Source: Nostoc sp. FACHB-973 (GTDB lineage Bacteria > Cyanobacteriota > Cyanobacteriia > Cyanobacteriales > Nostocaceae). From it: 64,000 nt of DNA. The DNA lies in contig NZ_JACJSJ010000034.1 of NCBI RefSeq assembly GCF_014698115.1, positions 1-64,000 on the forward strand, given 5' to 3'. Under the pieces are notes generated by a model that saw nothing but the letters and a program-made list of their open reading frames with translations, did no database searches and was not told where the DNA came from. This document shows, in pieces, positions 1 to 64,000 of this stretch; position 1 is the first letter of the stretch; each line of letters opens with the position of its first letter. The position numbers and the translations under genes are program-made.

Positions 1-135
1 TCAATTACCAATTAATCCGGAGTCACCCCACCCCGGCTTTGCTAACGCAAAACCTCCCCTCCCGAAAAGCGGGGAGGGGATTGAGGGGTGGGGTAAAACG
101 GCTGTGGGACAAGCGTTTAAGCTTAAGTTGACACC
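1..135 (-). repeat. Partial copy of a 168-bp MITE, cut by the window edge
   Basis: This stretch is the reverse complement of most of the element at 24951-25118. Both carry the AATTACCAATTAATCCGGAG segment, a GC-rich palindromic core, the ACGGCTGTGGGAC segment and the terminal CTTAAGTTGACACC (122-135). This copy has about 25 extra bases in the core, forming a hairpin from CCTCCCCTCCCG and CGGGGAGGGG. Its other end lies outside the window. The flank after the end is a GGCAATGCCGTGCCCC palindrome, as at the 25-kb copy. Confidence 0.75.
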
Positions 136-469
136 CCTGGGCAATGCCGTGCCCCTACGCGAAATCTATATGTATCAGGGTTTTAGTGAAATGGTATAAC
201 GGCAGACTAACGCCAACGGGGAGAGGAATGGAAGCGGGATTCTTTGGAATCTGTAGAACTCACATTAATTAGAATGATTACGGAAGCGCCTGGGGCATTT
301 TGGGGAGTCTAAATGCAGTCCTCTGAAAGGTTTGGAATAGCTTGTGATGTCTTCATACCAATTCGCATTCAAAAGCGTAATTTCTACTCCCTACTCCCTA
401 CTCCCCCAAAGTGAAAGTTACAATTTAGAAAGCAGATTGGTATCACATCAAGCTTGTGTTAGAATTTAA
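136..469. other. Gene-free leader region before the IF-3 paralogue
   Basis: I see no convincing coding sequence here. A short run of the heptamer CTCCCTA occurs near 385-404. The region presumably carries the promoter of the downstream translation-factor gene, but I cannot place a clear -10/-35 pair. Confidence 0.4.
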
Positions 470-1003
470 TTGCTTGCAAAGCAGAAGTATTTGAACAATA
501 GAGAGAAAAACATTATCGCAATCCAAAAGCAACAAATTAACTCGCAAATCAAGTCACCTCAAGTGTTCCTGATCGACCATGAAAATAACAATCGTGGTTT
601 GATTGACACACGTGAGGCTCTACAGCTAGCGCAGAGCGTAGAACTTGACTTAGTTGTAGTCTCCGAAGGCAAAGAAGCTCCAGTAGCGAAGATCCTCAAC
701 TATGGCAAGTTTCAGTATCAAAAGAAAAAGCGTCAGACACAGAGTGCTAGACCAACGGTAAAAGAAGTTCGGTTGCGTCCCAACGTGGGAGCAGCTGATT
801 ACAATTTACGCATCGAGCAAGCGATTGGTTGGTTGAGTAAAGGCGATTCAGTGAAGTTTGTTATTCGTTTACGAGGCCGCGAAAATCAATATCGTGAACA
901 GGCTGGAGAAATGCTAGAGCGGGTTGTAATTGCTCTGAGCGAAGTAGGTAAAGTTCACACACTTGACAAACGCTCATTGATTGCTCAAGTCGTTCCAGCC
1001 TAA
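470..1003 (+). CDS. infC: Translation initiation factor IF-3, divergent paralogue
   Basis: IF-3 binds the 30S subunit and checks initiator tRNA and start-codon choice. The N-domain is recognisable (INSQIKSPQVFLID, then EALQLAQSVELDLVVVS and the linker helix NYGKFQYQKKKR). The C-domain keeps VKEVRLRPN, DYNLRIEQA and the RGRE motif. The usual cyanobacterial signatures (INERIRFPKIRVID, MRYKIEEHDY) are altered, so this is probably a second IF-3 rather than the main one. No ATG precedes the conserved start. The given start is TTG 470, but an in-frame ATT at 512, preceded by AGAGAG, gives 163 residues and fits the family better; AUU starts are a known infC feature. A strong terminator follows, so the gene is probably monocistronic. 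Confidence 0.85.
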   Translation: MLAKQKYLNNREKNIIAIQKQQINSQIKSPQVFLIDHENNNRGLIDTREALQLAQSVELDLVVVSEGKEAPVAKILNYGKFQYQKKKRQTQSARPTVKEVRLRPNVGAADYNLRIEQAIGWLSKGDSVKFVIRLRGRENQYREQAGEMLERVVIALSEVGKVHTLDKRSLIAQVVPA

Positions 1004-1026
1004 ATTAATTTTTCAAGGATATCTTG

Positions 1027-1076
1027 AAAGCTGTGGTGCGCTGAAGCTGAAAGCCGAAGCGCACCACAGCTTTTTA
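1027..1076 (+). terminator. Rho-independent terminator of the IF-3 gene
   Basis: A perfect 16-bp stem (AAAGCTGTGGTGCGCT at 1027-1042 pairs with 1058-1073), a 15-nt loop and a T run ending at 1075. It starts 24 bp after the stop codon. Confidence 0.85.
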
Positions 1077-1131
1077 GGGAGAAATGATGCTTTTTGAGAG
1101 TCCCAGCAGGTAAAAAGATAATCCCCATAAA

Positions 1132-1283
1132 TATAGCGCTTCTCGGTTGAGTGCAATACAGACCTAACAAGAACAGCCCCTTCCCTAGAAGGTAAGGGGA
1201 GTAAGATTTAAAACCTCTCTCCTAAAAGGAGAGAGGTTTGGAGACAGGTCAAAGTGTATTGCATACAAACGAGAAGCGCTATA
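1132..1283. repeat. 152-bp MITE with TATAGCG ends
   Basis: The terminal inverted repeats TATAGCGCTTCTCG (1132-1145) and CGAGAAGCGCTATA (1270-1283) are perfect. A second inverted pair lies inside (TGCAATACA at 1152 and TGTATTGCA at 1255). The core holds a hairpin at 1211-1239 (AAACCTCTCTCCT and its complement). There is no coding capacity. The same family end (CGCTATA) bounds the element in the hicB relic at 16.2 kb and the fragment at 49.3 kb. Confidence 0.7.
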
Positions 1284-1626
1284 AATTTAGCGTAAGCATC
1301 GCTTTAGCCCTTAGAAAATAAACCAAGCGTTAAATAAATCGGAAGTCGGAAGTCGGAAGTATGGTTTTGTGATGGGGATTTAGACCCCAACACAAAACAA
1401 GCTTTGGCATTGGGGATGGGGTTTTAAACCCCTTTTAGCAAGGATAAATCTGATTATTTAGTCAATACATTAAGTAAGATTTTTGTCAATAACAATTTAG
1501 ATGCGCTTAATCTACTTTATCTTTGATTTAAAAATATTCCATTATGGTTAAAGTTTTAACGAGTGGGTTGAAGTTTTAAATTTTTTAGGGAACTATTAGA
1601 TACGCAGAACAAATAATATTTAGTTT
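1284..1626. other. Gene-free stretch with short tandem repeat
   Basis: Contains three tandem copies of GGAAGTC around 1340-1360, then AT-rich DNA leading to the kinase start. No ORF or RNA gene recognised. Confidence 0.4.
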
Positions 1627-3624
1627 ATGAACTTAAATTTACAGGCATCAAGCAAAACAACTCAGTCAAATAATAACTGGCATAATTTTGATAATTCATC
1701 GATGAATTTTAGCTATCAAGCCGCAGTGAATGCACTAGGACAAAAAGCACTTTCAGGACTGGAATTATTGGATTTGTTCCAAAATACAGTTGCTTTAGTA
1801 GCTCAAATACTCGATGTCAAATACAGTAGAATTTGGCAAGTACTTTCAGATAGTAATGCTTTGCGTAAAGTAGCTAGTATTGGGGATAAACCTTTAGCAA
1901 CAGACTCTGCTGAAATTAATATCACAACTCATCAGCAACAACAAAAATTGTTGGAGAATACTCACCAAATTATTAATTGCAACACACCCTATTGTCAGAC
2001 AGATGATTTAATGATTTCCTCTCCTCCAGACAGTGTTACTGGTTTGAGTGTGCTGATTCCAGGTGGGAGTAAAGCTTTAGGTTTTCTGGAAGTATATGCT
2101 ACTGAGGCAAGGAATTTTTCTCCAGATGATGTTCATTTTTTACAATCTGTTACCCATATCTTAGCAACAGCGATTGAACGCAAGCGTTCAGAAGCATTAG
2201 TCTACACCCAAAGCCAAGTTTTAGAACAAGTTGCGTTTGGAGTCAACCTATATGAAATTTTTAACAATCTTTGTGTATTGCTAGAACAACAATTACCTGG
2301 GGCATATTGCTCCATTTTAGTTGTAGATCCAGACAAGCGGCAACTGCGGGGAGGAGCAGCACCCACTCTTCCAGAAGAATTTGCTAAGGGTGTTGATGGT
2401 TTGATGATTGGTGAATGTTGTGGTTCTTGTGGTACCGCTGCTTATAGAGGAGATTCAGTATTTGTTAATGATATTGCCAATGACCCTTTATGGGCTGATT
2501 TTCGAGATTTCGCTTTGAGTTACAACATCAAAGCTTGTTGGTCATCACCTTTTATTTCCCAAACTGGTGAAGTTTTAGGGACATTTGCTATATCTCATAA
2601 ATTTCCCTGTCATCCTACTGGGCATCATCTAGAAATTCTCAAAACCGCCACTCATATTGCTAGTATTGCGACAGAAACCTACAGAGCCGCAGTAGCTTTG
2701 CAAAAGGCTAACGATGAGTTAGAACGAAAAGTTGTAGAACGAACATCTGAATTAAGCAAGGCTCTGCTGGACTTACAAAAGACACAAGCTCAACTGGTTC
2801 ACAGTGAAAAAATGTCCAGTCTAGGACAAATGGTAGCAGGGGTAGCCCATGAAATTAACAATCCTGTGAGTTTTATTGCAGGGAATCTCGAATATGCGAA
2901 TCAGTATATTAATGATTTACTAGATTTAATTGCAGTTTATCAAGAGCAGTATCCCCAATTAAATCCCACCGTAGCAACCAAAACAAAATCTATTGAGCTA
3001 TAGTACTTGTGTGACGATTTACCTAAGTTAATGGCATCTATGACAGCAGGTGCTGAGAGAATTACAGACATTGTTCTGGGCTTACGCAATTTCTCACGAC
3101 TAGATGAAGCAAAAATTAAATCTGTAGATATTCATGAAGGCATAGATAATACATTGATGATCCTAAATCATCAGTTGATATTACCTAATAAATTACCTCA
3201 TATCCAGATAGTTAAGGACTATGGTCAACTGCCCAAGGTTAGTTGTTATGTCAACCAGTTGAATCAGGTTTTTATGAATATTATCAATAATGCAATTTAT
3301 GCCTTGAAGGAGAATATGCAATGTTGCCAGTCTCCAACTATGATCCCAACTATTCAAATCAAAACTTTAGTTGTAGACAACGAGAGGGTTTTAATTAGTA
3401 TCAAAGATAATGGACCTGGTATCAAATCAGAGGTTCAGGAACAGATATTTAATCCCTTTTTCACTACTAAACCTGTTGGTCAAGGAACTGGTTTAGGATT
3501 ATCAATCAGTTATCAGATTGTTGTTGAAAAGCACCAAGGAAAACTCAGTTGTATTTCTGCATTAGGTGAGGTAACTGAGTTTCAAATTGAAATTCCTATT
3601 GGGATTTCAAGCAGTCAGCAATAA
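1627..3624 (+). pseudogene. GAF-domain sensor histidine kinase, interrupted by one in-frame TAG
   Basis: Two reading frames (1627-3003 and 3007-3624) are the same frame separated by a single TAG at 3001-3003. Together they make a 665-codon kinase. Order: N-terminal region, GAF 1 (about residues 35-190), GAF 2 (about 205-355), coiled coil, then HisKA with phospho-acceptor His408 in GVAHEINNP. After the stop come the second HisKA helix (LPKLMASMTAGAERI), N box (NQVFMNIINNAIYAL), G1 box (DNGPGI) and the F/G2 boxes (NPFFTTKPVGQGTGLGL). Sequence on both sides of the stop aligns with the family without a gap, so one substitution (for example CAG or GAG to TAG) would explain it. No response regulator is adjacent. 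It may be a recent pseudogene, a read-through gene or a base-call error. Confidence 0.75.
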
Positions 3625-3834
3625 CATCGATTGACTCTTGACTTTCAAGTTGGGCTGTATCTCCTGTTTGACTTGCCGATGTTCTTCTGGTGCGCTGGAG
3701 GTAGCCCAATTAAGGTATCGCTCATACTTATATCAATTCAATTAATGATTGCAATACATCCTTGGGTGAAGACGCGATGAATCGCGTCTCTACAAATGGT
3801 CTATTTGTCGGATTCTTTTTTCAAATTGGTATTA
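3625..3834. other. Gene-free stretch with GACGCGAT palindrome repeat
   Basis: Contains the dispersed GAAGACGCGATGAATCGCGTCTC repeat near 3769-3791, the same kind as at 51.65 kb. No gene seen. The kinase terminator is not obvious. Confidence 0.35.
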
Positions 3835-3906
3835 CTACTTTCCATCCTCCAATATTAATGTAGACTCCTGGTTTGAGGTGGTCGGCGTAGGCGATAATGC
3901 GATCGC
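3835..3906 (-). pseudogene. Relic of an alpha-2-macroglobulin gene 3' end, internally deleted
   Basis: On the minus strand, 3860-3906 matches the segment of the intact macroglobulin gene coding RIIAYADHLEPGVY (43 of 47 bases by eye, near 16528-16575). Directly after it, bases coding STLILEDGK plus stop match the gene's last codons (STLILEDSK, 16391-16425; about 24 of 30 bases). The roughly 115 bp between these segments in the intact gene are missing. The join is at TCTACA, present at both points, and shifts the frame. A 57-codon minus-strand frame (3994-3821) reads through but does not resemble a known protein. Confidence 0.6.
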
Positions 3907-4083
3907 AGTTGATTGTATTGCCGATGCTATTGCTGATAATGCCGCTACTCTCGGTACTCCAAATCTGCAAATCATTGAACGTAAAGCGCCCCATGAGACT
4001 AATAATAGATTTTGGCAGTTTTCGACCCCTATTTTTTTAGGCTTTGTGAGAAATCCGGGGTAAAAGGTAAGGCTGCTGTAACA

Positions 4084-5175
4084 TTAAAATTTTGCTCTTT
4101 GAGCTGTCACCTTCAAGCCGTAGACAGAATTGTTGACAAGATCATTCCCATAGGGTGTGAGACTGGAGAAATTTCCATTCTGGGACATCTGGCGTTCTGT
4201 GCAATTGTCCTTCCACCAACTCCAGGCAAGCCAGCCAATTTCTTGCTCTTTTAAAATCCGCAAAAATGCTTGATAAGTAAAACCATTTTCGGGTGCATGG
4301 TTTTGATCGCTACCATCAAGGTCATAATAACAGTATTGAGTTTTTCCCTCAGTTTCTGTATCTTTCTTGTTGGCAATTTCACCAAAAACAATTGGTAAAT
4401 TGGCATTTATAGCAGTTTCTATATGTGGTATTCCATTATAATCATTCCAATAAGCGTGACCGCTAAATAGAAGATTGTGGTCAGGATCGTGAGCAATTAG
4501 CTCTTTACCAATTTTCGTAAAAACTTCAATAGATTGACCACAATCGGGCGCATCAATCATAATCGGTAAGTGTAGATGCTGGCGTATTTTTGTAATAGCA
4601 GTTTTGTAGGCATTTTTGAAAGAATTTAATGCACTAGTAGAATTGTTTGTCCAGTGATAGAAACCCAATTCGTTAGCTAAATTGATGATCAGATACTTTT
4701 GATGTTTTTTAAGTACATTCAGGACAGGTTCAGAAGTCCACCAGGGAATTAATTGGGTATTTAACAGCTTGACATCAGGGTTACAGGTAAGATCCCACAA
4801 ACCCAGTACCGGAATGATCCGACTCGCCTTGCATCTGGTAAGAAAATTATCCAAGTCTGTAATTTCATAAGCGGGGCGATCGCTTTGACCATAATTCTTG
4901 TACCATTGAATTCTGACAGCGTTAGCTCCAGTTTTTTCTAGTTCCGCTAGCTTATCAGTTTGAGGAAAATCCCAGTCATCCAGCAGGGGTAGGTTGATTC
5001 CTCGGAGAATAAGTTTGTTGCCGAGGGAGTCATATAAATATCTACCCTTAGTATATAAGGTAGTATTGCGATCGCTTTTTTTGGGATTAGAGGGTCTAGC
5101 TGCTGCTGTAAAGGACAGCGATAAATTGGCAAGAGAACCAACTCCAGCCCAAGCTAAAAATTCACGACGATCCAT
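4084..5175 (-). CDS. Exported glycoside hydrolase family 5 (cellulase-like) protein
   Basis: A 363-residue protein beginning DRREFLAWAG, a twin-arginine (Tat) type signal followed by a hydrophobic stretch and an AAA-type cleavage region near residue 26. The rest is a GH5 TIM barrel. It has the opening LRGINLPLL, the acid/base Glu169 in NLANELG and the nucleophile Glu266 in VFGEIA, and the tryptophan-rich LAWSWW near the end. GH5 enzymes hydrolyse beta-1,4-linked glucans or mannans; the substrate cannot be told here. It lies 15 bp after the AAA-WD40 gene on the same strand, so the two are probably co-transcribed. Confidence 0.85.
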   Translation of the reverse strand: MDRREFLAWAGVGSLANLSLSFTAAARPSNPKKSDRNTTLYTKGRYLYDSLGNKLILRGINLPLLDDWDFPQTDKLAELEKTGANAVRIQWYKNYGQSDRPAYEITDLDNFLTRCKASRIIPVLGLWDLTCNPDVKLLNTQLIPWWTSEPVLNVLKKHQKYLIINLANELGFYHWTNNSTSALNSFKNAYKTAITKIRQHLHLPIMIDAPDCGQSIEVFTKIGKELIAHDPDHNLLFSGHAYWNDYNGIPHIETAINANLPIVFGEIANKKDTETEGKTQYCYYDLDGSDQNHAPENGFTYQAFLRILKEQEIGWLAWSWWKDNCTERQMSQNGNFSSLTPYGNDLVNNSVYGLKVTAQRAKF

Positions 5176-5190
5176 AGAATCTCCTTGTCT

Positions 5191-8100
5191 TTATTTACAA
5201 ATATTTTTATCGTCCTCGCTCAGGCGAGAATTGTTTCTCAGATAATCATCCAACCAATTGCAGCCCCTAGCAATTAGCTGCTCAAAATTTAAAGTTTCTG
5301 CATTCCAAAGTTCAACAAGTCCATCATCACTGACAAAGGCAATTTTTTTGCCATCAGGACTGAAGCTAATATTCCAAAAAGCATAACCATGTCCATAAAT
5401 GGTTTTCAGTTCTTCGCCATCTGTTACCTGCCAAAGTCGGATTGTGCCGTCAGCACTGGCAGAGCCAAGAATTTTGCCATCTGGACTAAAGCTAAGTTTC
5501 GTGACTTCGGCATTATGACTATGACTTTTGAAGGATTTGATTTCCTGCCCGTCTAAATTCCAGAGTCTGATGGTTTTATCCTGACTGGCAGAAGCAATTG
5601 TTTGACCATCGGGGCTAAAACGAACATTTTTGACGGAACTTTTATGTGCTTTGAAACTTTTGAGGTTTTGCCCTTGCAAGTTCCACAGTTTGATTGTCCC
5701 ATCATTATGAGCAGAAATAATTGTCTGACCATTGGGGCTGAAACTAGCACTGAAAACTTTACCCACATCTGCTTTTAAGGTTCTGAGTTCTTGACCGTTG
5801 ATATCCCATAGTTTGACTGTCCCATCATAACTAGCGCTCACCAGAGTTTGACCATTTGGACTAAAGTTTACATCGGTAACTTCTTTATTATGTCCTTTGA
5901 AGGTTCTAATATTTTGCCCATTCAAATTCCATAGTTTGATTGTTTTGTCGTCATTAGCAGTAGCAATTATCTGCCCATTGGGACTAAAATTAAGACTCCA
6001 AATTCGATTCCATTCACTATCGCTATCTGCCTTTATAGATGCAATTTCTTCCCCATTAAGACTCCACAATTTAATAGTCTTATCATCTCCGGCTGAGGCA
6101 AGAATTTTACCATCTGGACTAAAACTCACACTCCAAAGAGAATCATGATGTCCAATGAAAGTTTTGGGTTCTAGTAGAGCGCTAATATTCCATAGTTTAA
6201 CTGTGTTATCAGCACTAGCTGAGGCAAGAATTTTACCATCTGGACTAAAACTGGCGCTAAAAACAGCATCGTCATGACCTGTTAGGGTTTTGAGTTCTTG
6301 TCCATTAACACTCCACAATTTAACTGTTTTGTCAGCACTGGTGGAAGCAATGATTTTACCATCTGGGCTAAAACTGACACTAATCACATGATTGTCATGT
6401 TTGCCAAGGGTTCTGATTTCTTTTCCCTCTAAGTTCCACAGTTTAACGGTAGTGTCTCCTCCCGCAGTTGCGATCGCTTTACCATCGCGGCTCAAACTCA
6501 CACCAAAAATAGATTGTTTACTGGCTTGAAAGGTTTTGAGTTCTCGTCCATCAATACTCCAAATTTTGATGAACCCCCCTTGATCAGCCGTGACAATAGT
6601 TTTACTATCTGGGCTGCAACTGATACTCCAAACAGAATAGTTATGACCTTTGAGAGTTTTGATTTCCTGTCCGTTAATGTTCCAAAGTTTGACCGTATTA
6701 TCTCGACCTGGAGCGACAATTACTTGACCATCTGGGCTGAAACAAATGCTGCTCATAAAATGCTCTTGATTTTGCCCTTTTAAGGTGATGATTTCCCGTC
6801 CATCTATACCCCAAATTTTGATCGTGTTATTTGCACTAATTGCAGCAATCATCTTACTATCTGGGCTGAAACTCACACTTCTAAAAAGCTGATTTTGGGC
6901 AGTAATTTTTTTGATTTTCCTGCCATCAATACTCCAAAGTCTGACTGTATTATCTTCACTAGCACTAACAATATTTTGACCATCTGGACTAAAATTCACA
7001 CTTCTGACGACATCATTGTGTCCTTCTAGGCGATTTTGTTCTTTGACTTTGTAAACTGCTCGTTGCAATGCTGATCTTACCGATTCTTTAGTGTTAGCAT
7101 CTACCGAAGTTGCTGATTTCAACTGAATAGCTGCTCTTAATGCTGCGGCTAAAGCCTCAAGTTCTTTATTTGGGCTTAATAAAGCAGTGGAAAAGATACT
7201 CAAGGATTTGATTCTTTCTCTTTCTATATCTTCGATCGTCATCTTTGCCACAATTGCGGCAACTATTGCTGTAATCAGGGCGATCGCTAATATTCCCCCG
7301 CCAACTTCAATCCGTCGTTTAGCTTTTTGATTAGCTAAAATTAAAACATCATTTGCTTCTGCTAAAATCCTTGATGCTTCTGCTTCTACTTGTAATTTTT
7401 TCTGAACATCTCGCTTTTCTAATTCCTGACTAGCATCTAGAAATTTTCGATCTAAATTACTTAAACCTTTATCTGCTGCCCAATTGCGGGCATCCTGCAA
7501 AGTTTGCCCCCGCAATAAACGCGACTCATCTTTAAAGTTGGAATTTACCCAAGCATTTAAAGTTTGAGAGTATGGGCGAATATTTGCCAATACTTTGTCG
7601 AGCCATGCTTGATTAAATATCTCTGCATAGATGCAATTATAAATTTGTAATTTTCCCTGTTGCTTGACAATTAACCCCGTCAGACATAGTTGTGTTTGTT
7701 CGGGACTATCATCTGCGGGGATTTCTCCGTGGTGTAATATTTGCTGATATAATCCTAATAATCGCCCAGTTTGATTTTCGGCATTTTGGGTGAGGCGATC
7801 GCGGATAGTTCGCAAATGTTCTGGTTCATCCTGTGCTTCCCAATTTTGGATGATTTGGTTTTGTACTAATTCCTCTATACATTGCTTTTCCTGATGTTCT
7901 AGGAATGAATAATTAGAACTACAAATTAATTGACAAAGCTTTTGAGTTAAAAATGGCTGTCCACCAGTCCACTTTAATACCTCTTCTATTATCACTTTTG
8001 GTCTAGCAACTATTCCCTCTAAACCTTTAATTAAAGATTCTACTTCATTTAATTTAAATCCAGTTAATGTAATTGCCCGACCAATATTAAAAGGCGTGCG

Positions 8101-8679
8101 ATTTTTATCAGCAATTAAATTAGAGGGAGTAGCTACTCCTAACAAACAAAAAGTAAGACGTTTATATTCATGATTATCTGACCTTTGGTTATAACAAGCA
8201 CGAATAAAAGCAAAAAAATCATCTTTAAAATTGATTTTCAAAATACTATCAATTTCATCAACGAAAATCACAATTTTATCTGGAAATTCTGTTAACAGTA
8301 CATCATCGATCAATTCACTCAATCTTTGTTTAGGTGATAAAAATTCCTGCGATCGCCACCACGTCCCAAAATTCACTTTTCTGGATAAACCAAACCCCCG
8401 CAATAGCTCAGAAACAAAGCCACCATACCATTCAGAAGGTGTCACATGGCTGCCAATTCTGGTCAAGTCAACCGATGCACATTGTATACCTTGCTCTTTA
8501 AGCTGTTTCATAATATGGACTCGCAAACTAGACTTACCCATCTGCCGCGAGTTTAAGACATAACATAATTCGCCATTTTTCAAACCTTCATAGAGGTCAT
8601 AATCAGCTTGACGCACCACATAAGTTGGGTGTTGATATTCTAGGCTACCTCCGAGCTTGTAGTAGTTTAAATTTGTCAT
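5191..8679 (-). CDS. AAA/STAND ATPase with 14 WD40 repeats
   Basis: 1162 residues. The N-terminal AAA-like (AAA_35/NACHT-type) domain has Walker A SRQMGKSS (about 44-51) and Walker B IVIFVDEID (about 136-144). A helical region of about 230-450 follows. One hydrophobic segment (about 460-480, GGGILAIALITAIVAAIVA) may anchor it in a membrane. From about 550 on I count 14 WD40 repeats with FSPDG and TVKLW signatures, enough for two seven-bladed propellers. The C-terminal tail RGCNWLDDYLRNN is typical of cyanobacterial members. Such proteins are usually signalling switches or scaffolds, and some STAND ATPases act in conflict systems. It starts an operon with the exported GH5 enzyme; the role is inferred only. 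Confidence 0.9.
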   Translation of the reverse strand: MTNLNYYKLGGSLEYQHPTYVVRQADYDLYEGLKNGELCYVLNSRQMGKSSLRVHIMKQLKEQGIQCASVDLTRIGSHVTPSEWYGGFVSELLRGFGLSRKVNFGTWWRSQEFLSPKQRLSELIDDVLLTEFPDKIVIFVDEIDSILKINFKDDFFAFIRACYNQRSDNHEYKRLTFCLLGVATPSNLIADKNRTPFNIGRAITLTGFKLNEVESLIKGLEGIVARPKVIIEEVLKWTGGQPFLTQKLCQLICSSNYSFLEHQEKQCIEELVQNQIIQNWEAQDEPEHLRTIRDRLTQNAENQTGRLLGLYQQILHHGEIPADDSPEQTQLCLTGLIVKQQGKLQIYNCIYAEIFNQAWLDKVLANIRPYSQTLNAWVNSNFKDESRLLRGQTLQDARNWAADKGLSNLDRKFLDASQELEKRDVQKKLQVEAEASRILAEANDVLILANQKAKRRIEVGGGILAIALITAIVAAIVAKMTIEDIERERIKSLSIFSTALLSPNKELEALAAALRAAIQLKSATSVDANTKESVRSALQRAVYKVKEQNRLEGHNDVVRSVNFSPDGQNIVSASEDNTVRLWSIDGRKIKKITAQNQLFRSVSFSPDSKMIAAISANNTIKIWGIDGREIITLKGQNQEHFMSSICFSPDGQVIVAPGRDNTVKLWNINGQEIKTLKGHNYSVWSISCSPDSKTIVTADQGGFIKIWSIDGRELKTFQASKQSIFGVSLSRDGKAIATAGGDTTVKLWNLEGKEIRTLGKHDNHVISVSFSPDGKIIASTSADKTVKLWSVNGQELKTLTGHDDAVFSASFSPDGKILASASADNTVKLWNISALLEPKTFIGHHDSLWSVSFSPDGKILASAGDDKTIKLWSLNGEEIASIKADSDSEWNRIWSLNFSPNGQIIATANDDKTIKLWNLNGQNIRTFKGHNKEVTDVNFSPNGQTLVSASYDGTVKLWDINGQELRTLKADVGKVFSASFSPNGQTIISAHNDGTIKLWNLQGQNLKSFKAHKSSVKNVRFSPDGQTIASASQDKTIRLWNLDGQEIKSFKSHSHNAEVTKLSFSPDGKILGSASADGTIRLWQVTDGEELKTIYGHGYAFWNISFSPDGKKIAFVSDDGLVELWNAETLNFEQLIARGCNWLDDYLRNNSRLSEDDKNICK

Positions 8680-8919
8680 AATGTTTAAGATTGAATAATT
8701 CTATTTTATATATTTTCTCTTAAACCAACATATATTTTGAGATTTACCTGACTTTTTATGACATTTACTGATCTTCTCATATAAAACTGATTTCTGAATT
8801 TAAAAATTACCGTTTAAACTACTGATTTTATATGTATAGACAGCAATTAAAGAAAAGAACATAATCTTAGGTAATGGACAGTTTGCTATCACACTCACAA
8901 ACAGAAAATAGGAGCAATC
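8680..8919. promoter_or_regulatory. Divergent intergenic region, AT-rich
   Basis: 240 bp between the divergent AAA-WD40 gene and the first small exported-protein gene. It is strongly AT-rich and must hold promoters for both. No clear operator or repeat was seen. Confidence 0.35.
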
Positions 8920-9165
8920 ATGAAATTTAACTTATATCATGCAAGTATCGCAGCAATAGCAGTTATTACTTCACTTACTAGCTTCACTAACCTAGTGAAA
9001 GCACAGGAGTATCAAAATTTAGTTCCACTAGAACTATATTGGAGCGACCAAAGAGGGGATAATTTCACCGGTGCAACCAATGAAGGTGCTAGAAGGGCTG
9101 TAGAGGCTGGCTACAGTTATGTACGAACTGAAGGATATGTTTTTCCTGCAAGTCAATGCCAATAA
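8920..9165 (+). CDS. Small exported protein of unknown function
   Basis: 81 residues. AGGAG lies 6 bp before the ATG. There is a Sec signal peptide (charged MKFNLYH, hydrophobic core AAIAVITSLTS, likely cleavage after VKA at about residue 27). The mature part is about 54 residues, with WSDQRGDNF, then GARRAVEAGYSYVRTEGYVF and one Cys near the C-terminus. I do not recognise a family. It is the first of a run of small exported proteins on the plus strand. Confidence 0.7.
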   Translation: MKFNLYHASIAAIAVITSLTSFTNLVKAQEYQNLVPLELYWSDQRGDNFTGATNEGARRAVEAGYSYVRTEGYVFPASQCQ

Positions 9166-9211
9166 TGGTGTTGAATAAACACCTAGTTTTTACTGAGAGC
9201 ATCTCACCTTT

Positions 9212-9294
9212 GCAAATATACCAGGCGATTAGAAATCGCGGCTACACAAACGTTCGCGTAGCGTCTCGCAGAGAAGTCCGCCTACAGGGTTGTT
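9212..9294. repeat. Dispersed repeat (AAATCGCGG / GTCTCGC type)
   Basis: The first 30 bases (GCAAATATACCAGG to AAATCGCGG, 9212-9241) recur exactly at 42790-42819. They are followed by the ACGTTCGCGTAGCGTCTCGC repeat also seen at 22.15 kb and 56.7 kb, then AAGTCCGCCTAC. Noncoding. Confidence 0.6.
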
Positions 9295-9338
9295 TCTAAA
9301 TAAAGATAAATTGTCATTTTTCATAAAAGGAGAAACTG

Positions 9339-9704
9339 ATGAAACTTCAAGCTTTGTTCAATGTTGCTTTATCGTTGACAGCCTTGAGTTTGCCTTTTTG
9401 CCAGAGTGCTATGGCTGGCGAAGTCAACCTTTGCCCCGCCGATAGACCATGTTTTAATGAAGCCTATCAATCCGGTGATAGAGTTATTTTCCGATTTACT
9501 GGTGTCACAGGTTGGGATTTTTATAATGTCCGCTATCCGGTAAGGGGTGGGGAAAAACAAGTAGAGAATCGTTCCGGCTCCTTTACTTTTAAAAATGTTC
9601 AACCAAATAGTGTTTATACAATCAAAGTCCAAGGTTGTAACTCACACACGTTTCGACGCTCAACTTGCTCTCCCTGGAGCGAAAATTCGGTTACTACTAG
9701 ATAA
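9339..9704 (+). CDS. Small exported fibronectin-III-like protein (copy 1)
   Basis: 121 residues, start supported by AAAAGGAG upstream. Signal peptide with core ALFNVALSLTALSLPFC, cleavage probably after SAMA (about residue 26). The mature part resembles a lone Fn3-like beta-sandwich: GWDFYNVRYPV, SGSFTFKNVQPNSVYTIKVQGC, then RSTCSPW. Four Cys remain in the mature part (LCPADRPC near its start, and two later), suggesting two disulphides. It is a close paralogue of 11979-12392; the last 70 residues are almost identical. The partner gene follows 37 bp downstream. Confidence 0.75.
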   Translation: MKLQALFNVALSLTALSLPFCQSAMAGEVNLCPADRPCFNEAYQSGDRVIFRFTGVTGWDFYNVRYPVRGGEKQVENRSGSFTFKNVQPNSVYTIKVQGCNSHTFRRSTCSPWSENSVTTR

Positions 9705-9741
9705 GCACAAATTGTATTAGTTCACGCAAGGAGAAACCACC

Positions 9742-10182
9742 ATGAAACGCCAAGCTTTTTTCAATGTTGCTTTATCTTTATCTTTGTTAGGTTTAACTAC
9801 GCTTCCTGCTACTGCTAAGGAGCCTGTTATTAATAAGATTCAATCTACCAGCCAGCAAAATTCTTTCAACCTGATGGGTGATTGGTCTGGAAGCTCAGAC
9901 TGTCCAATCACAATCTATGAAGACAATGGGGAAGATGTTAAGGGCAATTGTGAAAAAGACTCTTACAGTCATGTTTTTAGTGGACGTTACTCTAGTGGAA
10001 ATAAAATTAGTCTAACCATTACACGGATAGACCCAAAGAATTGTAAGACTTCTGTTCGTGGTTTCATCCAAGTTATTGACAATGACCATGTGAAGTACTC
10101 ACAAGAAGGTTGGAATGGTTGCGGCGTAAGAACTGCACCTGTTGCTCGGCAAGATTGGTTCAGAGTGAATGCTCAGAACTAG
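9742..10182 (+). CDS. Small exported protein, paralogue A (copy 1)
   Basis: 146 residues with CAAGGAG before the ATG. Signal peptide MKRQAFFNVALSLSLLGLTTLPATA. The mature protein begins KEPVINKIQS and has FNLMGDWSGSSDCPITIYEDNG, a likely beta-barrel or lipocalin-like small fold, with four Cys. It is about 85% identical by eye to 12430-12876. The pair with the Fn3-like gene is repeated as a unit. Function unknown. Confidence 0.75.
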   Translation: MKRQAFFNVALSLSLLGLTTLPATAKEPVINKIQSTSQQNSFNLMGDWSGSSDCPITIYEDNGEDVKGNCEKDSYSHVFSGRYSSGNKISLTITRIDPKNCKTSVRGFIQVIDNDHVKYSQEGWNGCGVRTAPVARQDWFRVNAQN

Positions 10183-10304
10183 CGAGAGCGAAAAATTTCG
10201 GGTTGCCTGTTTACTCATAATCAAGTTTCCAAAAGATCCGCTTCAGACTGCTAAGTAACAAATAAAGAGTCAAAAAAGAGGTTTCCAAAATCAGAAGTAA
10301 TTTC

Positions 10305-10718
10305 ATGATGACTGTAATGCAGCGATCGCTTTTTACTCTATCCTCCGCCATCGCTTTATCCTTTGCCATTTCCGCTCCCTCCTCTGCCGGTACTCTTTCT
10401 GGATGGTGGTACGGTGATTGGAATTGCAATATCGACGGGCGACCAGCCCGCATGAGATGGAATGTGGTTGATGATAGCCAAACAACCTGTAACGGTAACG
10501 ACTGCTGGACTAGTTCTGGTGTGCGCTGGAACGGCAGCTTTTCCGATAATGGCTCACGCTGGGTGGCGTTGACAGATCCACGTAAGGGTAATCGAGGCGG
10601 ATTGTACTTCCGCCATGCTGACGGCAATCAATGGTATTTACCCCAGCCCACAGACAATAAAACCACAGGTTGGACGACGTGGAACGGTCAGCGTTATCCG
10701 CTGTCATGCTGGAAATAG
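10305..10718 (+). CDS. Exported DUF6006-type protein
   Basis: 137 residues from ATG 10305 (a second ATG follows at once). Signal peptide with core SLFTLSSAIALSFAIS, cleavage near PSSAG. The mature domain GWWYGDWNCNIDGRPARMRW, then TCNGNDCWTSSGVRW and SFSDNGSRW, matches my memory of the cyanobacterial DUF6006 family: small, periplasmic, Trp- and Cys-rich, function unknown. It sits between the two duplicated gene pairs. Confidence 0.7.
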   Translation: MMTVMQRSLFTLSSAIALSFAISAPSSAGTLSGWWYGDWNCNIDGRPARMRWNVVDDSQTTCNGNDCWTSSGVRWNGSFSDNGSRWVALTDPRKGNRGGLYFRHADGNQWYLPQPTDNKTTGWTTWNGQRYPLSCWK

Positions 10719-10733
10719 TGTAAATACAGCAAG

Positions 10734-10812
10734 GGTAGGTTGGGTTGAGGCAAGGAAACCCAACATGGACTTAGGCGCAACCCAACCCAGGTATCGCTCC
10801 ACCCAACCTACA
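10734..10812. repeat. Palindromic TAGGTTGGGTTGAGG repeat
   Basis: GTAGGTTGGGTTGAGG at the left and CCCAACCTAC at the right form long imperfect inverted arms with CCCAACATGGACTTAGG inside. This GGTTGGGTTGAGG/GAAACCCAACA repeat is familiar as a dispersed cyanobacterial element. It may also stop transcription from the upstream gene. Confidence 0.6.
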
Positions 10813-10818
10813 AGGAAA

Positions 10819-10880
10819 CTACTAGATAAGAACAAATTGCATTAGTTCACACAAGGAGAAAGCACCATGAAACGCCAAGC
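10819..10880 (+). pseudogene. Junction relic of a third copy of the duplicated gene pair
   Basis: 62 bp almost identical to 9693-9756: the last codons of the Fn3-like gene (ACTACTAGATAAG), its spacer, the CAAGGAG ribosome site and the first codons ATGAAACGCCAAGC of paralogue A. Coding sequence of both partners is missing on either side. The relic stops exactly where the AraC gene's own AAGGAAG ribosome site begins. Confidence 0.75.
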
Positions 10881-10889
10881 AAGGAAGCG

Positions 10890-11804
10890 ATGATGTCCGT
10901 AAAGCAACCTTTGGTTATTGACTATGTTGATTGGACGAAGTTGATGCCAAATCCCCCTCTTGTAACAAGTTTTCAATCGGGTTGGAGTAGCATTCAGCTT
11001 GCCCATTACCGCCAGCCATCGATAGATTTGCCTGAAGTATCCAACCCTCGGCACATGGTCTTTATTGCACTGGGGCATCAGGCAATTGATTTGGAATTTG
11101 TCTTTGAGGGTCGTTTGCAGACAATCTCGTATGAAGAAAAAGACTATGCAAGTGGCTGTATTGAAGTCGTTCCTACTGATTTACCTTATGGAGTCCGTTC
11201 TATTTCGACTGTTCAAGCAATAGAGTGGATTCACTGCTATCTAGAGCCAACATTTCTGGCTCAGATTGCTCATGAGTCGGTGAACCCCGATCGCGTCGAA
11301 CTTTTGCTGACACGGAAAAAAGTCGATTTATTGATTCACCAGATTGGTCTGGCACTCAAGTCAAGTTTAGAAGTTGATGGGGCGGGCAGTCGTTTCTACG
11401 CCGATTCGATGGCTACAGCGCTGTCGGCTCATCTGCTACGTCATTACTCTACCCGCAACCATCAGTTTCGGGAATATGAGGATGGGTTGTCTAAACAAAA
11501 GCTAAGGCAAGCCATTGAGTATATCCAAGCGCATTTGGGTGAGAATTTATCCCTGGGTGCGATCGCTAATGAACTCGGCATAAGTCAGTACTACTTCTGT
11601 CACCTATTCAAGCGATCGACTGGAATGTCGCCCCATCAATATTTGATTCACCAACGAGTAGAACAGGCAAAGCATTTATTAAGGCACCCAGGACGAACAG
11701 TTACATCCGTAGCACTAGATTGTGGCTTTGCCAATCAGAGTCATTTTGCCAAGTGTTTTCGCCAATATACTGGGATGAATCCAAAAGAGTTTCGTAAGTC
11801 ATAG
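10890..11804 (+). CDS. AraC-family transcriptional regulator
   Basis: 304 residues from ATG 10890, preceded by AAGGAAG. The N-terminal part (1-200) is an effector or cupin-like region without a clear ligand. The C-terminal 100 residues hold two AraC helix-turn-helix units. The first has LSLGAIANELGISQYYFCHLFKRSTG, the second VTSVALDCGFANQSHFAKCFRQYTGMNPKEF. Its position inside the island of exported proteins makes those genes its likely targets, an inference from location only. It is bounded upstream by a duplication relic, so it may have entered between the repeats. Confidence 0.9.
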   Translation: MMSVKQPLVIDYVDWTKLMPNPPLVTSFQSGWSSIQLAHYRQPSIDLPEVSNPRHMVFIALGHQAIDLEFVFEGRLQTISYEEKDYASGCIEVVPTDLPYGVRSISTVQAIEWIHCYLEPTFLAQIAHESVNPDRVELLLTRKKVDLLIHQIGLALKSSLEVDGAGSRFYADSMATALSAHLLRHYSTRNHQFREYEDGLSKQKLRQAIEYIQAHLGENLSLGAIANELGISQYYFCHLFKRSTGMSPHQYLIHQRVEQAKHLLRHPGRTVTSVALDCGFANQSHFAKCFRQYTGMNPKEFRKS

Positions 11805-11978
11805 CAAGATTTTGCTCTAAATCGCAAGAAAATGTGCGATTTAATTTCAGCAATTTCCTAAAGTGGTGCTAATGCTTATATGCGCTGAATAACAAGTGTT
11901 GCATCTTCTGCTTTCTCGTAATCTTAATTAACGCACGGGTTATTATCAAACTCACAAATACGAAGGGAGGGAAATTTT

Positions 11979-12392
11979 ATGAAATTTAAAAAACTTGGTT
12001 TTGGATTATCAGCACTTACAGCCCTGTCAGCGATTCCAATTTCAGTTATAACAATGCCGTTAGTGTTGAACCAGCCAGTGCAAGCTGTGTGTACTACTGA
12101 TGGCTGTAGCGATGTTCGACTTTGCCCTGCCGATAGACCATGTATTGAAGCCTCTCAATCCGGCGATAGAATGATCTTCCAATTCACCAACAGTGGAGGT
12201 TGGGACTTTTATAATGTCCGCTATCCGGTAAGGGGTGGAGAAAAACAAGTAGAAAACCGTTCTGGCTCCTTTACTTTTAAAAATATTCAACCAAATAGTG
12301 TTTATACAATCAAAGTCCAAGGTTGCAACTCACACACGTTTCGGCGATCAACTTGCTCTCCCTGGAACGAGGAGTCCGTTACTACTAGATAA
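11979..12392 (+). CDS. Small exported fibronectin-III-like protein (copy 2)
   Basis: 137 residues with GAAGGGAGG before the ATG. It has a longer signal region than copy 1 (MKFKKLGFGLSALTALSAIP, cleavage near VQA at about 36). From VRLCPADRPC on it follows copy 1 closely, with identical GWDFYNVRYPVRGGEKQVEN and the C-terminal Cys pair. N-termini are unrelated, so the duplicates share only the mature domain. Confidence 0.75.
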   Translation: MKFKKLGFGLSALTALSAIPISVITMPLVLNQPVQAVCTTDGCSDVRLCPADRPCIEASQSGDRMIFQFTNSGGWDFYNVRYPVRGGEKQVENRSGSFTFKNIQPNSVYTIKVQGCNSHTFRRSTCSPWNEESVTTR

Positions 12393-12429
12393 GCACAAAT
12401 TACATTATTTCACGCAAGGAGAAATCACC

Positions 12430-12876
12430 ATGAAACCCAAAGCTTTTTTCAATGTTGCTTTATCTTTATCTTTATCTTTGTTAGGTTTAACTACATTTCC
12501 TGCTGCTGCTAAGGAGCCTGTTATTAATAAGATTCAATCTACCAGGCAGCAAAATTCTTTCAATCTGATGGGTGATTGGTCTGGAAGCTCAGACTGTCCA
12601 ATCACAATCTATGAAGACAATGGTGAAAATGTTAAGGGGAATTGTGACAATGGCTCTTACAGTCATGTTTTTCGTGGACGTTACTCTAATGGAAATAAAA
12701 TTAGTCTAATGGTTACACGGAAAGACCCAAATAATTGCGAAACTTCTGTTAGTGCCTTAATCCAAGTGATTGACAGTAACCATGTGAAGTATTCACAGGA
12801 AGGTTGGAATGGTTGTGGCGTAAGAACTCGACCTGTTGTTAACCAAGATTGGTTCAGAGTGAATGCTCAGAACTAG
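12430..12876 (+). CDS. Small exported protein, paralogue A (copy 2)
   Basis: 148 residues starting at the ATG after CAAGGAG; upstream in-frame sequence is the tail of the Fn3-like gene and is not used. The signal peptide differs from copy 1 mainly by a two-residue expansion of the LSLS core. The mature domain keeps all four Cys, FNLMGDWSGSSDC and EGWNGCGVRT. It follows its Fn3-like partner by 37 bp, exactly as in copy 1. Confidence 0.75.
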   Translation: MKPKAFFNVALSLSLSLLGLTTFPAAAKEPVINKIQSTRQQNSFNLMGDWSGSSDCPITIYEDNGENVKGNCDNGSYSHVFRGRYSNGNKISLMVTRKDPNNCETSVSALIQVIDSNHVKYSQEGWNGCGVRTRPVVNQDWFRVNAQN

Positions 12877-12981
12877 GGAGGCTGTCACCAGAGGCAAACT
12901 CAACCATATAGTTTGAATAAACGAGCAATAAGCGTTACCGTATCTCAACTCGACACTAGTTCAAACTCAAGGAAAATTATC

Positions 12982-13407
12982 ATGAATAAAAAATGTTTTT
13001 CTGTTTTACTAGCAACAATTGGAATCATGCTTTCCTTTGCACCGATGGCTAAAGCTGGATCTGAAGCTGTAGAAACAAATTTCTGCGCCACACAACCTGG
13101 CTACCCCTTGGGTCGGTGGACAGTTGGCGTGAACAATGCCACCGAGGCCAACTATTCCAATTTTGTCACGTTCACAACTCCAACCAGTGGGACTTGGCTA
13201 CCTTCTACGGGAACAGGTAGCTTTACTACATCATCCGTTCCTGCTCCCGGTAAGGAAATTATTCTGACCTATCGTGACGATCAGTACACCGATTATTCGA
13301 GTAGAAACAAACTGGTAGTTTCCCATGATGGCTGTCGTATGAGTGGAACTTTTCTGGATAGTCAAGGACATCGGGGCGAAGCTCAGTACAGATGGACGGG
13401 AGACTAA
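12982..13407 (+). CDS. Small exported protein of unknown function
   Basis: 141 residues from ATG 12982 with CAAGGAAA just upstream; a TTG at 12913 is in frame but lies in noncoding-looking sequence. Signal peptide MNKKCFSVLLATIGIMLSFAPMAKA. The mature part is rich in Thr/Ser and beta-strand-like, contains PLGRWTVGVNN and ends SGTFLDSQGHRGEAQYRWTG, a layout resembling small beta-barrels. No named family recognised. Confidence 0.65.
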   Translation: MNKKCFSVLLATIGIMLSFAPMAKAGSEAVETNFCATQPGYPLGRWTVGVNNATEANYSNFVTFTTPTSGTWLPSTGTGSFTTSSVPAPGKEIILTYRDDQYTDYSSRNKLVVSHDGCRMSGTFLDSQGHRGEAQYRWTGD

Positions 13408-13617
13408 CCAGAGGTCAGTTTATATAGGGTGGGGCAATAAGTAATCGGACAAAAATATTTACAGTCATTGCGTAAAGGTTTTCCTCCTCAAGTCAATTAA
13501 TACCACGTTCGGAACTTAGCAGCAGTCGTAACGACTGTCTTGATTGTCAAGCGATCGCTGCTTCCATATCAAAAATGCAGTTGCATTGCTGGAAATTATG
13601 TTTAAAAGGAAAAGATT

Positions 13618-14238
13618 ATGCTTCATGAATTTTACCGACACCAACTTTTGAAGGCAGGAGTTGGTTTCATTGGTGGTGCAGCAGCAAGTACAGTTTTGTT
13701 AAATAATTGCCCTAGTATTTTAGCTCAATCTCCCAGCCTGCACATTCGTGACAATATAACTTTCCGACGAGGAGTAGCACTTGGAGGATGGTTTAACCTA
13801 GCATTATTTGCTGGCCTATTGATTGGTATTTCGAGTCCTGCAAAGGGTGAAATAACTCATTTAATACAAGAAGAATTATATATCAAACCAGGAGAATTAT
13901 ATTATGGATTACCTAATGGTATTAAAACATATTCATCCTATTTATGGAGTAATCGTTCTTGTTTTATAGAATTCGATGGCTTGGAAAGGCAGATGTGTCA
14001 AGTTGCTCGTGAAGGTAAATCTTGCTTTATAGCTATGGAATCAGGATTGCCACAACAACTTTGTGAAGCCTATAGAGAGGGTAAATCTTGTTTTATAGCA
14101 ATCAACTCAGAAAAAGATAGAAGCTGGTGCGAACACTTTAAAGAAGGAAAATCCTGTTTTATGGCATTAAATGGTAAAGAAAGGGAATTGTGCGAAGAGG
14201 GACTAATACCATTAAAGCATTTTATTTGGTTAAGTTAA
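13618..14238 (+). CDS. Membrane or exported protein with four Cys-pair repeats (EGKSCF)
   Basis: 206 residues with AAAAGGAAAAG before the ATG. Two hydrophobic stretches (about 12-28 and 55-73) may anchor it. From residue 112 there are four tandem repeats of 21-22 residues: NRSCFIE, REGKSCFIAM, REGKSCFIAI and KEGKSCFMAL. Each is followed 12-13 residues later by a second Cys usually in a CE pair (Cys115/127, 136/149, 158/171, 180/192). Charge alternates (EGK, KER). I do not recognise the family. The regular Cys pairs suggest disulphides or metal binding. It is the last gene of the island. Confidence 0.65.
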   Translation: MLHEFYRHQLLKAGVGFIGGAAASTVLLNNCPSILAQSPSLHIRDNITFRRGVALGGWFNLALFAGLLIGISSPAKGEITHLIQEELYIKPGELYYGLPNGIKTYSSYLWSNRSCFIEFDGLERQMCQVAREGKSCFIAMESGLPQQLCEAYREGKSCFIAINSEKDRSWCEHFKEGKSCFMALNGKERELCEEGLIPLKHFIWLS

Positions 14239-14593
14239 TTAGGTATAGGAATCATATTTGATTTCTGAACAAGACTGCGAGAGCGGTTCGGGAGTAAGAA
14301 ATTATTTATACTGACGCACCCTACTACCCCATAAATTTGAGATCATGTATTTTTTGGTGTTCCTTTATCGTTTTTGTCTATATTTCCATAGCGATCGCCT
14401 GTTGGGAAAAGCTGGCGATCGCAGTCTCAATGTTGGTGAAGGTAAGGACGCACTATTTGGTCGTAACTTTACCAATTTAAAGTTAGAATCAATAAAAATA
14501 AATTATCTTGAACAAACATGAGTATTAACGTTAGAAGTGCAAACTAGCCGATAAATAGTTGCTAAAATTCAGCCTAAATGAAGATTATCGTCC
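14239..14593. other. Gene-free stretch
   Basis: Holds two HIP1-type GCGATCGC sites flanking TGTTGGGAAAAGCTGG near 14393-14420, which form a weak inverted pair. No gene seen. It lies between convergent genes. Confidence 0.35.
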
Positions 14594-15937
14594 CTAATTC
14601 TTCAAGTGTTCCCGAAAATATTGTTGATATAACTGACAGCGCGGGACTAATTTATCGCCTACCCTCTTAACCAATCCCATACTGTATAACTGATATGCTG
14701 GAATGGTTGCTATATCAACTGGTTCTGTTGCCGTAACTACTTGCATAAATGCCTCAGCTAAATGAGGATTTACTTGAAAAATATTCAAAAACCTGCGGAA
14801 ATATTCTTCATAAATTCCGGCATTTGTGTGAGCAGTTTTTAATAATTTTTCTAGTGTTATATCCCCAAGTGCGAGGCGATAGAGTGCTAATCTAATTAAA
14901 TATGGATGTCCTCCAATTAGAGACATTAATTGCTGCACTTGGGTTTGATTATAATTAAGTTGATGATTATGGGCTAAAACTTCTATTTGTGATTGGGTAA
15001 ATTCGGTTAATTCAGCCACTAAGCCAACATTAAATGGTGATTGATTGATATCTAATGAGCCATAATTTTCAGTGGAATGTACTACAATTAATCGTAAATT
15101 TTCCCAAATTTCTACAGTTTTAGCTTCTTCATGCCAAGTACGTAACATGGCAAAAAAACCTTGAGAAATTTCAGGATATTGCAAAACTCTATCTACTTCA
15201 TCTAATGCTAAAACTAAATTATTATTGATTTGGTATAAAATATTATCTTCAAAATATGTAGTGCAATTAACAATGCTACCTCTATACTCATCCCAGGATT
15301 CATTTAACAAAGCAGGTAATTTTAATTTGTGGCTGACATAAACAGAAAACCAGCGCAAAAATTTATCCAAATTACTAAAACAAGTTGTTTCTGCTTGCAA
15401 CAAGTTTAAACGTACTGTATAGTAACCTTTGTGATTGGAATGAGCGATAATTCTCTCAAGCAGGGATGTTTTACCCATTTGATTAGGGGCTTTAATCCGA
15501 ATCAAAGAACCAGGGTGGAGGATTGTTTCATAACAACGTTCTTCTATTGGGGTGCGCTGGATATAAAATGGAGAATTCGGTGGCACTGAACCTTCTGGGT
15601 ATTCTGGCACAAATTCATTTTTGACAGTAATGGAACTATGTTGATTTACTTCTGTTGGTCGAATATTCTTATCCCTAAAGCATGAACGTTCAACTGCTGC
15701 ACGAAAATTAGTTTTATTAACCTCTTCCCCTAATGCTTCTGCAAGTAACTTCCACAATTTGGAACCTACATCCTGCCGGAGATATGTGGCTGCATAACCT
15801 TCATTATTGGCAATTTCATCATAGCTTAGTCCTTGCCATGACCCTTTAAGGATAATTCTTTCCACATCTTTCAGGTGTCGGTTTTTTTTGTTAAAGACAA
15901 CTGCATCTAAAATTTCTAACCCTTCTTCCGAGTTCAT
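14594..15937 (-). CDS. AAA-like ATPase with N-terminal HTH (vWA-MoxR-associated type)
   Basis: 447 residues. The first 85 form a helical domain with HTH character (LSYDEIANNEGYAATYLRQDVGSKLWKLL), like the N-terminal HTH of vWA-MoxR-associated proteins. From about 120 an AAA_35-type ATPase follows: Walker A APNQMGKTS (150-158), Walker B LVLALDEVD (241-249), then a helical lid and winged region. There is no WD40 or other C-terminal effector, so it is a short STAND-like switch. Related proteins have been proposed to act in bacterial conflict systems. It and the WD40 ATPase flank the exported-protein island. Confidence 0.85.
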   Translation of the reverse strand: MNSEEGLEILDAVVFNKKNRHLKDVERIILKGSWQGLSYDEIANNEGYAATYLRQDVGSKLWKLLAEALGEEVNKTNFRAAVERSCFRDKNIRPTEVNQHSSITVKNEFVPEYPEGSVPPNSPFYIQRTPIEERCYETILHPGSLIRIKAPNQMGKTSLLERIIAHSNHKGYYTVRLNLLQAETTCFSNLDKFLRWFSVYVSHKLKLPALLNESWDEYRGSIVNCTTYFEDNILYQINNNLVLALDEVDRVLQYPEISQGFFAMLRTWHEEAKTVEIWENLRLIVVHSTENYGSLDINQSPFNVGLVAELTEFTQSQIEVLAHNHQLNYNQTQVQQLMSLIGGHPYLIRLALYRLALGDITLEKLLKTAHTNAGIYEEYFRRFLNIFQVNPHLAEAFMQVVTATEPVDIATIPAYQLYSMGLVKRVGDKLVPRCQLYQQYFREHLKN

Positions 15938-16171
15938 TCTTCATCCTGAATAGATATGTAGGATTCCTATTTGAGTTTTAAAAAACGACTTACTTTTTAA
16001 AGACTGGCAAAATCAAAATTACTGTTCAAACAAGCATTTTAAAGTAAATCTGCGATCGCGATTTATTATCTATGCTGGTTTAAGATTGTTTTTCTTGCTT
16101 TGTCTTAGACTTGTACACACGACTGCATTTTCTCATAATGTTTTTCAAAAATCAAATAGGTGTAAACAAAA

Positions 16172-16419
16172 AATAAGAAACTTAAAGCTGTATTAGAACA
16201 CAGTGACGAAGGTGGATATATAGCGATTTTCATTTGAATGAGGTACACGGTAGGGGCGCACAGCTGTGCGCCCCTACGAATATTGCAAACCGCTATAGTA
16301 TTTATGTTCCTTCACTTCCTAGTTGTATCAGTGAAGGAGAAACTGTGGAAGAAGCATTAGAACTTTACCTAGAGCCATTGGAAGATGAAGTTACTTGCTA
16401 TCCTCTAATATCAGTGTAG
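16172..16419 (+). pseudogene. HicB-like antitoxin gene, broken by a MITE and without a start codon
   Basis: The left part (16175-16219) encodes KKLKAVLEHSDEGGY, the usual HicB opening. The right part, from 16296 on, encodes YSIYVPSLPSCISEGETVEEALELYL, the rest of the HicB fold. Between them lies a hairpin element (16219-16297). Removing it and one TATA restores a continuous frame. The start codon is also lost (AAT where ATG is expected, with a stop two codons upstream). The 3' end runs 29 bp into the opposite-strand macroglobulin gene. No HicA toxin gene is visible on either side. Confidence 0.7.
16219..16297. repeat. MITE (TATAGCG ends) inserted in the hicB relic
   Basis: The ends TATAGCG and CGCTATA match the element at 1132-1283. 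The core is a perfect 28-bp palindrome (16250-16277), half-site GTAGGGGCGCACAG. The insertion point shows a TATA present on both sides, consistent with TA-target insertion and ends that begin with TA. Confidence 0.75.
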
Positions 16420-19400
16420 ATTCAGCAGTGCGCCCAAATTCTTCTGGTGCATATTGCAGGTGAACTTGGGCACCAGGCCAAGAAAATGTCCCAGGTGTCA
16501 CAGAACGGACTAAATAATGCAGGCTGTAAACTCCTGGTTCGAGGTGGTCGGCGTAGGCGATAATACGATCGCGGTAAACATCCCTAAAACCAAGTTCCCA
16601 GCTATCGGCTTTTGCTTGTAATGCAGCCGTAGCAGTTTGAAAACTCGCATCCACCGCCTCAAAACCTGCTGGTAGTGGATCTTTTATTACTATATGATCC
16701 ACGGGGCGATCGCAGATAATTTCTAAACCAATATCAAACACTTGTCCAGGGGCTAAAGTCAAGGGTTTATCCAAAGCATAAAGCCCTGTTTTTTGTAAAA
16801 CTTTCTCTTCATTTACTTGACTAATTTCTCGCGTTATGCGTAACCCATTAAATCTGCCTGGTTGATTTCCTTGCAAGCGATAATTATAAGCAACCAAATA
16901 ATGTAAATTGCCATTACCTGATTTTTGTAGTGTTAAATCATTACGCCCACGAGGTAATTGATTCATCGGCACATTTAGCTGTAAGCTAGGATTTTTGTAG
17001 CCTTCAAAGCGATTTTCTCCTAACTTTTTCCCAGCTAATTGTACTGTGGCTACAAAATTAGGTGGTGTGGGTTGCAGTTGGCTATAATCTACCAAAGCTG
17101 TTAATGCTTGGGCATTATTATAGTTAGTTTGCCATGTGCCATTTCGTCGCAGTGCGAGAAGACTTTGGAATAACTTATCTATGACTTCGGGTTTACTTTG
17201 TTTGGCAATAAATAAACGTAAAGCTTCCGCCTGGGTTGCGGTAGATGAACTCATCCATCCCCAACTAGATGGTAAACTTACAACTGCTGTGCGACCAGTT
17301 TCATATATATTTTGTTGCAGCTTGTTCACTAATTGTTGAGATTCGTCTTGCCATTCTGCGAATTGAGATAAATATCGCGCAAGTTTAATTTGAGTGACTA
17401 CATCAAAATTATTGCGCTGTTCGTAAATATCTCCAAGGAAAGTATTGCGTTTTTCACCTAGTTCTGATAAAGCAATTAAAGCTTTCAGTTGCAGTTGTCT
17501 TTTACATAGTAGTTGTTTGCAAAAATCGTATTCTCCAGGATTGGCTAAAACTTTTTGCAAATAAGTTTTGAGGCGAGACAACATTCCCGCATCAACTAAA
17601 TTAGGAAACGCCTGATTTGCTTTCACTAAAGATTCAGCCGCATAGGAAGAAACCCAAGGGTCAGATTTTTCTTGTCCGGGGAAAGCTGCAAAACCACCAT
17701 CAGCTATTTGCAGTTTTTGTAATTTTTCAACGTACTGATTTACATTCCCTAGTCCCCAGTCCCCAGTCCCCAGTCCCCATTTTTGAGAAAGAGTTTGCAG
17801 ATTAGCCGCAATTATTAATTGACTCGCTGCGGGTTCTGCAAAAGGTAAATCATTATCTGCTAAAACCTGCTTTGCTGGTGCTTTAATTTCGGGAATTAAA
17901 GTACTCGCCAATTGAATATCTAAACCTCCGGCGTCAGGGAAGGTATTTTTGTCAACATTCAAGGGAATTTGTACTTGTTTTTCAGTTACACCAGTTTCAA
18001 CGACTTGTTCTGTTATTTCAATTGGCTTAACTTCCAAAGGTAATTCAAAAGCATCTGCGGCTGTATTATTTAGCTGAGTGGTAAAGCGAACTTTCCCGAC
18101 TCCGACACTATCCGCCACCATTGGAAAGCGATAAGCGTGAGTTGCAGATTCAGCTTTGGTTTCTAAAGCTGTAGTTGTGGGGTTTTTCTCGGCAAACTTA
18201 ACTGTACTGCTAAGTTCGCCATTAATTGAGAGATTTCCGGTATTCCCGGTGTTGTTGGTGACGGATAAACCAGCGAAGATGCGATCGCCTGGACGGGCAA
18301 ATTGTGGCAAGATAGCATTAGTTAGCAGTGGTTTGGTGCTGATAAAGGTCGCATCACCATTACCAAAACGCAGATTTCCATCAGTCGCCACAGCCATCAC
18401 CCGCCATGTAGTTAAGTCATCCGGTAATTTAAAGGTTATCTGTGCATTACCATTGGCATCGGTGAGAACAGAACCGTTGTAGTAAGCTAAGGCTTGAAAG
18501 TCTGTGCGAGTGCGAGTATTTGCTGCACCAGTCGAGAAACCACCGCCATAACCCCAACCTTTTGGTTTCGCCACATCTTGTGGTTGTAGGATAACATCTG
18601 GGCGATTATCGCTAAAGCGGGTAGAAATCGGCTGTTCTGCATAAACTGTATCTACCAAATCTGGCGGACGATAACCTGAAAGTTGTAACACCGCCTCATT
18701 CACCACCATGACTGTAAACTGTCCTTTGGTGGGATTTCCTTGACTGTCCTTCAATTCTAGTTGTACTGTTTCTTGGGCACCAGGTTCTAATGATGCTTGT
18801 AATGGCTTAACTTGCAGGTTTAAATATTTATCTGCCAAGTTAACTTTAAAAGGTGTAAAACCAATCTTCACCAAGTTATCTAAACTTCCCGCTTCCACTT
18901 GGTTAATCGGTTTACCTTGCCGGACTAATACAGCTTCCACGGCTGCATTTGGTAACATTTCTGGCGTAATTTGGAATTGAATTTGTGGTGCGCCTCCCTG
19001 AACTTTGGTAATTTGCTGAAAAAGAGGTTTGTCTTTGATGACAGCAAAGTATAATTCTGCATCTGGATAGGGAGATTGAATTAGTGCAGTAGCAGTTTCA
19101 CCAGGCCTATACTCTTTTTTATCTAGGTTAACTTCTAAAACATCTTTGTCTCTCGAACCCCAGAATACTGGATTTCCTCCAGTTACCCAAACTTGTAAAT
19201 CTGTGGCCCTTAATTCGTCTTTATCATCGCTAAAATTAGCTCTAATACGATACGATCCAGATTCAGGAGGTATCAAACTTACCGATTGTACATCGTTACC
19301 AGATATAATTTCTAGGCGTCCGACTGTTTGATATTCGACTTGATTTTTTGGCGTCCGGCTACCTTCAACTAATTGTGTGACACTGCTGTATTTTATCTTT

Positions 19401-22234
19401 TGTAATTCTACCAGTACACGTTGATCTGTGATTGGTTTTCCTGTAGGGTCAGTAACAATCACGTTAATAGGGAAAGCCTGGCCAGCGTCAGCGATAAAAT
19501 TGCTTCTTAACCCAATAAGACGATTACTTGGTAAGGCTGTGAAAGTTTGAGAATTTGCTACAGATAAATTAGAAACATCTGCAACTTGCACATCAATTCG
19601 GTAAGTCATGGGATATGGTAAATCCTTAGCCACGGTTACCGTTTGACTACTTTTACCACTAGCATCTAGTTGGGCATTAGTTTGCAATACATCACTAGAT
19701 ACAGTCGGAGATTCTTCCGGCCAAAACCATTGCCTACCAAAACTAAATTGTTCCCAACCTTTGGGAATGAAATTAGCCTGTTGACGAGTGATAAAGTATT
19801 TTGCTTCTCCACCTTCCACAGGTGCGCCAAATAAATAATTACTAGTCGCTTTAATATCAACTTTCTCATCAACGAGAGCAAATTCTTTATCTAAATTGAG
19901 TTCAACTTTAAAATTGGGTGGTTTAAACTCAGCTACCCGAAATTCACCAGAAATTTCTTGCCCATTTTTACCTTTGGCTTGGATTGTATAGTAACCTAAG
20001 CGCTGAGTTTTTTGGATGGGCAATTCTAGGGAAAACGTACCAAACTCATTTGTAGTTTGCGTGCCTAAGTTAGTTTTTTGCCCATCGGGATTGAGGAGAG
20101 TTAGCTGATAAACAGCATTTTTATCTTGCTGAATTGCACCATTTTGTAAGTAGTTAGTAAAACCCGTTAACCAAGCTTTTTCACCTGGTTGATATAACTG
20201 TCTATCTGAGAAAATTACCCCGCGTGATTCTGGCTTGTTATCTTGCCAACCTGCATCAATTCCGTAACCATAAACGCCGCTATATTCTTCGACTCTCGCA
20301 AATGCCCAATCTTGATTTTCACGGGCAATTACTAAGACTTGCGGTGACTTAACAGAACTTTGATTTTCCGAATTACATTGCTGTAATTGTTCGCGGTTAA
20401 CTCTAAGAATGCCATTTTCATCAGTTTTACCTGTTGCACAAGGTACAGGTTCAGGACGTGATTTTGCCTGTAATTTTGATTGATAAATTTCAATACTAGC
20501 CGCTTTCACTGGCGAACCATCAGTAAGATGATTAACGCGAATTAATCCTGACTCTGGAAACCATTGAGTAAATACGCCCAAATTCGTCAATTCAACCATG
20601 CCATAAGTCGTAGGTTCCCGCCACAATTCCTTGCCATTCTCCTGATATTTATTCGTGCGGGCTTGGACTCCATAAGCTAACATTCCCGTAGGAGAATTTA
20701 TTTTTTCTGGCAGAGGAACAGTAACATCAACTGATTGATTTTTCTTACCTGATACTTTGAAGCTTTCCCACTGGGCAGGTTTTGGTAAGAAATCATTACT
20801 ATAGTTAAAATAAACTAAATCTGTCGGTTTAACTACTTGATAAGCTGCTTTATATTGCGATTCTGGCAGATTTACTGTACTAATATTTAACTGTAAATCT
20901 TTATCTGCGGGGAAGATATTTAAATCTGATGGTACCCAGATATCCCCGGCTAAATCTCCAGTATCGTATTTAATTGTGACGGGTTTACCTAAAGTCTGCC
21001 CAAATTTATCTTTGAGATTGCTGTTAATAGTAATTGTATAAGTTTTCGCTGGTTCTAGGGCATAAGGATTGATACCGACAATTCTATCTTCATCGTTTAC
21101 TTGGAGAATTCTCGCAATATCTTTTGGTGCTGGATTAATGGTAATATTTTCTTTGGCGGAATCTGCTATTAAGACGTTATTAAACTCTAACTGGGGACTA
21201 CCTTTAATAAATCTTCCATAGGTTCCACCTGCATCTGGCTGTCCGTAAAAGTTAATTTGCCGAAATGCTAAAGGCGAATAAGTTGCTAACTTAGTGGCAA
21301 ATTCTTTTTCTGTTGGAAGATTGCCATAAGCAGGAAGTATTCCAGGAGAAAATACTAAGCGATAACGGGTTGCTTTTTCGAGATTCTGTTGTGGGGTGAG
21401 GTTATATATCCAATTCCGTGCGGAAGGGTCAAATTTTTCTACAGGTTCTTCGTCTTCTGATGGCTTTTCTTCTTTATTTAATTCGACTTTGAAGCGTACA
21501 CCTTGATTTTTACCTTCAGGAATTAACTGTAAATGTTCTTGAACAGAACCTAAATCTAATTCTACATTGGAAGTGAATTGTAATTTCTGTTGTAAATCAA
21601 TGGGTTCGGCGTCAGCTTTTTCGATGGGGTTAACGCCGGGTAAATTAGTTAAGTTGATAGACTCGGTATTGAATGTCCAAGCTAAATCTTTGTCTAGTCG
21701 ATGATTTTTTAAATCGGCTAAACCTGCTTTGAGGGTAACTTGTAATCGCGTGGCTTTTGGCAGTGCTTTCTGGGCTTGAAATCCCACCATGCGCGGTGTC
21801 AAAAAGCGAAATTCTCCGGGTAAAGGCGGCCAAATAGCAAATTTTTGTAATAATTTTTGTTGTTCTGGACTGTCAAGACTCTCAACTGGGATTAAGGCTT
21901 CTTTAAAACGGATGCGGATTTGGTTGAGGGGTTTGGCATCTCCGATGGGGCTTATTTGTTCAATCCAGTCTGGTAGTTTTGGTGGGGTGAGTTGGGAAAC
22001 TGTTGGAAGTTGTTCTTTGGTTGAGTTGATACCAAAGAAATTACACCCTGCCATTGCTAGTGTAAATGTAAAGAGAAGAAGAAATTGTATTGTTCTCTTC
22101 TTTCTCGAAGAACGACTGATTTTTTTTAACGAACTGCCAAGGACGCGTTCTCTGCGAGACACTACGTGAACGCGCAGCGTCTCGAAGAGATGGACAATTG
22201 TATAGTGCAAACGGAAGAAAAATCTGATAAGCAT
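16391..22234 (-). CDS. Large alpha-2-macroglobulin family lipoprotein, thioester motif lost
   Basis: 1947 residues. Basic N-terminus, hydrophobic segment and lipobox LAMAGC (Cys near residue 64), then macroglobulin (MG) domains, a bait-region-containing half and the conserved A2M segment (DLTTWRVMAVATDGNLRFG, about 1290). The helical thioester domain follows and finally the C-terminal receptor-like part with DRIIAYADHLEPGVY. Where thioester members have a GCxEQ motif, this one has LPFAEPAASQ (about 1462-1471): both Cys and Gln are gone. A heptamer repeat codes GLGTGDWGLGN about 20 residues later. The start is uncertain; the first 35 codons overlap a dispersed repeat (22143-22185). These proteins are periplasmic protease traps. 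The divergent pbpC neighbour is the classical partner. Confidence 0.92.
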   Translation of the reverse strand: MLIRFFFRLHYTIVHLFETLRVHVVSRRERVLGSSLKKISRSSRKKRTIQFLLLFTFTLAMAGCNFFGINSTKEQLPTVSQLTPPKLPDWIEQISPIGDAKPLNQIRIRFKEALIPVESLDSPEQQKLLQKFAIWPPLPGEFRFLTPRMVGFQAQKALPKATRLQVTLKAGLADLKNHRLDKDLAWTFNTESINLTNLPGVNPIEKADAEPIDLQQKLQFTSNVELDLGSVQEHLQLIPEGKNQGVRFKVELNKEEKPSEDEEPVEKFDPSARNWIYNLTPQQNLEKATRYRLVFSPGILPAYGNLPTEKEFATKLATYSPLAFRQINFYGQPDAGGTYGRFIKGSPQLEFNNVLIADSAKENITINPAPKDIARILQVNDEDRIVGINPYALEPAKTYTITINSNLKDKFGQTLGKPVTIKYDTGDLAGDIWVPSDLNIFPADKDLQLNISTVNLPESQYKAAYQVVKPTDLVYFNYSNDFLPKPAQWESFKVSGKKNQSVDVTVPLPEKINSPTGMLAYGVQARTNKYQENGKELWREPTTYGMVELTNLGVFTQWFPESGLIRVNHLTDGSPVKAASIEIYQSKLQAKSRPEPVPCATGKTDENGILRVNREQLQQCNSENQSSVKSPQVLVIARENQDWAFARVEEYSGVYGYGIDAGWQDNKPESRGVIFSDRQLYQPGEKAWLTGFTNYLQNGAIQQDKNAVYQLTLLNPDGQKTNLGTQTTNEFGTFSLELPIQKTQRLGYYTIQAKGKNGQEISGEFRVAEFKPPNFKVELNLDKEFALVDEKVDIKATSNYLFGAPVEGGEAKYFITRQQANFIPKGWEQFSFGRQWFWPEESPTVSSDVLQTNAQLDASGKSSQTVTVAKDLPYPMTYRIDVQVADVSNLSVANSQTFTALPSNRLIGLRSNFIADAGQAFPINVIVTDPTGKPITDQRVLVELQKIKYSSVTQLVEGSRTPKNQVEYQTVGRLEIISGNDVQSVSLIPPESGSYRIRANFSDDKDELRATDLQVWVTGGNPVFWGSRDKDVLEVNLDKKEYRPGETATALIQSPYPDAELYFAVIKDKPLFQQITKVQGGAPQIQFQITPEMLPNAAVEAVLVRQGKPINQVEAGSLDNLVKIGFTPFKVNLADKYLNLQVKPLQASLEPGAQETVQLELKDSQGNPTKGQFTVMVVNEAVLQLSGYRPPDLVDTVYAEQPISTRFSDNRPDVILQPQDVAKPKGWGYGGGFSTGAANTRTRTDFQALAYYNGSVLTDANGNAQITFKLPDDLTTWRVMAVATDGNLRFGNGDATFISTKPLLTNAILPQFARPGDRIFAGLSVTNNTGNTGNLSINGELSSTVKFAEKNPTTTALETKAESATHAYRFPMVADSVGVGKVRFTTQLNNTAADAFELPLEVKPIEITEQVVETGVTEKQVQIPLNVDKNTFPDAGGLDIQLASTLIPEIKAPAKQVLADNDLPFAEPAASQLIIAANLQTLSQKWGLGTGDWGLGNVNQYVEKLQKLQIADGGFAAFPGQEKSDPWVSSYAAESLVKANQAFPNLVDAGMLSRLKTYLQKVLANPGEYDFCKQLLCKRQLQLKALIALSELGEKRNTFLGDIYEQRNNFDVVTQIKLARYLSQFAEWQDESQQLVNKLQQNIYETGRTAVVSLPSSWGWMSSSTATQAEALRLFIAKQSKPEVIDKLFQSLLALRRNGTWQTNYNNAQALTALVDYSQLQPTPPNFVATVQLAGKKLGENRFEGYKNPSLQLNVPMNQLPRGRNDLTLQKSGNGNLHYLVAYNYRLQGNQPGRFNGLRITREISQVNEEKVLQKTGLYALDKPLTLAPGQVFDIGLEIICDRPVDHIVIKDPLPAGFEAVDASFQTATAALQAKADSWELGFRDVYRDRIIAYADHLEPGVYSLHYLVRSVTPGTFSWPGAQVHLQYAPEEFGRTAESTLILEDSK
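17751..17780. repeat. In-frame heptamer array inside the macroglobulin gene
   Basis: Four tandem AGTCCCC units (GGGGACT on the coding strand). They encode the Trp/Gly-rich insert WGLGTGDWGLGN in the thioester-domain region. The same heptamer type is intergenic elsewhere (49.1 kb). Confidence 0.8.
22143..22185. repeat. Dispersed GAGACGCTACGCGAACG repeat at the macroglobulin N-terminus
   Basis: Contains CTCTGCGAGACACTACGTGAACGCG and a second arm CGCAGCGTCTCG. It is the same repeat as at 9.25 kb, 38.77 kb and 56.65 kb, here read as codons for RVHVVSRRE if the gene starts at 22234. Confidence 0.6.
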
Positions 22235-22573
22235 ATTTTTAGTAATTCAAAATTAAAAATTAATAAATTATGGCGAATACAAGTTTGGATTTCCTTAATT
22301 AAGTAGGCAATACCAAGACGAATAAAGGACGCGATCGCTAATTATTTGTGCCCAAAGTTTGAATGTAATTGTGTTTATTTATATAGATAACTAATTCAGT
22401 GTGATTGTTCCAACAAATAACTACAATTCTTAACTATTAAGAAGTATTGAATTTACGCGAACATTAATTTACATTTCCTAAGTTATTGCGAATTAATTAT
22501 TAAGGGTTTGACATATTTGCTGATGTAGATGTAATCGGTGCGTCAGAATTAAGGTAAGTTTTCTTGGGCACTG
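22235..22573. promoter_or_regulatory. Divergent promoter region of the macroglobulin and pbpC genes
   Basis: 339 bp of AT-rich DNA between the two divergent genes, with one HIP1 site near 22332. It should carry both promoters, possibly co-regulated. No operator identified. Confidence 0.45.
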
Positions 22574-24898
22574 ATGAAACGAATTTTACGATCGCTAACT
22601 AAATTTAAGCACACAAAGGTTATCCTGGCTGTGCTGCTAATCTGTCTGCTGGTGCGTTTATTACCTTATTTTGCGCCAATTAGTGCCGCAGATATAGCCC
22701 AAAATCAACTAGCAATGCAATTTAGCGATCGCAATAATTTACCATTAGGCACGTTGCTGACTCGTGACCAAGAGCATACATCAGTAATACCCCTAAATCA
22801 AGTTTCGCCGCAGTTTATTCAGGCGATTTTAGCGGCTGAAGATGCTAGCTTTTATGAACATGGCGCCTTGGATATGAAAGCAGTCATCCGCGCCACCAAA
22901 GAAGCTATCCACGCCAAACGAGTTGTTTCCGGTGCTTCCACTATCACTATGCAGTTGGCGCGGATGTTAGATCCCGTCCCGCGCAACTTCTCAGGTAAAA
23001 TGCAAGAGATTTGGCTGGCTTGGCGGTTAGTCGCGGGGATGAATAAAGATGAAATTCTCTCTGCATATATTAATCGGCTGCCAATGGGAGGGAATATATA
23101 TGGTGTAGAAGCAGCGGCGCGGACTTATTTTTCCATCCCAGCCAGTGATTTGAATCTTGCCCAAGCGAGTTTGTTAGCTGCTATTCCTAATAATCCCACT
23201 TATTTTAATCCTTACGAACATTGGGAACGACTCAAGCAGCGACAAAAATATGTGCTTAATCGTATGGTACAGGAAGGGTATGTGAGTGAGGCGATCGCAG
23301 CCCGAACATCCACCGAAAAAGTTGTCTTTCAATCTCGCCCACCGGGAATTATCGCCGCACCACACTTTTTATTTTGGTTAGCAAATCAGTTGGATAAGAC
23401 GCAAGCACAGGAAATTTCCCCGCGTCTCGAAAATTCTGTTATTCGCACAACCATAAATCGTCCTTTACAGCAATTTGTGGAAGCACAGGTACAGCAAGTA
23501 ATTGCTTCTCTCGCGCCTAACAACGTCCACGATGCGGCTGCATTGGTAATTGACAACCACAACGGCGAAGTTTTGGCTTATGTGGGTTCACCCGATTATT
23601 TTAATGAAGCCAAACTCGGACGCAATGATGGAGTACAGGCGCTACGTCAACCAGGTTCTACCCTCAAGCCTTTTGTCTATGAACTCGCTTTAGAAAAAAA
23701 TCTCATTCGCCCAAACACCATTTTGGCAGACGTACCCGCCCATTACGCCATTCCCGGCGCGAAACTTTATAGCCCGACAGATTATACTGAAAGTTTTCTT
23801 GGCCCGGTGCGGGTGCGAATTGCTTTAGCAAATTCTCTCAATGTACCCGCAGTACGCGTGTTAGAAAAAGTAGGCGTGGAAACTTTTTTACAACGTCTGC
23901 ATCAACTGGGGTTTGAACACCTCAATCAAACTCCAGAACATTATGGTTTAGGTTTGACTCTAGGTAGTGGCGAAGTCACTCTCTGGGAATTAGCCCGTGC
24001 CTACCTAATCATAGCACGACAAGGAGACGCCATTCCTTTAGTAACCACATTTTCCAATTCCCCAATCCAAAATCCAAAATCTAAAATCCAAAATTCGCCG
24101 ATTTGGCAATTAATCACCAATATCCTCAGTGACAACCATGCTCGTGCAACAGCTTTTGGTGTAGATTCGGTGTTAAATTTATCCTTTGCCGCTGCTGTTA
24201 AAACTGGCACATCTTCTAATTTTCGTGATACTTGGACAGTTGGCTTCACCACAGATTACACCGTCGCTACTTGGGTAGGTAATTTCAACGGCGAACCGAT
24301 GCGTCAAGTTTCAGGTGTTACAGGCGCAGCACCGTTATGGAATCGAATTATGTTACATCTGCACGAACATCAAGAACCAGCAGCTTTTCCATCTCCAGAA
24401 GGTTTAATACAATTACCTGTTTGTGCAATTTCTGGGTTACGACCAACATCAGATTGTACCTCAGTGGTGCAGGAATATTTCTATCCAGAAGATAAAAATA
24501 ATTACGAAGCTAATAATCAATTTGATTTGCCGCCAGAGTATGATGAGTGGTTGGCAAAACAACAGCGATCGCATTTAATTTCTCATAATTTGAGAATTTT
24601 ATCTCCCCATCATGGCGATTTATTTTTGTTGTATCCAGGTGAAGCAGGAAAGCAAAAATTAGAATTCAAATTAGCGGGAAATAAATCGGCATCTGTGGAG
24701 TGGTGGTTAAATGGTGAAAAGTTAGATACAAATTCAGCTAATTCTTTATTTTGGAATTTGCGTGCAGGTAATTGGACTTTGGAAGCGAGAAGCGGCGAAA
24801 TGACGGATAAGGTAAGTTTTCAGGTGGAGTTAGCTAGTATTAAACCCACGCGTCGAGGATTTTCTATTAGTAATTCTCAGAAGGGGAATCGTCCATAA
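22574..24898 (+). CDS. pbpC: Penicillin-binding protein 1C (peptidoglycan glycosyltransferase/transpeptidase)
   Basis: 774 residues, inner-membrane anchored (VILAVLLICLLVRLLPYF, about 17-34). GT51 domain with catalytic Glu89 in AAEDASFYEHGALD and SGASTITMQLARML. Transpeptidase with SxxK at Ser362-Lys365 (GSTLKPF), SxN at Ser421-Asn423 (NSLN) and KTG at 543-545. The C-terminal part (from about 680) is the PBP1C beta-sandwich domain that follows the Cys-containing CAISGLRP and DCTSV segment. A repeat-coded insert (NSPIQNPKSKIQNSP) lies before the KTG region. In many bacteria pbpC is next to an alpha-2-macroglobulin gene, as here, consistent with joint cell-envelope defence or repair. Confidence 0.93.
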   Translation: MKRILRSLTKFKHTKVILAVLLICLLVRLLPYFAPISAADIAQNQLAMQFSDRNNLPLGTLLTRDQEHTSVIPLNQVSPQFIQAILAAEDASFYEHGALDMKAVIRATKEAIHAKRVVSGASTITMQLARMLDPVPRNFSGKMQEIWLAWRLVAGMNKDEILSAYINRLPMGGNIYGVEAAARTYFSIPASDLNLAQASLLAAIPNNPTYFNPYEHWERLKQRQKYVLNRMVQEGYVSEAIAARTSTEKVVFQSRPPGIIAAPHFLFWLANQLDKTQAQEISPRLENSVIRTTINRPLQQFVEAQVQQVIASLAPNNVHDAAALVIDNHNGEVLAYVGSPDYFNEAKLGRNDGVQALRQPGSTLKPFVYELALEKNLIRPNTILADVPAHYAIPGAKLYSPTDYTESFLGPVRVRIALANSLNVPAVRVLEKVGVETFLQRLHQLGFEHLNQTPEHYGLGLTLGSGEVTLWELARAYLIIARQGDAIPLVTTFSNSPIQNPKSKIQNSPIWQLITNILSDNHARATAFGVDSVLNLSFAAAVKTGTSSNFRDTWTVGFTTDYTVATWVGNFNGEPMRQVSGVTGAAPLWNRIMLHLHEHQEPAAFPSPEGLIQLPVCAISGLRPTSDCTSVVQEYFYPEDKNNYEANNQFDLPPEYDEWLAKQQRSHLISHNLRILSPHHGDLFLLYPGEAGKQKLEFKLAGNKSASVEWWLNGEKLDTNSANSLFWNLRAGNWTLEARSGEMTDKVSFQVELASIKPTRRGFSISNSQKGNRP
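24059..24098. repeat. In-frame AATCCAAA/ATCTAAA array inside pbpC
   Basis: Tandem units (CCAATCC, AAAATCC, AAAATCT, AAAATCC, AAAATTC) encoding PIQNPKSKIQNSP. The same ATCCAAAATCTAAA repeats occur intergenically at 30.06 and 51.75 kb. Confidence 0.75.
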
Positions 24899-25367
24899 TT
24901 ACAGCAATTTTCAGGTAATTAAACCATAGGGTAGGGGCGCACAGCTGTCATTGGTGTCAACTTAAGCTCAAACCGTTGTCCCACAGCCGTTTTACCCCAC
25001 CCCCAACCCCGGAGGTTTTGCGTCAGCAAAGCCGGGGTGGGGTAACTCCGGATTAATTGGTAATTGAGTAAGTTTGCTTTAACGTCATTACAAGGGTTTC
25101 ACGTTAAGTTGACACCAATGGGCATTGCCGTGCCCTTACTAACTTGTGTGTACACCGTAGCCCAATATATCGGGGGGATTAAGGGGGGTAATTCGACTTG
25201 TGTATACACGGTAGCCTTGGTAAGGGGAGGGGAGACAAAGCTTAGCTTTGGCGGGGTGGGGTTCAAATTTTGTGATTTATGCAAGAGGTCTAATGACTAA
25301 TGACTAATGACAATCTTAAGTAAAAACTAAAAATGTGCAATTTGAATCACATTACTTGAGTGCTTGT
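24899..25367. other. Gene-free stretch built of nested repeats
   Basis: Left: half of a palindromic MITE (TTACAGCAATTTTCAGGTAA, then GTAGGGGCGCACAGCTGT at 24931-24948). Then the 168-bp element. Then two copies of ACTTGTGTATACACSGTAGCC (25142 and 25196), also present at 56501. Short ORFs here read through repeats and are not genes. Confidence 0.55.
24951..25118. repeat. 168-bp MITE sharing ends with the IS4-type element at 55.5 kb
   Basis: It starts TTGGTGTCAACTTAAG and ends GTTAAGTTGACACCAA, i.e. the same 16-bp inverted repeat as the transposon at 55517-56409, with one mismatch. The interior is a GC-rich palindromic repeat (CCCCACCC, AACCCCGGAGGTTTTGC, CGGGGTGGGG). It has no transposase fragment. 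A second copy lies in reverse orientation at 1-135. Confidence 0.75.
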
Positions 25368-25856
25368 TTAGTTTCTCTCAGGGTTAAGTTCATTAATTTC
25401 TTTACATTTAGCTGCCGCTGCTTGATATGCTGCTAAATAGTCTTGACCACCTAACATCACATCACCGTAATATTCATAAGGTGGGTCACCATAAATAGGT
25501 AACGGATCGTCTTCTGGATAATCTTCTTTTGATTCTTCAATGATGGCTTTCAGTTTTTTCACTGTCAGCTTTTGTGCAGCAAAATACCAAAGTTCTTGAG
25601 GATTTTTGTTGAGGTGCGGTAATGTCGGATCGATAATGCGTATAAAAGAGTCGTTGCTGGAAGTATCACCTACCTCAATCCAACTGTGTTCAATTGGTCT
25701 GTATGGCTTTCCAGCAAAAGTTAAAAATCCTTGAACATATCTTGCTCCCTCGGTAGACAATGCTGCTTTGTAAGCATTATCAAACGGGGTGCTAGCTCTG
25801 CTGTTTATGCGTTGAGCAATTTTGATTGACAGCGTTTCATCCAATAATTTGTTCAT
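25368..25856 (-). CDS. Conserved hypothetical protein
   Basis: 162 residues from ATG 25856. It contains GARYVQGFLTFAG, then PIEHSWIEVGD and RIIDPTLP, a His and Asp spacing reminiscent of transglutaminase/NlpC-like enzymes, but no matching Cys precedes them. The acidic middle (EESKEDYPEDDPLP) is followed by YEYYGDVMLGGQDYLAAYQAAAAKC. No family assigned. The next gene on the strand is 190 bp away, so it is probably transcribed alone. Confidence 0.6.
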   Translation of the reverse strand: MNKLLDETLSIKIAQRINSRASTPFDNAYKAALSTEGARYVQGFLTFAGKPYRPIEHSWIEVGDTSSNDSFIRIIDPTLPHLNKNPQELWYFAAQKLTVKKLKAIIEESKEDYPEDDPLPIYGDPPYEYYGDVMLGGQDYLAAYQAAAAKCKEINELNPERN

Positions 25857-25909
25857 CAATAGCAAGGATTAGAGCAGCCATGAGAACATATTACCACTCA
25901 TTGGGGGAT

Positions 25910-25993
25910 GGGGGAGATGGGGCATGGGGCATGATGGGGCATGGGGCAGGGGGAGCAGGGGGAGCAGGGGGAGCAGGGGGAGCAGGGGAAGAA
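25910..25993. repeat. Tandem GGGGGAGCA nonamer array
   Basis: At least four copies of GGGGGAGCA after several imperfect GGGGCATG units. It separates the hypothetical gene's promoter from the hybrid kinase 3' end. Confidence 0.8.
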
Positions 25994-26043
25994 GAACTAT
26001 TGATTATTGACTTATGTCCAATGACAAATGACAAATGACTAAT

Positions 26044-28440
26044 CTACTTTGTATTAAGCACCATCTGTAAATTTCTTAACAAGTCATATGAAGTGTAGGG
26101 CTTGGATAAAAAGGTTTTGACGCTTTTACCAAGGGTTTTAATCATTTCATGGTTGGAGGCTAGGCCACTGACACCAATAATTTTGATGTCTGGATTAATT
26201 TTTTTCAAGACATTGACAGTTGTTGGCCCATCCATGCATGGCATCATCATATCAATCAACAGCACACTAATATCTTGTTGATGTTTTGTGTAAAGTGCGA
26301 TCGCATCAATACCATCATTAGCTACCATAACTTTGTAGCCATTTTGTTCCAACCAGGTTTTAGTAATTTCTCGAATTGAATCTTCATCATCAACAACCAA
26401 AATCAATTCTCCATGCCCTGGAGGTAATTCACTTTCTCCAGATAATTTACTATCCGTTTCGACTGTTTGAGTGACGGGTAAGCAAACTTGAAATTCTGTG
26501 CCTTTGCTGACTTCAGTAACTACATTTACGAAACCGCTGTGGCTTTTGATGATCCCAAGCACTGTTGAAAGACCAAGCCCTGTGCCTTTACCCACTTCTT
26601 TGGTTGTGAAAAATGGTTCAAAAATTCTATCTACTATTTCTCTGGGTATTCCTGTACCTGTATCAGAGACGGTAATCATCACATAAGAACCCACCTTAGC
26701 ATCAATATTCATCCGGGCATAGTGGCTATCAACCCAAAAATTCTTCGCAGAAATCCCCAGAATACCCCCATCAGGCATAGCATCACGGGCATTAATACAC
26801 AGGTTCATCAATACTTGGTGCAACTGAGTAGCATCACCAAAGATATTCCACAAGTTTTGTGTAGGAATATCAATGCGAATTTCAATAGCTCTGGAAAATG
26901 TTTGTTTAACAATATTTTCTATTTCCGAAATTAAATTCCGCACCTGTAATGTTTTAAAATTACCTACAGAACCGCGTGAAAACCATAGAACTTGTTTAAC
27001 TAAATCTGCTGCACGCTTGACATTTTTTTCCATAATTGCCAGCCATTGATGACTTTTTTCATCCGGAAGTTTTGCTTCTAGAAGTTGCATTGTCATCATG
27101 ATGGGTGTCAGTGCATTGTTGAGGTCATGGGCGATACCACTTGCTAATGTGCCCAGACTTTCCATCCGCTGAGCGCGGAGAAATTGGGCTTCGAGTTGTT
27201 TTTTTTCTGTAATGTCAGAGTTGACAATGAGAATAGATTTAGCTTGCCCTTCTTCATCATTTACCAGTGTCCAGCGGCTAGCAACTATCATCTCTTGTCC
27301 TTGTTTTGTGACTTGATGTAATTCACCTTGCCACGAACCACAGTCAGCTAAAGTCTTCTGAATGTTTTTCAGTTGGCAGAAGTTTTGTTTGCGATACAAA
27401 AGCTGATTAGCATTCTTACCCAAAGCTTCTTCTACCATCCAACCGTAGAGATGTTCAGCTCCTTTATTCCAAAATTGAATTTGGTTACCCAAGTTTTGAA
27501 CGAGAATCGCATCTGTAGTGATGTCAAGTAAAGCAGCTTGCTCACGAATTTTCTGTTCTGCGTGCTTCCGTTCCCGCAGCGCAGCTTGCTGTTCACTAAT
27601 ATCAATGACAAAGCCTGCCATCCGAGTAACTTTGCCTGTAGAGTCTAAAAAGATATACCCGTTGTCCTCAACTGTGATGTAAGTGCGATCTTTACGACAT
27701 ATGCGAAATTCTAAGTGGAATCGGTCTTTTGTAGATAAAACGCGGTCAATCTCTTCATTAAATACGTTTCTATCTTCAGGATGAACTAATTCTAGCCAAC
27801 GGTTTAAACCTCCCGAAATCTCAGACATGGAATAACCTAATATTCCCTCTACATTTCCACCATATTTGATATCGTTTGTATCCAAGTTCCAATCGTAGAG
27901 AATCTGACGACTTGCCTGAATTAGTGCCTGATAACGATTCTTCCATTCCCCTAATGCGGCTGAATGACATCGCAGTTTCTCCTCCACTCGCTGGCGCTCA
28001 AAGATTTCCACCTCCAAACGGTCATTTTGTTCTGTGAGTTTTTTTGTCAGGTTTCGTAAGCTTAAATGGATATTTACCCTAGCTAATACCTCTTGATTTT
28101 CTAGGGGTTTTGTGATGTAATCTACTGCACCAATATTCAAACCTTTGACTTTATCTATCTTATCAGTAAGGGCACTGATGAATATTACGGGAATATCTTG
28201 AGTGGCTGGATTGCTTTTCAAAATTCGGCAAGTTTCAAAACCGTCGATTCCTGGCAATATTACATCCAATAAAATCAAGTCAGGTAAGGCATATTCTGCG
28301 ATTTTTACTGTATTTTCTCCATCTTCAGCTACTAAAACTTTAAAACCATAATTTTCTAACAAGTCGCACAATATTTTTAAATTAGTAGGAATATCATCGA
28401 CTATTAAAATGACATTATTTTCATTTTTATTAAAATTCAT
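26044..28440 (-). CDS. Hybrid sensor histidine kinase with REC at both ends
   Basis: 798 residues. Order: REC 1 (phospho-acceptor Asp59 in LLDVILPGID), coiled coil, PAS 1 (about 165-285), PAS 2 (about 300-420), HisKA with His438 in SGIAHDLNNALTP, and the HATPase (NLCINARDAMPDGG, DTGTGIP, PFFTTKEVGKGTGLGLS). It ends with REC 2 (Asp730 in LLIDMMMPCMDG). No transmembrane segment, so it is cytoplasmic. The leading receiver suggests it is itself controlled by an upstream kinase. No dedicated response regulator is adjacent, so the output is unknown. Confidence 0.92.
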   Translation of the reverse strand: MNFNKNENNVILIVDDIPTNLKILCDLLENYGFKVLVAEDGENTVKIAEYALPDLILLDVILPGIDGFETCRILKSNPATQDIPVIFISALTDKIDKVKGLNIGAVDYITKPLENQEVLARVNIHLSLRNLTKKLTEQNDRLEVEIFERQRVEEKLRCHSAALGEWKNRYQALIQASRQILYDWNLDTNDIKYGGNVEGILGYSMSEISGGLNRWLELVHPEDRNVFNEEIDRVLSTKDRFHLEFRICRKDRTYITVEDNGYIFLDSTGKVTRMAGFVIDISEQQAALRERKHAEQKIREQAALLDITTDAILVQNLGNQIQFWNKGAEHLYGWMVEEALGKNANQLLYRKQNFCQLKNIQKTLADCGSWQGELHQVTKQGQEMIVASRWTLVNDEEGQAKSILIVNSDITEKKQLEAQFLRAQRMESLGTLASGIAHDLNNALTPIMMTMQLLEAKLPDEKSHQWLAIMEKNVKRAADLVKQVLWFSRGSVGNFKTLQVRNLISEIENIVKQTFSRAIEIRIDIPTQNLWNIFGDATQLHQVLMNLCINARDAMPDGGILGISAKNFWVDSHYARMNIDAKVGSYVMITVSDTGTGIPREIVDRIFEPFFTTKEVGKGTGLGLSTVLGIIKSHSGFVNVVTEVSKGTEFQVCLPVTQTVETDSKLSGESELPPGHGELILVVDDEDSIREITKTWLEQNGYKVMVANDGIDAIALYTKHQQDISVLLIDMMMPCMDGPTTVNVLKKINPDIKIIGVSGLASNHEMIKTLGKSVKTFLSKPYTSYDLLRNLQMVLNTK

Positions 28441-29274
28441 AGTTACTTATGATTATTGCTAATTTTGGATATCACATCTTCTGCCAAATTTTTGAGATAT
28501 GCACGAATTGTGTACTTGAAAGTTAAAAGATTTAATTAAAAGTAAACTCTCTCCAGAAAATGCCTACATATGTTAAACAGACTTTGTATAAAATATATCC
28601 ATTAGTCACAAGAGAATTCTCTAAGTCAGAATTTGTAATTAAAACAGGTTTTATGCCTAGTTTTGAAACATATAAGACTACGCACTGAAGCCTGAAACCT
28701 AGATAAGCTAATCTGCTTTTAAGTTGCATAATACTTAGCTGTAGAAAGACGCGGGCACGGGGAGACACGGGGATACAATTTAAATGATTATTAGCTTACT
28801 CCCTACTGTCGTTAAAAGGCAGGGGAATTTCTAAAATCGCTTTTTTAAGGGGGTTGGAAGTTCTGAGTGCATAAGTACTAACACAGTTGGTGTGCTTGAC
28901 TAACTTAAAAGCCGCTGTATGTGTATAAAAAGTACATAGTCTCTAAGTTCAAGGACTGCAAGTTGAGGATTCAATAGTAGGCGATGTCTGGGTCAGATCA
29001 CACTACTTGCAATTTTAGCTCGTCGATTTACCTATAACTGCTGAATAAAAATCTTTTGAGTTTGATGATTAGCGATTTGACGAATGTTTAACTAAGTGTG
29101 TAAGCCAGCACTCCAAATATATATCTAAATTTATTTGTCAATTTTCCTGGCTATAACACTGTCAAAATAAATAAAATATTTGCGATTAATATTCAATCCA
29201 AACTAGGGATTAAAATTTAAATAAATTCCCAGACAGACGCGATAAATCGCCGTTCCCAGCCGTTCCCAGACGCT

Positions 29275-29325
29275 ATAAATCGCCGTCTCTACAATAATCA
29301 ATCTTTCGTAGAGACGGCGATTTAT
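29275..29325. repeat. Dispersed hairpin (ATAAATCGCCGTCTCTAC)
   Basis: A perfect 18-bp stem, ATAAATCGCCGTCTCTAC at 29275-29292 pairing with 29308-29325, around a 15-nt loop. Partial extra copies (GACGCGATAAATCGCCG) lie just upstream. The same unit is at 45.58 kb. Confidence 0.75.
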
Positions 29326-29345
29326 CGAGTGTCTTACTTTAATCT

Positions 29346-29378
29346 GTAGGGTAGCACAACTAGCTGTGCTACCCTACA
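29346..29378. repeat. Hairpin GTAGGGTAGCACA
   Basis: GTAGGGTAGCACA and its complement flank ACTAGC-type loop sequence. It lies just after the end of the acetyltransferase gene (minus strand) and may serve as its terminator. Confidence 0.5.
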
Positions 29379-29395
29379 ATGTCTATCTAAATAAA

Positions 29396-29977
29396 TCACG
29401 GAGTTGTGACAGGATCGAGTTTTATGCGGATTTTATTCGGACGACAAGGGCTTCCCCAACAAACTTGCCCAGAGGGCATACTACTAAAAACACTACTACG
29501 AGCGCCAATAACGGCATTAGCCCCAATTTTGACTCCCGGCCCAATGAAACAATCTGTCGCCACCCATGCGCCATTCTCAATGGTGATACTCGCAGTTTTC
29601 AAGCCAAAGGCAGGGTCTTGGATATCGTGACTACCAGTACATAGGTAACTTTTCTGGGAAATTACGCAATGTTCACCGATGTTAATTTGATCGAGGCTGT
29701 ATAAAACTACGTTATCTCCAATCCAACTGTAGTTGCCTATGGTAACTTTCCAAGGATAAGTAAAACGGGCGGTGGGTCGAATTAATACGCCTTTGCCGAT
29801 ACGAGCGCCAAATAATCGTAGTAGAGTACAACGTAGAATATTTAACGGTTGAGGAGTCAGGGGAAAGGCGATCGCTTGTACAAACCACCATAATAAAATG
29901 TACCAACCTGGACGCCCGCGATGGAACCAAGATTGGTCATATTTGCGTAAATCTACGAAAGGTTTGTCATTTGTCAT
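29396..29977 (-). CDS. WcaF-like sugar O-acetyltransferase (left-handed beta-helix)
   Basis: 193 residues. Hydrophobic N-terminal segment (WYILLWWFVQAIAF), then hexapeptide repeats from about 70 (IGKGVLIRP, VTIGNYSWIGDNVVLY, INIGEHCVISQKSYLCTGSHD). The His in GSHD is the usual catalytic residue, followed by VKIGANAVIGARSSV. It resembles the colanic-acid acetyltransferase WcaF. It would transfer acetyl groups from acetyl-CoA to an exopolysaccharide sugar. It is the last of three minus-strand polysaccharide genes. Confidence 0.85.
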   Translation of the reverse strand: MTNDKPFVDLRKYDQSWFHRGRPGWYILLWWFVQAIAFPLTPQPLNILRCTLLRLFGARIGKGVLIRPTARFTYPWKVTIGNYSWIGDNVVLYSLDQINIGEHCVISQKSYLCTGSHDIQDPAFGLKTASITIENGAWVATDCFIGPGVKIGANAVIGARSSVFSSMPSGQVCWGSPCRPNKIRIKLDPVTTP

Positions 29978-29984
29978 TCAATTT

Positions 29985-30075
29985 TAGATTTGAGATTTGA
30001 GATTTGAGATTTTAAGATTTTAGATTTTCAATTTTTCCTTCAATCCAAAATTCAAAATTCAAAATCTAAAATTGC
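29985..30075. repeat. Tandem GATTTGA / AAATTCA heptamer arrays
   Basis: Runs of GATTTGA and later ATTCAAA/ATCTAAA units between two polysaccharide genes. Typical Nostoc short tandem repeats. Confidence 0.7.
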
Positions 30076-30080
30076 CAGAA

Positions 30081-31037
30081 TTAGGAGTCAATGGTCAATA
30101 GCTTTCCCTCTACCCCTCTGCTCCCCTGCTCAAGAACTTCCTGCTTTGGTGTAGTTGCAGTATTTAGATGACCACCACAGCTCCGTAATTCGTAAAGTTT
30201 AACGCCAATTTGATATTCATATTGACTCAACAAACGTGCATATATATATCCGGCTTTGCCATCCAAAAAACCGCGTTGGATGATATAAAATAACACAAAT
30301 CGCAAAATGGGTTTAAATGGCAAATGTACCCATACTTTTTTCAAAAAGCGTTTGCGTTGCACTGCATCACCAAATAAATTTGCCCCAATTGTGCCGCTAT
30401 CATCTTGACCTGTGAGAATATTAAAATAAACCCGGGCTTCCCAATTTGAATAGCGGTTGTGCCGTTCTAACCAGTGATAAAGGTCGCGGAAGTCTTCGTG
30501 GAGCATATCATTTTTGAGATACCCAACTTTTCCCTGCAAAATTACATGTTCGTGAACTTCGTTGTCACCAGTGTTGGGAATATCTTCTGTATGTAGGTTT
30601 TCGTAGCGCCCTTTTTGATGCTTAAATAAACGCAGATTCCAATCGGGATATTTACCACCATAACGAATCCATTTTCCTAAGAAAAATACCCGACGATTGA
30701 GGTAATAACCAGTATATTCCTGGTCATGAATTGCTTGCTCAATTTCTTCCCAAAGTTCGGGAGTGATGCGTTCATCGCAATCTACGATTAGCACCCATTC
30801 GTTGCGAAAAGGTAGATTATCTAAAGACCAATTTTTCTTTTTAGGCCAGTGTCCATTGAATTTAAATTGGACGACATTTGCACCATAACTTTTAGCAATT
30901 TCAACACTATTATCTGTACTTTGAGAATCGACTACAAATATTTCATCTGCTCTGCTGAGACTAGTGAGACAAGCTGGCAAGTTGACTTGTTCGTTTTTTG
31001 CTGGAATTAATACGGAAACTGGTATTTTAGATGACAT
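30081..31037 (-). CDS. Glycosyltransferase family 2 (WaaE/KdtX-like)
   Basis: 318 residues. GT-A opening VSVLIPAKNEQVNLPACL, DxD-type VDCDERI (about 87-93), and the ED-type acceptor region around LHEDFRDLYHWLERHNRYS. The middle has PDWNLRLFKHQKGRYE, typical of the beta-1,4-glucosyltransferases acting on lipid or capsule sugars. The last 18 residues are low-complexity and run into repeat DNA. It lies 23 bp after the next GT2 gene, so it is in an operon with it. Confidence 0.88.
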   Translation of the reverse strand: MSSKIPVSVLIPAKNEQVNLPACLTSLSRADEIFVVDSQSTDNSVEIAKSYGANVVQFKFNGHWPKKKNWSLDNLPFRNEWVLIVDCDERITPELWEEIEQAIHDQEYTGYYLNRRVFFLGKWIRYGGKYPDWNLRLFKHQKGRYENLHTEDIPNTGDNEVHEHVILQGKVGYLKNDMLHEDFRDLYHWLERHNRYSNWEARVYFNILTGQDDSGTIGANLFGDAVQRKRFLKKVWVHLPFKPILRFVLFYIIQRGFLDGKAGYIYARLLSQYEYQIGVKLYELRSCGGHLNTATTPKQEVLEQGSRGVEGKLLTIDS

Positions 31038-31060
31038 ATGAGTATAATTTATGATATTTG

Positions 31061-31993
31061 TTACTTCTTATTTGATGTGGATAAAAGCCCTTGAATAGCG
31101 GCATTTAAGTAGCCAATTTGACCGTAAGCATACACAAATTTATCAAACCGTTCTGCTGGGTCCCAAAAATATTGCAATGACTTGTACAAGCCGCGCACAA
31201 ATCGTTCGCTACCTCGCTGCAATTGAGCGATACCAGCTTTGCCAGCGAGTTGTTCTCGATAGCACTCGCTGATACCTTGCCACCAGCCTCGGTTTAAAAA
31301 CCAAGAGCGTTGCAGGCGTTCTGGAGCAACATTGTGAGCGACTAGTGCTTCGGGAAGATAAGCGACTTGCCAACCACGTTGTAGGGCAAATTCGGTCATT
31401 TGTAGTTCTTCGTTAGATAATAAATTTTTCCCCACTCGACCCAGATGACGATCGAAACCTCCAATTTCTTCTAAGAAACTGCGACGGATGGAGTAATTTA
31501 AGCCTCTCGGTGTTGAGCCAGGTTGCTGAATGTAAACGATATCATCGCCCAAGTCGTATGCACCCAGATTTTCAGTTAGTCCTGAGGATAGCCACCTTGG
31601 TTGTTGGATTCCTTCGGGCCAGATGAGAGTGACTTTGCCGCCTGCGATCGCTAGTTTAGAGTTATTGTAATAGGCAAAATATAAAACTTGTAGCCAGCCC
31701 TGGCTCGCAACGGCATCGTCATCTAGATAAGCCAGAATATCACCACTAGCCACTTTTGCCCCGGTGTTGCGGGCAACAGATAAACCGATGGTGGGTTCAA
31801 AGACATACTTCAGGCGAGGATTGTCAGCCCTTTGTTCTACTACTTCACGGGTGCGATCGCTAGACCCATTATCAACTACTACAACTTCAAAATTAGCAGC
31901 AAAATCCTGCGCTAAAAGACTATCAATTGCAGCCCCTAAGTAGGTATCTCGATTGTGGGTACAGATAATGGCAGAGATTTGGATATCTGGCAT
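31061..31993 (-). CDS. Glycosyltransferase family 2
   Basis: 310 residues. Opening IQISAIICTHNRDTYLGAAIDSLL, nucleotide site VVVDNGSSDRT, metal-binding LAYLDDDAV (about 88-96), then GGFDRHLGRVGKNLLSNEEL and the helical tail. It probably adds a sugar to an exopolysaccharide repeat unit at the inner membrane. It is the first gene of the three-gene set with the second GT2 and the acetyltransferase. Similar GT sets occur in hormogonium-polysaccharide loci, but nothing here proves that. Confidence 0.88.
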   Translation of the reverse strand: MPDIQISAIICTHNRDTYLGAAIDSLLAQDFAANFEVVVVDNGSSDRTREVVEQRADNPRLKYVFEPTIGLSVARNTGAKVASGDILAYLDDDAVASQGWLQVLYFAYYNNSKLAIAGGKVTLIWPEGIQQPRWLSSGLTENLGAYDLGDDIVYIQQPGSTPRGLNYSIRRSFLEEIGGFDRHLGRVGKNLLSNEELQMTEFALQRGWQVAYLPEALVAHNVAPERLQRSWFLNRGWWQGISECYREQLAGKAGIAQLQRGSERFVRGLYKSLQYFWDPAERFDKFVYAYGQIGYLNAAIQGLLSTSNKK

Positions 31994-32174
31994 AGATTTA
32001 ATTTGGGATTTTGCGGAAAGTCTGAGCTCAGGCTTCCTTAGATCAGAACTTTCTAAGACAGATTTGGGATTTTAGATTAAAATCTTAAATCTAATGCACA
32101 TTTACTCTTCGTTAATCTAAACCAAAATTGATCCACCCACCAACCGAGTTTTTTCGGAAATAATCTTTAAAACT

Positions 32175-33038
32175 TCACGTTTGTTGAATATGACTATGTA
32201 AAACTACAAGACTTTGAGCAAGTTGAGCCAGACGGGTTTCTAAAGTTTGCTTACGCCCCAACAGCTGACGTAACTTTTGGTAACGGGCGATCGCTATGCT
32301 AACAGTAGGAACCTGATCTGCTGGACATGGGCGCGACCAAACTTTACCAGAATCGTCCACACCGCAGAGGCGATAGCTAGTAGCAGACGATTGGTAGGAT
32401 ACTTTCCCACCATTGGCACAAATTTCTTCCACATAGTTCATGAGGCGGTCAATTTCTGCATGGCGGAGTGTTGCAGTTCCTCCTGGTTCTGGTTCGGTGG
32501 GATTGCATTCTAACCAGCCATTGACAATTGGACCTTCTAAGTAAATATCCTGAATTTGCTGCAAAATATTTTGCAGTTCTGTTTGCCAACCAGCGACACT
32601 TTCCTGAATTTCTTGCAGTAGATTCATCGCCAAGCCCGGATTTGCTCCGTGGCGATGGCTACTGATGCTGGGAGTTTTGAACTTGGGTAGGCTGGGTGTT
32701 TTGCTGCCGTTCTCTTCTGTTTGAAAGGTTTGCACAGAGTCATGATGGGGAAATAAATTTTGTTCAGTATCGACGCCAAGACCAACTGTTTGTCCCTGTG
32801 TCTTGACTTCAGCATCCTGAGAAGATGTAGTCTGTGTGCTGTTTGTGGGTTCGTTAGCTGTGACGCTGATTCTAAAGGAGAAAGGCCGTTTGGTTGAATC
32901 TCCTACTTCGCCAGCAGAAGCACTGCCGCGAGTCCTCAGATCGTGTAGAGTTGCTTCAATACGTTTTAAGCCTGTTTTCATATATCCTAAAGTTTGCTGT
33001 GCGGTTATCGGTGGGGTTTGAATCCCGACTTGAAACAT
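32175..33038 (-). CDS. Conserved cyanobacterial protein with C-terminal YQKLRQLL domain
   Basis: 287 residues from ATG 33038; TTG 33062 and ATG 32981 (with AGGA) are alternatives. The first 115 residues are Ser/Thr-rich and likely disordered. A helical region LQEIQESVAGWQTELQNILQQI follows. The conserved end has GPIVNGWLE, YRLCGVDDSGKVWSRPCP and SIAIARYQKLRQLLGRKQTLE. I know this layout from uncharacterised cyanobacterial proteins but no function. The two Cys flank a short loop. Confidence 0.7.
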   Translation of the reverse strand: MFQVGIQTPPITAQQTLGYMKTGLKRIEATLHDLRTRGSASAGEVGDSTKRPFSFRISVTANEPTNSTQTTSSQDAEVKTQGQTVGLGVDTEQNLFPHHDSVQTFQTEENGSKTPSLPKFKTPSISSHRHGANPGLAMNLLQEIQESVAGWQTELQNILQQIQDIYLEGPIVNGWLECNPTEPEPGGTATLRHAEIDRLMNYVEEICANGGKVSYQSSATSYRLCGVDDSGKVWSRPCPADQVPTVSIAIARYQKLRQLLGRKQTLETRLAQLAQSLVVLHSHIQQT

Positions 33039-33062
33039 ACAGCAGAATTGGTGAATTCTCAA

Positions 33063-33531
33063 AAGTCAGAAATAAAATAAGCTTTATCTCTGGCTACCAG
33101 ACTTAGTTTGTCTACTTCACCAACTGAAAATCTACTGTAATTATTAATTTTTAATGATGCTGGTGCTAATTTTATCTCCTAAAAGTTATTTAGAATCAAA
33201 AATCTTACTTTTGAAATGAAAAACTGCGTTTAGTAATGCCCAGTCTTACAGCAAATTGCAAGTTGGTGAGGTACAGATAATCGTAGGGGCGCACAGCTGT
33301 GCGCCCGTACCCGTGTACCTCATTTACCTGAAATACGCTGTAAGTTAAATTCCTTAGATAATGGGCATAGGAAGAGGACACGGGGACGCGGGGACGCAAA
33401 GATGCGGGGAAAGACTTGTTGTAAGTTTTCACCTTGTCCCCTTGTCTCCCCACTCCCCACTCCCCACTGGACACTGCTGTGATGATAAACTGCAAGTGCG
33501 GCTATATTGTGAAGATACTCAGGAAATAACT
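33063..33531. other. Repeat-bearing leader of cobU
   Basis: Contains a palindromic MITE (33243-33350) and a GGACGCGG/CCCCACT heptamer run (33375-33470). I looked for a cobalamin riboswitch and saw no convincing B12 box. A plus-strand frame through this region joins cobU in frame but is repeat-coded. Confidence 0.45.
33243..33350. repeat. MITE with CTTACAGC ends and GTAGGGGCGCACAG palindrome
   Basis: The ends TCTTACAGC and GCTGTAAG are inverted; inside, GAGGTACA and TGTACCTC are inverted; the centre is a 28-bp palindrome with one mismatch (33283-33310). The palindrome is shared with the TATAGCG-type elements although the ends differ. Confidence 0.7.
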
Positions 33532-34080
33532 TTGGGTAAAGTCATCTTAGTAACAGGCCCCGCCCGATCTGGTAAAAGTGAATGGGCAGAAACTCTGGCC
33601 ATACAGTCGGGGAAAGCAGTTATTTATGTAGCAACAGCTACTGATAACCCAGACGATGAAGAATGGCACAAACGGATTTTACAACACCAAAAGCGTCGTC
33701 CCCAAGACTGGGTTACCCTGTCTGTACCTGTGGAATTGTCTGCTACCCTCGCTGATGCCAAACCCCATACCTGTGTTTTAGTTGATTCTTTAGGAACTTG
33801 GGTTGCTAATTTCCTAGAACAAGATGACGAAACCTGGGAAAATATTCTCGCAGAGTTCTTAGAGACAGTGGATCTGGTGGCTGCTGATATGCTGTTTGTA
33901 GCAGAAGAAGTGGGTTGGGGTGTAGTGCCAGCTTATCCCATTGGCAGGACGTTCCGCGATCGCCTGGGTTCTTTAGTACGCCAGGTGGGTGCGCTGTGTG
34001 ATACTGTTTATCTAGTCACTGGCGGCCATGTTCTCAATCTCACTCTTCTTGGTTCACCATTGCCAGCGCCAAAGTCTTAA
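33532..34080 (+). CDS. cobU: Adenosylcobinamide kinase / cobinamide-phosphate guanylyltransferase
   Basis: 182 residues from TTG 33532, 7 bp after AGGAA, which fits the normal CobU length. The longer frame from 33361 is coded by heptamer repeats. P-loop GPARSGKS (8-15), the conserved VDSLGTWVANFL and GRTFRDRLGSL near the C-terminus. CobU phosphorylates adenosylcobinamide and then attaches GMP, in the nucleotide-loop assembly of vitamin B12 (pseudocobalamin in cyanobacteria). No other cob gene is adjacent. Confidence 0.92.
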   Translation: MGKVILVTGPARSGKSEWAETLAIQSGKAVIYVATATDNPDDEEWHKRILQHQKRRPQDWVTLSVPVELSATLADAKPHTCVLVDSLGTWVANFLEQDDETWENILAEFLETVDLVAADMLFVAEEVGWGVVPAYPIGRTFRDRLGSLVRQVGALCDTVYLVTGGHVLNLTLLGSPLPAPKS

Positions 34081-34137
34081 TTCAAAATTAAACATTCAAT
34101 CTCCGAAATATCCTCAATTAAAATCTAGAATTATGCT

Positions 34138-34557
34138 ATGGCTACCAAACAAGAAGTTAAAGCATATCTTGCCTACTGGTTTCAGTTGGGTAAAAAAGTG
34201 ATCGTGGGCAACAGTCAGGCAAGCTTTTTGCCTCAACGGGTGTTAGATGGCGATCGCTATAGCGAAGAATTTGAAGAGTGCTGGGAAAAAATTCTCTCCC
34301 CAGATTCTGGTGACTGTTATTTGGAAGGTACACAGGAAACCATTGCCGAACTGTTGACATCGGCATGGGATATGCTGCCTTGCTGTCGCTGCACAATGCC
34401 AGTAGCTGCGCGAAACATTGGGATGCCGCCTTTGTTGTGTCCCTGCAATGATTTACCTAACTGGCCTAATACCGAATTACCAATACCACGAGATCCAATT
34501 AAGACTCAAGAGCAGCTCAAAATAATTTGCGATCGGTTGTTAAATAATATCGCTTAA
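34138..34557 (+). CDS. Conserved cyanobacterial protein with Cys cluster
   Basis: 139 residues. N-terminal helical part KQEVKAYLAYWFQLGKKVIV, then a Cys-rich segment (DMLPCCRCTMPVA and LLCPCNDLPNWPN, about 78-112) that could bind a metal, then a helical tail. It lies 57 bp after cobU on the same strand, so it may be co-transcribed. Function unknown. Confidence 0.7.
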   Translation: MATKQEVKAYLAYWFQLGKKVIVGNSQASFLPQRVLDGDRYSEEFEECWEKILSPDSGDCYLEGTQETIAELLTSAWDMLPCCRCTMPVAARNIGMPPLLCPCNDLPNWPNTELPIPRDPIKTQEQLKIICDRLLNNIA

Positions 34558-34748
34558 ACTAACAACCAATTTGTGAATCTGACGGATTTTTCTAATATAG
34601 GCAATAGACAAGAGGCAATAGGGAAAAATTAGTTATCTATTGACCCTTCCCTTATGGTGTAAGGCATCTTTTCACCTAATTAAATTTGACAGACTTTGTT
34701 TATCGGCTATTTATATAGTTTAAATGAGGTATATTTTCTACTACCCTA

Positions 34749-35192
34749 TCACCGGTTTTTAATCAAGATTACTTGCATAATTTGTATTGCTATCTCACTG
34801 GAAACGCCTAAAGCTTGATATAAATCATTTAAGAAGTTTTTTTCTTCTTCAGCTACTATGCCTTCAGCCAAGACCAAATCTGTGGCTACTGCAAAGGCTG
34901 CTTCGCGCAAGTCTTGAGATAGAGAATCTTTTGCGACATTAAATAAAGTATTAAAATGATCCCCCTGGAAAATAGATAATATTTGATCAAACATGCTCTT
35001 GATCATTTGCTGGGGATAACTTTTAAAAAGTTTCGTTCGAGATAGCACACAAGTGATAGAATTTGCTTGCTCAACGGAAAGGTAACCGTCTGGGGCTGTT
35101 GCCGTCAAGACTATAACAGCAAAAGCTTCCGCTGAATTTAGTACTGGTTGGGTTTGACTTTCTGTAACCAACACAGCATCGAGTAGACCCAT
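34749..35192 (-). CDS. TerB-like protein
   Basis: 147 residues with a strong AAGGAG before the ATG. All-helical, with acidic patches typical of TerB domains (TATAPDGYLSVEQ near 30-42, and VLAEGIVAEEEKNFLNDLYQALGV near 110-133). Cyanobacterial TerB-like proteins are small cytosolic proteins linked to stress or metal responses; a role in tellurite resistance should not be assumed. Confidence 0.7.
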   Translation of the reverse strand: MGLLDAVLVTESQTQPVLNSAEAFAVIVLTATAPDGYLSVEQANSITCVLSRTKLFKSYPQQMIKSMFDQILSIFQGDHFNTLFNVAKDSLSQDLREAAFAVATDLVLAEGIVAEEEKNFLNDLYQALGVSSEIAIQIMQVILIKNR

Positions 35193-35369
35193 TGTAGTAG
35201 CTCCTTGGTTAAGGTCTCAATAGCGATACAGTTACCTGTGTATTTGCTGGACTTACAGGTGAGACTGCAACGCTGTGAGACTTTTATAGTTTAGTGTTCC
35301 CAGGATTGTTTCACGGCGAACACTTGTACCCAATGGTTTTTGACAATAATTACACTGCTAACCGTGAAC

Positions 35370-35507
35370 TTAACGTTCTCCTGTCTTTTCTATTGTTTCA
35401 ATTACTGCCAAACCTATACCTGAAGCTGCTATTAACAGTATTGCTGATAGCAAAAAAGCGTTGGTCAGCATTCGCAGGGCTTCGTCGAAAAAAATGTAGG
35501 TGGTCAT
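35370..35507 (-). CDS. 45-residue single-span membrane protein
   Basis: Minus-strand frame from ATG 35507 with AGAGGGTGA upstream. MTTYIFFDEALRML is followed by a hydrophobic span (TNAFLLSAILLIAASGIGLAV) and a charged tail ETIEKTGER. The layout is that of small cyanobacterial membrane subunits, but it is not one of the photosystem or cytochrome peptides I know. Evidence is the ribosome site, the span and the clean topology; there is no homology support. Confidence 0.5.
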   Translation of the reverse strand: MTTYIFFDEALRMLTNAFLLSAILLIAASGIGLAVIETIEKTGER

Positions 35508-36083
35508 TGCTTCACCCTCTAAACTTTGTGCCGCTAGTACTTTTTATTTCTCCACATAGTGATAGGTGAATTTCGCTCAAAAAGTGCTAGCAATTGCATC
35601 TTAACAAAACTTTAGCTCTTTCAGAACACTGCTCAAACTTTTTATTTCTGAAGATTTGATGAACTTTAGGGATAACTTGTAAAAGAAATTACTGAGGCGG
35701 AAATTCAAACAAAAGTTGTGACACCTGAAACTTACGTAAACATTATTCTGAAATTCGTTAATTCAGTTACAAATAGCAAATAAACTAAATATCGACAAAA
35801 AGCTTATTTTTAGAGGCTATTTTGTGAAATTCCAAAAAAATATTCTAGAGAATTTACTGATAAGATTACTAGTCATGTGCATCTATCTCAGTGCATATAC
35901 AAAAGCCGAACAATCAATGCTCCCAAGTTTATACTGAGAAAAAAGAAAGCTCTAAAAAAGTTTCAAATAATAAGACGTTATTTTTTCCCAGACCGATAAA
36001 AGCTGTTGATGGGCGATTGCCTCCGGCAGGCTACGCGAACGCCCCTGATAAATGTAAAGAAATGTTGCAATTTTTTACGCAGG
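35508..36083. other. Gene-free stretch (about 575 bp)
   Basis: AT-rich, no credible gene. A plus-strand frame (35891-36199) overlaps the amidohydrolase gene and contains the CTCCGGCAGGCTACGCGAACG repeat (36021-36044), so I do not call it. Confidence 0.4.
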
Positions 36084-37037
36084 CTAGAGTAAACAACGTT
36101 CAATGGTCGCTAGAACCGATTGAGAAAGTGCATCAAAATCGTAGCCACCTTCCAAGCCAAAGAGAATTTTACGAGTTAGCCCCAGACAATAATCGGTAAA
36201 CAAACCATAATCTTCTGATTCCAAGTTGATACTTGCCAAAGGATCTGCCGCATTGGCATCATAACCAGCACTGACAATCAGTAAATCCGGATTAAAGCTA
36301 GTTAAAAACGGTACTACCTTGTTTTCAAATAACGGCTGATAGACTGTAATATCGCTACCGGGGGGTACTGGTAAATTCAAGACATTATTATAAAAGCCGC
36401 GTTCTGTTGCTCTGCCAGTACCGGGATAGCACGGATACTGATGTAGGGAACAGTAGGCAATTTGCGGATGAGTTTCGACGATCGCCTGAGTACCATTACC
36501 GTGATGCACATCCCAATCGAGGATGGCGACACGGTTAATTCCGGGTTGTTCTAGGGCAAAAAAAGCGGCGATGGCGGCGTTAGAAAATAGGCAAAAGCCC
36601 ATACCCGCATCACTTTCAGCGTGGTGTCCTGGTGGACGCGCCAGTACAAAAGCCGGATTACCGGATTTTAATACAGCCTCAACTCCATCTAACCAAGCAC
36701 TCACGGCCAATAATGCCACATCATAACTGCGTGGCGAAACTGGTGTATCTCCATCCAAAGGGCCGCCACCACTAGAAGCGATTAAAGAGAGTTTTTTGAT
36801 GTAGGCTGGGCTGTGAGCCTTAACTAACAAAGACATCAACTCTGGCTGTTCTGGTGCTGGTGTGGGCGATCGCCATGCAATTTTATCTGCAAAAGTAGCT
36901 GCTTTGAGGGCGTTAGCGATCGCCGTCAACCGTTCTGGTTTTTCCGGATGGTATTTTCCAGTCTTATGATCTAAAAATTCGTCGGAATAGATGACTGGCA
37001 GCATAGGGTGAAAAAGAGTACTAACACTGAATGCCAT
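36084..37037 (-). CDS. Histone-deacetylase-family amidohydrolase
   Basis: 317 residues; ATG 37004 is an alternative start before LPVIYSDEF. Arginase/deacetylase fold with HPEKPERL near the start, the catalytic His pair in PPGHHAE, the zinc ligands in DWDVHHGNGTQ and SAGYDANAADPLA, and a GGYD loop near the C-terminus. Bacterial members deacetylate acetylpolyamines, acetoin-related or acetyl-lysine substrates; the substrate is not predictable. Confidence 0.92.
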   Translation of the reverse strand: MAFSVSTLFHPMLPVIYSDEFLDHKTGKYHPEKPERLTAIANALKAATFADKIAWRSPTPAPEQPELMSLLVKAHSPAYIKKLSLIASSGGGPLDGDTPVSPRSYDVALLAVSAWLDGVEAVLKSGNPAFVLARPPGHHAESDAGMGFCLFSNAAIAAFFALEQPGINRVAILDWDVHHGNGTQAIVETHPQIAYCSLHQYPCYPGTGRATERGFYNNVLNLPVPPGSDITVYQPLFENKVVPFLTSFNPDLLIVSAGYDANAADPLASINLESEDYGLFTDYCLGLTRKILFGLEGGYDFDALSQSVLATIERCLL

Positions 37038-37201
37038 TGTATCTTTATTAAGAAGAATTCAGAACTCAGGAGTCAGAATTCAGAATGAATTTGAGTCCGA
37101 TTCTTTGATGAATATTGGTTTAAAACCAAGCCTAATCGGGGGCGAAACAAAGTTTAAATATTGTTTTTTATTAAAATTCTATGTCTTTATGGTTATAGTG
37201 T

Positions 37202-37906
37202 TTACATATTCTGAATTCTATTCGCATCTTTGGTTATCTTCAACATCTGATTTCCACCCGGTTGGAGTTCATATTCCACTTGTTCAATATTTATGTTGTA
37301 ACCTTTTGCAGTGTAATATTTAATTATTTTATCTAAATGTTGCGAAGGCTTTGACATTAAAGTTATTAGGGGAAATATTCTGATTTCTTCAGCGATACGC
37401 AGCATTTCGCCCACGGAATTTAAGTGAAAATCATAATCCAGATGGTCTGAATATAAAAACAAGAAGTGTGAACAAAGGGCTATGTCAAATTCTTGATTAC
37501 GATATGCCAAACTTGGCAATTGACCAAATATGTATCTGTTGGTCTTTTTGCCATTATCATAATCAGATATAAATTTTTGAATGACTTTCACTCGATTGTG
37601 TCGTAAGTCATCTGGAGATTTATGATAACTCCACACCCAATCGTTCGGTGTAGCCTTGACTTGGTTAATAATATTATCTACCACTTCATTAAATCTTTGC
37701 AATATTTCATCACCAGAAAATTGGTATAGTGGATCGACAGAAACCACACTTTTACCATGAGGTGTCATTTCAGCATTAAAGCTTGCGGGACCATCACCAA
37801 CCCCAATAATTCTTTTATTTAAATCTGCGTTTGTTAAATTAAATATTTTTATATATTCATCCATTGACCTGCCAAAAGGAACTACTTTATCTAAAACCAT
37901 TGCCAT
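37202..37906 (-). CDS. SAM-dependent methyltransferase-like protein
   Basis: 234 residues. It has a Rossmann-type glycine motif IIGVGDGPASFNAEM (about 34-48), then VVSVDPLYQF in the place of the ribose-binding acidic loop. DIALCSHFLFLYS (about 143-155) resembles motif IV. The C-terminal strands (INIEQVEYELQPGG) fit the fold. The substrate is unknown. Its last codons are coded in a TTCTGAATTC repeat-like tract. Confidence 0.65.
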   Translation of the reverse strand: MAMVLDKVVPFGRSMDEYIKIFNLTNADLNKRIIGVGDGPASFNAEMTPHGKSVVSVDPLYQFSGDEILQRFNEVVDNIINQVKATPNDWVWSYHKSPDDLRHNRVKVIQKFISDYDNGKKTNRYIFGQLPSLAYRNQEFDIALCSHFLFLYSDHLDYDFHLNSVGEMLRIAEEIRIFPLITLMSKPSQHLDKIIKYYTAKGYNINIEQVEYELQPGGNQMLKITKDANRIQNM

Positions 37907-38030
37907 AGAGTTTGCCTCGTAAATAGACTGATTATACAGGACTCATCTTCTGGTAGCAAAGAAGATGCTTCTGACATTGCAGAAGAAGCATTTTCTGCAA
38001 TATCATCATCAACTAGAGTAACTTTATGGG

Positions 38031-38109
38031 GCGATCGCTCCTGGAGAGGTCTATAAGTATTACGATATAGTAATTTTAGGCAAAATAAAGCGATCGCTCC
38101 TAGAGAGGT
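38031..38109 (+). promoter_or_regulatory. Duplicated leader module before the Uma2 gene
   Basis: GCGATCGCTCCTGGAGAGGT at 38031-38050 recurs at 38090-38109 with one change; the second copy supplies the GAGAGG ribosome site, 3 bp before the ATG. The first copy has no start codon after it. Confidence 0.65.
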
Positions 38110-38112
38110 TTT

Positions 38113-38655
38113 ATGTCTCTGACGCTTGAAGACTTGGAAAAAATGCAGCAACAGCATCCCGACTATCGCATGGAACTAGTCAAGGGTAATATTATTGTTA
38201 TGAGTCCATCAGGATACGAATCAGATGAAGTCGCAGCTGAAATGGTAGCCCAGTTACGTAACTGGGTTAGACCGCGCAAACTAGGAAGAACAGCAGCTTC
38301 TAGCGCTGGTTTCAGATTGCCAAATTCAGATTTGCGTGCGCCCGACGCCTCATTTGTTTTAGCCGAACGCTTGCGTCGCAGTCCCAAGTCTTTTGCTCAA
38401 TTAGCTCCCGATTTGACTGTAGAGGTGAAGTCCCCTAGTGATAATTTAGAGGATCTCAGAGCCAAGATTCGAGAATTTCTGAGTTTGGGAACTAAGGTAG
38501 GAATTTTGCTCAATCCAGATGAGCGGATTGTTGAAGTTTACAACTTTGGACAAGAGGCAATAATACTTCGTGATGGCGATATTTTAACAGTTCCCGAATT
38601 GCTTCCAGGATGGGAAGTACCAATTGTAGATTTATGGCCTCCAGAGTTTGACTAA
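38113..38655 (+). CDS. Uma2-family (DUF820) putative endonuclease
   Basis: 180 residues. PD-(D/E)xK fold: EDLEKMQQQHPDYRMELVKGNIIVMSPS, then PNSDLRAPDASFVLAE (Asp) and PDLTVEVKSPSD (ExK), and the C-terminal EIVEVYNFGQEA-type strands. Cyanobacterial genomes carry dozens of Uma2 paralogues of mostly unknown role. A GAGAGG ribosome site precedes the ATG. Confidence 0.9.
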   Translation: MSLTLEDLEKMQQQHPDYRMELVKGNIIVMSPSGYESDEVAAEMVAQLRNWVRPRKLGRTAASSAGFRLPNSDLRAPDASFVLAERLRRSPKSFAQLAPDLTVEVKSPSDNLEDLRAKIREFLSLGTKVGILLNPDERIVEVYNFGQEAIILRDGDILTVPELLPGWEVPIVDLWPPEFD

Positions 38656-38982
38656 GATAGTGTTGAAAAACAAGGGAAAAGGGAACCGATGTTTAAATAA
38701 TTCGTAATTCGTAATTTGTAATTCGTAATTTTTAATTTGTAATTCGTAATGGGCTAAGCCCCGCTTCTCTACGAGACGCGGCGCGAACGCTAACGTAAGT
38801 CGTAATTTTTATTAGACATTCAGTCGAACTTTAGGCGATCGCTTTGAGTGCAGATGGCAACCTTTGGTTAGTCGCAGGTAGGATAAAACTATCAAGATTT
38901 GACAACAGCCGTAGTGATTTAGTCCCCGATCGACTAAGGGACGGTAGAATATACCTAATTTTCGTAGCTTCAAAGCCCAACT
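38656..38982. other. Gene-free stretch with ATTCGTA heptamers
   Basis: About seven ATTCGTA/ATTTGTA units (38700-38750), then the CTCTACGAGACGCGGCGCGAACG repeat (38766-38788). The end carries the ycf23-like gene's promoter. Confidence 0.55.
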
Positions 38983-39729
38983 ATGACGATGCATTCCACA
39001 CTCCAACGTGCATTTACTAACCGCCGCGTTCTGAAAGTGATCAGCGGCTTAAATAATTTCGATGCCGCTAGCGTCGCCGCTACTGTCAAAGCTGCTGAAT
39101 TTGGCGGTGCTACTTTTGTTGATATCGCCGCCGATCGCGCCTTAGTGGAGTTAGCTAAGAGTTTGACAAATTTGCCAGTTTGTGTGTCAGCAGTAGAACC
39201 AGAGAAATTTGTGCAAGCTGTGGCAGCTGGTGCCGATTTAATTGAAATCGGGAATTTTGATTCTTTCTATGCTCAAGGACGCCGTTTCGAGGCTTTGGAA
39301 GTTCTAGCCTTGACTAAGCAAACCCGCGCTCTCCTCCCAGAAATTACCTTATCTGTCACCGTTCCCCACATCCTGGAACTAGATCAACAGGTACAACTAG
39401 CAGAGGAACTGGTGAAAGCTGGAGCGGACATTATCCAAACCGAAGGCGGTACTAGCAGTAATCCAGTTCACCCTGGAACTTTAGGATTAATTGAAAAAGC
39501 CGCCCCCACCTTGGCAGCAGCTTTTGAGATTTCTCGTGCAGTGACAGTACCGGTATTGTGTGCTTCAGGCATTTCTAGCGTTACCGCACCATTAGCGATC
39601 GCTGCCGGTGCTGCTGGTGTTGGTGTTGGTTCCGCCATCAACCAACTCAATAGCGAAGTCGCGATGATTGCCGCTGTGCGTGCTTTGGTGGAAGCGTTGG
39701 CAACTGCAAGAGTGTTGAGTGAGAAATAG
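38983..39729 (+). CDS. ycf23: Ycf23/DUF561 family protein
   Basis: 248 residues; ATG 38989 is an alternative. A TIM-barrel-like protein conserved in cyanobacteria and algal plastids. The segments RRVLKVISGLNNFD, AAEFGGATFVDIAADR, AGADLIEIGNFDSFY and ADIIQTEGGTSS fit the family, as does PVLCASGISSVTAP-LAIAAGAAGVGVGS near the C-terminus. The fold suggests a phosphate-binding barrel enzyme, but the reaction is not known. Confidence 0.9.
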   Translation: MTMHSTLQRAFTNRRVLKVISGLNNFDAASVAATVKAAEFGGATFVDIAADRALVELAKSLTNLPVCVSAVEPEKFVQAVAAGADLIEIGNFDSFYAQGRRFEALEVLALTKQTRALLPEITLSVTVPHILELDQQVQLAEELVKAGADIIQTEGGTSSNPVHPGTLGLIEKAAPTLAAAFEISRAVTVPVLCASGISSVTAPLAIAAGAAGVGVGSAINQLNSEVAMIAAVRALVEALATARVLSEK

Positions 39730-39893
39730 GGAGTAGGGAGTAGGGAGTGGGGAGTGAGGAGTGAGGAGTGAGGAGTGAGGAGTGAGAAGTTATTCTCCTT
39801 GTCCTCTTGTCTCCCTCATCCCCCTCATCTCCCTCATCCCCCTCATCCCCCTTATCCCCCTACTCCCCACTCCCCACTCCCCACTCCCCTCAC
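39729..39893. repeat. GGAGTGA / CTCATCC tandem arrays
   Basis: Begins at the ycf23 stop: GGGAGTA, then GGAGTGA repeated about six times, then CCCTCATC and CCCCACT arrays on the other strand sense. Ends at the aminotransferase stop codon. Confidence 0.8.
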
Positions 39894-41038
39894 TTCAAAC
39901 AATCTTTCAGCGCATAAATCACCTGATCTTGCTGTTTTTGTGTCAGTTCTGGGAACATAGGTAGGGATATGACTTCGTGGCAGGCTTGTTCTGCCAATGG
40001 GAAGTCACCAATTTGATAGCCCAGGCTTTGATAAACTGGCTGCAAGTGTAAAGGGTAGGGGTAATAAACCATTGAGCTGACGCCTTGCTCTTGCAATTGA
40101 GTACGCACCCAATCTCGATATTTGGCGCTGGCACCATTTCGTTGTTCGCCTGATATGCGAATAGTGTATTGGTTCCATACCCCAATACCCTCAGGTAATT
40201 CTTGGGGCGGGACAATTCCGGGAACTTGACTCAGGAACTGATAGTAATAATTGGCAATTTCTCGGCGTCGTTCATTCCAAATATCTAAATAACGCAGTTT
40301 AATTTGCAAAATAGCCGCTTGTAGAGCATCCAAGCGGCTATTTACACCTATTTCTTCGTGCAAATATCGAATTTTACTTCCATGATCCCGTAGTATTCGC
40401 AGTTTTGTGGCGATCGCTGGATCGTTAGTTGTGATTGCTCCGCCATCACCGCAACCACCAAGATTTTTGGTAGGGTAGAAACTAAAGCAACCAATATGTC
40501 CAATGCTTCCGACTTTTTGATCGGCCCAAATTGCGCCTGTAGATTGAGCGCAATCTTCAATGACTGACAAATTGTGAGCAAGTGCGATCGCCATCAATGA
40601 TGTCATATCCACTGGTTGCCCAAATAGGTGAACCGGGATAATCGCTTTGGTTTTTGGTGTAATTGCCGCTGCTATTTGCTCTACATCTAAGTTAAACGTG
40701 GTAGCATCAATATCAACGAAAACAGGCTTGGCACCCACGGCGCTAATCACTTCAGCAGTAGCGATAAAAGTGAAAGGCGTTGTAATCACTTCATCGCCTG
40801 CACCAATTCCCAAGACTCGTAGAGCTAAATAGAGCGCATCAGTACCGGAATTACAAGCTATACATTGATTAACACCATGATAGATGGCAAACTGTTGCTC
40901 AAAGCCTTCGACTAAGGGGCCACCGATATAACGGCCAGAAGCTAGAACTTCTAAGACGGCTGCACTTACTTCTGCTTCGATGCTGGTGTATTGTTGCTTG
41001 ATATCAAAAGCAGGGACGGGATTTACGCTTTGGATCAT
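39890..41038 (-). CDS. DegT/DnrJ/EryC1-type PLP-dependent sugar aminotransferase
   Basis: 382 residues. PLP fold type I: the GTDALYLALRVLGIG segment and the DVEQIAAAITPKTKAIIPVHLFG core. The SFYPTKNLGGCGDGGAI segment holds the Schiff-base Lys (SxxPTKNLG, about 190). SRLDALQAAIL follows. These enzymes aminate keto-sugars for surface polysaccharides or glycosylated products. The neighbours do not show a pathway; the polysaccharide genes at 29-32 kb are too far to be in the same operon. Confidence 0.9.
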   Translation of the reverse strand: MIQSVNPVPAFDIKQQYTSIEAEVSAAVLEVLASGRYIGGPLVEGFEQQFAIYHGVNQCIACNSGTDALYLALRVLGIGAGDEVITTPFTFIATAEVISAVGAKPVFVDIDATTFNLDVEQIAAAITPKTKAIIPVHLFGQPVDMTSLMAIALAHNLSVIEDCAQSTGAIWADQKVGSIGHIGCFSFYPTKNLGGCGDGGAITTNDPAIATKLRILRDHGSKIRYLHEEIGVNSRLDALQAAILQIKLRYLDIWNERRREIANYYYQFLSQVPGIVPPQELPEGIGVWNQYTIRISGEQRNGASAKYRDWVRTQLQEQGVSSMVYYPYPLHLQPVYQSLGYQIGDFPLAEQACHEVISLPMFPELTQKQQDQVIYALKDCLK

Positions 41039-41361
41039 GAGTTCTTATTTTATCGGAAGATACACAGGATGCACTTCGAGGTCAATTTTTGCTGATTGAA
41101 TTGTTACTCAAAGAGGTATTAAAAGACTATCGCCCAAATTACGCATCTATTAGGGTTTTTGCTTAAATTGTGGTGTAGTCAACTACCGCACGTTTAATTT
41201 ACAGATAATAGTGTTACTAAGTTTTTGCCATGTTAAGGTTGTACCATTTTGAATTTTGAATTGATGAAGGTGATATATATCAACCAAGAGCCAACACATT
41301 GAATCAAAGTTCCTCTTGTGCGTGCTGCTTGGAAAAAAAAATACCAGGAGATAGAAAACCC

Positions 41362-42138
41362 GTGCAGGATCTGATCGAGCTGGATTTCGTGGATTTAGCT
41401 ATTGCTTTAGGATTAATGGCGATCGCCATTGGTGTATCTAGCTGGGAAAAATTAGGACTAGAGTTGAACTTAGCCCTAGCTACTGGAAGAACCATCTTAC
41501 AACTACTTGTATTGGGATACATTTTAGATTTCATCTTTGCTTTGGGCAATGCTTGGGCAGTTTTGGCGATATTAGCAATCATGCTGACAATTACGGCGAT
41601 TGTCGCACGAAATCGCATCAGCCAAAAAATTCCTTATGTATTGCCTTTGGTGTGGGGTGCAATTTTCATCAGTACCGCCCTGACAGTGCTTTATACCAAC
41701 TTCTTGATTCTTCAACCAGACAGATGGTACCAAGCGCAGTATATGATTCCCTTGGCAGGGATAGTCATAGGTAATGCCATGAATGCAGCGGCGATCGCCG
41801 GGGAACGCCTTGTCAGCACCATTAATTCCAGCCATTTGGAAATAGAAACTCACTTGAGCTTAGGCGCAACTCCAGAGCAAGCAGTTAGTCAGTACCGCAA
41901 AGACGCCATCCGAGTCGCTTTGATTCCGACTCTCAATCAAATGATACTTATAGGTATGGTGGCAATACCAGGAATTACCACCGGACAGTTACTAGCTGGT
42001 GTCAAACCCTTGGATGCTGTATCCTACGAAATTTTAATTACGTTTATGGTTGCTTTTGCTAACTTAATGACAACAGTTTTACTTACGAAGGGATTGTGTC
42101 GTCAGTTTTTTAATTCCGCCGCCCAGTTAGTTAGGTGA
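41362..42138 (+). CDS. fetB: FetB-like (UPF0014) ABC transporter permease
   Basis: 258 residues from GTG 41362 with AGGAG 11 bp upstream; an upstream in-frame TTG (41299) adds a Cys-rich stretch that looks unnatural. About seven hydrophobic spans (LAIALGLMAIAIG; LQLLVLGYILDFIFAL; LAILAIMLTITAIV; YVLPLVWGAIFIS). The family motif region is RLVSTINSSHLEIETHLSLGAT. Iron-export permease family; the ATPase partner (FetA) is not in this window. Confidence 0.8.
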   Translation: MQDLIELDFVDLAIALGLMAIAIGVSSWEKLGLELNLALATGRTILQLLVLGYILDFIFALGNAWAVLAILAIMLTITAIVARNRISQKIPYVLPLVWGAIFISTALTVLYTNFLILQPDRWYQAQYMIPLAGIVIGNAMNAAAIAGERLVSTINSSHLEIETHLSLGATPEQAVSQYRKDAIRVALIPTLNQMILIGMVAIPGITTGQLLAGVKPLDAVSYEILITFMVAFANLMTTVLLTKGLCRQFFNSAAQLVR

Positions 42139-42191
42139 AGTAGTTAATCTACATCCAAAAGTATTTCATCATCTTGGCAAGGTAAATTAAA

Positions 42192-42809
42192 ATGGCATTT
42201 AGTAATTATAAAACTATTAGTGCAGTCATTAGAAAATTTCAAATTAAATATGTTCAGTCTAATTTTATGTTGGAAGTAAATTTTCCAGTGAGAGAATCTT
42301 TCAAAGAGGAATTAGACTTGCTATTTACAGATGGAGTTATTGATAATTCTGAGAATGCTATTTGTGAGAATTTTATCTATCCAGTCTTGAAAGAAGTATG
42401 GAAACCTTACCGAAGTAAGTTAACACTTTGGAGTCATGAAACATTAGCTTATGATGAAGATTTATCAGGCGTTCCAGATTATACGGTGACACAGCGAAAT
42501 CCTTTGGGTACCATTGTTTTTGATAAACCTTATTTTTTGACGGTTGAAGCTAAACAAGACAAATTTGAAGAAGGTTGGGGTCAGTGTTTAGCGGAAATGA
42601 TCGCAGTGCAGCGAATTAATGATGATTTTGTCAGTGATATTTTTGGGATTGTTTCTAACGGTAAAATATGGCAATTTGGAAAGTTGATTGCTGATGTCTT
42701 TACTCGGAATAAAAATTTGTATGTAATTCAAGATTTAGATAAATTATTTGCTGCGGTAAATTATATTTTTCAACAATGTGAATTAAAAGCAAATATACCA
42801 GGCGATTAG
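42192..42809 (+). CDS. PD-(D/E)XK-nuclease-like hypothetical protein
   Basis: 205 residues. The core GVPDYTVTQ (Asp about 96) and YFLTVEAKQDKFEEGWGQCLAEM (Glu-x-Lys about 118-120) resemble PD-(D/E)xK hydrolases, followed by IFGIVSNGKIWQFGKL, a layout common in restriction-type and cyanobacterial orphan proteins. The last codons (KANIPGD plus stop) lie in a dispersed repeat (42790-42819). The real end may therefore have been changed. Confidence 0.65.
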   Translation: MAFSNYKTISAVIRKFQIKYVQSNFMLEVNFPVRESFKEELDLLFTDGVIDNSENAICENFIYPVLKEVWKPYRSKLTLWSHETLAYDEDLSGVPDYTVTQRNPLGTIVFDKPYFLTVEAKQDKFEEGWGQCLAEMIAVQRINDDFVSDIFGIVSNGKIWQFGKLIADVFTRNKNLYVIQDLDKLFAAVNYIFQQCELKANIPGD

Positions 42810-42930
42810 AAATCGCGGTTCATCTTGCACACAAACAAAGTCCGCCTACGCGGACTCAAAGAATTTGAAACCCACGCAGGTGGGTTTTGTCTGTATAGCC
42901 GCGAATTCCATTCGCCACGGCAGGTATGTT
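42790..42930. repeat. Dispersed repeat with nested hairpins
   Basis: Starts GCAAATATACCAGG (same 30 bases as 9212-9241), then GTCCGCCTACGCGGAC (a perfect palindrome), the AACCCACGCAGGTGGGTT hairpin with T run, and CCGCGAATTC at the right. The hairpin at 42867-42889 may act as a terminator. Confidence 0.7.
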
Positions 42931-42977
42931 TTTACAAAAGTGAGATGCTTCTACGCAGTCGGATTATTAATTCTGAC

Positions 42978-43475
42978 TCATGAATTTTGAATTTTGAATT
43001 CTTCAATTATTGCCTGACTATCCAAGCGACACAATCTGACTTTCTTAATAATTTTTGCACCTATTCTTTGATAAAATTTGATTCCACGCTCGTTGGATAC
43101 AGCCACAGTCCAATCAATTCTGCCACAACCTTTTTCTTGCCCTATCTGACGCAAACGTAGTATCAGCGCCTCACCAATTTTGTGATTTCGATGTTCAGCT
43201 TTCACATATAAATCATCAAGCCAAATTCCAGGTTTGGCTAAAAAGGTTGAATAAATAAAATGATAGGTTGCCAAGCCAATAGCATCGCCATCAACCTCAG
43301 CCAAAAGAACAAAAGCAAGAGGCTTTTCTCCAAATAAATCAACTTCTAGCTTTTGAGGAGTTGCTTCTACAGATTCAGGACAACCATCAAATTCGGCTTT
43401 CAAATAAATTAATTCCATAATGGCAGGAATATCTTGCTGGTTTGCATATCGAATTAAAATATTTGTGCCTGCCAT
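42978..43475 (-). CDS. GNAT-family N-acetyltransferase
   Basis: 165 residues from ATG 43475. The acetyl-CoA site is HRNHKIGEALILRLRQIG (about 95-112). Also IWLDDLYVKAEHR before it and FYQRIGAKIIKK after it, as in diamine or aminoalkyl acetyltransferases. The start lies 4 bp after the GST gene's stop, so the two are co-transcribed. A longer reading (43526) overlaps the GST end and is less likely. Confidence 0.88.
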   Translation of the reverse strand: MAGTNILIRYANQQDIPAIMELIYLKAEFDGCPESVEATPQKLEVDLFGEKPLAFVLLAEVDGDAIGLATYHFIYSTFLAKPGIWLDDLYVKAEHRNHKIGEALILRLRQIGQEKGCGRIDWTVAVSNERGIKFYQRIGAKIIKKVRLCRLDSQAIIEEFKIQNS

Positions 43476-43479
43476 TTCC

Positions 43480-44133
43480 TTAAAACTCGTATTGGGGAAG
43501 AATTTCTGTTTCACTCTTTGCTGCATTTATCCACTCTTGCATGGCGCTTAGTGCCAAAACTGTCTCTACGTAATCTCTAGAAACGGCATCTAACTGCACA
43601 TCATAAGCTACAAACCGCAAGACAACTGGGGCAAAAAACGCATCAGCAATTGTGAAGTTGCCAAACAATAAATTGCCAGCAGCCCCAAATTTTTGGCGTG
43701 ATTCTTGCCAAATACTCGTAATGCGATCGATATCTTGTTGTACGCCAGATGCTAAACCTTTACCAGGGTATTTAGTCCGGCAGTTCATCGGCATATTCTG
43801 ACGCAAGTTTTGAAACCCTGAGTGCATTTCAGCTGTGATAGAACGAGCAAATGCTCTTGCTGTTTTATCCTCTGGCCACCATTGCAAAGTCGGAAATGTT
43901 TCAGCTAGGTATTCACAAATAGCAAGAGAATCCCATACAGTTAGTGTATCGTGTATTAGTACAGGTACTTTTCCTGATGGCGAGTATTGCCGAGTTTTTG
44001 ATGAAGAATCTGAACCGTAAAGCGGAATCCGAATTTCATCGAATTCTAAACTAAATTGTTTCATCGCTAGCCAAGGACGAAGTGACCAAGATGAATAATT
44101 TTTATTGCCAATTACCAAAGTTAGTTGTGTCAT
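43480..44133 (-). CDS. Glutathione S-transferase family protein
   Basis: 217 residues from ATG 44133. N-terminal thioredoxin-like part MTQLTLVIGNKNYSSWSLRPWLAMKQ, then the cis-Pro loop KVPVLIHDTLTVWDSLAICEYLAE, and the helical C-domain. Ser near residue 15 (NYSSWSLRPW) is the likely catalytic residue of this cyanobacterial and proteobacterial class. It detoxifies electrophiles or oxidised substrates. It overlaps operon-like with the small protein upstream and the GNAT enzyme downstream. Confidence 0.9.
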   Translation of the reverse strand: MTQLTLVIGNKNYSSWSLRPWLAMKQFSLEFDEIRIPLYGSDSSSKTRQYSPSGKVPVLIHDTLTVWDSLAICEYLAETFPTLQWWPEDKTARAFARSITAEMHSGFQNLRQNMPMNCRTKYPGKGLASGVQQDIDRITSIWQESRQKFGAAGNLLFGNFTIADAFFAPVVLRFVAYDVQLDAVSRDYVETVLALSAMQEWINAAKSETEILPQYEF

Positions 44134-44137
44134 ATTT

Positions 44138-44422
44138 TTAGTACCTGTAAAGCTGTTCAATCCACATAGACACATCAACTTCCGAACCGGAAGCAAAAGA
44201 TTTTCTGGTTACAGGATCGTAAGCTTGCCAATAAATATTCCCGTGGCGGTCAACTTTTTGTGTCACTTGTAATTCGTTAGGATCTGCTAGAAGTTGATTG
44301 ACAAATTTTTTCCAGATACTATGTAGAGATTGCCAAAATTTTGAGTTGGCTTTTTTATAGAATGAGGGGCTACAAGTTATGTCTATTTTTTCCGTTTGTA
44401 GGCATTTAATGTGATTATTCAT
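44138..44422 (-). CDS. Small conserved protein, first of the GST cluster
   Basis: 94 residues from ATG 44422. The central segment FVNQLLADPNELQVTQKVDRHG-NIYWQAYDPVTRKSFASGSEVDVSMWIEQLY is conserved in cyanobacteria as far as I recall. No motif for function. It ends 5 bp before the GST gene; all three genes are likely one operon. Confidence 0.7.
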   Translation of the reverse strand: MNNHIKCLQTEKIDITCSPSFYKKANSKFWQSLHSIWKKFVNQLLADPNELQVTQKVDRHGNIYWQAYDPVTRKSFASGSEVDVSMWIEQLYRY

Positions 44423-44459
44423 AAAACTATTCCTGACACTTGCTGTTTGAAGTAATCAA

Positions 44460-44522
44460 AATTCTGAATTCTGACTTCTGACTTCTGAATTCTGACTTCT
44501 GACTTCTGACTTCTGAATTCTG
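44460..44522. repeat. TTCTGAC / TTCTGAA heptamer array
   Basis: About nine tandem units of TTCTGAC and TTCTGAA between the divergent GST cluster and the LysR gene. Confidence 0.85.
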
Positions 44523-44677
44523 CTGTCAATAAAACAGTAGCAACGTTGCAGCGAGGAATCAAATCATGGCTTGCATAGCTTCTATAAATATGATTTATAG
44601 ATATGAGAAATCATGAATACAAGGTTTTTGTCACAATTAAATCAGGATGCGTATACCGTTGTTCTCATCAATTGCCC

Positions 44678-45571
44678 ATGAAACTCTCCCAACTTCGAGC
44701 CATAGTTGCAGTAGCAGAACGTGGTAATTTTAGTGAAGCAGCTTTAGAATTGCAGCTTTCTCAGCCTGCAATTAGTCATGCGATCGCCACCTTAGAAGAA
44801 GAATTAGGCGTGCCTTTATTTGCTAGAGGTCGTCACGGTGCAGTGTTGACACCTGCTGGTGAGCGTATACTATATCATGCGCGTCAGGCAATGCAACATC
44901 TAGAGATGATGCAAAAGGAAGCAAATCTACATAAAGGTTTACATGGTGGTCATGTAAGAATTGCAGCTTTTCGCAGCGTAGCTACTCATTTATTACCAAA
45001 AGCGATCGCTCAGTTTCACGATCAATTTCCAGAAGTTGCTGTCACCATTATAGAGTGTGCTGCTTTCACCGATGTAGAACAATGTTTGCGTGACGGACGT
45101 GCTGAAATTGGTATTACTTGTCTACCAACTAGTGATGAGTTTGAGACTTGGGAAATTTTTCGGGATGAATATCTAGCTTTACTACCACCACAGACCAAAA
45201 TTAACAGCAAAGCAATTACTTGGGAAGACATAGCAGCCTATCCACCTGTTTTGCTTCCTTGTACACCCTGTGGACGCATTGTTCACAACCACCTTAAAAC
45301 TTTAGCAATTCCCATAACTACTGCTACCGACATTCAAGAAGATTCCACAGTTGTAAGTATGGTAAATCAAGGACTGAGAGCAGCTATTATGCCGCGTTTA
45401 GCAGCTGTACCCATTCCGCCAAAGGTACAAGTATACAGTTTACCTGTACCTATTGAAAGAGTAATTGCAACGGCAATTTTATCTAATGGCTTGCAAGTAC
45501 CTGCGGTGTTTACATTTTTAGAAATGTTGAGAAAATTTGATTTTAATAGTTTAGCTAAATCCACTTATTAA
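44678..45571 (+). CDS. LysR-family transcriptional regulator
   Basis: 297 residues from ATG 44678, where the conserved MKLSQLRAIVAVAERGNFSEAA begins; ATG 44603 in frame would add 25 odd residues. HTH from SEAALELQLSQPAISHAIATLEEELG, then the linker helix and a periplasmic-binding-type effector domain (VRIAAFRSVATHLLPKAI, EIGITCLPTSDEFETWEIF). It is divergent from the GST cluster, which is a usual LysR arrangement, so that operon may be its target. Confidence 0.9.
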   Translation: MKLSQLRAIVAVAERGNFSEAALELQLSQPAISHAIATLEEELGVPLFARGRHGAVLTPAGERILYHARQAMQHLEMMQKEANLHKGLHGGHVRIAAFRSVATHLLPKAIAQFHDQFPEVAVTIIECAAFTDVEQCLRDGRAEIGITCLPTSDEFETWEIFRDEYLALLPPQTKINSKAITWEDIAAYPPVLLPCTPCGRIVHNHLKTLAIPITTATDIQEDSTVVSMVNQGLRAAIMPRLAAVPIPPKVQVYSLPVPIERVIATAILSNGLQVPAVFTFLEMLRKFDFNSLAKSTY

Positions 45572-45582
45572 TATAGGAGTAA

Positions 45583-45646
45583 AGACGCGATAAATCGCCG
45601 TCTCTACAATATAAATCTTTTGTAGAGACGGCGATAAATCGCGTCT
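45583..45646. terminator. Palindrome between convergent LysR and hisS
   Basis: AGACGCGATAAATCGCCG at the left and its near complement at the right, around TCTCTACAA-TATAAATC-TTTTGTAGAGA. It is the same dispersed hairpin as at 29.28 kb. Its position between two convergent gene ends suggests a two-way terminator. Confidence 0.6.
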
Positions 45647-45664
45647 CTTGCCTTAACCAAAGTT

Positions 45665-47053
45665 TTACGTCAGCCTACGTTTAACTTCCGCTGCCAAATT
45701 TTCCAGTAACACTTCTACTTGTTCGCCTGATTTCAAATCTTTGAGGGAAGATTTTTGTGCTGCTGCTTCCTCAGAACCAATAATCACACAAAATTGAATT
45801 CCTTGTTTATCTGCTAACTGAAATTGTTTCCCCAAGGGACGTTTATCAAAGTTAGTTATCACATTAATTCCCGCTTGACGCAGTTGTTGAGAAACTTTTA
45901 AATAAGTCGGCATTAAATCATCTTGCATATTTACTACCATTACTTGGGCTGGTGTTTGAGCTAAGCTACTCAGAATACCTGCTTTGAGCAATCGACTAAT
46001 TAAGCGAGTCAAGCCAATAGAAATGCCAACACCAGGCATTTTTTCGCCCAAAAATACTCCGACTAATTCTTCATATCTGCCGCCAGAACAAATACTACCT
46101 AAGGCTTCATGTCCTAATAATGTTGTTTCGTAAACTGTACCAGTATAGTAATCAAGTCCACGAGCAATGGATAAGTCAATACAAAAACGATTTTCGGCAA
46201 CTCCCAGATTACGCACGCCTGCAATTACCGTTTCTAATTCGCTAACTCCCAAGGCCAATTGCTCGGTTTCTGGGAGATTGTTGGCGAGGTGCTTGAGTTT
46301 ATCTAATACTTCATCAACTGAACCATCTATTTTAATAAATTCAATTATTTTTTCAGCTTGCTCTACTGAAATTCCCTCTTTTTCTAAATCCTGTTTTACT
46401 TTATTTTGACCAATTTTTTCGAGGGTATCAACAATACTGATGCAGGATTTAATTTGGGTTTCGGCAATTCCCAGTGATTTAAAGAAGCCTGTAAGAACTT
46501 TGCGGTTATTGATGCGGATGAGAAAATCACCGATATTTATGGCTTCAAATATTTCAGTGATAATTGCAGGCATTTGAGCATCATAAAGCAAACTCAATTC
46601 CCGACGAGCAACTACATCAATATCGCATTGGCGGAACTGACGAAAACGCCCATCTTTTGCCCGTTCTCCGCGAAACACTACATCCATTTGGTAGCGGGCA
46701 AAGGGAAAGGTTAATTCATTGAGGTGACGAGCAATATAAGCTGCTAATGGCACTGTTTGGTCAAACTTTAAGGCTCTTGCTTCTGAACCAGTTTCGCCAG
46801 ATTTATCTTTTTCGGCTTGGCGATTTGGTGGCAAGATGGGATCAATTCCATAAATGATATTGTCGCCTTGGTTTCCTTTAGCTTGTAGGACTTCTAAACG
46901 TTCTACTGCTGGGGTTTCAATGGGCGTAAATCCATAGCTTTCATAAACTCTACGGATGATGTCTAATAAATATGATTCTAAGCGCTTTTCGCTAGGGAGA
47001 AATTCTGGGAAACCGCTAGGAGTAGAAAAGTTTATTTTGTCACCTTTTGCCAT
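45665..47053 (-). CDS. hisS: Histidyl-tRNA synthetase
   Basis: 462 residues from ATG 47053 (TTG 47059 also in frame). Class II synthetase: FSTPSGFPEFLPSEKRL, motif 2 VVFRGERAKDGRFRQFRQCDIDV, HisA/HisB region SIARGLDYYTGTVYE, motif 3 MPGVGISIGLTRLISRLL. The C-terminal anticodon-binding domain is VMVVNMQDDLMPTYLKVS. It charges tRNA-His. The 5' leader holds a 67-bp tandem duplication and a hairpin MITE. Confidence 0.96.
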   Translation of the reverse strand: MAKGDKINFSTPSGFPEFLPSEKRLESYLLDIIRRVYESYGFTPIETPAVERLEVLQAKGNQGDNIIYGIDPILPPNRQAEKDKSGETGSEARALKFDQTVPLAAYIARHLNELTFPFARYQMDVVFRGERAKDGRFRQFRQCDIDVVARRELSLLYDAQMPAIITEIFEAINIGDFLIRINNRKVLTGFFKSLGIAETQIKSCISIVDTLEKIGQNKVKQDLEKEGISVEQAEKIIEFIKIDGSVDEVLDKLKHLANNLPETEQLALGVSELETVIAGVRNLGVAENRFCIDLSIARGLDYYTGTVYETTLLGHEALGSICSGGRYEELVGVFLGEKMPGVGISIGLTRLISRLLKAGILSSLAQTPAQVMVVNMQDDLMPTYLKVSQQLRQAGINVITNFDKRPLGKQFQLADKQGIQFCVIIGSEEAAAQKSSLKDLKSGEQVEVLLENLAAEVKRRLT

Positions 47054-47187
47054 ATACAATTTTGGATTTTAGATTTTAGATTTTAGATTGGAATAACACA
47101 CCCTACGAAAGAATGTCGCTATACAATTTTGGATTTTAGATTTTAGATTTTGGATTGGAATAACACACCCTACGAAAGAATGTCGCT
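47054..47187. repeat. 67-bp tandem duplication in the hisS leader
   Basis: Two direct units (47054-47120 and 47121-47187), each ATACAATTTTGGATTTTAGA to GAATGTCGCT, differing at one base. The first unit abuts the hisS ATG. Confidence 0.85.
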
Positions 47188-47270
47188 TACTTAAGCTAAA
47201 AGTAGCTGCCCAGATCCCCGACTTCTTCAAGAAGTCGGGGATCTAAATCCAGGTTAAGTAAGCGACATTC
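47178..47270. repeat. 93-bp MITE with nested hairpin
   Basis: The ends GAATGTCGCTTACTTAA (47178-47194) and TTAAGTAAGCGACATTC (47254-47270) are a perfect inverted repeat. The core AGATCCCCGACTTCTT (47212-47227) pairs with 47229-47244. The first 10 bp overlap the second 67-bp unit. Confidence 0.8.
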
Positions 47271-47325
47271 CACTCTACGAAACTTCTAAATTCTGAGTTC
47301 TGAATTCTGAATTCTGAATTCTTCT

Positions 47326-47772
47326 TCATTTTAGCCGTTGTTCTTGAATGAGGGTGCGTTGAAATATTTGACCGTTTTTAAACCAATGCCAAGTACGGGC
47401 ACGATTGTTATTGTCTGGACTAATGTAAATCATTTCATATAAGCTCATTTCTGGGTTTGTTTTATAAGCAAACCACAAAATCACAATAGAGTCGTCGGCT
47501 TCCCAAGCTTTGCCGTCAATGCGATCGGTGTCAAACCAAAGTTTATTATCTTTATATATTCCGGGAAATTCGTATTCTTCTTTTTTACCATCAGCCCATT
47601 TGTAGCGGTTGATTTGGTAGTAGGGATGAGCGCCGTTTTCTGGGAATTGACAAGTTAAGTGAGATTCGTAACTGTCGAGGATTTTTCCGGCTGTATCAAC
47701 TAATGTATAAGTGCCCACCCAATCTCCTTCATGACGGGCAAGCACGGGCATTCCTTCTTTAATATTAGACAT
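47326..47772 (-). CDS. DUF3598-type lipocalin-like protein
   Basis: 148 residues. The opening RHEGDWVGTYTLVDTAGKILDSYES and CQFPENGAHPYYQINRYKW, then KEEYEFPGIYKD and DSIVILWFAYK, and MIYISPDNNNRARTWHWFKNG suggest the DUF3598 beta-barrel family of cyanobacteria. Function unknown; a small hydrophobic ligand or chromophore is possible. It lies 13 bp downstream of aroA, so the two are co-transcribed. Confidence 0.7.
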   Translation of the reverse strand: MSNIKEGMPVLARHEGDWVGTYTLVDTAGKILDSYESHLTCQFPENGAHPYYQINRYKWADGKKEEYEFPGIYKDNKLWFDTDRIDGKAWEADDSIVILWFAYKTNPEMSLYEMIYISPDNNNRARTWHWFKNGQIFQRTLIQEQRLK

Positions 47773-47785
47773 GACAATTCACCTT

Positions 47786-49066
47786 TTATTGTTCTAACAT
47801 TTTGAAAAATCGGGTAAAGTAATCAGGAAATGTCTTCGCTGTACAACCTGGGTCTTTGATTACAATTCCTGGAACTTTTAAGCCTGTGACAGCAAATGCC
47901 ATTGCCATGCGATGATCGTGATAGGTTTCAATTGCTGCTGGAGTAACAGGGCTAGGTTCAATCTTCAATCTATCGGCAAATTCTTCAACTTGAACGCCCA
48001 AGCGACGCAATTCGGTCACCACAGCGTGAATGCGGTCGGTTTCTTTATAGCGAATATGTTCGACATTACGGATGGTAACAGGTGAGGAGGCAAAGGGAGC
48101 GATCGCTCCTAAGGTTTGCACCAAATCTGAGATATCATTCATGTCAATATCGATACCCTGCAATTGCTCTGGGCCTGTGACTTCGGTGTAATCATCACCC
48201 TCACGAATTTGGCAACCCATTTGTTCTAAAACGTTGAGCCAAAGAATATCACCTTGACAAGATTGTTTGGTCAAATATTTAACCCGCACTCGTCCACCAG
48301 TAACGGCGGCGGCGGCAAAAAAGTAAGAAGCATTTGACGCATCAGGTTCTATTGTGTAATGTCGAGGCTGGTAACGCTGACCTGCTTTAATTTGGAATTG
48401 ATTTTCGCCGATTTGATTGACATCGACGCCAAAATCGGCCATCAACTTACAAGTCATTTTGACGTAAGATTGAGAAACCAATGTCCCCTCAACCTCAATA
48501 ATTGTGTCTTGTTGAGCATAAGGCGCAATCATTAATAACGCTGAAAGTTGCTGACTTGTTTGGTTAGCTTTCAAGCGAAAATGTCCCCCAGAAAACTGCC
48601 CACCGTAGATGGTGTAGGGCATAAAATCAGGGTTTCCCTGAAAGTTAACGGTTACTCCACTACTTTGCAGGACTTTTAGCAAGTCACCCATCGGTCGTTC
48701 TCGCATCCGGGGAACGCCATCTAGGCGATATTCGCCATTACCCAGTGCTACCAGCGCCGAAATAAACCTTGCTGCTGTACCTGCTAAGCCTACAAATAAA
48801 TCGGCCTGCTTCGCCGGAATTTCGCCTCCCTTTCCTGCTATTTGAATTTGAGCCAGGTCAGGATTTAGGGTAATAAGGATGCCTAATTGTTCTAAACATT
48901 TGGCAAAATAATTGCTGTCTTCACTAAATAAGGCATTTTCTAAAATAGAGTCACCTTGTGCCAAGGCTGCGACAAGTAATGCCCGATTAGTAATACTTTT
49001 AGAACCAGGAATCTCTACCGTGGCGTCTACTGGGCGATTCAGAGCAGGGATTTCAATGGTATCCAC
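47786..49066 (-). CDS. aroA: 3-phosphoshikimate 1-carboxyvinyltransferase (EPSP synthase)
   Basis: 426 residues from GTG 49066 with GAGG 8 bp upstream. Signature segments: PGSKSITNRALLVAALAQGDS, FVGLAGTAARFISALVAL (PEP site), LDGVPRMRERPMGDLLKVL, RIHAVVTELRRLGVQVEEF, YHDHRMAMAFAVTGL and DPGCTAKTFPDYF. Shikimate pathway step joining shikimate 3-phosphate and PEP; essential for aromatic amino acids. The NxxGTA segment reads LAGTAAR, a cyanobacterial/class-like variant, which bears on substrate binding but is not tested here. Confidence 0.95.
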   Translation of the reverse strand: MDTIEIPALNRPVDATVEIPGSKSITNRALLVAALAQGDSILENALFSEDSNYFAKCLEQLGILITLNPDLAQIQIAGKGGEIPAKQADLFVGLAGTAARFISALVALGNGEYRLDGVPRMRERPMGDLLKVLQSSGVTVNFQGNPDFMPYTIYGGQFSGGHFRLKANQTSQQLSALLMIAPYAQQDTIIEVEGTLVSQSYVKMTCKLMADFGVDVNQIGENQFQIKAGQRYQPRHYTIEPDASNASYFFAAAAVTGGRVRVKYLTKQSCQGDILWLNVLEQMGCQIREGDDYTEVTGPEQLQGIDIDMNDISDLVQTLGAIAPFASSPVTIRNVEHIRYKETDRIHAVVTELRRLGVQVEEFADRLKIEPSPVTPAAIETYHDHRMAMAFAVTGLKVPGIVIKDPGCTAKTFPDYFTRFFKMLEQ

Positions 49067-49118
49067 TTTAAACCTCAGTGTAGGTGGTCAGCTACGACTT
49101 AATTATGTTCGCATATTA

Positions 49119-49190
49119 TTGGGGATTGGGGACTGGGGATTGGGGATTGGGGATTGGGGATTGGGGATTGGGGATTGGGGATTGGGGAGG
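49119..49190. repeat. GGGGATT heptamer array
   Basis: Nine to ten tandem GGGGATT units, one reading GGGGACT. The same unit type as the in-frame array in the macroglobulin gene at 17.75 kb. Confidence 0.85.
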
Positions 49191-49260
49191 GTTATCGAAA
49201 AACGGCTTTAATCATCGCTGGCGCTGGCGTAAATTCTTTAGAAGATAAACACGCCCGTTC

Positions 49261-49319
49261 GTAGGGGCGCACAGCTGTGCGCCCCTACAGCGTATTGCAT
49301 CTAAACGAGAATCGCTATA
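49261..49319. repeat. MITE right half with GTAGGGGCGCACAG palindrome
   Basis: Perfect 28-bp palindrome (49261-49288) followed by GTATTGCAT and the end CGAGAATCGCTATA (49306-49319), as in the family at 1132 and 16219. The left end is not recognisable. Confidence 0.6.
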
Positions 49320-49402
49320 ATTATGGTTCTTCAGTACTTGCTAGCGTATTGTTAGCCACCACTGGCATAAACCTCAAAATCACGCATCAAATTGTATTTT
49401 GA

Positions 49403-49972
49403 CTACTTGACTTCCGTTAAAAGACTTGTTGCTCTATCTAACGTGTAACTTAATTCACGTGTCGTTCCTAACCAGTTAATAGCAGATAGACAAAAGACAA
49501 CAAGGCAAATCATCACTGAAAGGACTCCAGCTTTCCAATTGGTTACCCAGCCTTTGGTGATCCAGCACGTAAAACTTATTCCGAACAATGGAGTAATAAG
49601 CAATGAATTTCTGAATAATCTATTTAAATTTTGTATGTACTCAACTCTCTTAACTAAATTGTCTGAGCCATTTTGATATATCAAGATTAACTTTTTATCT
49701 TCTTTCCTATCGACACAATGATTTTCAAAGAAAAATTTTATAAAAACACTCCAAGTATCTGGAGACAAAAAACGATACAAACATGCTCCCAAAATATAAG
49801 ACAAAGGGAGTATAATAAATACTATTAGAGGAATAGATTTGTCAAGATTATTACCCTGAAACCAGGTAGATATATCATAAATATTGAAGAATGAAAGGAC
49901 AGTAAAAAAAATTGAAAGGAGCGCGATCAAGCCAGTTACTAAAAATTCAGAAAGCAGTAAGGTTGTACCCAT
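49403..49972 (-). CDS. Four-span membrane protein of unknown function
   Basis: 189 residues from ATG 49972. Hydrophobic spans at about 8-30, 46-66, 124-143 and 147-165, with a Lys/Arg-rich middle loop (CVDRKEDKKL) and a C-terminal amphipathic helix. AT-richer than its neighbours. No family recognised. It could be a recent acquisition; stands alone. Confidence 0.55.
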   Translation of the reverse strand: MGTTLLLSEFLVTGLIALLSIFFTVLSFFNIYDISTWFQGNNLDKSIPLIVFIILPLSYILGACLYRFLSPDTWSVFIKFFFENHCVDRKEDKKLILIYQNGSDNLVKRVEYIQNLNRLFRNSLLITPLFGISFTCWITKGWVTNWKAGVLSVMICLVVFCLSAINWLGTTRELSYTLDRATSLLTEVK

Positions 49973-50299
49973 ATCTTTATATCCAAAAACTTCCAGCTTG
50001 ATGGATAAAATAATATTTATATGGTTTTGTCATTTCTGTTCTGACAATTAAATTACTTTCTGATTAATCTCAACGAGTTCTTTACAATGCTTGATTTTGC
50101 AATTACTGCAAATTGACGCTTTTATGAAAAAAGTAAAGGTTCAAAACCGGACTTCGTCCCGCTGCGCTAACGCCCGCAAGTGGTGCGAATAAATTCTTGT
50201 ATCTCAAGGTAGGTAGAAACCCCACAAGAAAGTGGGTGGCTTAGTTTAATCCCCCTGCTCCCCCTGCTTCCCCTGCTCCCCCTGCTCCCCCTGCTCTCT
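49973..50299. other. Gene-free stretch with nonamer array
   Basis: Contains the CGGACTTCGTCCCGCTGCGCTAACG repeat (50150-50175), a CCCAC/GTGGG hairpin near 50218-50236, and a CCCCCTGCT array (50251-50298). No gene. Confidence 0.5.
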
Positions 50300-50506
50300 T
50301 CATTGTCCACGCCCTGGCTTGCAATCTGCAAAACTCAATGCCTCTGTGTCGAGAAAACTTGCGATCGCCATCTCAATAACTGCTTCGATTGGATATTCAA
50401 TTTCAGTAGCACGAGCAATTAGAGCAGCGCGAATTCGTTCAGGTAAGCATCCTAAAATAACTTCGGCATCATTGGGGGAAAGTTGCTCTTGGAGTTTGGC
50501 TTGCAT
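50300..50506 (-). CDS. Small conserved protein downstream of the GIY-YIG relic
   Basis: 68 residues from ATG 50506. AEVILGCLPERIRAALIAR and ATEIEYPIEAVIEMAIASF suggest a compact helical protein, and the ending LSFADCKPGRGQ looks conserved in Nostoc. Its start lies 7 bp after the stop of the GIY-YIG remnant, so it was its operon partner. Function unknown. Confidence 0.6.
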   Translation of the reverse strand: MQAKLQEQLSPNDAEVILGCLPERIRAALIARATEIEYPIEAVIEMAIASFLDTEALSFADCKPGRGQ

Positions 50507-50513
50507 CGCTTTA

Positions 50514-50739
50514 CTATCTTTCGGTTGGAATTTGGACGTTGTAAGGAGGTTCGGTGGCTCTTAGTTTTTCCGATGTAGAGCAATCCGTCAGTCTTGTGCC
50601 TGATTGCATAGATGCCAGGACGAGCCGGAATGGTCGCAAAATCACGGGTCAAGGGTTGGCATTGCTCAAAGGGAATAAAGGCGATCGCATCCAGAATTCT
50701 CCGAGCTTGAGCTTGAAGTTCAGAATCATTTGTTGGCAT
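50514..50739 (-). pseudogene. GIY-YIG nuclease gene with internal deletion
   Basis: The N-terminal part (from ATG 50739) reads MPTNDSELQAQARRILDA, then TIPARPGIYAIRHKTDGLLYIGKTKS, the GIY and YIG core strands. Directly after that, another frame reads ATEPPYNVQIPTER plus stop (50514), the usual end of these proteins. The middle, with the catalytic Arg and Glu helices, is missing. The join also shifts the frame. Confidence 0.75.
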
Positions 50740-50939
50740 GAAAATGAGAGGGGTGATTGCACAGAAATGATACTCTCACGAATTCAGTCATTTTCCAGCC
50801 CTTCCCAAAGTTGAGCCACCGGGATAGTTTGCCCAGTCATGGCTTCGCAAAGCAATAAGCATCATTCACCGTAGTATAGCGATGAAGTTGACTGGAGGCA
50901 GATAACTCTATCCACTGCATTTAATTTGTTATGCCGCGC

Positions 50940-51320
50940 TCATTCCTGCACTGGCGCTACTTCGCGTGATGCTAGGAAACCAAGGACAATTGCTACCAAG
51001 ATCAATGCTGGAATATCGCCGAACAGGTGTCCACGTTCCGCAGGATCAATCACTGCGTGTACCGCCATGATCAGCCCGTGGACAAAACTCGACCAAACGG
51101 TGAACCAGATTAAACTCAGATGCGCTTCTGGTTTTCGAGAAGCCCATAGTAAAAAGACACCGAGTGTCGCATAAACACCCACGATCATCTGTTCGTATTC
51201 ATATTGACCTGGTTGCCATGACCAGCCCGATGACCAGACCTTCATCAACGGATAGACCAGGAGAAAAGCAATTCCAACAACAACAAGGGCGATTCGCAAG
51301 TACCGATGCTGCTCATCCAT
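50940..51320 (-). CDS. DUF6632-type membrane protein
   Basis: 126 residues from ATG 51320. Four spans: YLRIALVVVGIAFLLVYPLM, MIVGVYATLGVFLLW, SLIWFTVWSSFVHGLIMAV and IPALILVAIVLGFL. The conserved segments are SGWSWQPGQYEYEQMIVGVYAT and HAVIDPAERGHLFGD. Matches DUF6632 as I recall. Function unknown. Confidence 0.65.
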   Translation of the reverse strand: MDEQHRYLRIALVVVGIAFLLVYPLMKVWSSGWSWQPGQYEYEQMIVGVYATLGVFLLWASRKPEAHLSLIWFTVWSSFVHGLIMAVHAVIDPAERGHLFGDIPALILVAIVLGFLASREVAPVQE

Positions 51321-51776
51321 TACTCCAACCTCACACTATTTTTCTAGGGTAGTTTCTACTAATGGAATGCCTATTTCTAATACTATTCTCACTAGTGACA
51401 CTTCAACTTAGGAGTGTTAGGAATCTTGATGTTCCTCTTGGTTTAAAGTTGATCCAACACTGAATCGTCTGCAAACCAATGGGCATCATTTACGGTAAAT
51501 GATACCTACTTATTGCTCGTTGCGCCGTCTGTGTAGAAGCCGCTTTTAAGTCTGCGGTGGATTTTGAGCGGGTGATGTGGCTTTAAAGGTCGTGGAGTAC
51601 ATTCATCAAGCAGGATTCGCATAGGCTGTTAGCATTTCTTTTATTGTAGAGACGCGATTCATCGCGTCTTCTTTAAATCCCACAATCATGGCAACCGATC
51701 CTTTTTAAATTTTGGATGCAAGAATCTTCAATTCCATTATCCAAAATCCAAAATCTAAAATCTAAAATTGTCTCGG
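51321..51776. other. Gene-free stretch (about 455 bp)
   Basis: Holds a near-palindrome ATCATTTAC-G-GTAAATGAT (51485-51503), the GACGCGATTCATCGCGTC repeat near 51652-51669, and CCAAAATCTAAAA heptamers near 51740-51765. No coding region recognised. Confidence 0.4.
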
Positions 51777-53198
51777 TCACTCCCCATTGCCAAACCACCA
51801 AGGGTCATTACTTGCGTTGGTTTTAATCAAAAAAGCTTTTTTTCGCATGAACCGTTTCAGCCCTGCTGCACCCATGCGTGACCCTCCCAGTCCGGAGAAT
51901 TTAAAGGCGTTTTTCTCTCCCTCGTGCATGATGGCGGTGAGTGCAGCATCGTTAATACTGATGGCGCCTGCATCTATATACTGGGCAACTTCTAAGGCTT
52001 CTGCTTCTGATTCGGCAAATACCGCAGCACTCAGTCCATAAATTGAGTCGTTTGCTAAAGATACTGCTTCCTCAACTTTGGCAAAAGCCATGACTGGCAT
52101 AATGGGACCGAAAGTTTCTTCGGTCATCACTTTCATGGAATGATTGACTTGAGTAAGCACTGTGGGACGACACCACCAACCGCCTCCTAAGTCTTCAACT
52201 ACACCGCCACAGTGAATTATTGCTCCTTTTTCCACTGCATCTACGAGATGGTCGCTAATAATTGCTGCTTGTCTTTCGGCAATGATAGGGCCAATTTCTC
52301 CACTTTCAACTGTGGGATAAGCTAACTTCAGCCGATGGGCTTTAGCTAATAGTAGATGGTAAAACTTTTCAAATATGGATTCGGCAACGTAAATTCGCTC
52401 AATTGATAAGCATGACTGTCCGGCGTTGACGACGGAACCCCACAATATGGCTGAGGTTGCTAATTCTAAGTCGGCTGATTCTAAAACGATCGCAGGATCT
52501 TTTCCCCCTAATTCCAAACAAGCTGGAATAAATTGTTTAGCAGCTGCTTGGGCGACTTTTCGTCCTGTTGCAACACTACCTGTAAAGCATACCAAATCTA
52601 CATTTTCAATTAAAGTCGCTCCAGTTTCCCCTGCTCCTTCAACAAAAGTTAATACGTCACGCAATTTGGGCACGGCGTTGAGTGCTGTAATCAGCGGTGC
52701 TAGGAAGCGGGGAGCAATTTCGCTGGGTTTGACAATGACAGCACAACCCGCCAACAATGCGGGAATGGTATCAATGGTAGAGAGTAATAGCGGGAAATTC
52801 CACGGGCTAATGATGCCAACTAAGGGATAAGGTACTGATGTTTGTTGCAAGGCGATAAAGGGAATTGCTGTGTTTTTTGCAGATTCTTGCAGCAATTCCG
52901 GTGCTAACTTACACCAACGGTCAATACTAGAAAAGAAAGAATCTATTTCTAATACTGAAGTTGATAATCTGCCTGTATCATTTACCAAAGCTTCCGTTAA
53001 GCGATCGCGTGCAGATAATATCGCTTCCTTCCACTGTTGTAAAGCTTCAATTCTTCCCTCTATGCCCAATTGTTGCCAATGAACCTGCGCCCGACGCGTG
53101 CGCTTACATTGCTGTACCAACAACCTGGGAGGCGGCGGGATAATTACGTAATCATATTTGCCAGTTCGGGGGTTGCGGACTTCTATTGGTTTTGTCAT
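51777..53198 (-). CDS. Aldehyde dehydrogenase
   Basis: 473 residues. NAD(P)-dependent ALDH fold: [53 protein letters not shown] (general-base Glu about 229) and catalytic Cys263 in VNAGQSCLS. Then [11 protein letters not shown] and the C-terminal [12 protein letters not shown]. It oxidises aldehydes to acids. A GTTGGGA heptamer array ends one base after its start codon on the upstream side, so no normal ribosome site is visible. The nitrilase-like gene lies about 230 bp upstream on the same strand. Confidence 0.93.
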
Positions 53199-53199
53199 G

Positions 53200-53415
53200 A
53201 GTTGGGAGTTGGGAGTTGGGAGTTGGGAGTTGGGAGTTGGGAGTTGGGAGTTAGGAGTTGGGAGTTAGGAGTTAGGAGTTAGGAGTTAGGAGTTAGGAGT
53301 TAAAACTTAGGAGTTAGGAGTAAAATTTTCTCCCCATCTCCCCATCTCCCTCATCTCCCCATCTCCCTCATCCCCCTCATCTCCCTCATCCCCCTCATCT
53401 CCCTCATCCCCCCAT
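53200..53415. repeat. Heptamer and octamer arrays (GTTGGGA, GTTAGGA, CCCTCAT)
   Basis: First (GTTGGGA) and (GTTAGGA) units about 13 times (53200-53300), then CTCATCC/CTCATCT units to about 53415. They fill the whole spacer between the aldehyde dehydrogenase start and the nitrilase-like stop. Confidence 0.85.
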
Positions 53416-53429
53416 GCCCCATGCCTAAT

Positions 53430-54482
53430 TCAAATTATCCCCAGCTTCGCTAATCGTTCAATAGTGGCTTGGTGTGTTTGGAGGAAGTGTTTGCGGTCTA
53501 CTTCTTTATCCAGCATAGTATTAGCGGGGTAAAAGTGTGACTGGCGATAACTTTCGGCGTAGAGTTCAAATCGTTGGCGGGCGAGTAAATTATTTAACCC
53601 TGGTCGGCGGCGATCGCGGCGTAATGCTGCTAAATCTATCTCGGCGAATGCTGCCATGCTTTCGCCTGCACCTGTCTCTGCTAGGACTATTCCGCGATGA
53701 TCGATGATTTTGGAACCACCATCAGCGGAAGCAATGGGGATGGCAATATTAGCGATGCCGGCGGTATTAGCTGATACGACATACGCGAGATTTTCCACGG
53801 CGCGAGAAATTTTTGCCGCGTCTTTGGGTGTGAGGTTTTTGTTATACACTTCTGAGGTGGAATGGACAAAAATCTCTGCTCCTCGCATGGCTAGACACCG
53901 CGCGACTTCTGGATACAAAATTTCTTCTGATGCTAAAGCTGCCAAATTACCAATCTCAGTTTTAGCAACGGGGAATACTCCTTCTAAACCATAGCAATCA
54001 AGATATTTATCCCAAACGTCATGGGGAGTGGGAGCAAATAAAGAATTTAACCGCCGATAGCGTAAGATAATTGAGCCAGAAGGGTCAAGTATAAAGCAGG
54101 TTTGAAAGTATAATCCAGGAAAGTTGGGGTCAACTTCGTAGGCGTTACCAGCCAAAAATATTTTATGCTTTTGGGCAATTTTTCCCAGTGCTTCATATTC
54201 AGCACCAGCCATTTCCACACAGGCTTTTTCTGCCCATCCTCCGAGAGAATCTCCCATAGGAAAACCAGTGAGAAAATATTCTGGCAGGACAATTAAACGA
54301 CAATCAAAACCAATGAAAGCAATACTAGCCGCAATTTGTGACGCTAGGCGATTGATAGAGTTTAGCATGAGCGATCGCGCGGCGTGGCGTAGGCGTAGCC
54401 CGCCGTAGGCATCGGTTGCTTGGTTGACTGCATGACAAGTAACTTGCAGCGCTAAGGCACGGTATGATTCTGGATTGGGCAT
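53430..54482 (-). CDS. Nitrilase-superfamily protein lacking the catalytic Cys and Lys
   Basis: 350 residues. Carbon-nitrogen hydrolase fold: the Glu68 in LIVLPEYFLTGFP is kept. The place of the catalytic Lys is Arg144 (RYRRLN), and where the Cys should be the sequence is ALASEEILYPEVAR, i.e. Ser185. The remaining core (RGAEIFVHSTSE, AYVVSANTAG, IIDHRGIVLAETG) is normal. Either a different chemistry or a non-enzymatic role follows. The gene lies in a group with an aldehyde dehydrogenase and an RCCR-like protein on the same strand. Confidence 0.8.
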   Translation of the reverse strand: MPNPESYRALALQVTCHAVNQATDAYGGLRLRHAARSLMLNSINRLASQIAASIAFIGFDCRLIVLPEYFLTGFPMGDSLGGWAEKACVEMAGAEYEALGKIAQKHKIFLAGNAYEVDPNFPGLYFQTCFILDPSGSIILRYRRLNSLFAPTPHDVWDKYLDCYGLEGVFPVAKTEIGNLAALASEEILYPEVARCLAMRGAEIFVHSTSEVYNKNLTPKDAAKISRAVENLAYVVSANTAGIANIAIPIASADGGSKIIDHRGIVLAETGAGESMAAFAEIDLAALRRDRRRPGLNNLLARQRFELYAESYRQSHFYPANTMLDKEVDRKHFLQTHQATIERLAKLGII

Positions 54483-54650
54483 GGGGAGTCATAATAAAGG
54501 ACTAATTCGTAATTCGTAATTCGTAATTAAGTTTTTAATATTGATTCATTGAGGGTAGAAGCTCTTTAATTTTTTAATTAAAAAATCAAAAATTATCATT
54601 ATCTCAGAGCAACTACCTTTAGGTATGGACTAATAATTACGAATTACGAA

Positions 54651-55430
54651 TTACGCATTACGAATTATTCTGTCGCCACCCCAGAGCGATCGTATTAGTT
54701 TATCTGTTAATGGGGTGCCGAAAAGTTGGGCGGCAAATTTATTACCTGGATCGCGTTCAGCAGCGGTTCGGCGTAGCAATAAGTCACGATTTGCTAAAGT
54801 TGTCCGTGAATCTTCTGATACAGGTTCGGCTGTGTTTATCCACGTTAGCCAGCGTTCTAGGGTTTGGTGTGCAACTGCGCGAGTGATTTCGAGGGTATCA
54901 GAAGTAGGTGCGCCGGTGTAGCAGAAATTAACAGGGGATTGAAACAGGCGAACATAGACGCTTTTGCTGGTAAATGCCTTTAGCCGCGCATCTTCTTGCA
55001 ACTGCAAAAATGCTTGGTTAACTGGTTCATAATAGCGATCGAGATATGCCAAATCGGTTAAAAGCTCAGTTCGAGGAATGTAATCTATATAAAATAGAAT
55101 ATCTGCATTTGGAAGTGTGCCAAACTCAAACGCTAAATGGGGAACCTGGATATGCGACGCTAACCAAGTGGTGAGACGCATGGTGCTAAACTTGGATTTT
55201 TCGGGGTTTCCTAACCATGAATGCACTAGCCAATCAATTTCTGTTCCTGAAAATGCGCTCAGGGAACCGTTGATATTGCCATCAAGACTGCTGTATTGCT
55301 GTAAATCTTCTACTGAAGGATCTGGATTTAACTCAAAACGAGCCTCCAATTTTTGGCGGAGTTCTTTTGTAATTTCCCACAACTGCTCAAATACAGCTTT
55401 ATTGTCTAGATTGGTTGGTTGCTGAGTCAT
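54651..55430 (-). CDS. Red chlorophyll catabolite reductase-like protein
   Basis: 259 residues from ATG 55430; a longer frame to 55526 is coded by the repeat flanking the IS. The order of conserved segments follows plant RCCR (ACD2): TEIDWLVHSWLGN, MRLTTWLASHIQVPHLAFEFG, DILFYIDYIPRTELLTDLAYLDRYYEP, SVYVRLFQSPVNF and the C-terminal LFGTPLTDKLIRSLWG. RCCR is ferredoxin-dependent and reduces the bilin from pheophorbide a breakdown. In cyanobacteria the role is unproven; related bilin reductases make phycobilins. Confidence 0.75.
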   Translation of the reverse strand: MTQQPTNLDNKAVFEQLWEITKELRQKLEARFELNPDPSVEDLQQYSSLDGNINGSLSAFSGTEIDWLVHSWLGNPEKSKFSTMRLTTWLASHIQVPHLAFEFGTLPNADILFYIDYIPRTELLTDLAYLDRYYEPVNQAFLQLQEDARLKAFTSKSVYVRLFQSPVNFCYTGAPTSDTLEITRAVAHQTLERWLTWINTAEPVSEDSRTTLANRDLLLRRTAAERDPGNKFAAQLFGTPLTDKLIRSLWGGDRIIRNA

Positions 55431-55516
55431 AATTGGAGTTTGTTGGTTTGGTATAGAGTTTGACACTTGCCTAGATTTATTGTCAGAATCCACACGGTAG
55501 GGGCGCACAGCTGTCA

Positions 55517-56409
55517 TTGGTGTCAACTTAAGGAAAAAGTGAGCATAAAGATGTAATCTAGGAACATCAATGATGATGTTCTTAGAGATACATCATGGCA
55601 AAAAAACGACCAGGGCGAACAGGAAATCCAGACCTACGGGAACAAAAACAAATACCGATGCCACCAATAGAGGAAATAGAGCAAAGAATCTACACATTGC
55701 TATCGCCTCTGAGTTTCAAACCCCTGAAATTGAGTGAAAACGAGCAAAATAAACAATTGCGAGACAGAATATTGACCTTACCAGTAATGATGGCGATCGT
55801 TGTGAGTTTAGTGTATCGTCAAATTCCTGGATTAAGAGAAGTGCAAAGAGTCTTATGCTCAGAAGGATTGTTGTGGGCAGGTCGAATTGAAGTCAGCACC
55901 AAGTGCGTTTAGTTTCTGTTTTGTGGGGTTCAACTTGGTACTATTACTTAACAAATGTACTTGACCCTCAAATTTTATCCGCTCAACAGATATGTGAATT
56001 ATATCGTCGTCGTTGGCGCGTTGAAGATGCTTTTCTGCTCACAAAAAGGCTTCTAGGTTTAGCTTATATTTGGGTTGGCGACAACAATGGCGTGCAAATC
56101 CAGATTTTTGCCACTTGGATTTTTTATGCTGTTCTTAACCAATTATGTATTGATGTAGCGTTCGCGAAGCGTGTGCGAAGCACTCTCGCTCTGAATCAGC
56201 CACTAAACCTGATTTCTACAGAGATGGTTTTCCGTAGTTTATACCATTTTTCTCAAGCTGTTCTCCGTGGTGATGCATCTGACCCTGTTCCTTATCTTGT
56301 GGAACATCAAAAGCTGTTTGGATTAGTCAAAACTAGGCGTAAGCGTCACCCTTGAGATTGACGCTTACACTCAACAAATTTGGGCTTTATCTTCTTAAGT
56401 TGACACCAA
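55517..56409 (+). mobile_element. IS4-family element, internally deleted (893 bp)
   Basis: Perfect 16-bp inverted ends TTGGTGTCAACTTAAG (55517-55532 and 56394-56409). It carries a defective transposase gene. No target-site duplication could be identified. On the left it abuts half of the GTAGGGGCGCACAG palindrome (55497-55514). Ends are shared with the 168-bp elements at 0.1 and 25 kb. Confidence 0.85.
55595..56355 (+). pseudogene. IS4-family DDE transposase, middle deleted
   Basis: The N-terminal part (55595-55912) runs MAKKRPGRTGNPDLREQK, MAIVVSLVYRQIPGLREVQR, to GRIEVS. Then a frame change leads (from 55903) into RLVSVLWGSTWYYYLTNVLDP and the conserved YREK motif (YRRRWRVEDAFLLTK, exact Y-2-R-3-E-6-K spacing). 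The stretch with the two catalytic Asp residues is missing, roughly 150-170 residues judging from the usual length of about 400. It cannot transpose alone. Confidence 0.85.
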
Positions 56410-56885
56410 TGAACACTGCTGTGCCCTTTATTGAGGACTACCGCTGCACTCGTAATGACAATTTATTGGGTCTAGAAGGCTTGAAACCTTTGCAGATAGC
56501 ACTTGTGTATACACCGTAGCCGATGCTTTGGGGAGGGGATTAAGGGGAGCCAGCGCGGTCTTCTCCCAAGGGGAGACGGCAAGGGCGATAGCGCAACGTA
56601 AAGCCTTCTCTTCTCCTTCTCCTGTGGTCGCCGCTGCGCGAACGGAGACGCTAACGCGAACGAGAGGCTTCTCTACGAGACGCTACGCGAACGCCAACGG
56701 CATAGCTTCTCTACGAGACGCTACGCGAACGCTTAGAGCGAGTCCGCGAGCGTCTGGGGGTTTCCCCCATGAGCGACTGGCGTGTGGGGTATTAGGGACT
56801 TTTGCAAGAGATCTATTGGTCATTAGTTATTGGTGGTTAGTTATTTGCAAAGGACAAATGACCAATGACAAATCACAAACATCAA
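56410..56885. other. Gene-free stretch with dispersed GAGACGCTACGCGAACG repeats
   Basis: Contains ACTTGTGTATACACCGTAGCC (56501-56521) and four to five copies of TCTCTACGAGACGCTACGCG units (56660-56735). A long frame here (56528-57043) is repeat-coded and overlaps a real gene, so I do not call it. Confidence 0.5.
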
Positions 56886-57281
56886 TTAATACGATTTTCC
56901 ATCACTACCAAAATATTCCCGATAGCCACAAATTTTGTCTCCACGCACATCAAAGGAAACTGCTACTCGATTTTTGTAAGGCTGTCCGAACAAAAGTCCT
57001 TCATCACGAAATTCAAAGACAGCGGTTGTTTCATTGCTGGTAACACGGTCTAGGCCAGTTAGCTTCAAACCACTGAAGGATTCAGAAACATACTCAAAAA
57101 ATTCTCTTGCTCGGTCTTTTCCCACATTCAAACCGTGGAATTTTCCCATAGGAAACCAAAGGGTAAAATCTTCTGAGAGCATATCTAATAATGCTTCCCA
57201 TTCACCTGTTGCTATACCGTGTGTCAGATTCTCAAATGCCTGGTGAGCAACTTTTAAAGTATTTTCTGAATTTTGTGTCAT
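56886..57281 (-). CDS. NTF2-like (SnoaL-type) protein
   Basis: 131 residues from ATG 57281. Alpha/beta NTF2 fold: AHQAFENLTHGIATGEWEALLDMLSEDFTLWFP, REFFEYVSESFSG, then TTAVFEFRDEGLLFGQPYKNRVAVSFDVRGDKICGYREYFG. Small ligand-binding or ketosteroid-isomerase-like fold. It is divergent from the bicupin gene (about 120 bp between starts), suggesting a shared control region. Confidence 0.85.
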   Translation of the reverse strand: MTQNSENTLKVAHQAFENLTHGIATGEWEALLDMLSEDFTLWFPMGKFHGLNVGKDRAREFFEYVSESFSGLKLTGLDRVTSNETTAVFEFRDEGLLFGQPYKNRVAVSFDVRGDKICGYREYFGSDGKSY

Positions 57282-57401
57282 TGTAGTTCCCGTTTAATAT
57301 CTAACTCTTATACAATTTTGGTTTTTATGTTTTAAAATTACTAGCAGTAGTTACCTTGAAATAGTTACATATATTGCATAATTTACACATAATTTAATGA
57401 A

Positions 57402-58307
57402 ATGAACAAGAACATCTTTACAGGGCGCAAACATGTAGAAACTGAAGAGTCACTTAACTCAGTTCTCAACTTTCCACAAGTGCCTTTTGATGTAAAAAAC
57501 TTTGTTATCGGTCAAGATGGTACTGCCCAAGTTTTATCCGTGAACGAAAGTACGGGTGAATCTACGCAGCGAGTAGTGCTGAAAAAGGGTTGGAGCGCAC
57601 CTGTTGGTCACTTTACTACCAATGTGGAAATTTTTGTGTTGACCGGCGCACTTTGCCAGGGTGGGTTTGTATTACGCAATCTCAGTTATTCTTTCATTCC
57701 GGCTGGTATACCTACTGGCCCTTGGAAAACCCAAGAAGACACTATTCTGTTGTGGATGCCGGATGCTACGCCCACTTACGTGACTGAAGACTACGCAAAT
57801 CTTCCGCAAATCCCGGAAACTTCTGTATATCATACAAATATGCAGACCCATGAACGGATGACTGAGTATGTTCCATTGCAAGAACTCCACGCAATGAAAT
57901 GGGAAAGTACAACTTTTTTGCCTGCTGGTTCAGCGCGTAAAAGTTTGTATACCAATAAAAAAACTGGACGTGCTACGTGGATTCTTGGTTTAGTACCTAT
58001 GTGGATTGAAGGCAATTTCTATGCTGGTCATCCTACTACTGAGGAGGCGTATGTTATTTCTGGAGATGTGCTTGGACATTGGTCTATGAGCGATGATCCT
58101 TTTAATAGACGCTATACAGCAATGTGCAAAGATGGCTATTACTGGCGACCTGCACACATTCCACACGGGCCGTTTTGGACAGAAAGTGGGGCACTACTTT
58201 TGTTTCGCACTAACGATCGCCTAGATTGTTATTGGATATTGCATAACCCAGATATTACTCAGCAAGATCAGGCACGTCTGGAGGCTGCACTTGATAAGGA
58301 CAAGTAA
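57402..58307 (+). CDS. DUF4437/bicupin protein
   Basis: 301 residues. Two cupin-like halves: the first around VVLKKGWSAPVGHFTTNVEIFVLTGAL and FIPAGIPTGPW, the second around SARKSLYTNKKTGRATWILGLVP and EEAYVISGDVLGHWSM, then PAHIPHGPFWTESGALLLFRT. Histidines and Glu in VGHFTTNVEIF and the HIPHGPF segment could bind a metal. Known members are of uncertain function, likely oxygenase- or isomerase-like. It lies 92 bp before the maleate-isomerase-like gene and is probably co-transcribed. Confidence 0.75.
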   Translation: MNKNIFTGRKHVETEESLNSVLNFPQVPFDVKNFVIGQDGTAQVLSVNESTGESTQRVVLKKGWSAPVGHFTTNVEIFVLTGALCQGGFVLRNLSYSFIPAGIPTGPWKTQEDTILLWMPDATPTYVTEDYANLPQIPETSVYHTNMQTHERMTEYVPLQELHAMKWESTTFLPAGSARKSLYTNKKTGRATWILGLVPMWIEGNFYAGHPTTEEAYVISGDVLGHWSMSDDPFNRRYTAMCKDGYYWRPAHIPHGPFWTESGALLLFRTNDRLDCYWILHNPDITQQDQARLEAALDKDK

Positions 58308-58399
58308 AGTTTCAGTAGAGGGAAAACTTTTTTTCAAAGAGCGATCGCACTTCTCAAAGCACAGCTACCAAAGATAACGTTATCCAGGGGAATTTCACA

Positions 58400-59143
58400 A
58401 TGACGGACGCCTTAGGATGGCGAAAAAAATTCGGAGTGCTTGCACCTAGCACAAATACCATCGTCGAACCAGATTTTCACACGATGGCTGTACCAGGTGT
58501 TACGTCCCACATGTCTCGGATTCATATTCGCGATCAGGATTTGAGTAGCGATGAAAAGATGCTGCGTATTTTGCAGGAAATCGACAACGAAATTCTTTTC
58601 GCAGTCGATCGCGTCATGACTGCGGGTATCGACTACCTAATTATGGGAATGAGTGCTGAGACTTTTTGGGGAGGAATCGAAGGGAATATAGCGTTCACCA
58701 AACGGCTTGAGGATTATACTGGACTGCAAGTGGCTACCGGCGCTTCGGCGTGTCAGGCTGCTTTGGAAGCGTTCAAAATAAACAAGATTGCCGTCATCAC
58801 CCCTTATCAGGCTGTGGCTGATGATAAGTTACGCAGTTTTTTCAGTGACATTGGGGTAGAAGTTGTGCGGCTAAAAGGACTGCGTTGTTCCACTGCAATA
58901 GCGATCGCTGAAGTCTCTGAAGATACTCTTCGCAACTATCTAATGGAAATCGATGGTGATGATGTAGATGGTATCGTACAAATGGGTACTAATTTGAGTA
59001 TGCTCCGGCTCGCTGACGAAGCAGAACGATGGCTGAAAAAGCCCGTGATTGCTATCAATGCAGCAACTTGGTGGTATGCCTTACGACATAATAATATTGG
59101 CGATCGACTGTACGGCTGTGGCAGACTTCTGAGAGAATTTTGA
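58400..59143 (+). CDS. Maleate isomerase / arylmalonate decarboxylase-like protein
   Basis: 247 residues from ATG 58400. Asp/Glu racemase superfamily: KKFGVLAPSTNTIVEPDF, DRVMTAGIDYLIMGMSAETFW, GLQVATGASACQAALEAF, KIAVITPYQ, then DVDGIVQMGTNLSMLRLADEAERWLKKPVIAIN. In maleate isomerases the two catalytic Cys lie in the loops matching IMGMSAETF and VQMGTNLS; here neither loop has Cys. It may be an inactive homologue or use another mechanism. It follows the bicupin gene. Confidence 0.8.
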   Translation: MTDALGWRKKFGVLAPSTNTIVEPDFHTMAVPGVTSHMSRIHIRDQDLSSDEKMLRILQEIDNEILFAVDRVMTAGIDYLIMGMSAETFWGGIEGNIAFTKRLEDYTGLQVATGASACQAALEAFKINKIAVITPYQAVADDKLRSFFSDIGVEVVRLKGLRCSTAIAIAEVSEDTLRNYLMEIDGDDVDGIVQMGTNLSMLRLADEAERWLKKPVIAINAATWWYALRHNNIGDRLYGCGRLLREF

Positions 59144-59249
59144 AAACTGCGAAATTTAAAAATTCTCCGAATCAAGATAAAGCTGACGAACTCAGGTTAA
59201 TTAATTACGAAGCCTACACCCTACCGTCAGATCGGTGTAGGTAGGTAGT

Positions 59250-61970
59250 TCACAACCAATTTCCTACTAAAACAAAAGCAGCCCAGTAATATGGATGAGA
59301 AAATCTACTATCTTGTAAAACAGTTTGTTGAGCGCGACGAAGAGCTTCAACTTTCATGATTTCTGGGTTGGCTAATTCTTGATAGAATGTAGACATAAAC
59401 AAGGCAGTGGCTTCATCATTAACAGACCAAAGAGATGCTACAGTCGTGCGTGTACCAGCTCTGACAGCTATCCCAGCTAATCCTAAAGCAGCTCGCTGAT
59501 CTCCTGATGCTGTTCTACAAGCACTCAAAACAAGTAATTCAATTGGTTGCATTTGCCGTGAATCACTACGTAGAAGAGTGTCTAATTCCTTGGCATTAAT
59601 CTTTTTATCCCAAGTCAGAATAAAAGTGTTTTCAGCTTGAGAACTGAATTCTCCATGAGTTGCCAAATGAACCACTGGGAAAGAAAAATTTTTAACTTTT
59701 GTTTGAAAATTAGAATTAGTAAAAGATTGATTAAGTATTATTTGTGTAGGAATAGAATTCTTGATGCGCTGCAATTCTAATTCTACGTTAGGAAGTCCAG
59801 CAAAACCTTGGCGAGGTTCAGTTAATCCAGCAGTAAGAGCTTGAATTTTCCGCCATTTTAAAGGTTTCGGTTCTAGCAGTTGCAGACCAGGCGTCAGAGC
59901 AATGCTATACTTTTTCATGAGATATTGTTGACCATCGTGCAAAGCAGCAATTGGAATGTTTCGCAATGCACCATCTAATACAAATACTAAGGTTTTTACT
60001 TGGCTGCTAGCAAGTTCTAATTCTATAGGTTTGATTAACCAGTTGTAAACTTTTTCCAAGGATTCCAGAGATGGTTTGCGTATCCGGTTGGTGACAACAG
60101 CTTGAAACTGATTGAGAGATGCTTCTATTTCCTGCTGGCTGATAGGGTGAGAGTAATGACGCAGAGATTGTCCAGGTAGTGCAACTATTATTTCTAAACT
60201 ACGGGGCAAAATGATTGTATAGAATACTGCTGATGTTGGATCTAATTGGTCGATTTTGACTGGTTTGGCATTTAAACAGGCATCGCGGAAAAAGTTATCT
60301 AGTTCAGCTAATTGCAGAGATTCAATTAAATTTCTAGCTTGAATTAAAACAGATTGTTCTACATCCTTACCTGATGGCAACAGTAACTCTACTAGCTCTC
60401 GGTAAACAGGTTCAACACTCTCTTTAAAAGAGTATTGGACTTTGGAACTGACTGCTAATAAATCCTGACGCATAGATTGAAGAATATTCACAGCTTCAGT
60501 ATAGTTAGCGATCGCAGTTTTAATATCTCCTGTACTTTTATAAATACGTCCTAGCTGCCAAAATAGCTCATAGCTGACATCTGGTGCCTTCAAGTTTGAG
60601 ACTAATACATTTAAAGCTTGCTTCGTCAAGTCTGCTGCTTGAGGCCACAGTTGATTATTTTCGTACAGTTTACCCCGTACTCCCAAAGCATAAGCATAAG
60701 TTCGCCGATCGCCTAAACGCTGTGCTTGTTCTGTAGCTGTGATTAATATTTGGTCAATGTCTTGAAAAGTCGGTAGTTGCGAATTGGGGACTTTTTTACT
60801 TACCAGTTTCAGCAGACTATGAACTAAGTTAATCTGGGCATAAATTCCTTGTTTACTCAGAGGTAGATCATTTAACTTTGATCTTAAGGGCAACCATAAT
60901 TGTTCAGCTTCTGACCATTTCTCACTTTCCAAAAACAAACTTAGTTGATTGACTTGGGCAAAAAGTTGCGTAGTTGGTGATGTGGAAATCTTGGCGGCTT
61001 CACTATAATAATACAACCCTGCTTGCCTGTACTTGGTTTGTTTACCAGAATCAAAGGCTTCTGTAAAAGCTTTAGCTCGTGCTGCATTGCCTAAACTTAT
61101 ATAGGCAGCTTCAATATCTGGAGGAGAGTTCAATTGTTTAGCTAAATTCAAACTTTCTGACAAGATTTCTTGGGATTGTTCGCTGTTACCAACTACTTGC
61201 AAAACATTACCAAGGCTACGTAGGCTGACAACTTTGAGAAAAGAAGGTGGTTGTCCTTTGAGGCTTTGCAAATCAGCATCGGATAGTTTGCAGTCTTGAT
61301 AGTCAAGCTCTAAAGTTTGCAATAATATCTTGCAAGCCCTTGGGTAAAGTCCCAAATCTTGCATTGCTTGGGCTTGGTTAATCCGGCTTTGAGTCTGCCC
61401 CTGTTTATTACCAATTCGAGCATAGTTATCAGCAGCTTGCTGCCAAGTATCGATGGCCTCTTCGGCTTGTCCCACTGCTAGTTGTAATTGCCCTTCAATA
61501 TCTTTGGTTTGAGCCAGGATTCGCAATTGTTCTGGCATACTTTTTTGGGTTTCCAGTAGGTTCAAACTTTGAGTGATGGCGGTGCGTGCTTGCTCCCATA
61601 ATCCTACTTGCTGAAGAGTTGATGAAAGATTACTCAACGCCATTGCTTGGTTGAGATCATCCCCAAGGGTAGCAAAAGCAGAAGCTACTTGTTGCCAAAC
61701 TCGTGCTGCTTCCTGAAAACGTCCGGCTTCATAGAGTATTTTGCCTTGTTTTACCAGTTCGTAAGGTGGCTGTTGATTGTGAATAACAGGGCTAGATACC
61801 GTAACCTTGGCAATCGCTGGCTGGATTGTCATGGAGAAGACAAATAACAAGGCGAATAAAATTAGCGATCGCCTCCAACTGGGTATAGCCCATCGCACAG
61901 CAGGCTGTTTGTTAGTATTTTGCCACAAATTTGGGAATACATGAGCAAATTTCTGCTGTTTTTTGGCCAT
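59250..61970 (-). CDS. CHAT-domain protein with TPR repeats
   Basis: 906 residues. Signal-anchor like region LILFALLFVFSMTIQPAIA (about 36-54), then about 500 residues of TPR-like helices (VWQQVASAFATLGDDLNQAMALSNLSSTL and similar). The C-terminal CHAT (caspase HetF-associated) domain has the catalytic His772 in HLATHGEF and Cys818 in LSACRTASGD, then ASLWSVNDEATALFM. Likely a caspase-like protease exposed to the periplasm or anchored. It lies 40 bp after a TPS-type exoprotein gene on the same strand, a common pairing in filamentous cyanobacteria. Confidence 0.92.
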   Translation of the reverse strand: MAKKQQKFAHVFPNLWQNTNKQPAVRWAIPSWRRSLILFALLFVFSMTIQPAIAKVTVSSPVIHNQQPPYELVKQGKILYEAGRFQEAARVWQQVASAFATLGDDLNQAMALSNLSSTLQQVGLWEQARTAITQSLNLLETQKSMPEQLRILAQTKDIEGQLQLAVGQAEEAIDTWQQAADNYARIGNKQGQTQSRINQAQAMQDLGLYPRACKILLQTLELDYQDCKLSDADLQSLKGQPPSFLKVVSLRSLGNVLQVVGNSEQSQEILSESLNLAKQLNSPPDIEAAYISLGNAARAKAFTEAFDSGKQTKYRQAGLYYYSEAAKISTSPTTQLFAQVNQLSLFLESEKWSEAEQLWLPLRSKLNDLPLSKQGIYAQINLVHSLLKLVSKKVPNSQLPTFQDIDQILITATEQAQRLGDRRTYAYALGVRGKLYENNQLWPQAADLTKQALNVLVSNLKAPDVSYELFWQLGRIYKSTGDIKTAIANYTEAVNILQSMRQDLLAVSSKVQYSFKESVEPVYRELVELLLPSGKDVEQSVLIQARNLIESLQLAELDNFFRDACLNAKPVKIDQLDPTSAVFYTIILPRSLEIIVALPGQSLRHYSHPISQQEIEASLNQFQAVVTNRIRKPSLESLEKVYNWLIKPIELELASSQVKTLVFVLDGALRNIPIAALHDGQQYLMKKYSIALTPGLQLLEPKPLKWRKIQALTAGLTEPRQGFAGLPNVELELQRIKNSIPTQIILNQSFTNSNFQTKVKNFSFPVVHLATHGEFSSQAENTFILTWDKKINAKELDTLLRSDSRQMQPIELLVLSACRTASGDQRAALGLAGIAVRAGTRTTVASLWSVNDEATALFMSTFYQELANPEIMKVEALRRAQQTVLQDSRFSHPYYWAAFVLVGNWL

Positions 61971-62010
61971 ATTAGTCGCTTTTGTTCATTTAAGACTATT
62001 TTGATTTGAT

Positions 62011-64000
62011 TTAAGACCCAGAGCAACTAGTAGGCGATCGCCAATAATTCTGGTAATTTGTACCTGTAGAATTGTACGCAGTCAGCATAATTTCGCCTTT
62101 GTCGTTAATCACCCACCCTTGAGCCTCCACAATTGGATTAGTCATTTTGGCTTTTTCCTCAGTTGGTGTTTGCGGTTGATTTACAACAGAATATTTAATT
62201 GTTGATTGTGCTTGAGTCGTGAGTGAAGTAGGTTCTACTAAACCAACTCTTACCCCTGATGGTGTCAGGGCAAGGCTTGGATTTGTCGGTAAGCCACCGT
62301 GTCCAGTAATCACAAACCTACTGCCCGCAATCTTTTGGCAAGGATTTTGAGCGATGATAGTGGCAGGATCAATCATAATCTCTGGCAATGGTGTTAACCC
62401 TTGGCTAGGGTCAACATCAGGTGTGTTAATTTGTACCGTACCATTTAACTGTGAATTTGCTCCGGTGGCCGTGATATCACTTTCTGTTGTTGGTGTATTA
62501 CGAAATCGAATCCCAAAAATACCCTGAGCATTGATTGTTACCCGACCTCCACGAAAGTCAGTAGAATTAGCACTAATATCGCTGTTTCCAGCTGCGCCTA
62601 GAATGTCGGTGTCAATGTTGATGTTGCCACCAATGAGATTGCTGCCTGTGGCGTTGGTGGTGATTCTACTGCCACCAAGTAAGAACAAATATTTGGCGCT
62701 TAAGGTGATAGTTGCTTGTTGTTGACTGGTATCAGTATTGCTACTAATGGTTGTAGCGTCTAGGCTAGCATTATTGTCTAAACGGATAGAGCGAGCATGG
62801 ATTTCTAGGTTCCCTGCATTGCCTTTGCCCGCAGCACCCACTAAAATACTAGCGCCGTCTTGCACAAGCAACTCACCAGTTTTAATTCTGATGTTTCCCC
62901 CATCGCCTGTGGTGTTTGGATAATTTTTAATTAAGCCCATACCAGATGTCGTGTACAAACGGCTGCTAAACTGACCATTGGCGGTTGTGCCAATTATTTG
63001 CACAGAGTCGGCATTGACGGTTAAATTCCCAGCTTTTCCTGCACCAGAAGTGCTGGAGGTAACATTCCCCCCATTTAAAACGAGCAACTGCTGAGTGTTA
63101 ATTGTCAAATTACCACCCTTGCCCACACCCTGAGTTTGAGCATTGATAACTCCCAGATCCCGAAGAAGTAATTCCTGGGTATTAATGGTGATATTTCCTG
63201 CATCACCTGTGGCATTTTGGTCTGAAGAGGTAAATAAGCCACTGGTATATACATCCCCTTTGCCAGCCCCCGGAAGTTCAATAGATTTACCAATGCCAAT
63301 TACTTGTATAGAGTCGGCATTGATAGTCAAATTCCCTCCCTTACCCGCACCAAATGTTCCAGCATCAACTACTGCCCCATCCCGCACGATTAACTCACCA
63401 GTATTAATCGTCAACTGTCCTCCACTGCCTGTGGAACCTGGGTTAACTAGAGTAAACAAGCCACTAGGATTATATGATACAGAAGCACCAATTACTTGCA
63501 CTGACTCTTTTGCCGTGACATTTATGCTGCCTCCGGGTTGCTCTGCTAGGGTACTTGCCTCTATTTGCGAACCATCGGTAAGAGTGAGGCGGTTGCTCCA
63601 AACTTGCACATCACCACCCGCACCACTGGCATCAACTGCTGTCTTTTGGGACAATTGGATGTTTTTGAAAGTAGAAATGGCTTCATATCCTAAGGAAAAA
63701 CCTTTATTTATCGAAGTGAAGCTGACGAGATTGTTTTCTCCCACACTGCCCAATTCTATCCTTCCTCCTGCTGTCTTGATGGTTGCCCCTTCTAAGAAGA
63801 TGTCACCACCTACTAAGGCCAAAGTTTGATTGAGTTGCACCCGTAAGCCAGATGTCGTATCAATTACATCACTGTTTTCAGTTGTTGCTCTAATTCCTTG
63901 GCCATCACCCTTTACCTGAATGGAACCAGGATTTCCTCCAAATTGCAATCCTATAGGAACATTAATAGTTAACAGTGGTGTCGTTGGGATATCATTGGCA
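62011..64000 (-). CDS. Filamentous haemagglutinin-type exoprotein, 5' part outside window
   Basis: The frame is open to the right edge, so the true start lies beyond it; about 663 residues are visible. The sequence is a right-handed beta-helix with repeated GGNLTINA-, SVQIIG-type and GSGGQLTINTGELIVRDGA units, ending in a Cys pair region (NPCQKIAGSRFVITGHGGLP) and the C-terminal WRSPTSCSGS. This resembles the TPS exoproteins exported by two-partner secretion. Role: surface adhesion or signalling; the CHAT protein downstream may be its partner. Confidence 0.88.
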   Translation of the reverse strand, partial: ANDIPTTPLLTINVPIGLQFGGNPGSIQVKGDGQGIRATTENSDVIDTTSGLRVQLNQTLALVGGDIFLEGATIKTAGGRIELGSVGENNLVSFTSINKGFSLGYEAISTFKNIQLSQKTAVDASGAGGDVQVWSNRLTLTDGSQIEASTLAEQPGGSINVTAKESVQVIGASVSYNPSGLFTLVNPGSTGSGGQLTINTGELIVRDGAVVDAGTFGAGKGGNLTINADSIQVIGIGKSIELPGAGKGDVYTSGLFTSSDQNATGDAGNITINTQELLLRDLGVINAQTQGVGKGGNLTINTQQLLVLNGGNVTSSTSGAGKAGNLTVNADSVQIIGTTANGQFSSRLYTTSGMGLIKNYPNTTGDGGNIRIKTGELLVQDGASILVGAAGKGNAGNLEIHARSIRLDNNASLDATTISSNTDTSQQQATITLSAKYLFLLGGSRITTNATGSNLIGGNINIDTDILGAAGNSDISANSTDFRGGRVTINAQGIFGIRFRNTPTTESDITATGANSQLNGTVQINTPDVDPSQGLTPLPEIMIDPATIIAQNPCQKIAGSRFVITGHGGLPTNPSLALTPSGVRVGLVEPTSLTTQAQSTIKYSVVNQPQTPTEEKAKMTNPIVEAQGWVINDKGEIMLTAYNSTGTNYQNYWRSPTSCSGS

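Follow-up and report, generated by a model that had tools for sequence, protein, structure and literature searches.

A four-unit cysteine-repeat reading frame in Nostoc sp. FACHB-973 with a 5' end homologous to Tat-signal protein genes

The cysteine array and described repeat families

Tandem units with regularly placed cysteines are a feature of CagY and of the Sel1-like Hcp proteins of Helicobacter, whose helical repeats are disulphide-linked; the published description (PMC2581425) gives units of 36 residues for Hcp and 38-39 for CagY and reports disulphide stabilisation. A second family, LprI/DUF1311 (PF07007), combines a signal-like N-terminus with two cysteines about 12 residues apart, and cyanobacterial LprI sequences have a C-x11-C spacing. 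A third group, proteins with WRFC repeats behind a Tat-type signal, is considered with the 5' end of the gene. Here we describe an open reading frame (ORF) of Nostoc sp. FACHB-973 that resembles each of these in part. It lies in a window of 64,000 nucleotides, which is the whole stretch of DNA that was analysed, and its main features are the following.

13606..13610, + strand: AAGGA, likely Shine-Dalgarno sequence, seven bases before the ATG of the ORF (read from sequence)
13618..14238, + strand: ORF of 206 amino acids with ATG start (ORF translation); a 97% identical copy occurs in N. paludosum FACHB-159 (L008 6001-6621)
13849..13944, + strand: linker, residues 78-109 (read from translation)
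13945..14010, + strand: repeat 1, W110-R131, WSNRSCFIEFDGLERQMCQVAR
14011..14076, + strand: repeat 2, E132-R153, EGKSCFIAMESGLPQQLCEAYR
14077..14142, + strand: repeat 3, E154-K175, EGKSCFIAINSEKDRSWCEHFK
14143..14202, + strand: repeat 4, E176-G195, EGKSCFMALNGKERELCEEG
14203..14235, + strand: C-terminal tail LIPLKHFIWLS (read from translation)

The genome with the second copy (G031) is taken to be that of N. paludosum FACHB-159, its place matching NZ_JACJTU010000022.1. The whole array, repeats 1-4 (13945-14202), forms the C-terminal ~40% of the ORF, and residues 1-109 comprise two signal-like stretches and the linker. The cysteines are residues 31, 115, 127, 136, 149, 158, 171, 180 and 192. 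The last eight of these nine follow each other at distances of 12, 9, 13, 9, 13, 9 and 12, which gives the four units of 21-22 residues that the first-pass annotation had described. The EGKSCF motif it had named is exact in three of the four units, the first reading SNRSCF, and no unit departs from S, C, F and the second C. A charged REGK/KEGK segment lies between the tandem units. The regularity of the spacing, 12-13 within and 9 between repeats, was likewise upheld: with nine cysteines placed at random in 206 residues (200,000 trials), the longest alternating run (12 or 13, then 9) had four steps and arose in two trials, compared with seven steps observed.

The units are also tandem duplicates at the DNA level, where three 44-nt copies recur with a spacing of 66 nt; identity to the middle one is 73% and 75% for the outer two. 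For five of the six repeat pairs dN/dS was 0.41, 0.62, 0.34, 0.48 and 0.14, and for R2-R4 it was undefined owing to saturated synonymous sites. Since pS is 0.56-0.97 in all pairs, these ratios show no more than that codons changed with protein-level features preserved.

Structure prediction, proposed in the first-pass annotation, returned one helix at the second cysteine of each unit in both AlphaFold2 models but no dependable fold, as mean pLDDT was too low for a fold to rest on them (39.4 for residues 78-206, 42.1 for the array alone). In the first model the SCF segment forms a strand, in the second it does not; the modelled helices and strands are at most suggestive.

The motif could not be named at first reading, and this stands. 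No Pfam or NCBIfam model matched the whole protein over cut-off (E up to 1), and no Pfam model matched the array or two parts of it over cut-off at E up to 10, a setting at which the filters drop most matches above about 0.1. The best Pfam match, CENP-M, reached 15.8 bits against a cut-off of 25 and was taken as chance. Also at chance level was the NCBIfam CFI-box putative sorting motif NF041763 (11.4 bits, cut-off 15.9, E 0.21), six of whose 14 model positions align with ORF residues 133-138. Searching the PDB by sequence gave 11 sequences at E up to 10 (best 7.5e-7), and the only ones under E 0.001 were four designed TIM barrels of the sTIM11 series. In the three alignments inspected, their scores add up from separate stretches worth 1 to 10.2 bits each, and they were therefore treated as repeat inflation. 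Among literature titles and abstract beginnings we found nothing concerning this protein, which is not proof of absence in print.

The described families are set apart from the array in several respects. By their published description (PMC2581425), the Hcp/Sel1-like and CagY units are much longer than the 21-22 residues seen here. LprI/DUF1311 proteins are single domains with LNxxYQQL and W(I/V)KFRD-like motifs in most sequences examined, in contrast to the array. Neither Sel1 nor LprI gave a Pfam match to the whole protein (E up to 1) or the array (E up to 10). A profile-profile comparison with LprI used 14 sequences from 17 loci; L072, which is not LprI-like, and L085, a duplicate of L083, were left out, and L081 gave no frame. 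The hhalign probability was 0.17, with six columns aligned away from the cysteine motif, and 40 of 60 column shuffles scored as high; a 22-column profile has low power, so this is absence of support and not disproof.

A 5' end shared with Tat-signal protein genes

Upstream of the linker the ORF contains two signal-like stretches, the first as part of a longer module.

13563..13730, + strand: putatively borrowed module of 5' leader, ribosome site and Tat-type signal, homologous to WRFC-repeat protein genes
13618..13728, + strand: signal 1, residues 1-37, with RHQLLKAG in place of the RRQLLKAG or RRQFLKAG of homologues
13789..13848, + strand: second hydrophobic signal- or anchor-like stretch, residues 58-77 (19-residue hydropathy window 52-70, 1.70)

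Bases 13563-13730 are 78% identical to the start of a gene from another genus (G058; L003 1443-1610), and bases 13609-13730 are 81% identical to a neighbouring gene in N. paludosum. Both similarities end with the signal, at base 13730 (residue 37/38). A third, weaker match covers 13616-13682 at 70% (L005). Judged by sequence the ORF is a chimera in which the part from the 5' leader through the ribosome site to residue 37 is homologous to the gene of an unrelated twin-arginine-signal protein, a feature newly recognised here. The WRFC-repeat proteins (L008 5071-5616, L003, L005) share these parts with the ORF, whereas their mature part is a WRFCxKC...CPAGGxH repeat unrelated to the array. In N. 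paludosum such a donor-type gene with its own repeats (L008 5071-5616) is located about 400 bases upstream of the ORF copy (6001).

The WRFC-repeat genes at L008 5071-5616, L003 657-1298 and 1486-2043, and L005 encode three-repeat proteins of the WRFCxKCQxMF...CPAGGxH type, most of them with Tat-like signals. The one such protein scanned had weak zinc-ribbon similarity, all of it under Pfam cut-offs.

Both carriers read YRHQLLKAG at the position where three homologous signals (L003, L005, L007) have the twin arginine. Arg-His in place of twin Arg would weaken Tat export. Two segments of the ORF exceed 1.6 in hydropathy, and the second, at residues 58-77, is preceded by arginines and is plausibly the original signal of the repeat protein. 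There is no in-frame ATG, GTG or TTG between residues 27 and 68, which makes an independent start there now unlikely. The lost twin arginine and the two tandem signals could point to a recent, poorly working fusion.

Among the first three guesses at the array, a disulphide-bonded extracellular repeat fits best, given the eight cysteines, the signal-like N-terminus and the secreted-looking neighbours. We consider it about an even chance that the ORF encodes a lineage-restricted exported repeat protein, held by disulphides and with variable turns facing a ligand or partner in the envelope; export, disulphides, fold and binding role are what we infer in this proposal. In each unit, SCF would lie in an extended segment, with a turn containing many N, G, S or D residues and then a short helix in which the second cysteine sits. 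Outside the cytoplasmic membrane, where conditions are oxidising, the eight cysteines would form four disulphides, and the paired array may be a small rigid rod or solenoid that displays the variable turns; its most likely role would be that of a binding or structural protein in the envelope or sheath. Export would be by signal 1, Tat-derived and without its twin arginine, by the second hydrophobic stretch, or by both, and the latter could stay as a membrane anchor. This proposal is based on the regular eight-cysteine array, the two hydrophobic segments and the apparently signal-bearing neighbours. It is further suggested by repeats that have diverged in DNA (73-75%) with S, C, F and the second C invariant, by dN/dS of 0.14-0.62 in five of six repeat pairs, and by the helix at the second cysteine in both low-confidence models. 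Against it stand the poor models, near-neutral variation between two strains, the finding of only two carriers and the lack of a promoter-like site on the + strand in a sigma-70 scan.

As a small example, the ORF makes it possible to test how an export signal is acquired by a lineage-specific repeat protein, and its fusion point can be placed closely. Should the array prove to fold with four disulphides, it would represent a small repeat scaffold not yet listed.

Distribution and variation between strains

Within the searched sets the distribution of the array is narrow, N. paludosum FACHB-159 being the one genome besides its own (G000) in which it was found, at 97% identity. The profile search of the repeat suggested by the first-pass annotation (profile A3, 208 family genomes) gave four units in each of these two and weak matches in nine others at E 0.1, in which a pattern scan found no array. 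The whole protein matched six of 99 relatives at E 0.001: the two carriers strongly, two through the signal only and two through frames in repeat DNA. Residues 52-206 searched against 217 family genomes matched 23 at E 0.1 or better, of which only the same two were strong, the best of the rest being 8.6e-5. DNA searches of 53 genus genomes gave strong matches in two. A genome labelled as the same species (G196) was without a match in both the 217 family and the 53 genus genomes.

In the class sample (388 genomes) three other genomes matched at E 0.01 or better and had no array by pattern scan, and the array was not found in the order (388) or phylum (386) samples. These three sets are overlapping samples from which G031 was not reported, so other carriers may be missed. 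Back-translated peptides detected one relative among 20 stretches of the species collection. The array had no match among plasmids, nor among viral contigs in a search sensitive to close relatives only.

Pattern scanning of the examined loci found three successive C-pair units only in those of the two carriers. Chance C-pair hits, one to three per locus, occurred in L003, L025, L028, L032, L039 and another frame of the carrier loci. At least six were present in L029, apparently from repeated DNA read as low-complexity sequence. Two of the weak family matches, in G036 and G033 (L004, L006), proved on full reading to be frames through short tandem DNA repeats. These repeats (L004 about 1300-1720, L006 about 1370-1710) leave several frames open on both strands and imitate cysteine-rich repeat proteins in searches.

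The two strains differ in eight codons of the ORF. Seven of the changes are non-synonymous and fall within residues 34-85; the eighth is synonymous and lies in the repeats. For an ORF with 489 non-synonymous and 129 synonymous sites the ratio is about neutral, and the variation supports a live gene no more than it opposes one. With no non-synonymous and a single synonymous change, the repeats themselves vary too little for constraint to be demonstrated. Scanning 13400-14620 for the sigma-70 consensus, which covers that promoter type only, gave no promoter-like site on the + strand and two on the - strand; shuffles averaged 3.8.

These observations bear on the chief rival explanation, which we regard as unlikely but serious: recombination fused a once-secreted array to the 5' end of a gene for a Tat-signal protein, leaving an ORF that is by now a relic, decaying or not made. 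Such a chimeric relic is favoured by the stop of homology to donor-type genes right after the signal, the lost twin arginine, the excess of non-synonymous over synonymous codon changes (seven to one), strong matches in just two of 217 family and two of 53 genus genomes, and the sigma-70 result for the + strand. However, the ORF is fully open in both genomes and has a plausible ribosome site, and the repeats are identical in protein between them.

Neighbouring genes and the remaining explanations

Several small ORFs follow one another upstream of the ORF, and most of them, from a reading of the sequence, carry secretion signals; the small neighbours at 8920-13407 have such signals, the AraC regulator excepted. 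Nine neighbours in the window were scanned against Pfam.

9339: fn3-like protein, below Pfam cut-off (21.4 bits)
9742 and within 12298-12876: two related proteins of no family
10305: DUF6006 protein (Pfam)
10890: AraC regulator (Pfam)
11979: fn3-like protein, at Pfam cut-off (25 bits)
12913-13407: protein without Pfam or NCBIfam assignment
14594-15937: AAA_35 gene, downstream and convergent (Pfam)
16391-22234, - strand: very large gene, its product presumably an alpha-2-macroglobulin-type protein

Blocks 9411-10186 and 12100-12880 are duplicates, 89% identical, that cover an fn3-like gene and its neighbour. N. paludosum matches the window at 4084-8680 (94%) and 13534-16125 (96%), and near the gene, along some 1,100 bases, the two differ at 0-4 positions in every 100. 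At the matching place G196 has no similarity to the window from about 3624 to 15823 except a 68-base piece (3928-3995). About 4.8 kb is found there instead (L067 14558-19404), with a ricin-type lectin, an AbfB-domain protein and, by eye, a WD40-like protein. Of the AAA_35 gene the start alone remains, and the segment was thus probably lost in G196. The locus is possibly a strain-variable slot for secreted proteins. It is doubtful, and we put it forward as a conjecture, that the exported repeat protein is a new 22-residue disulphide solenoid of one Nostoc lineage, its export module (leader, ribosome site, signal) captured in a strain-variable locus with duplicated leaders and exchanged mature domains.

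The other two first guesses gained no support and are highly improbable, because ligand motifs and partner genes are missing. A metal- or cofactor-binding protein would agree with eight regularly placed cysteines, but the repeats are without CxxC, CxxCH or clustered histidines, the three histidines in residues 78-206 are irregularly placed, and the zinc-finger matches of the array were far under the Pfam cut-offs (13.3-14.5 bits against 28.8 and 12.5 against 26.1). A multi-core precursor cut into 22-residue cysteine peptides would suit tandem units parted by charged REGK/KEGK, but signal-like stretches stand in place of the usual leader, and no modification enzyme, protease or transporter gene was seen adjoining the ORF, by ORF reading and in the Pfam scan of the neighbours. 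Similarly improbable is membership, however divergent, in a known disulphide-hairpin class (LprI/DUF1311, Sel1-like Hcp or CagY-type repeats), which the similar cysteine spacing of cyanobacterial LprI and the regular, disulphide-linked repeats of CagY and Hcp (PMC2581425) would favour, and the low-power LprI profile comparison and the lack of a Sel1 or LprI match in Pfam oppose.

Two further repeats were noted. A 63-base leader precedes several genes (9693-9755, 10818-10880, 12381-12440 and partly 9296-9373), its copies 90-94% identical; with 9690-9760 as the query, matches came from this locus alone, with three copies in the own genome, one in G031 and none in G196. Directly after the stop codon of the ORF, 14243-14282 is a dispersed repeat of 30-40 bases that, among the matches listed from 40 scored candidates per genome, has 27 further places in G196, 14 in G000 and three in G031.
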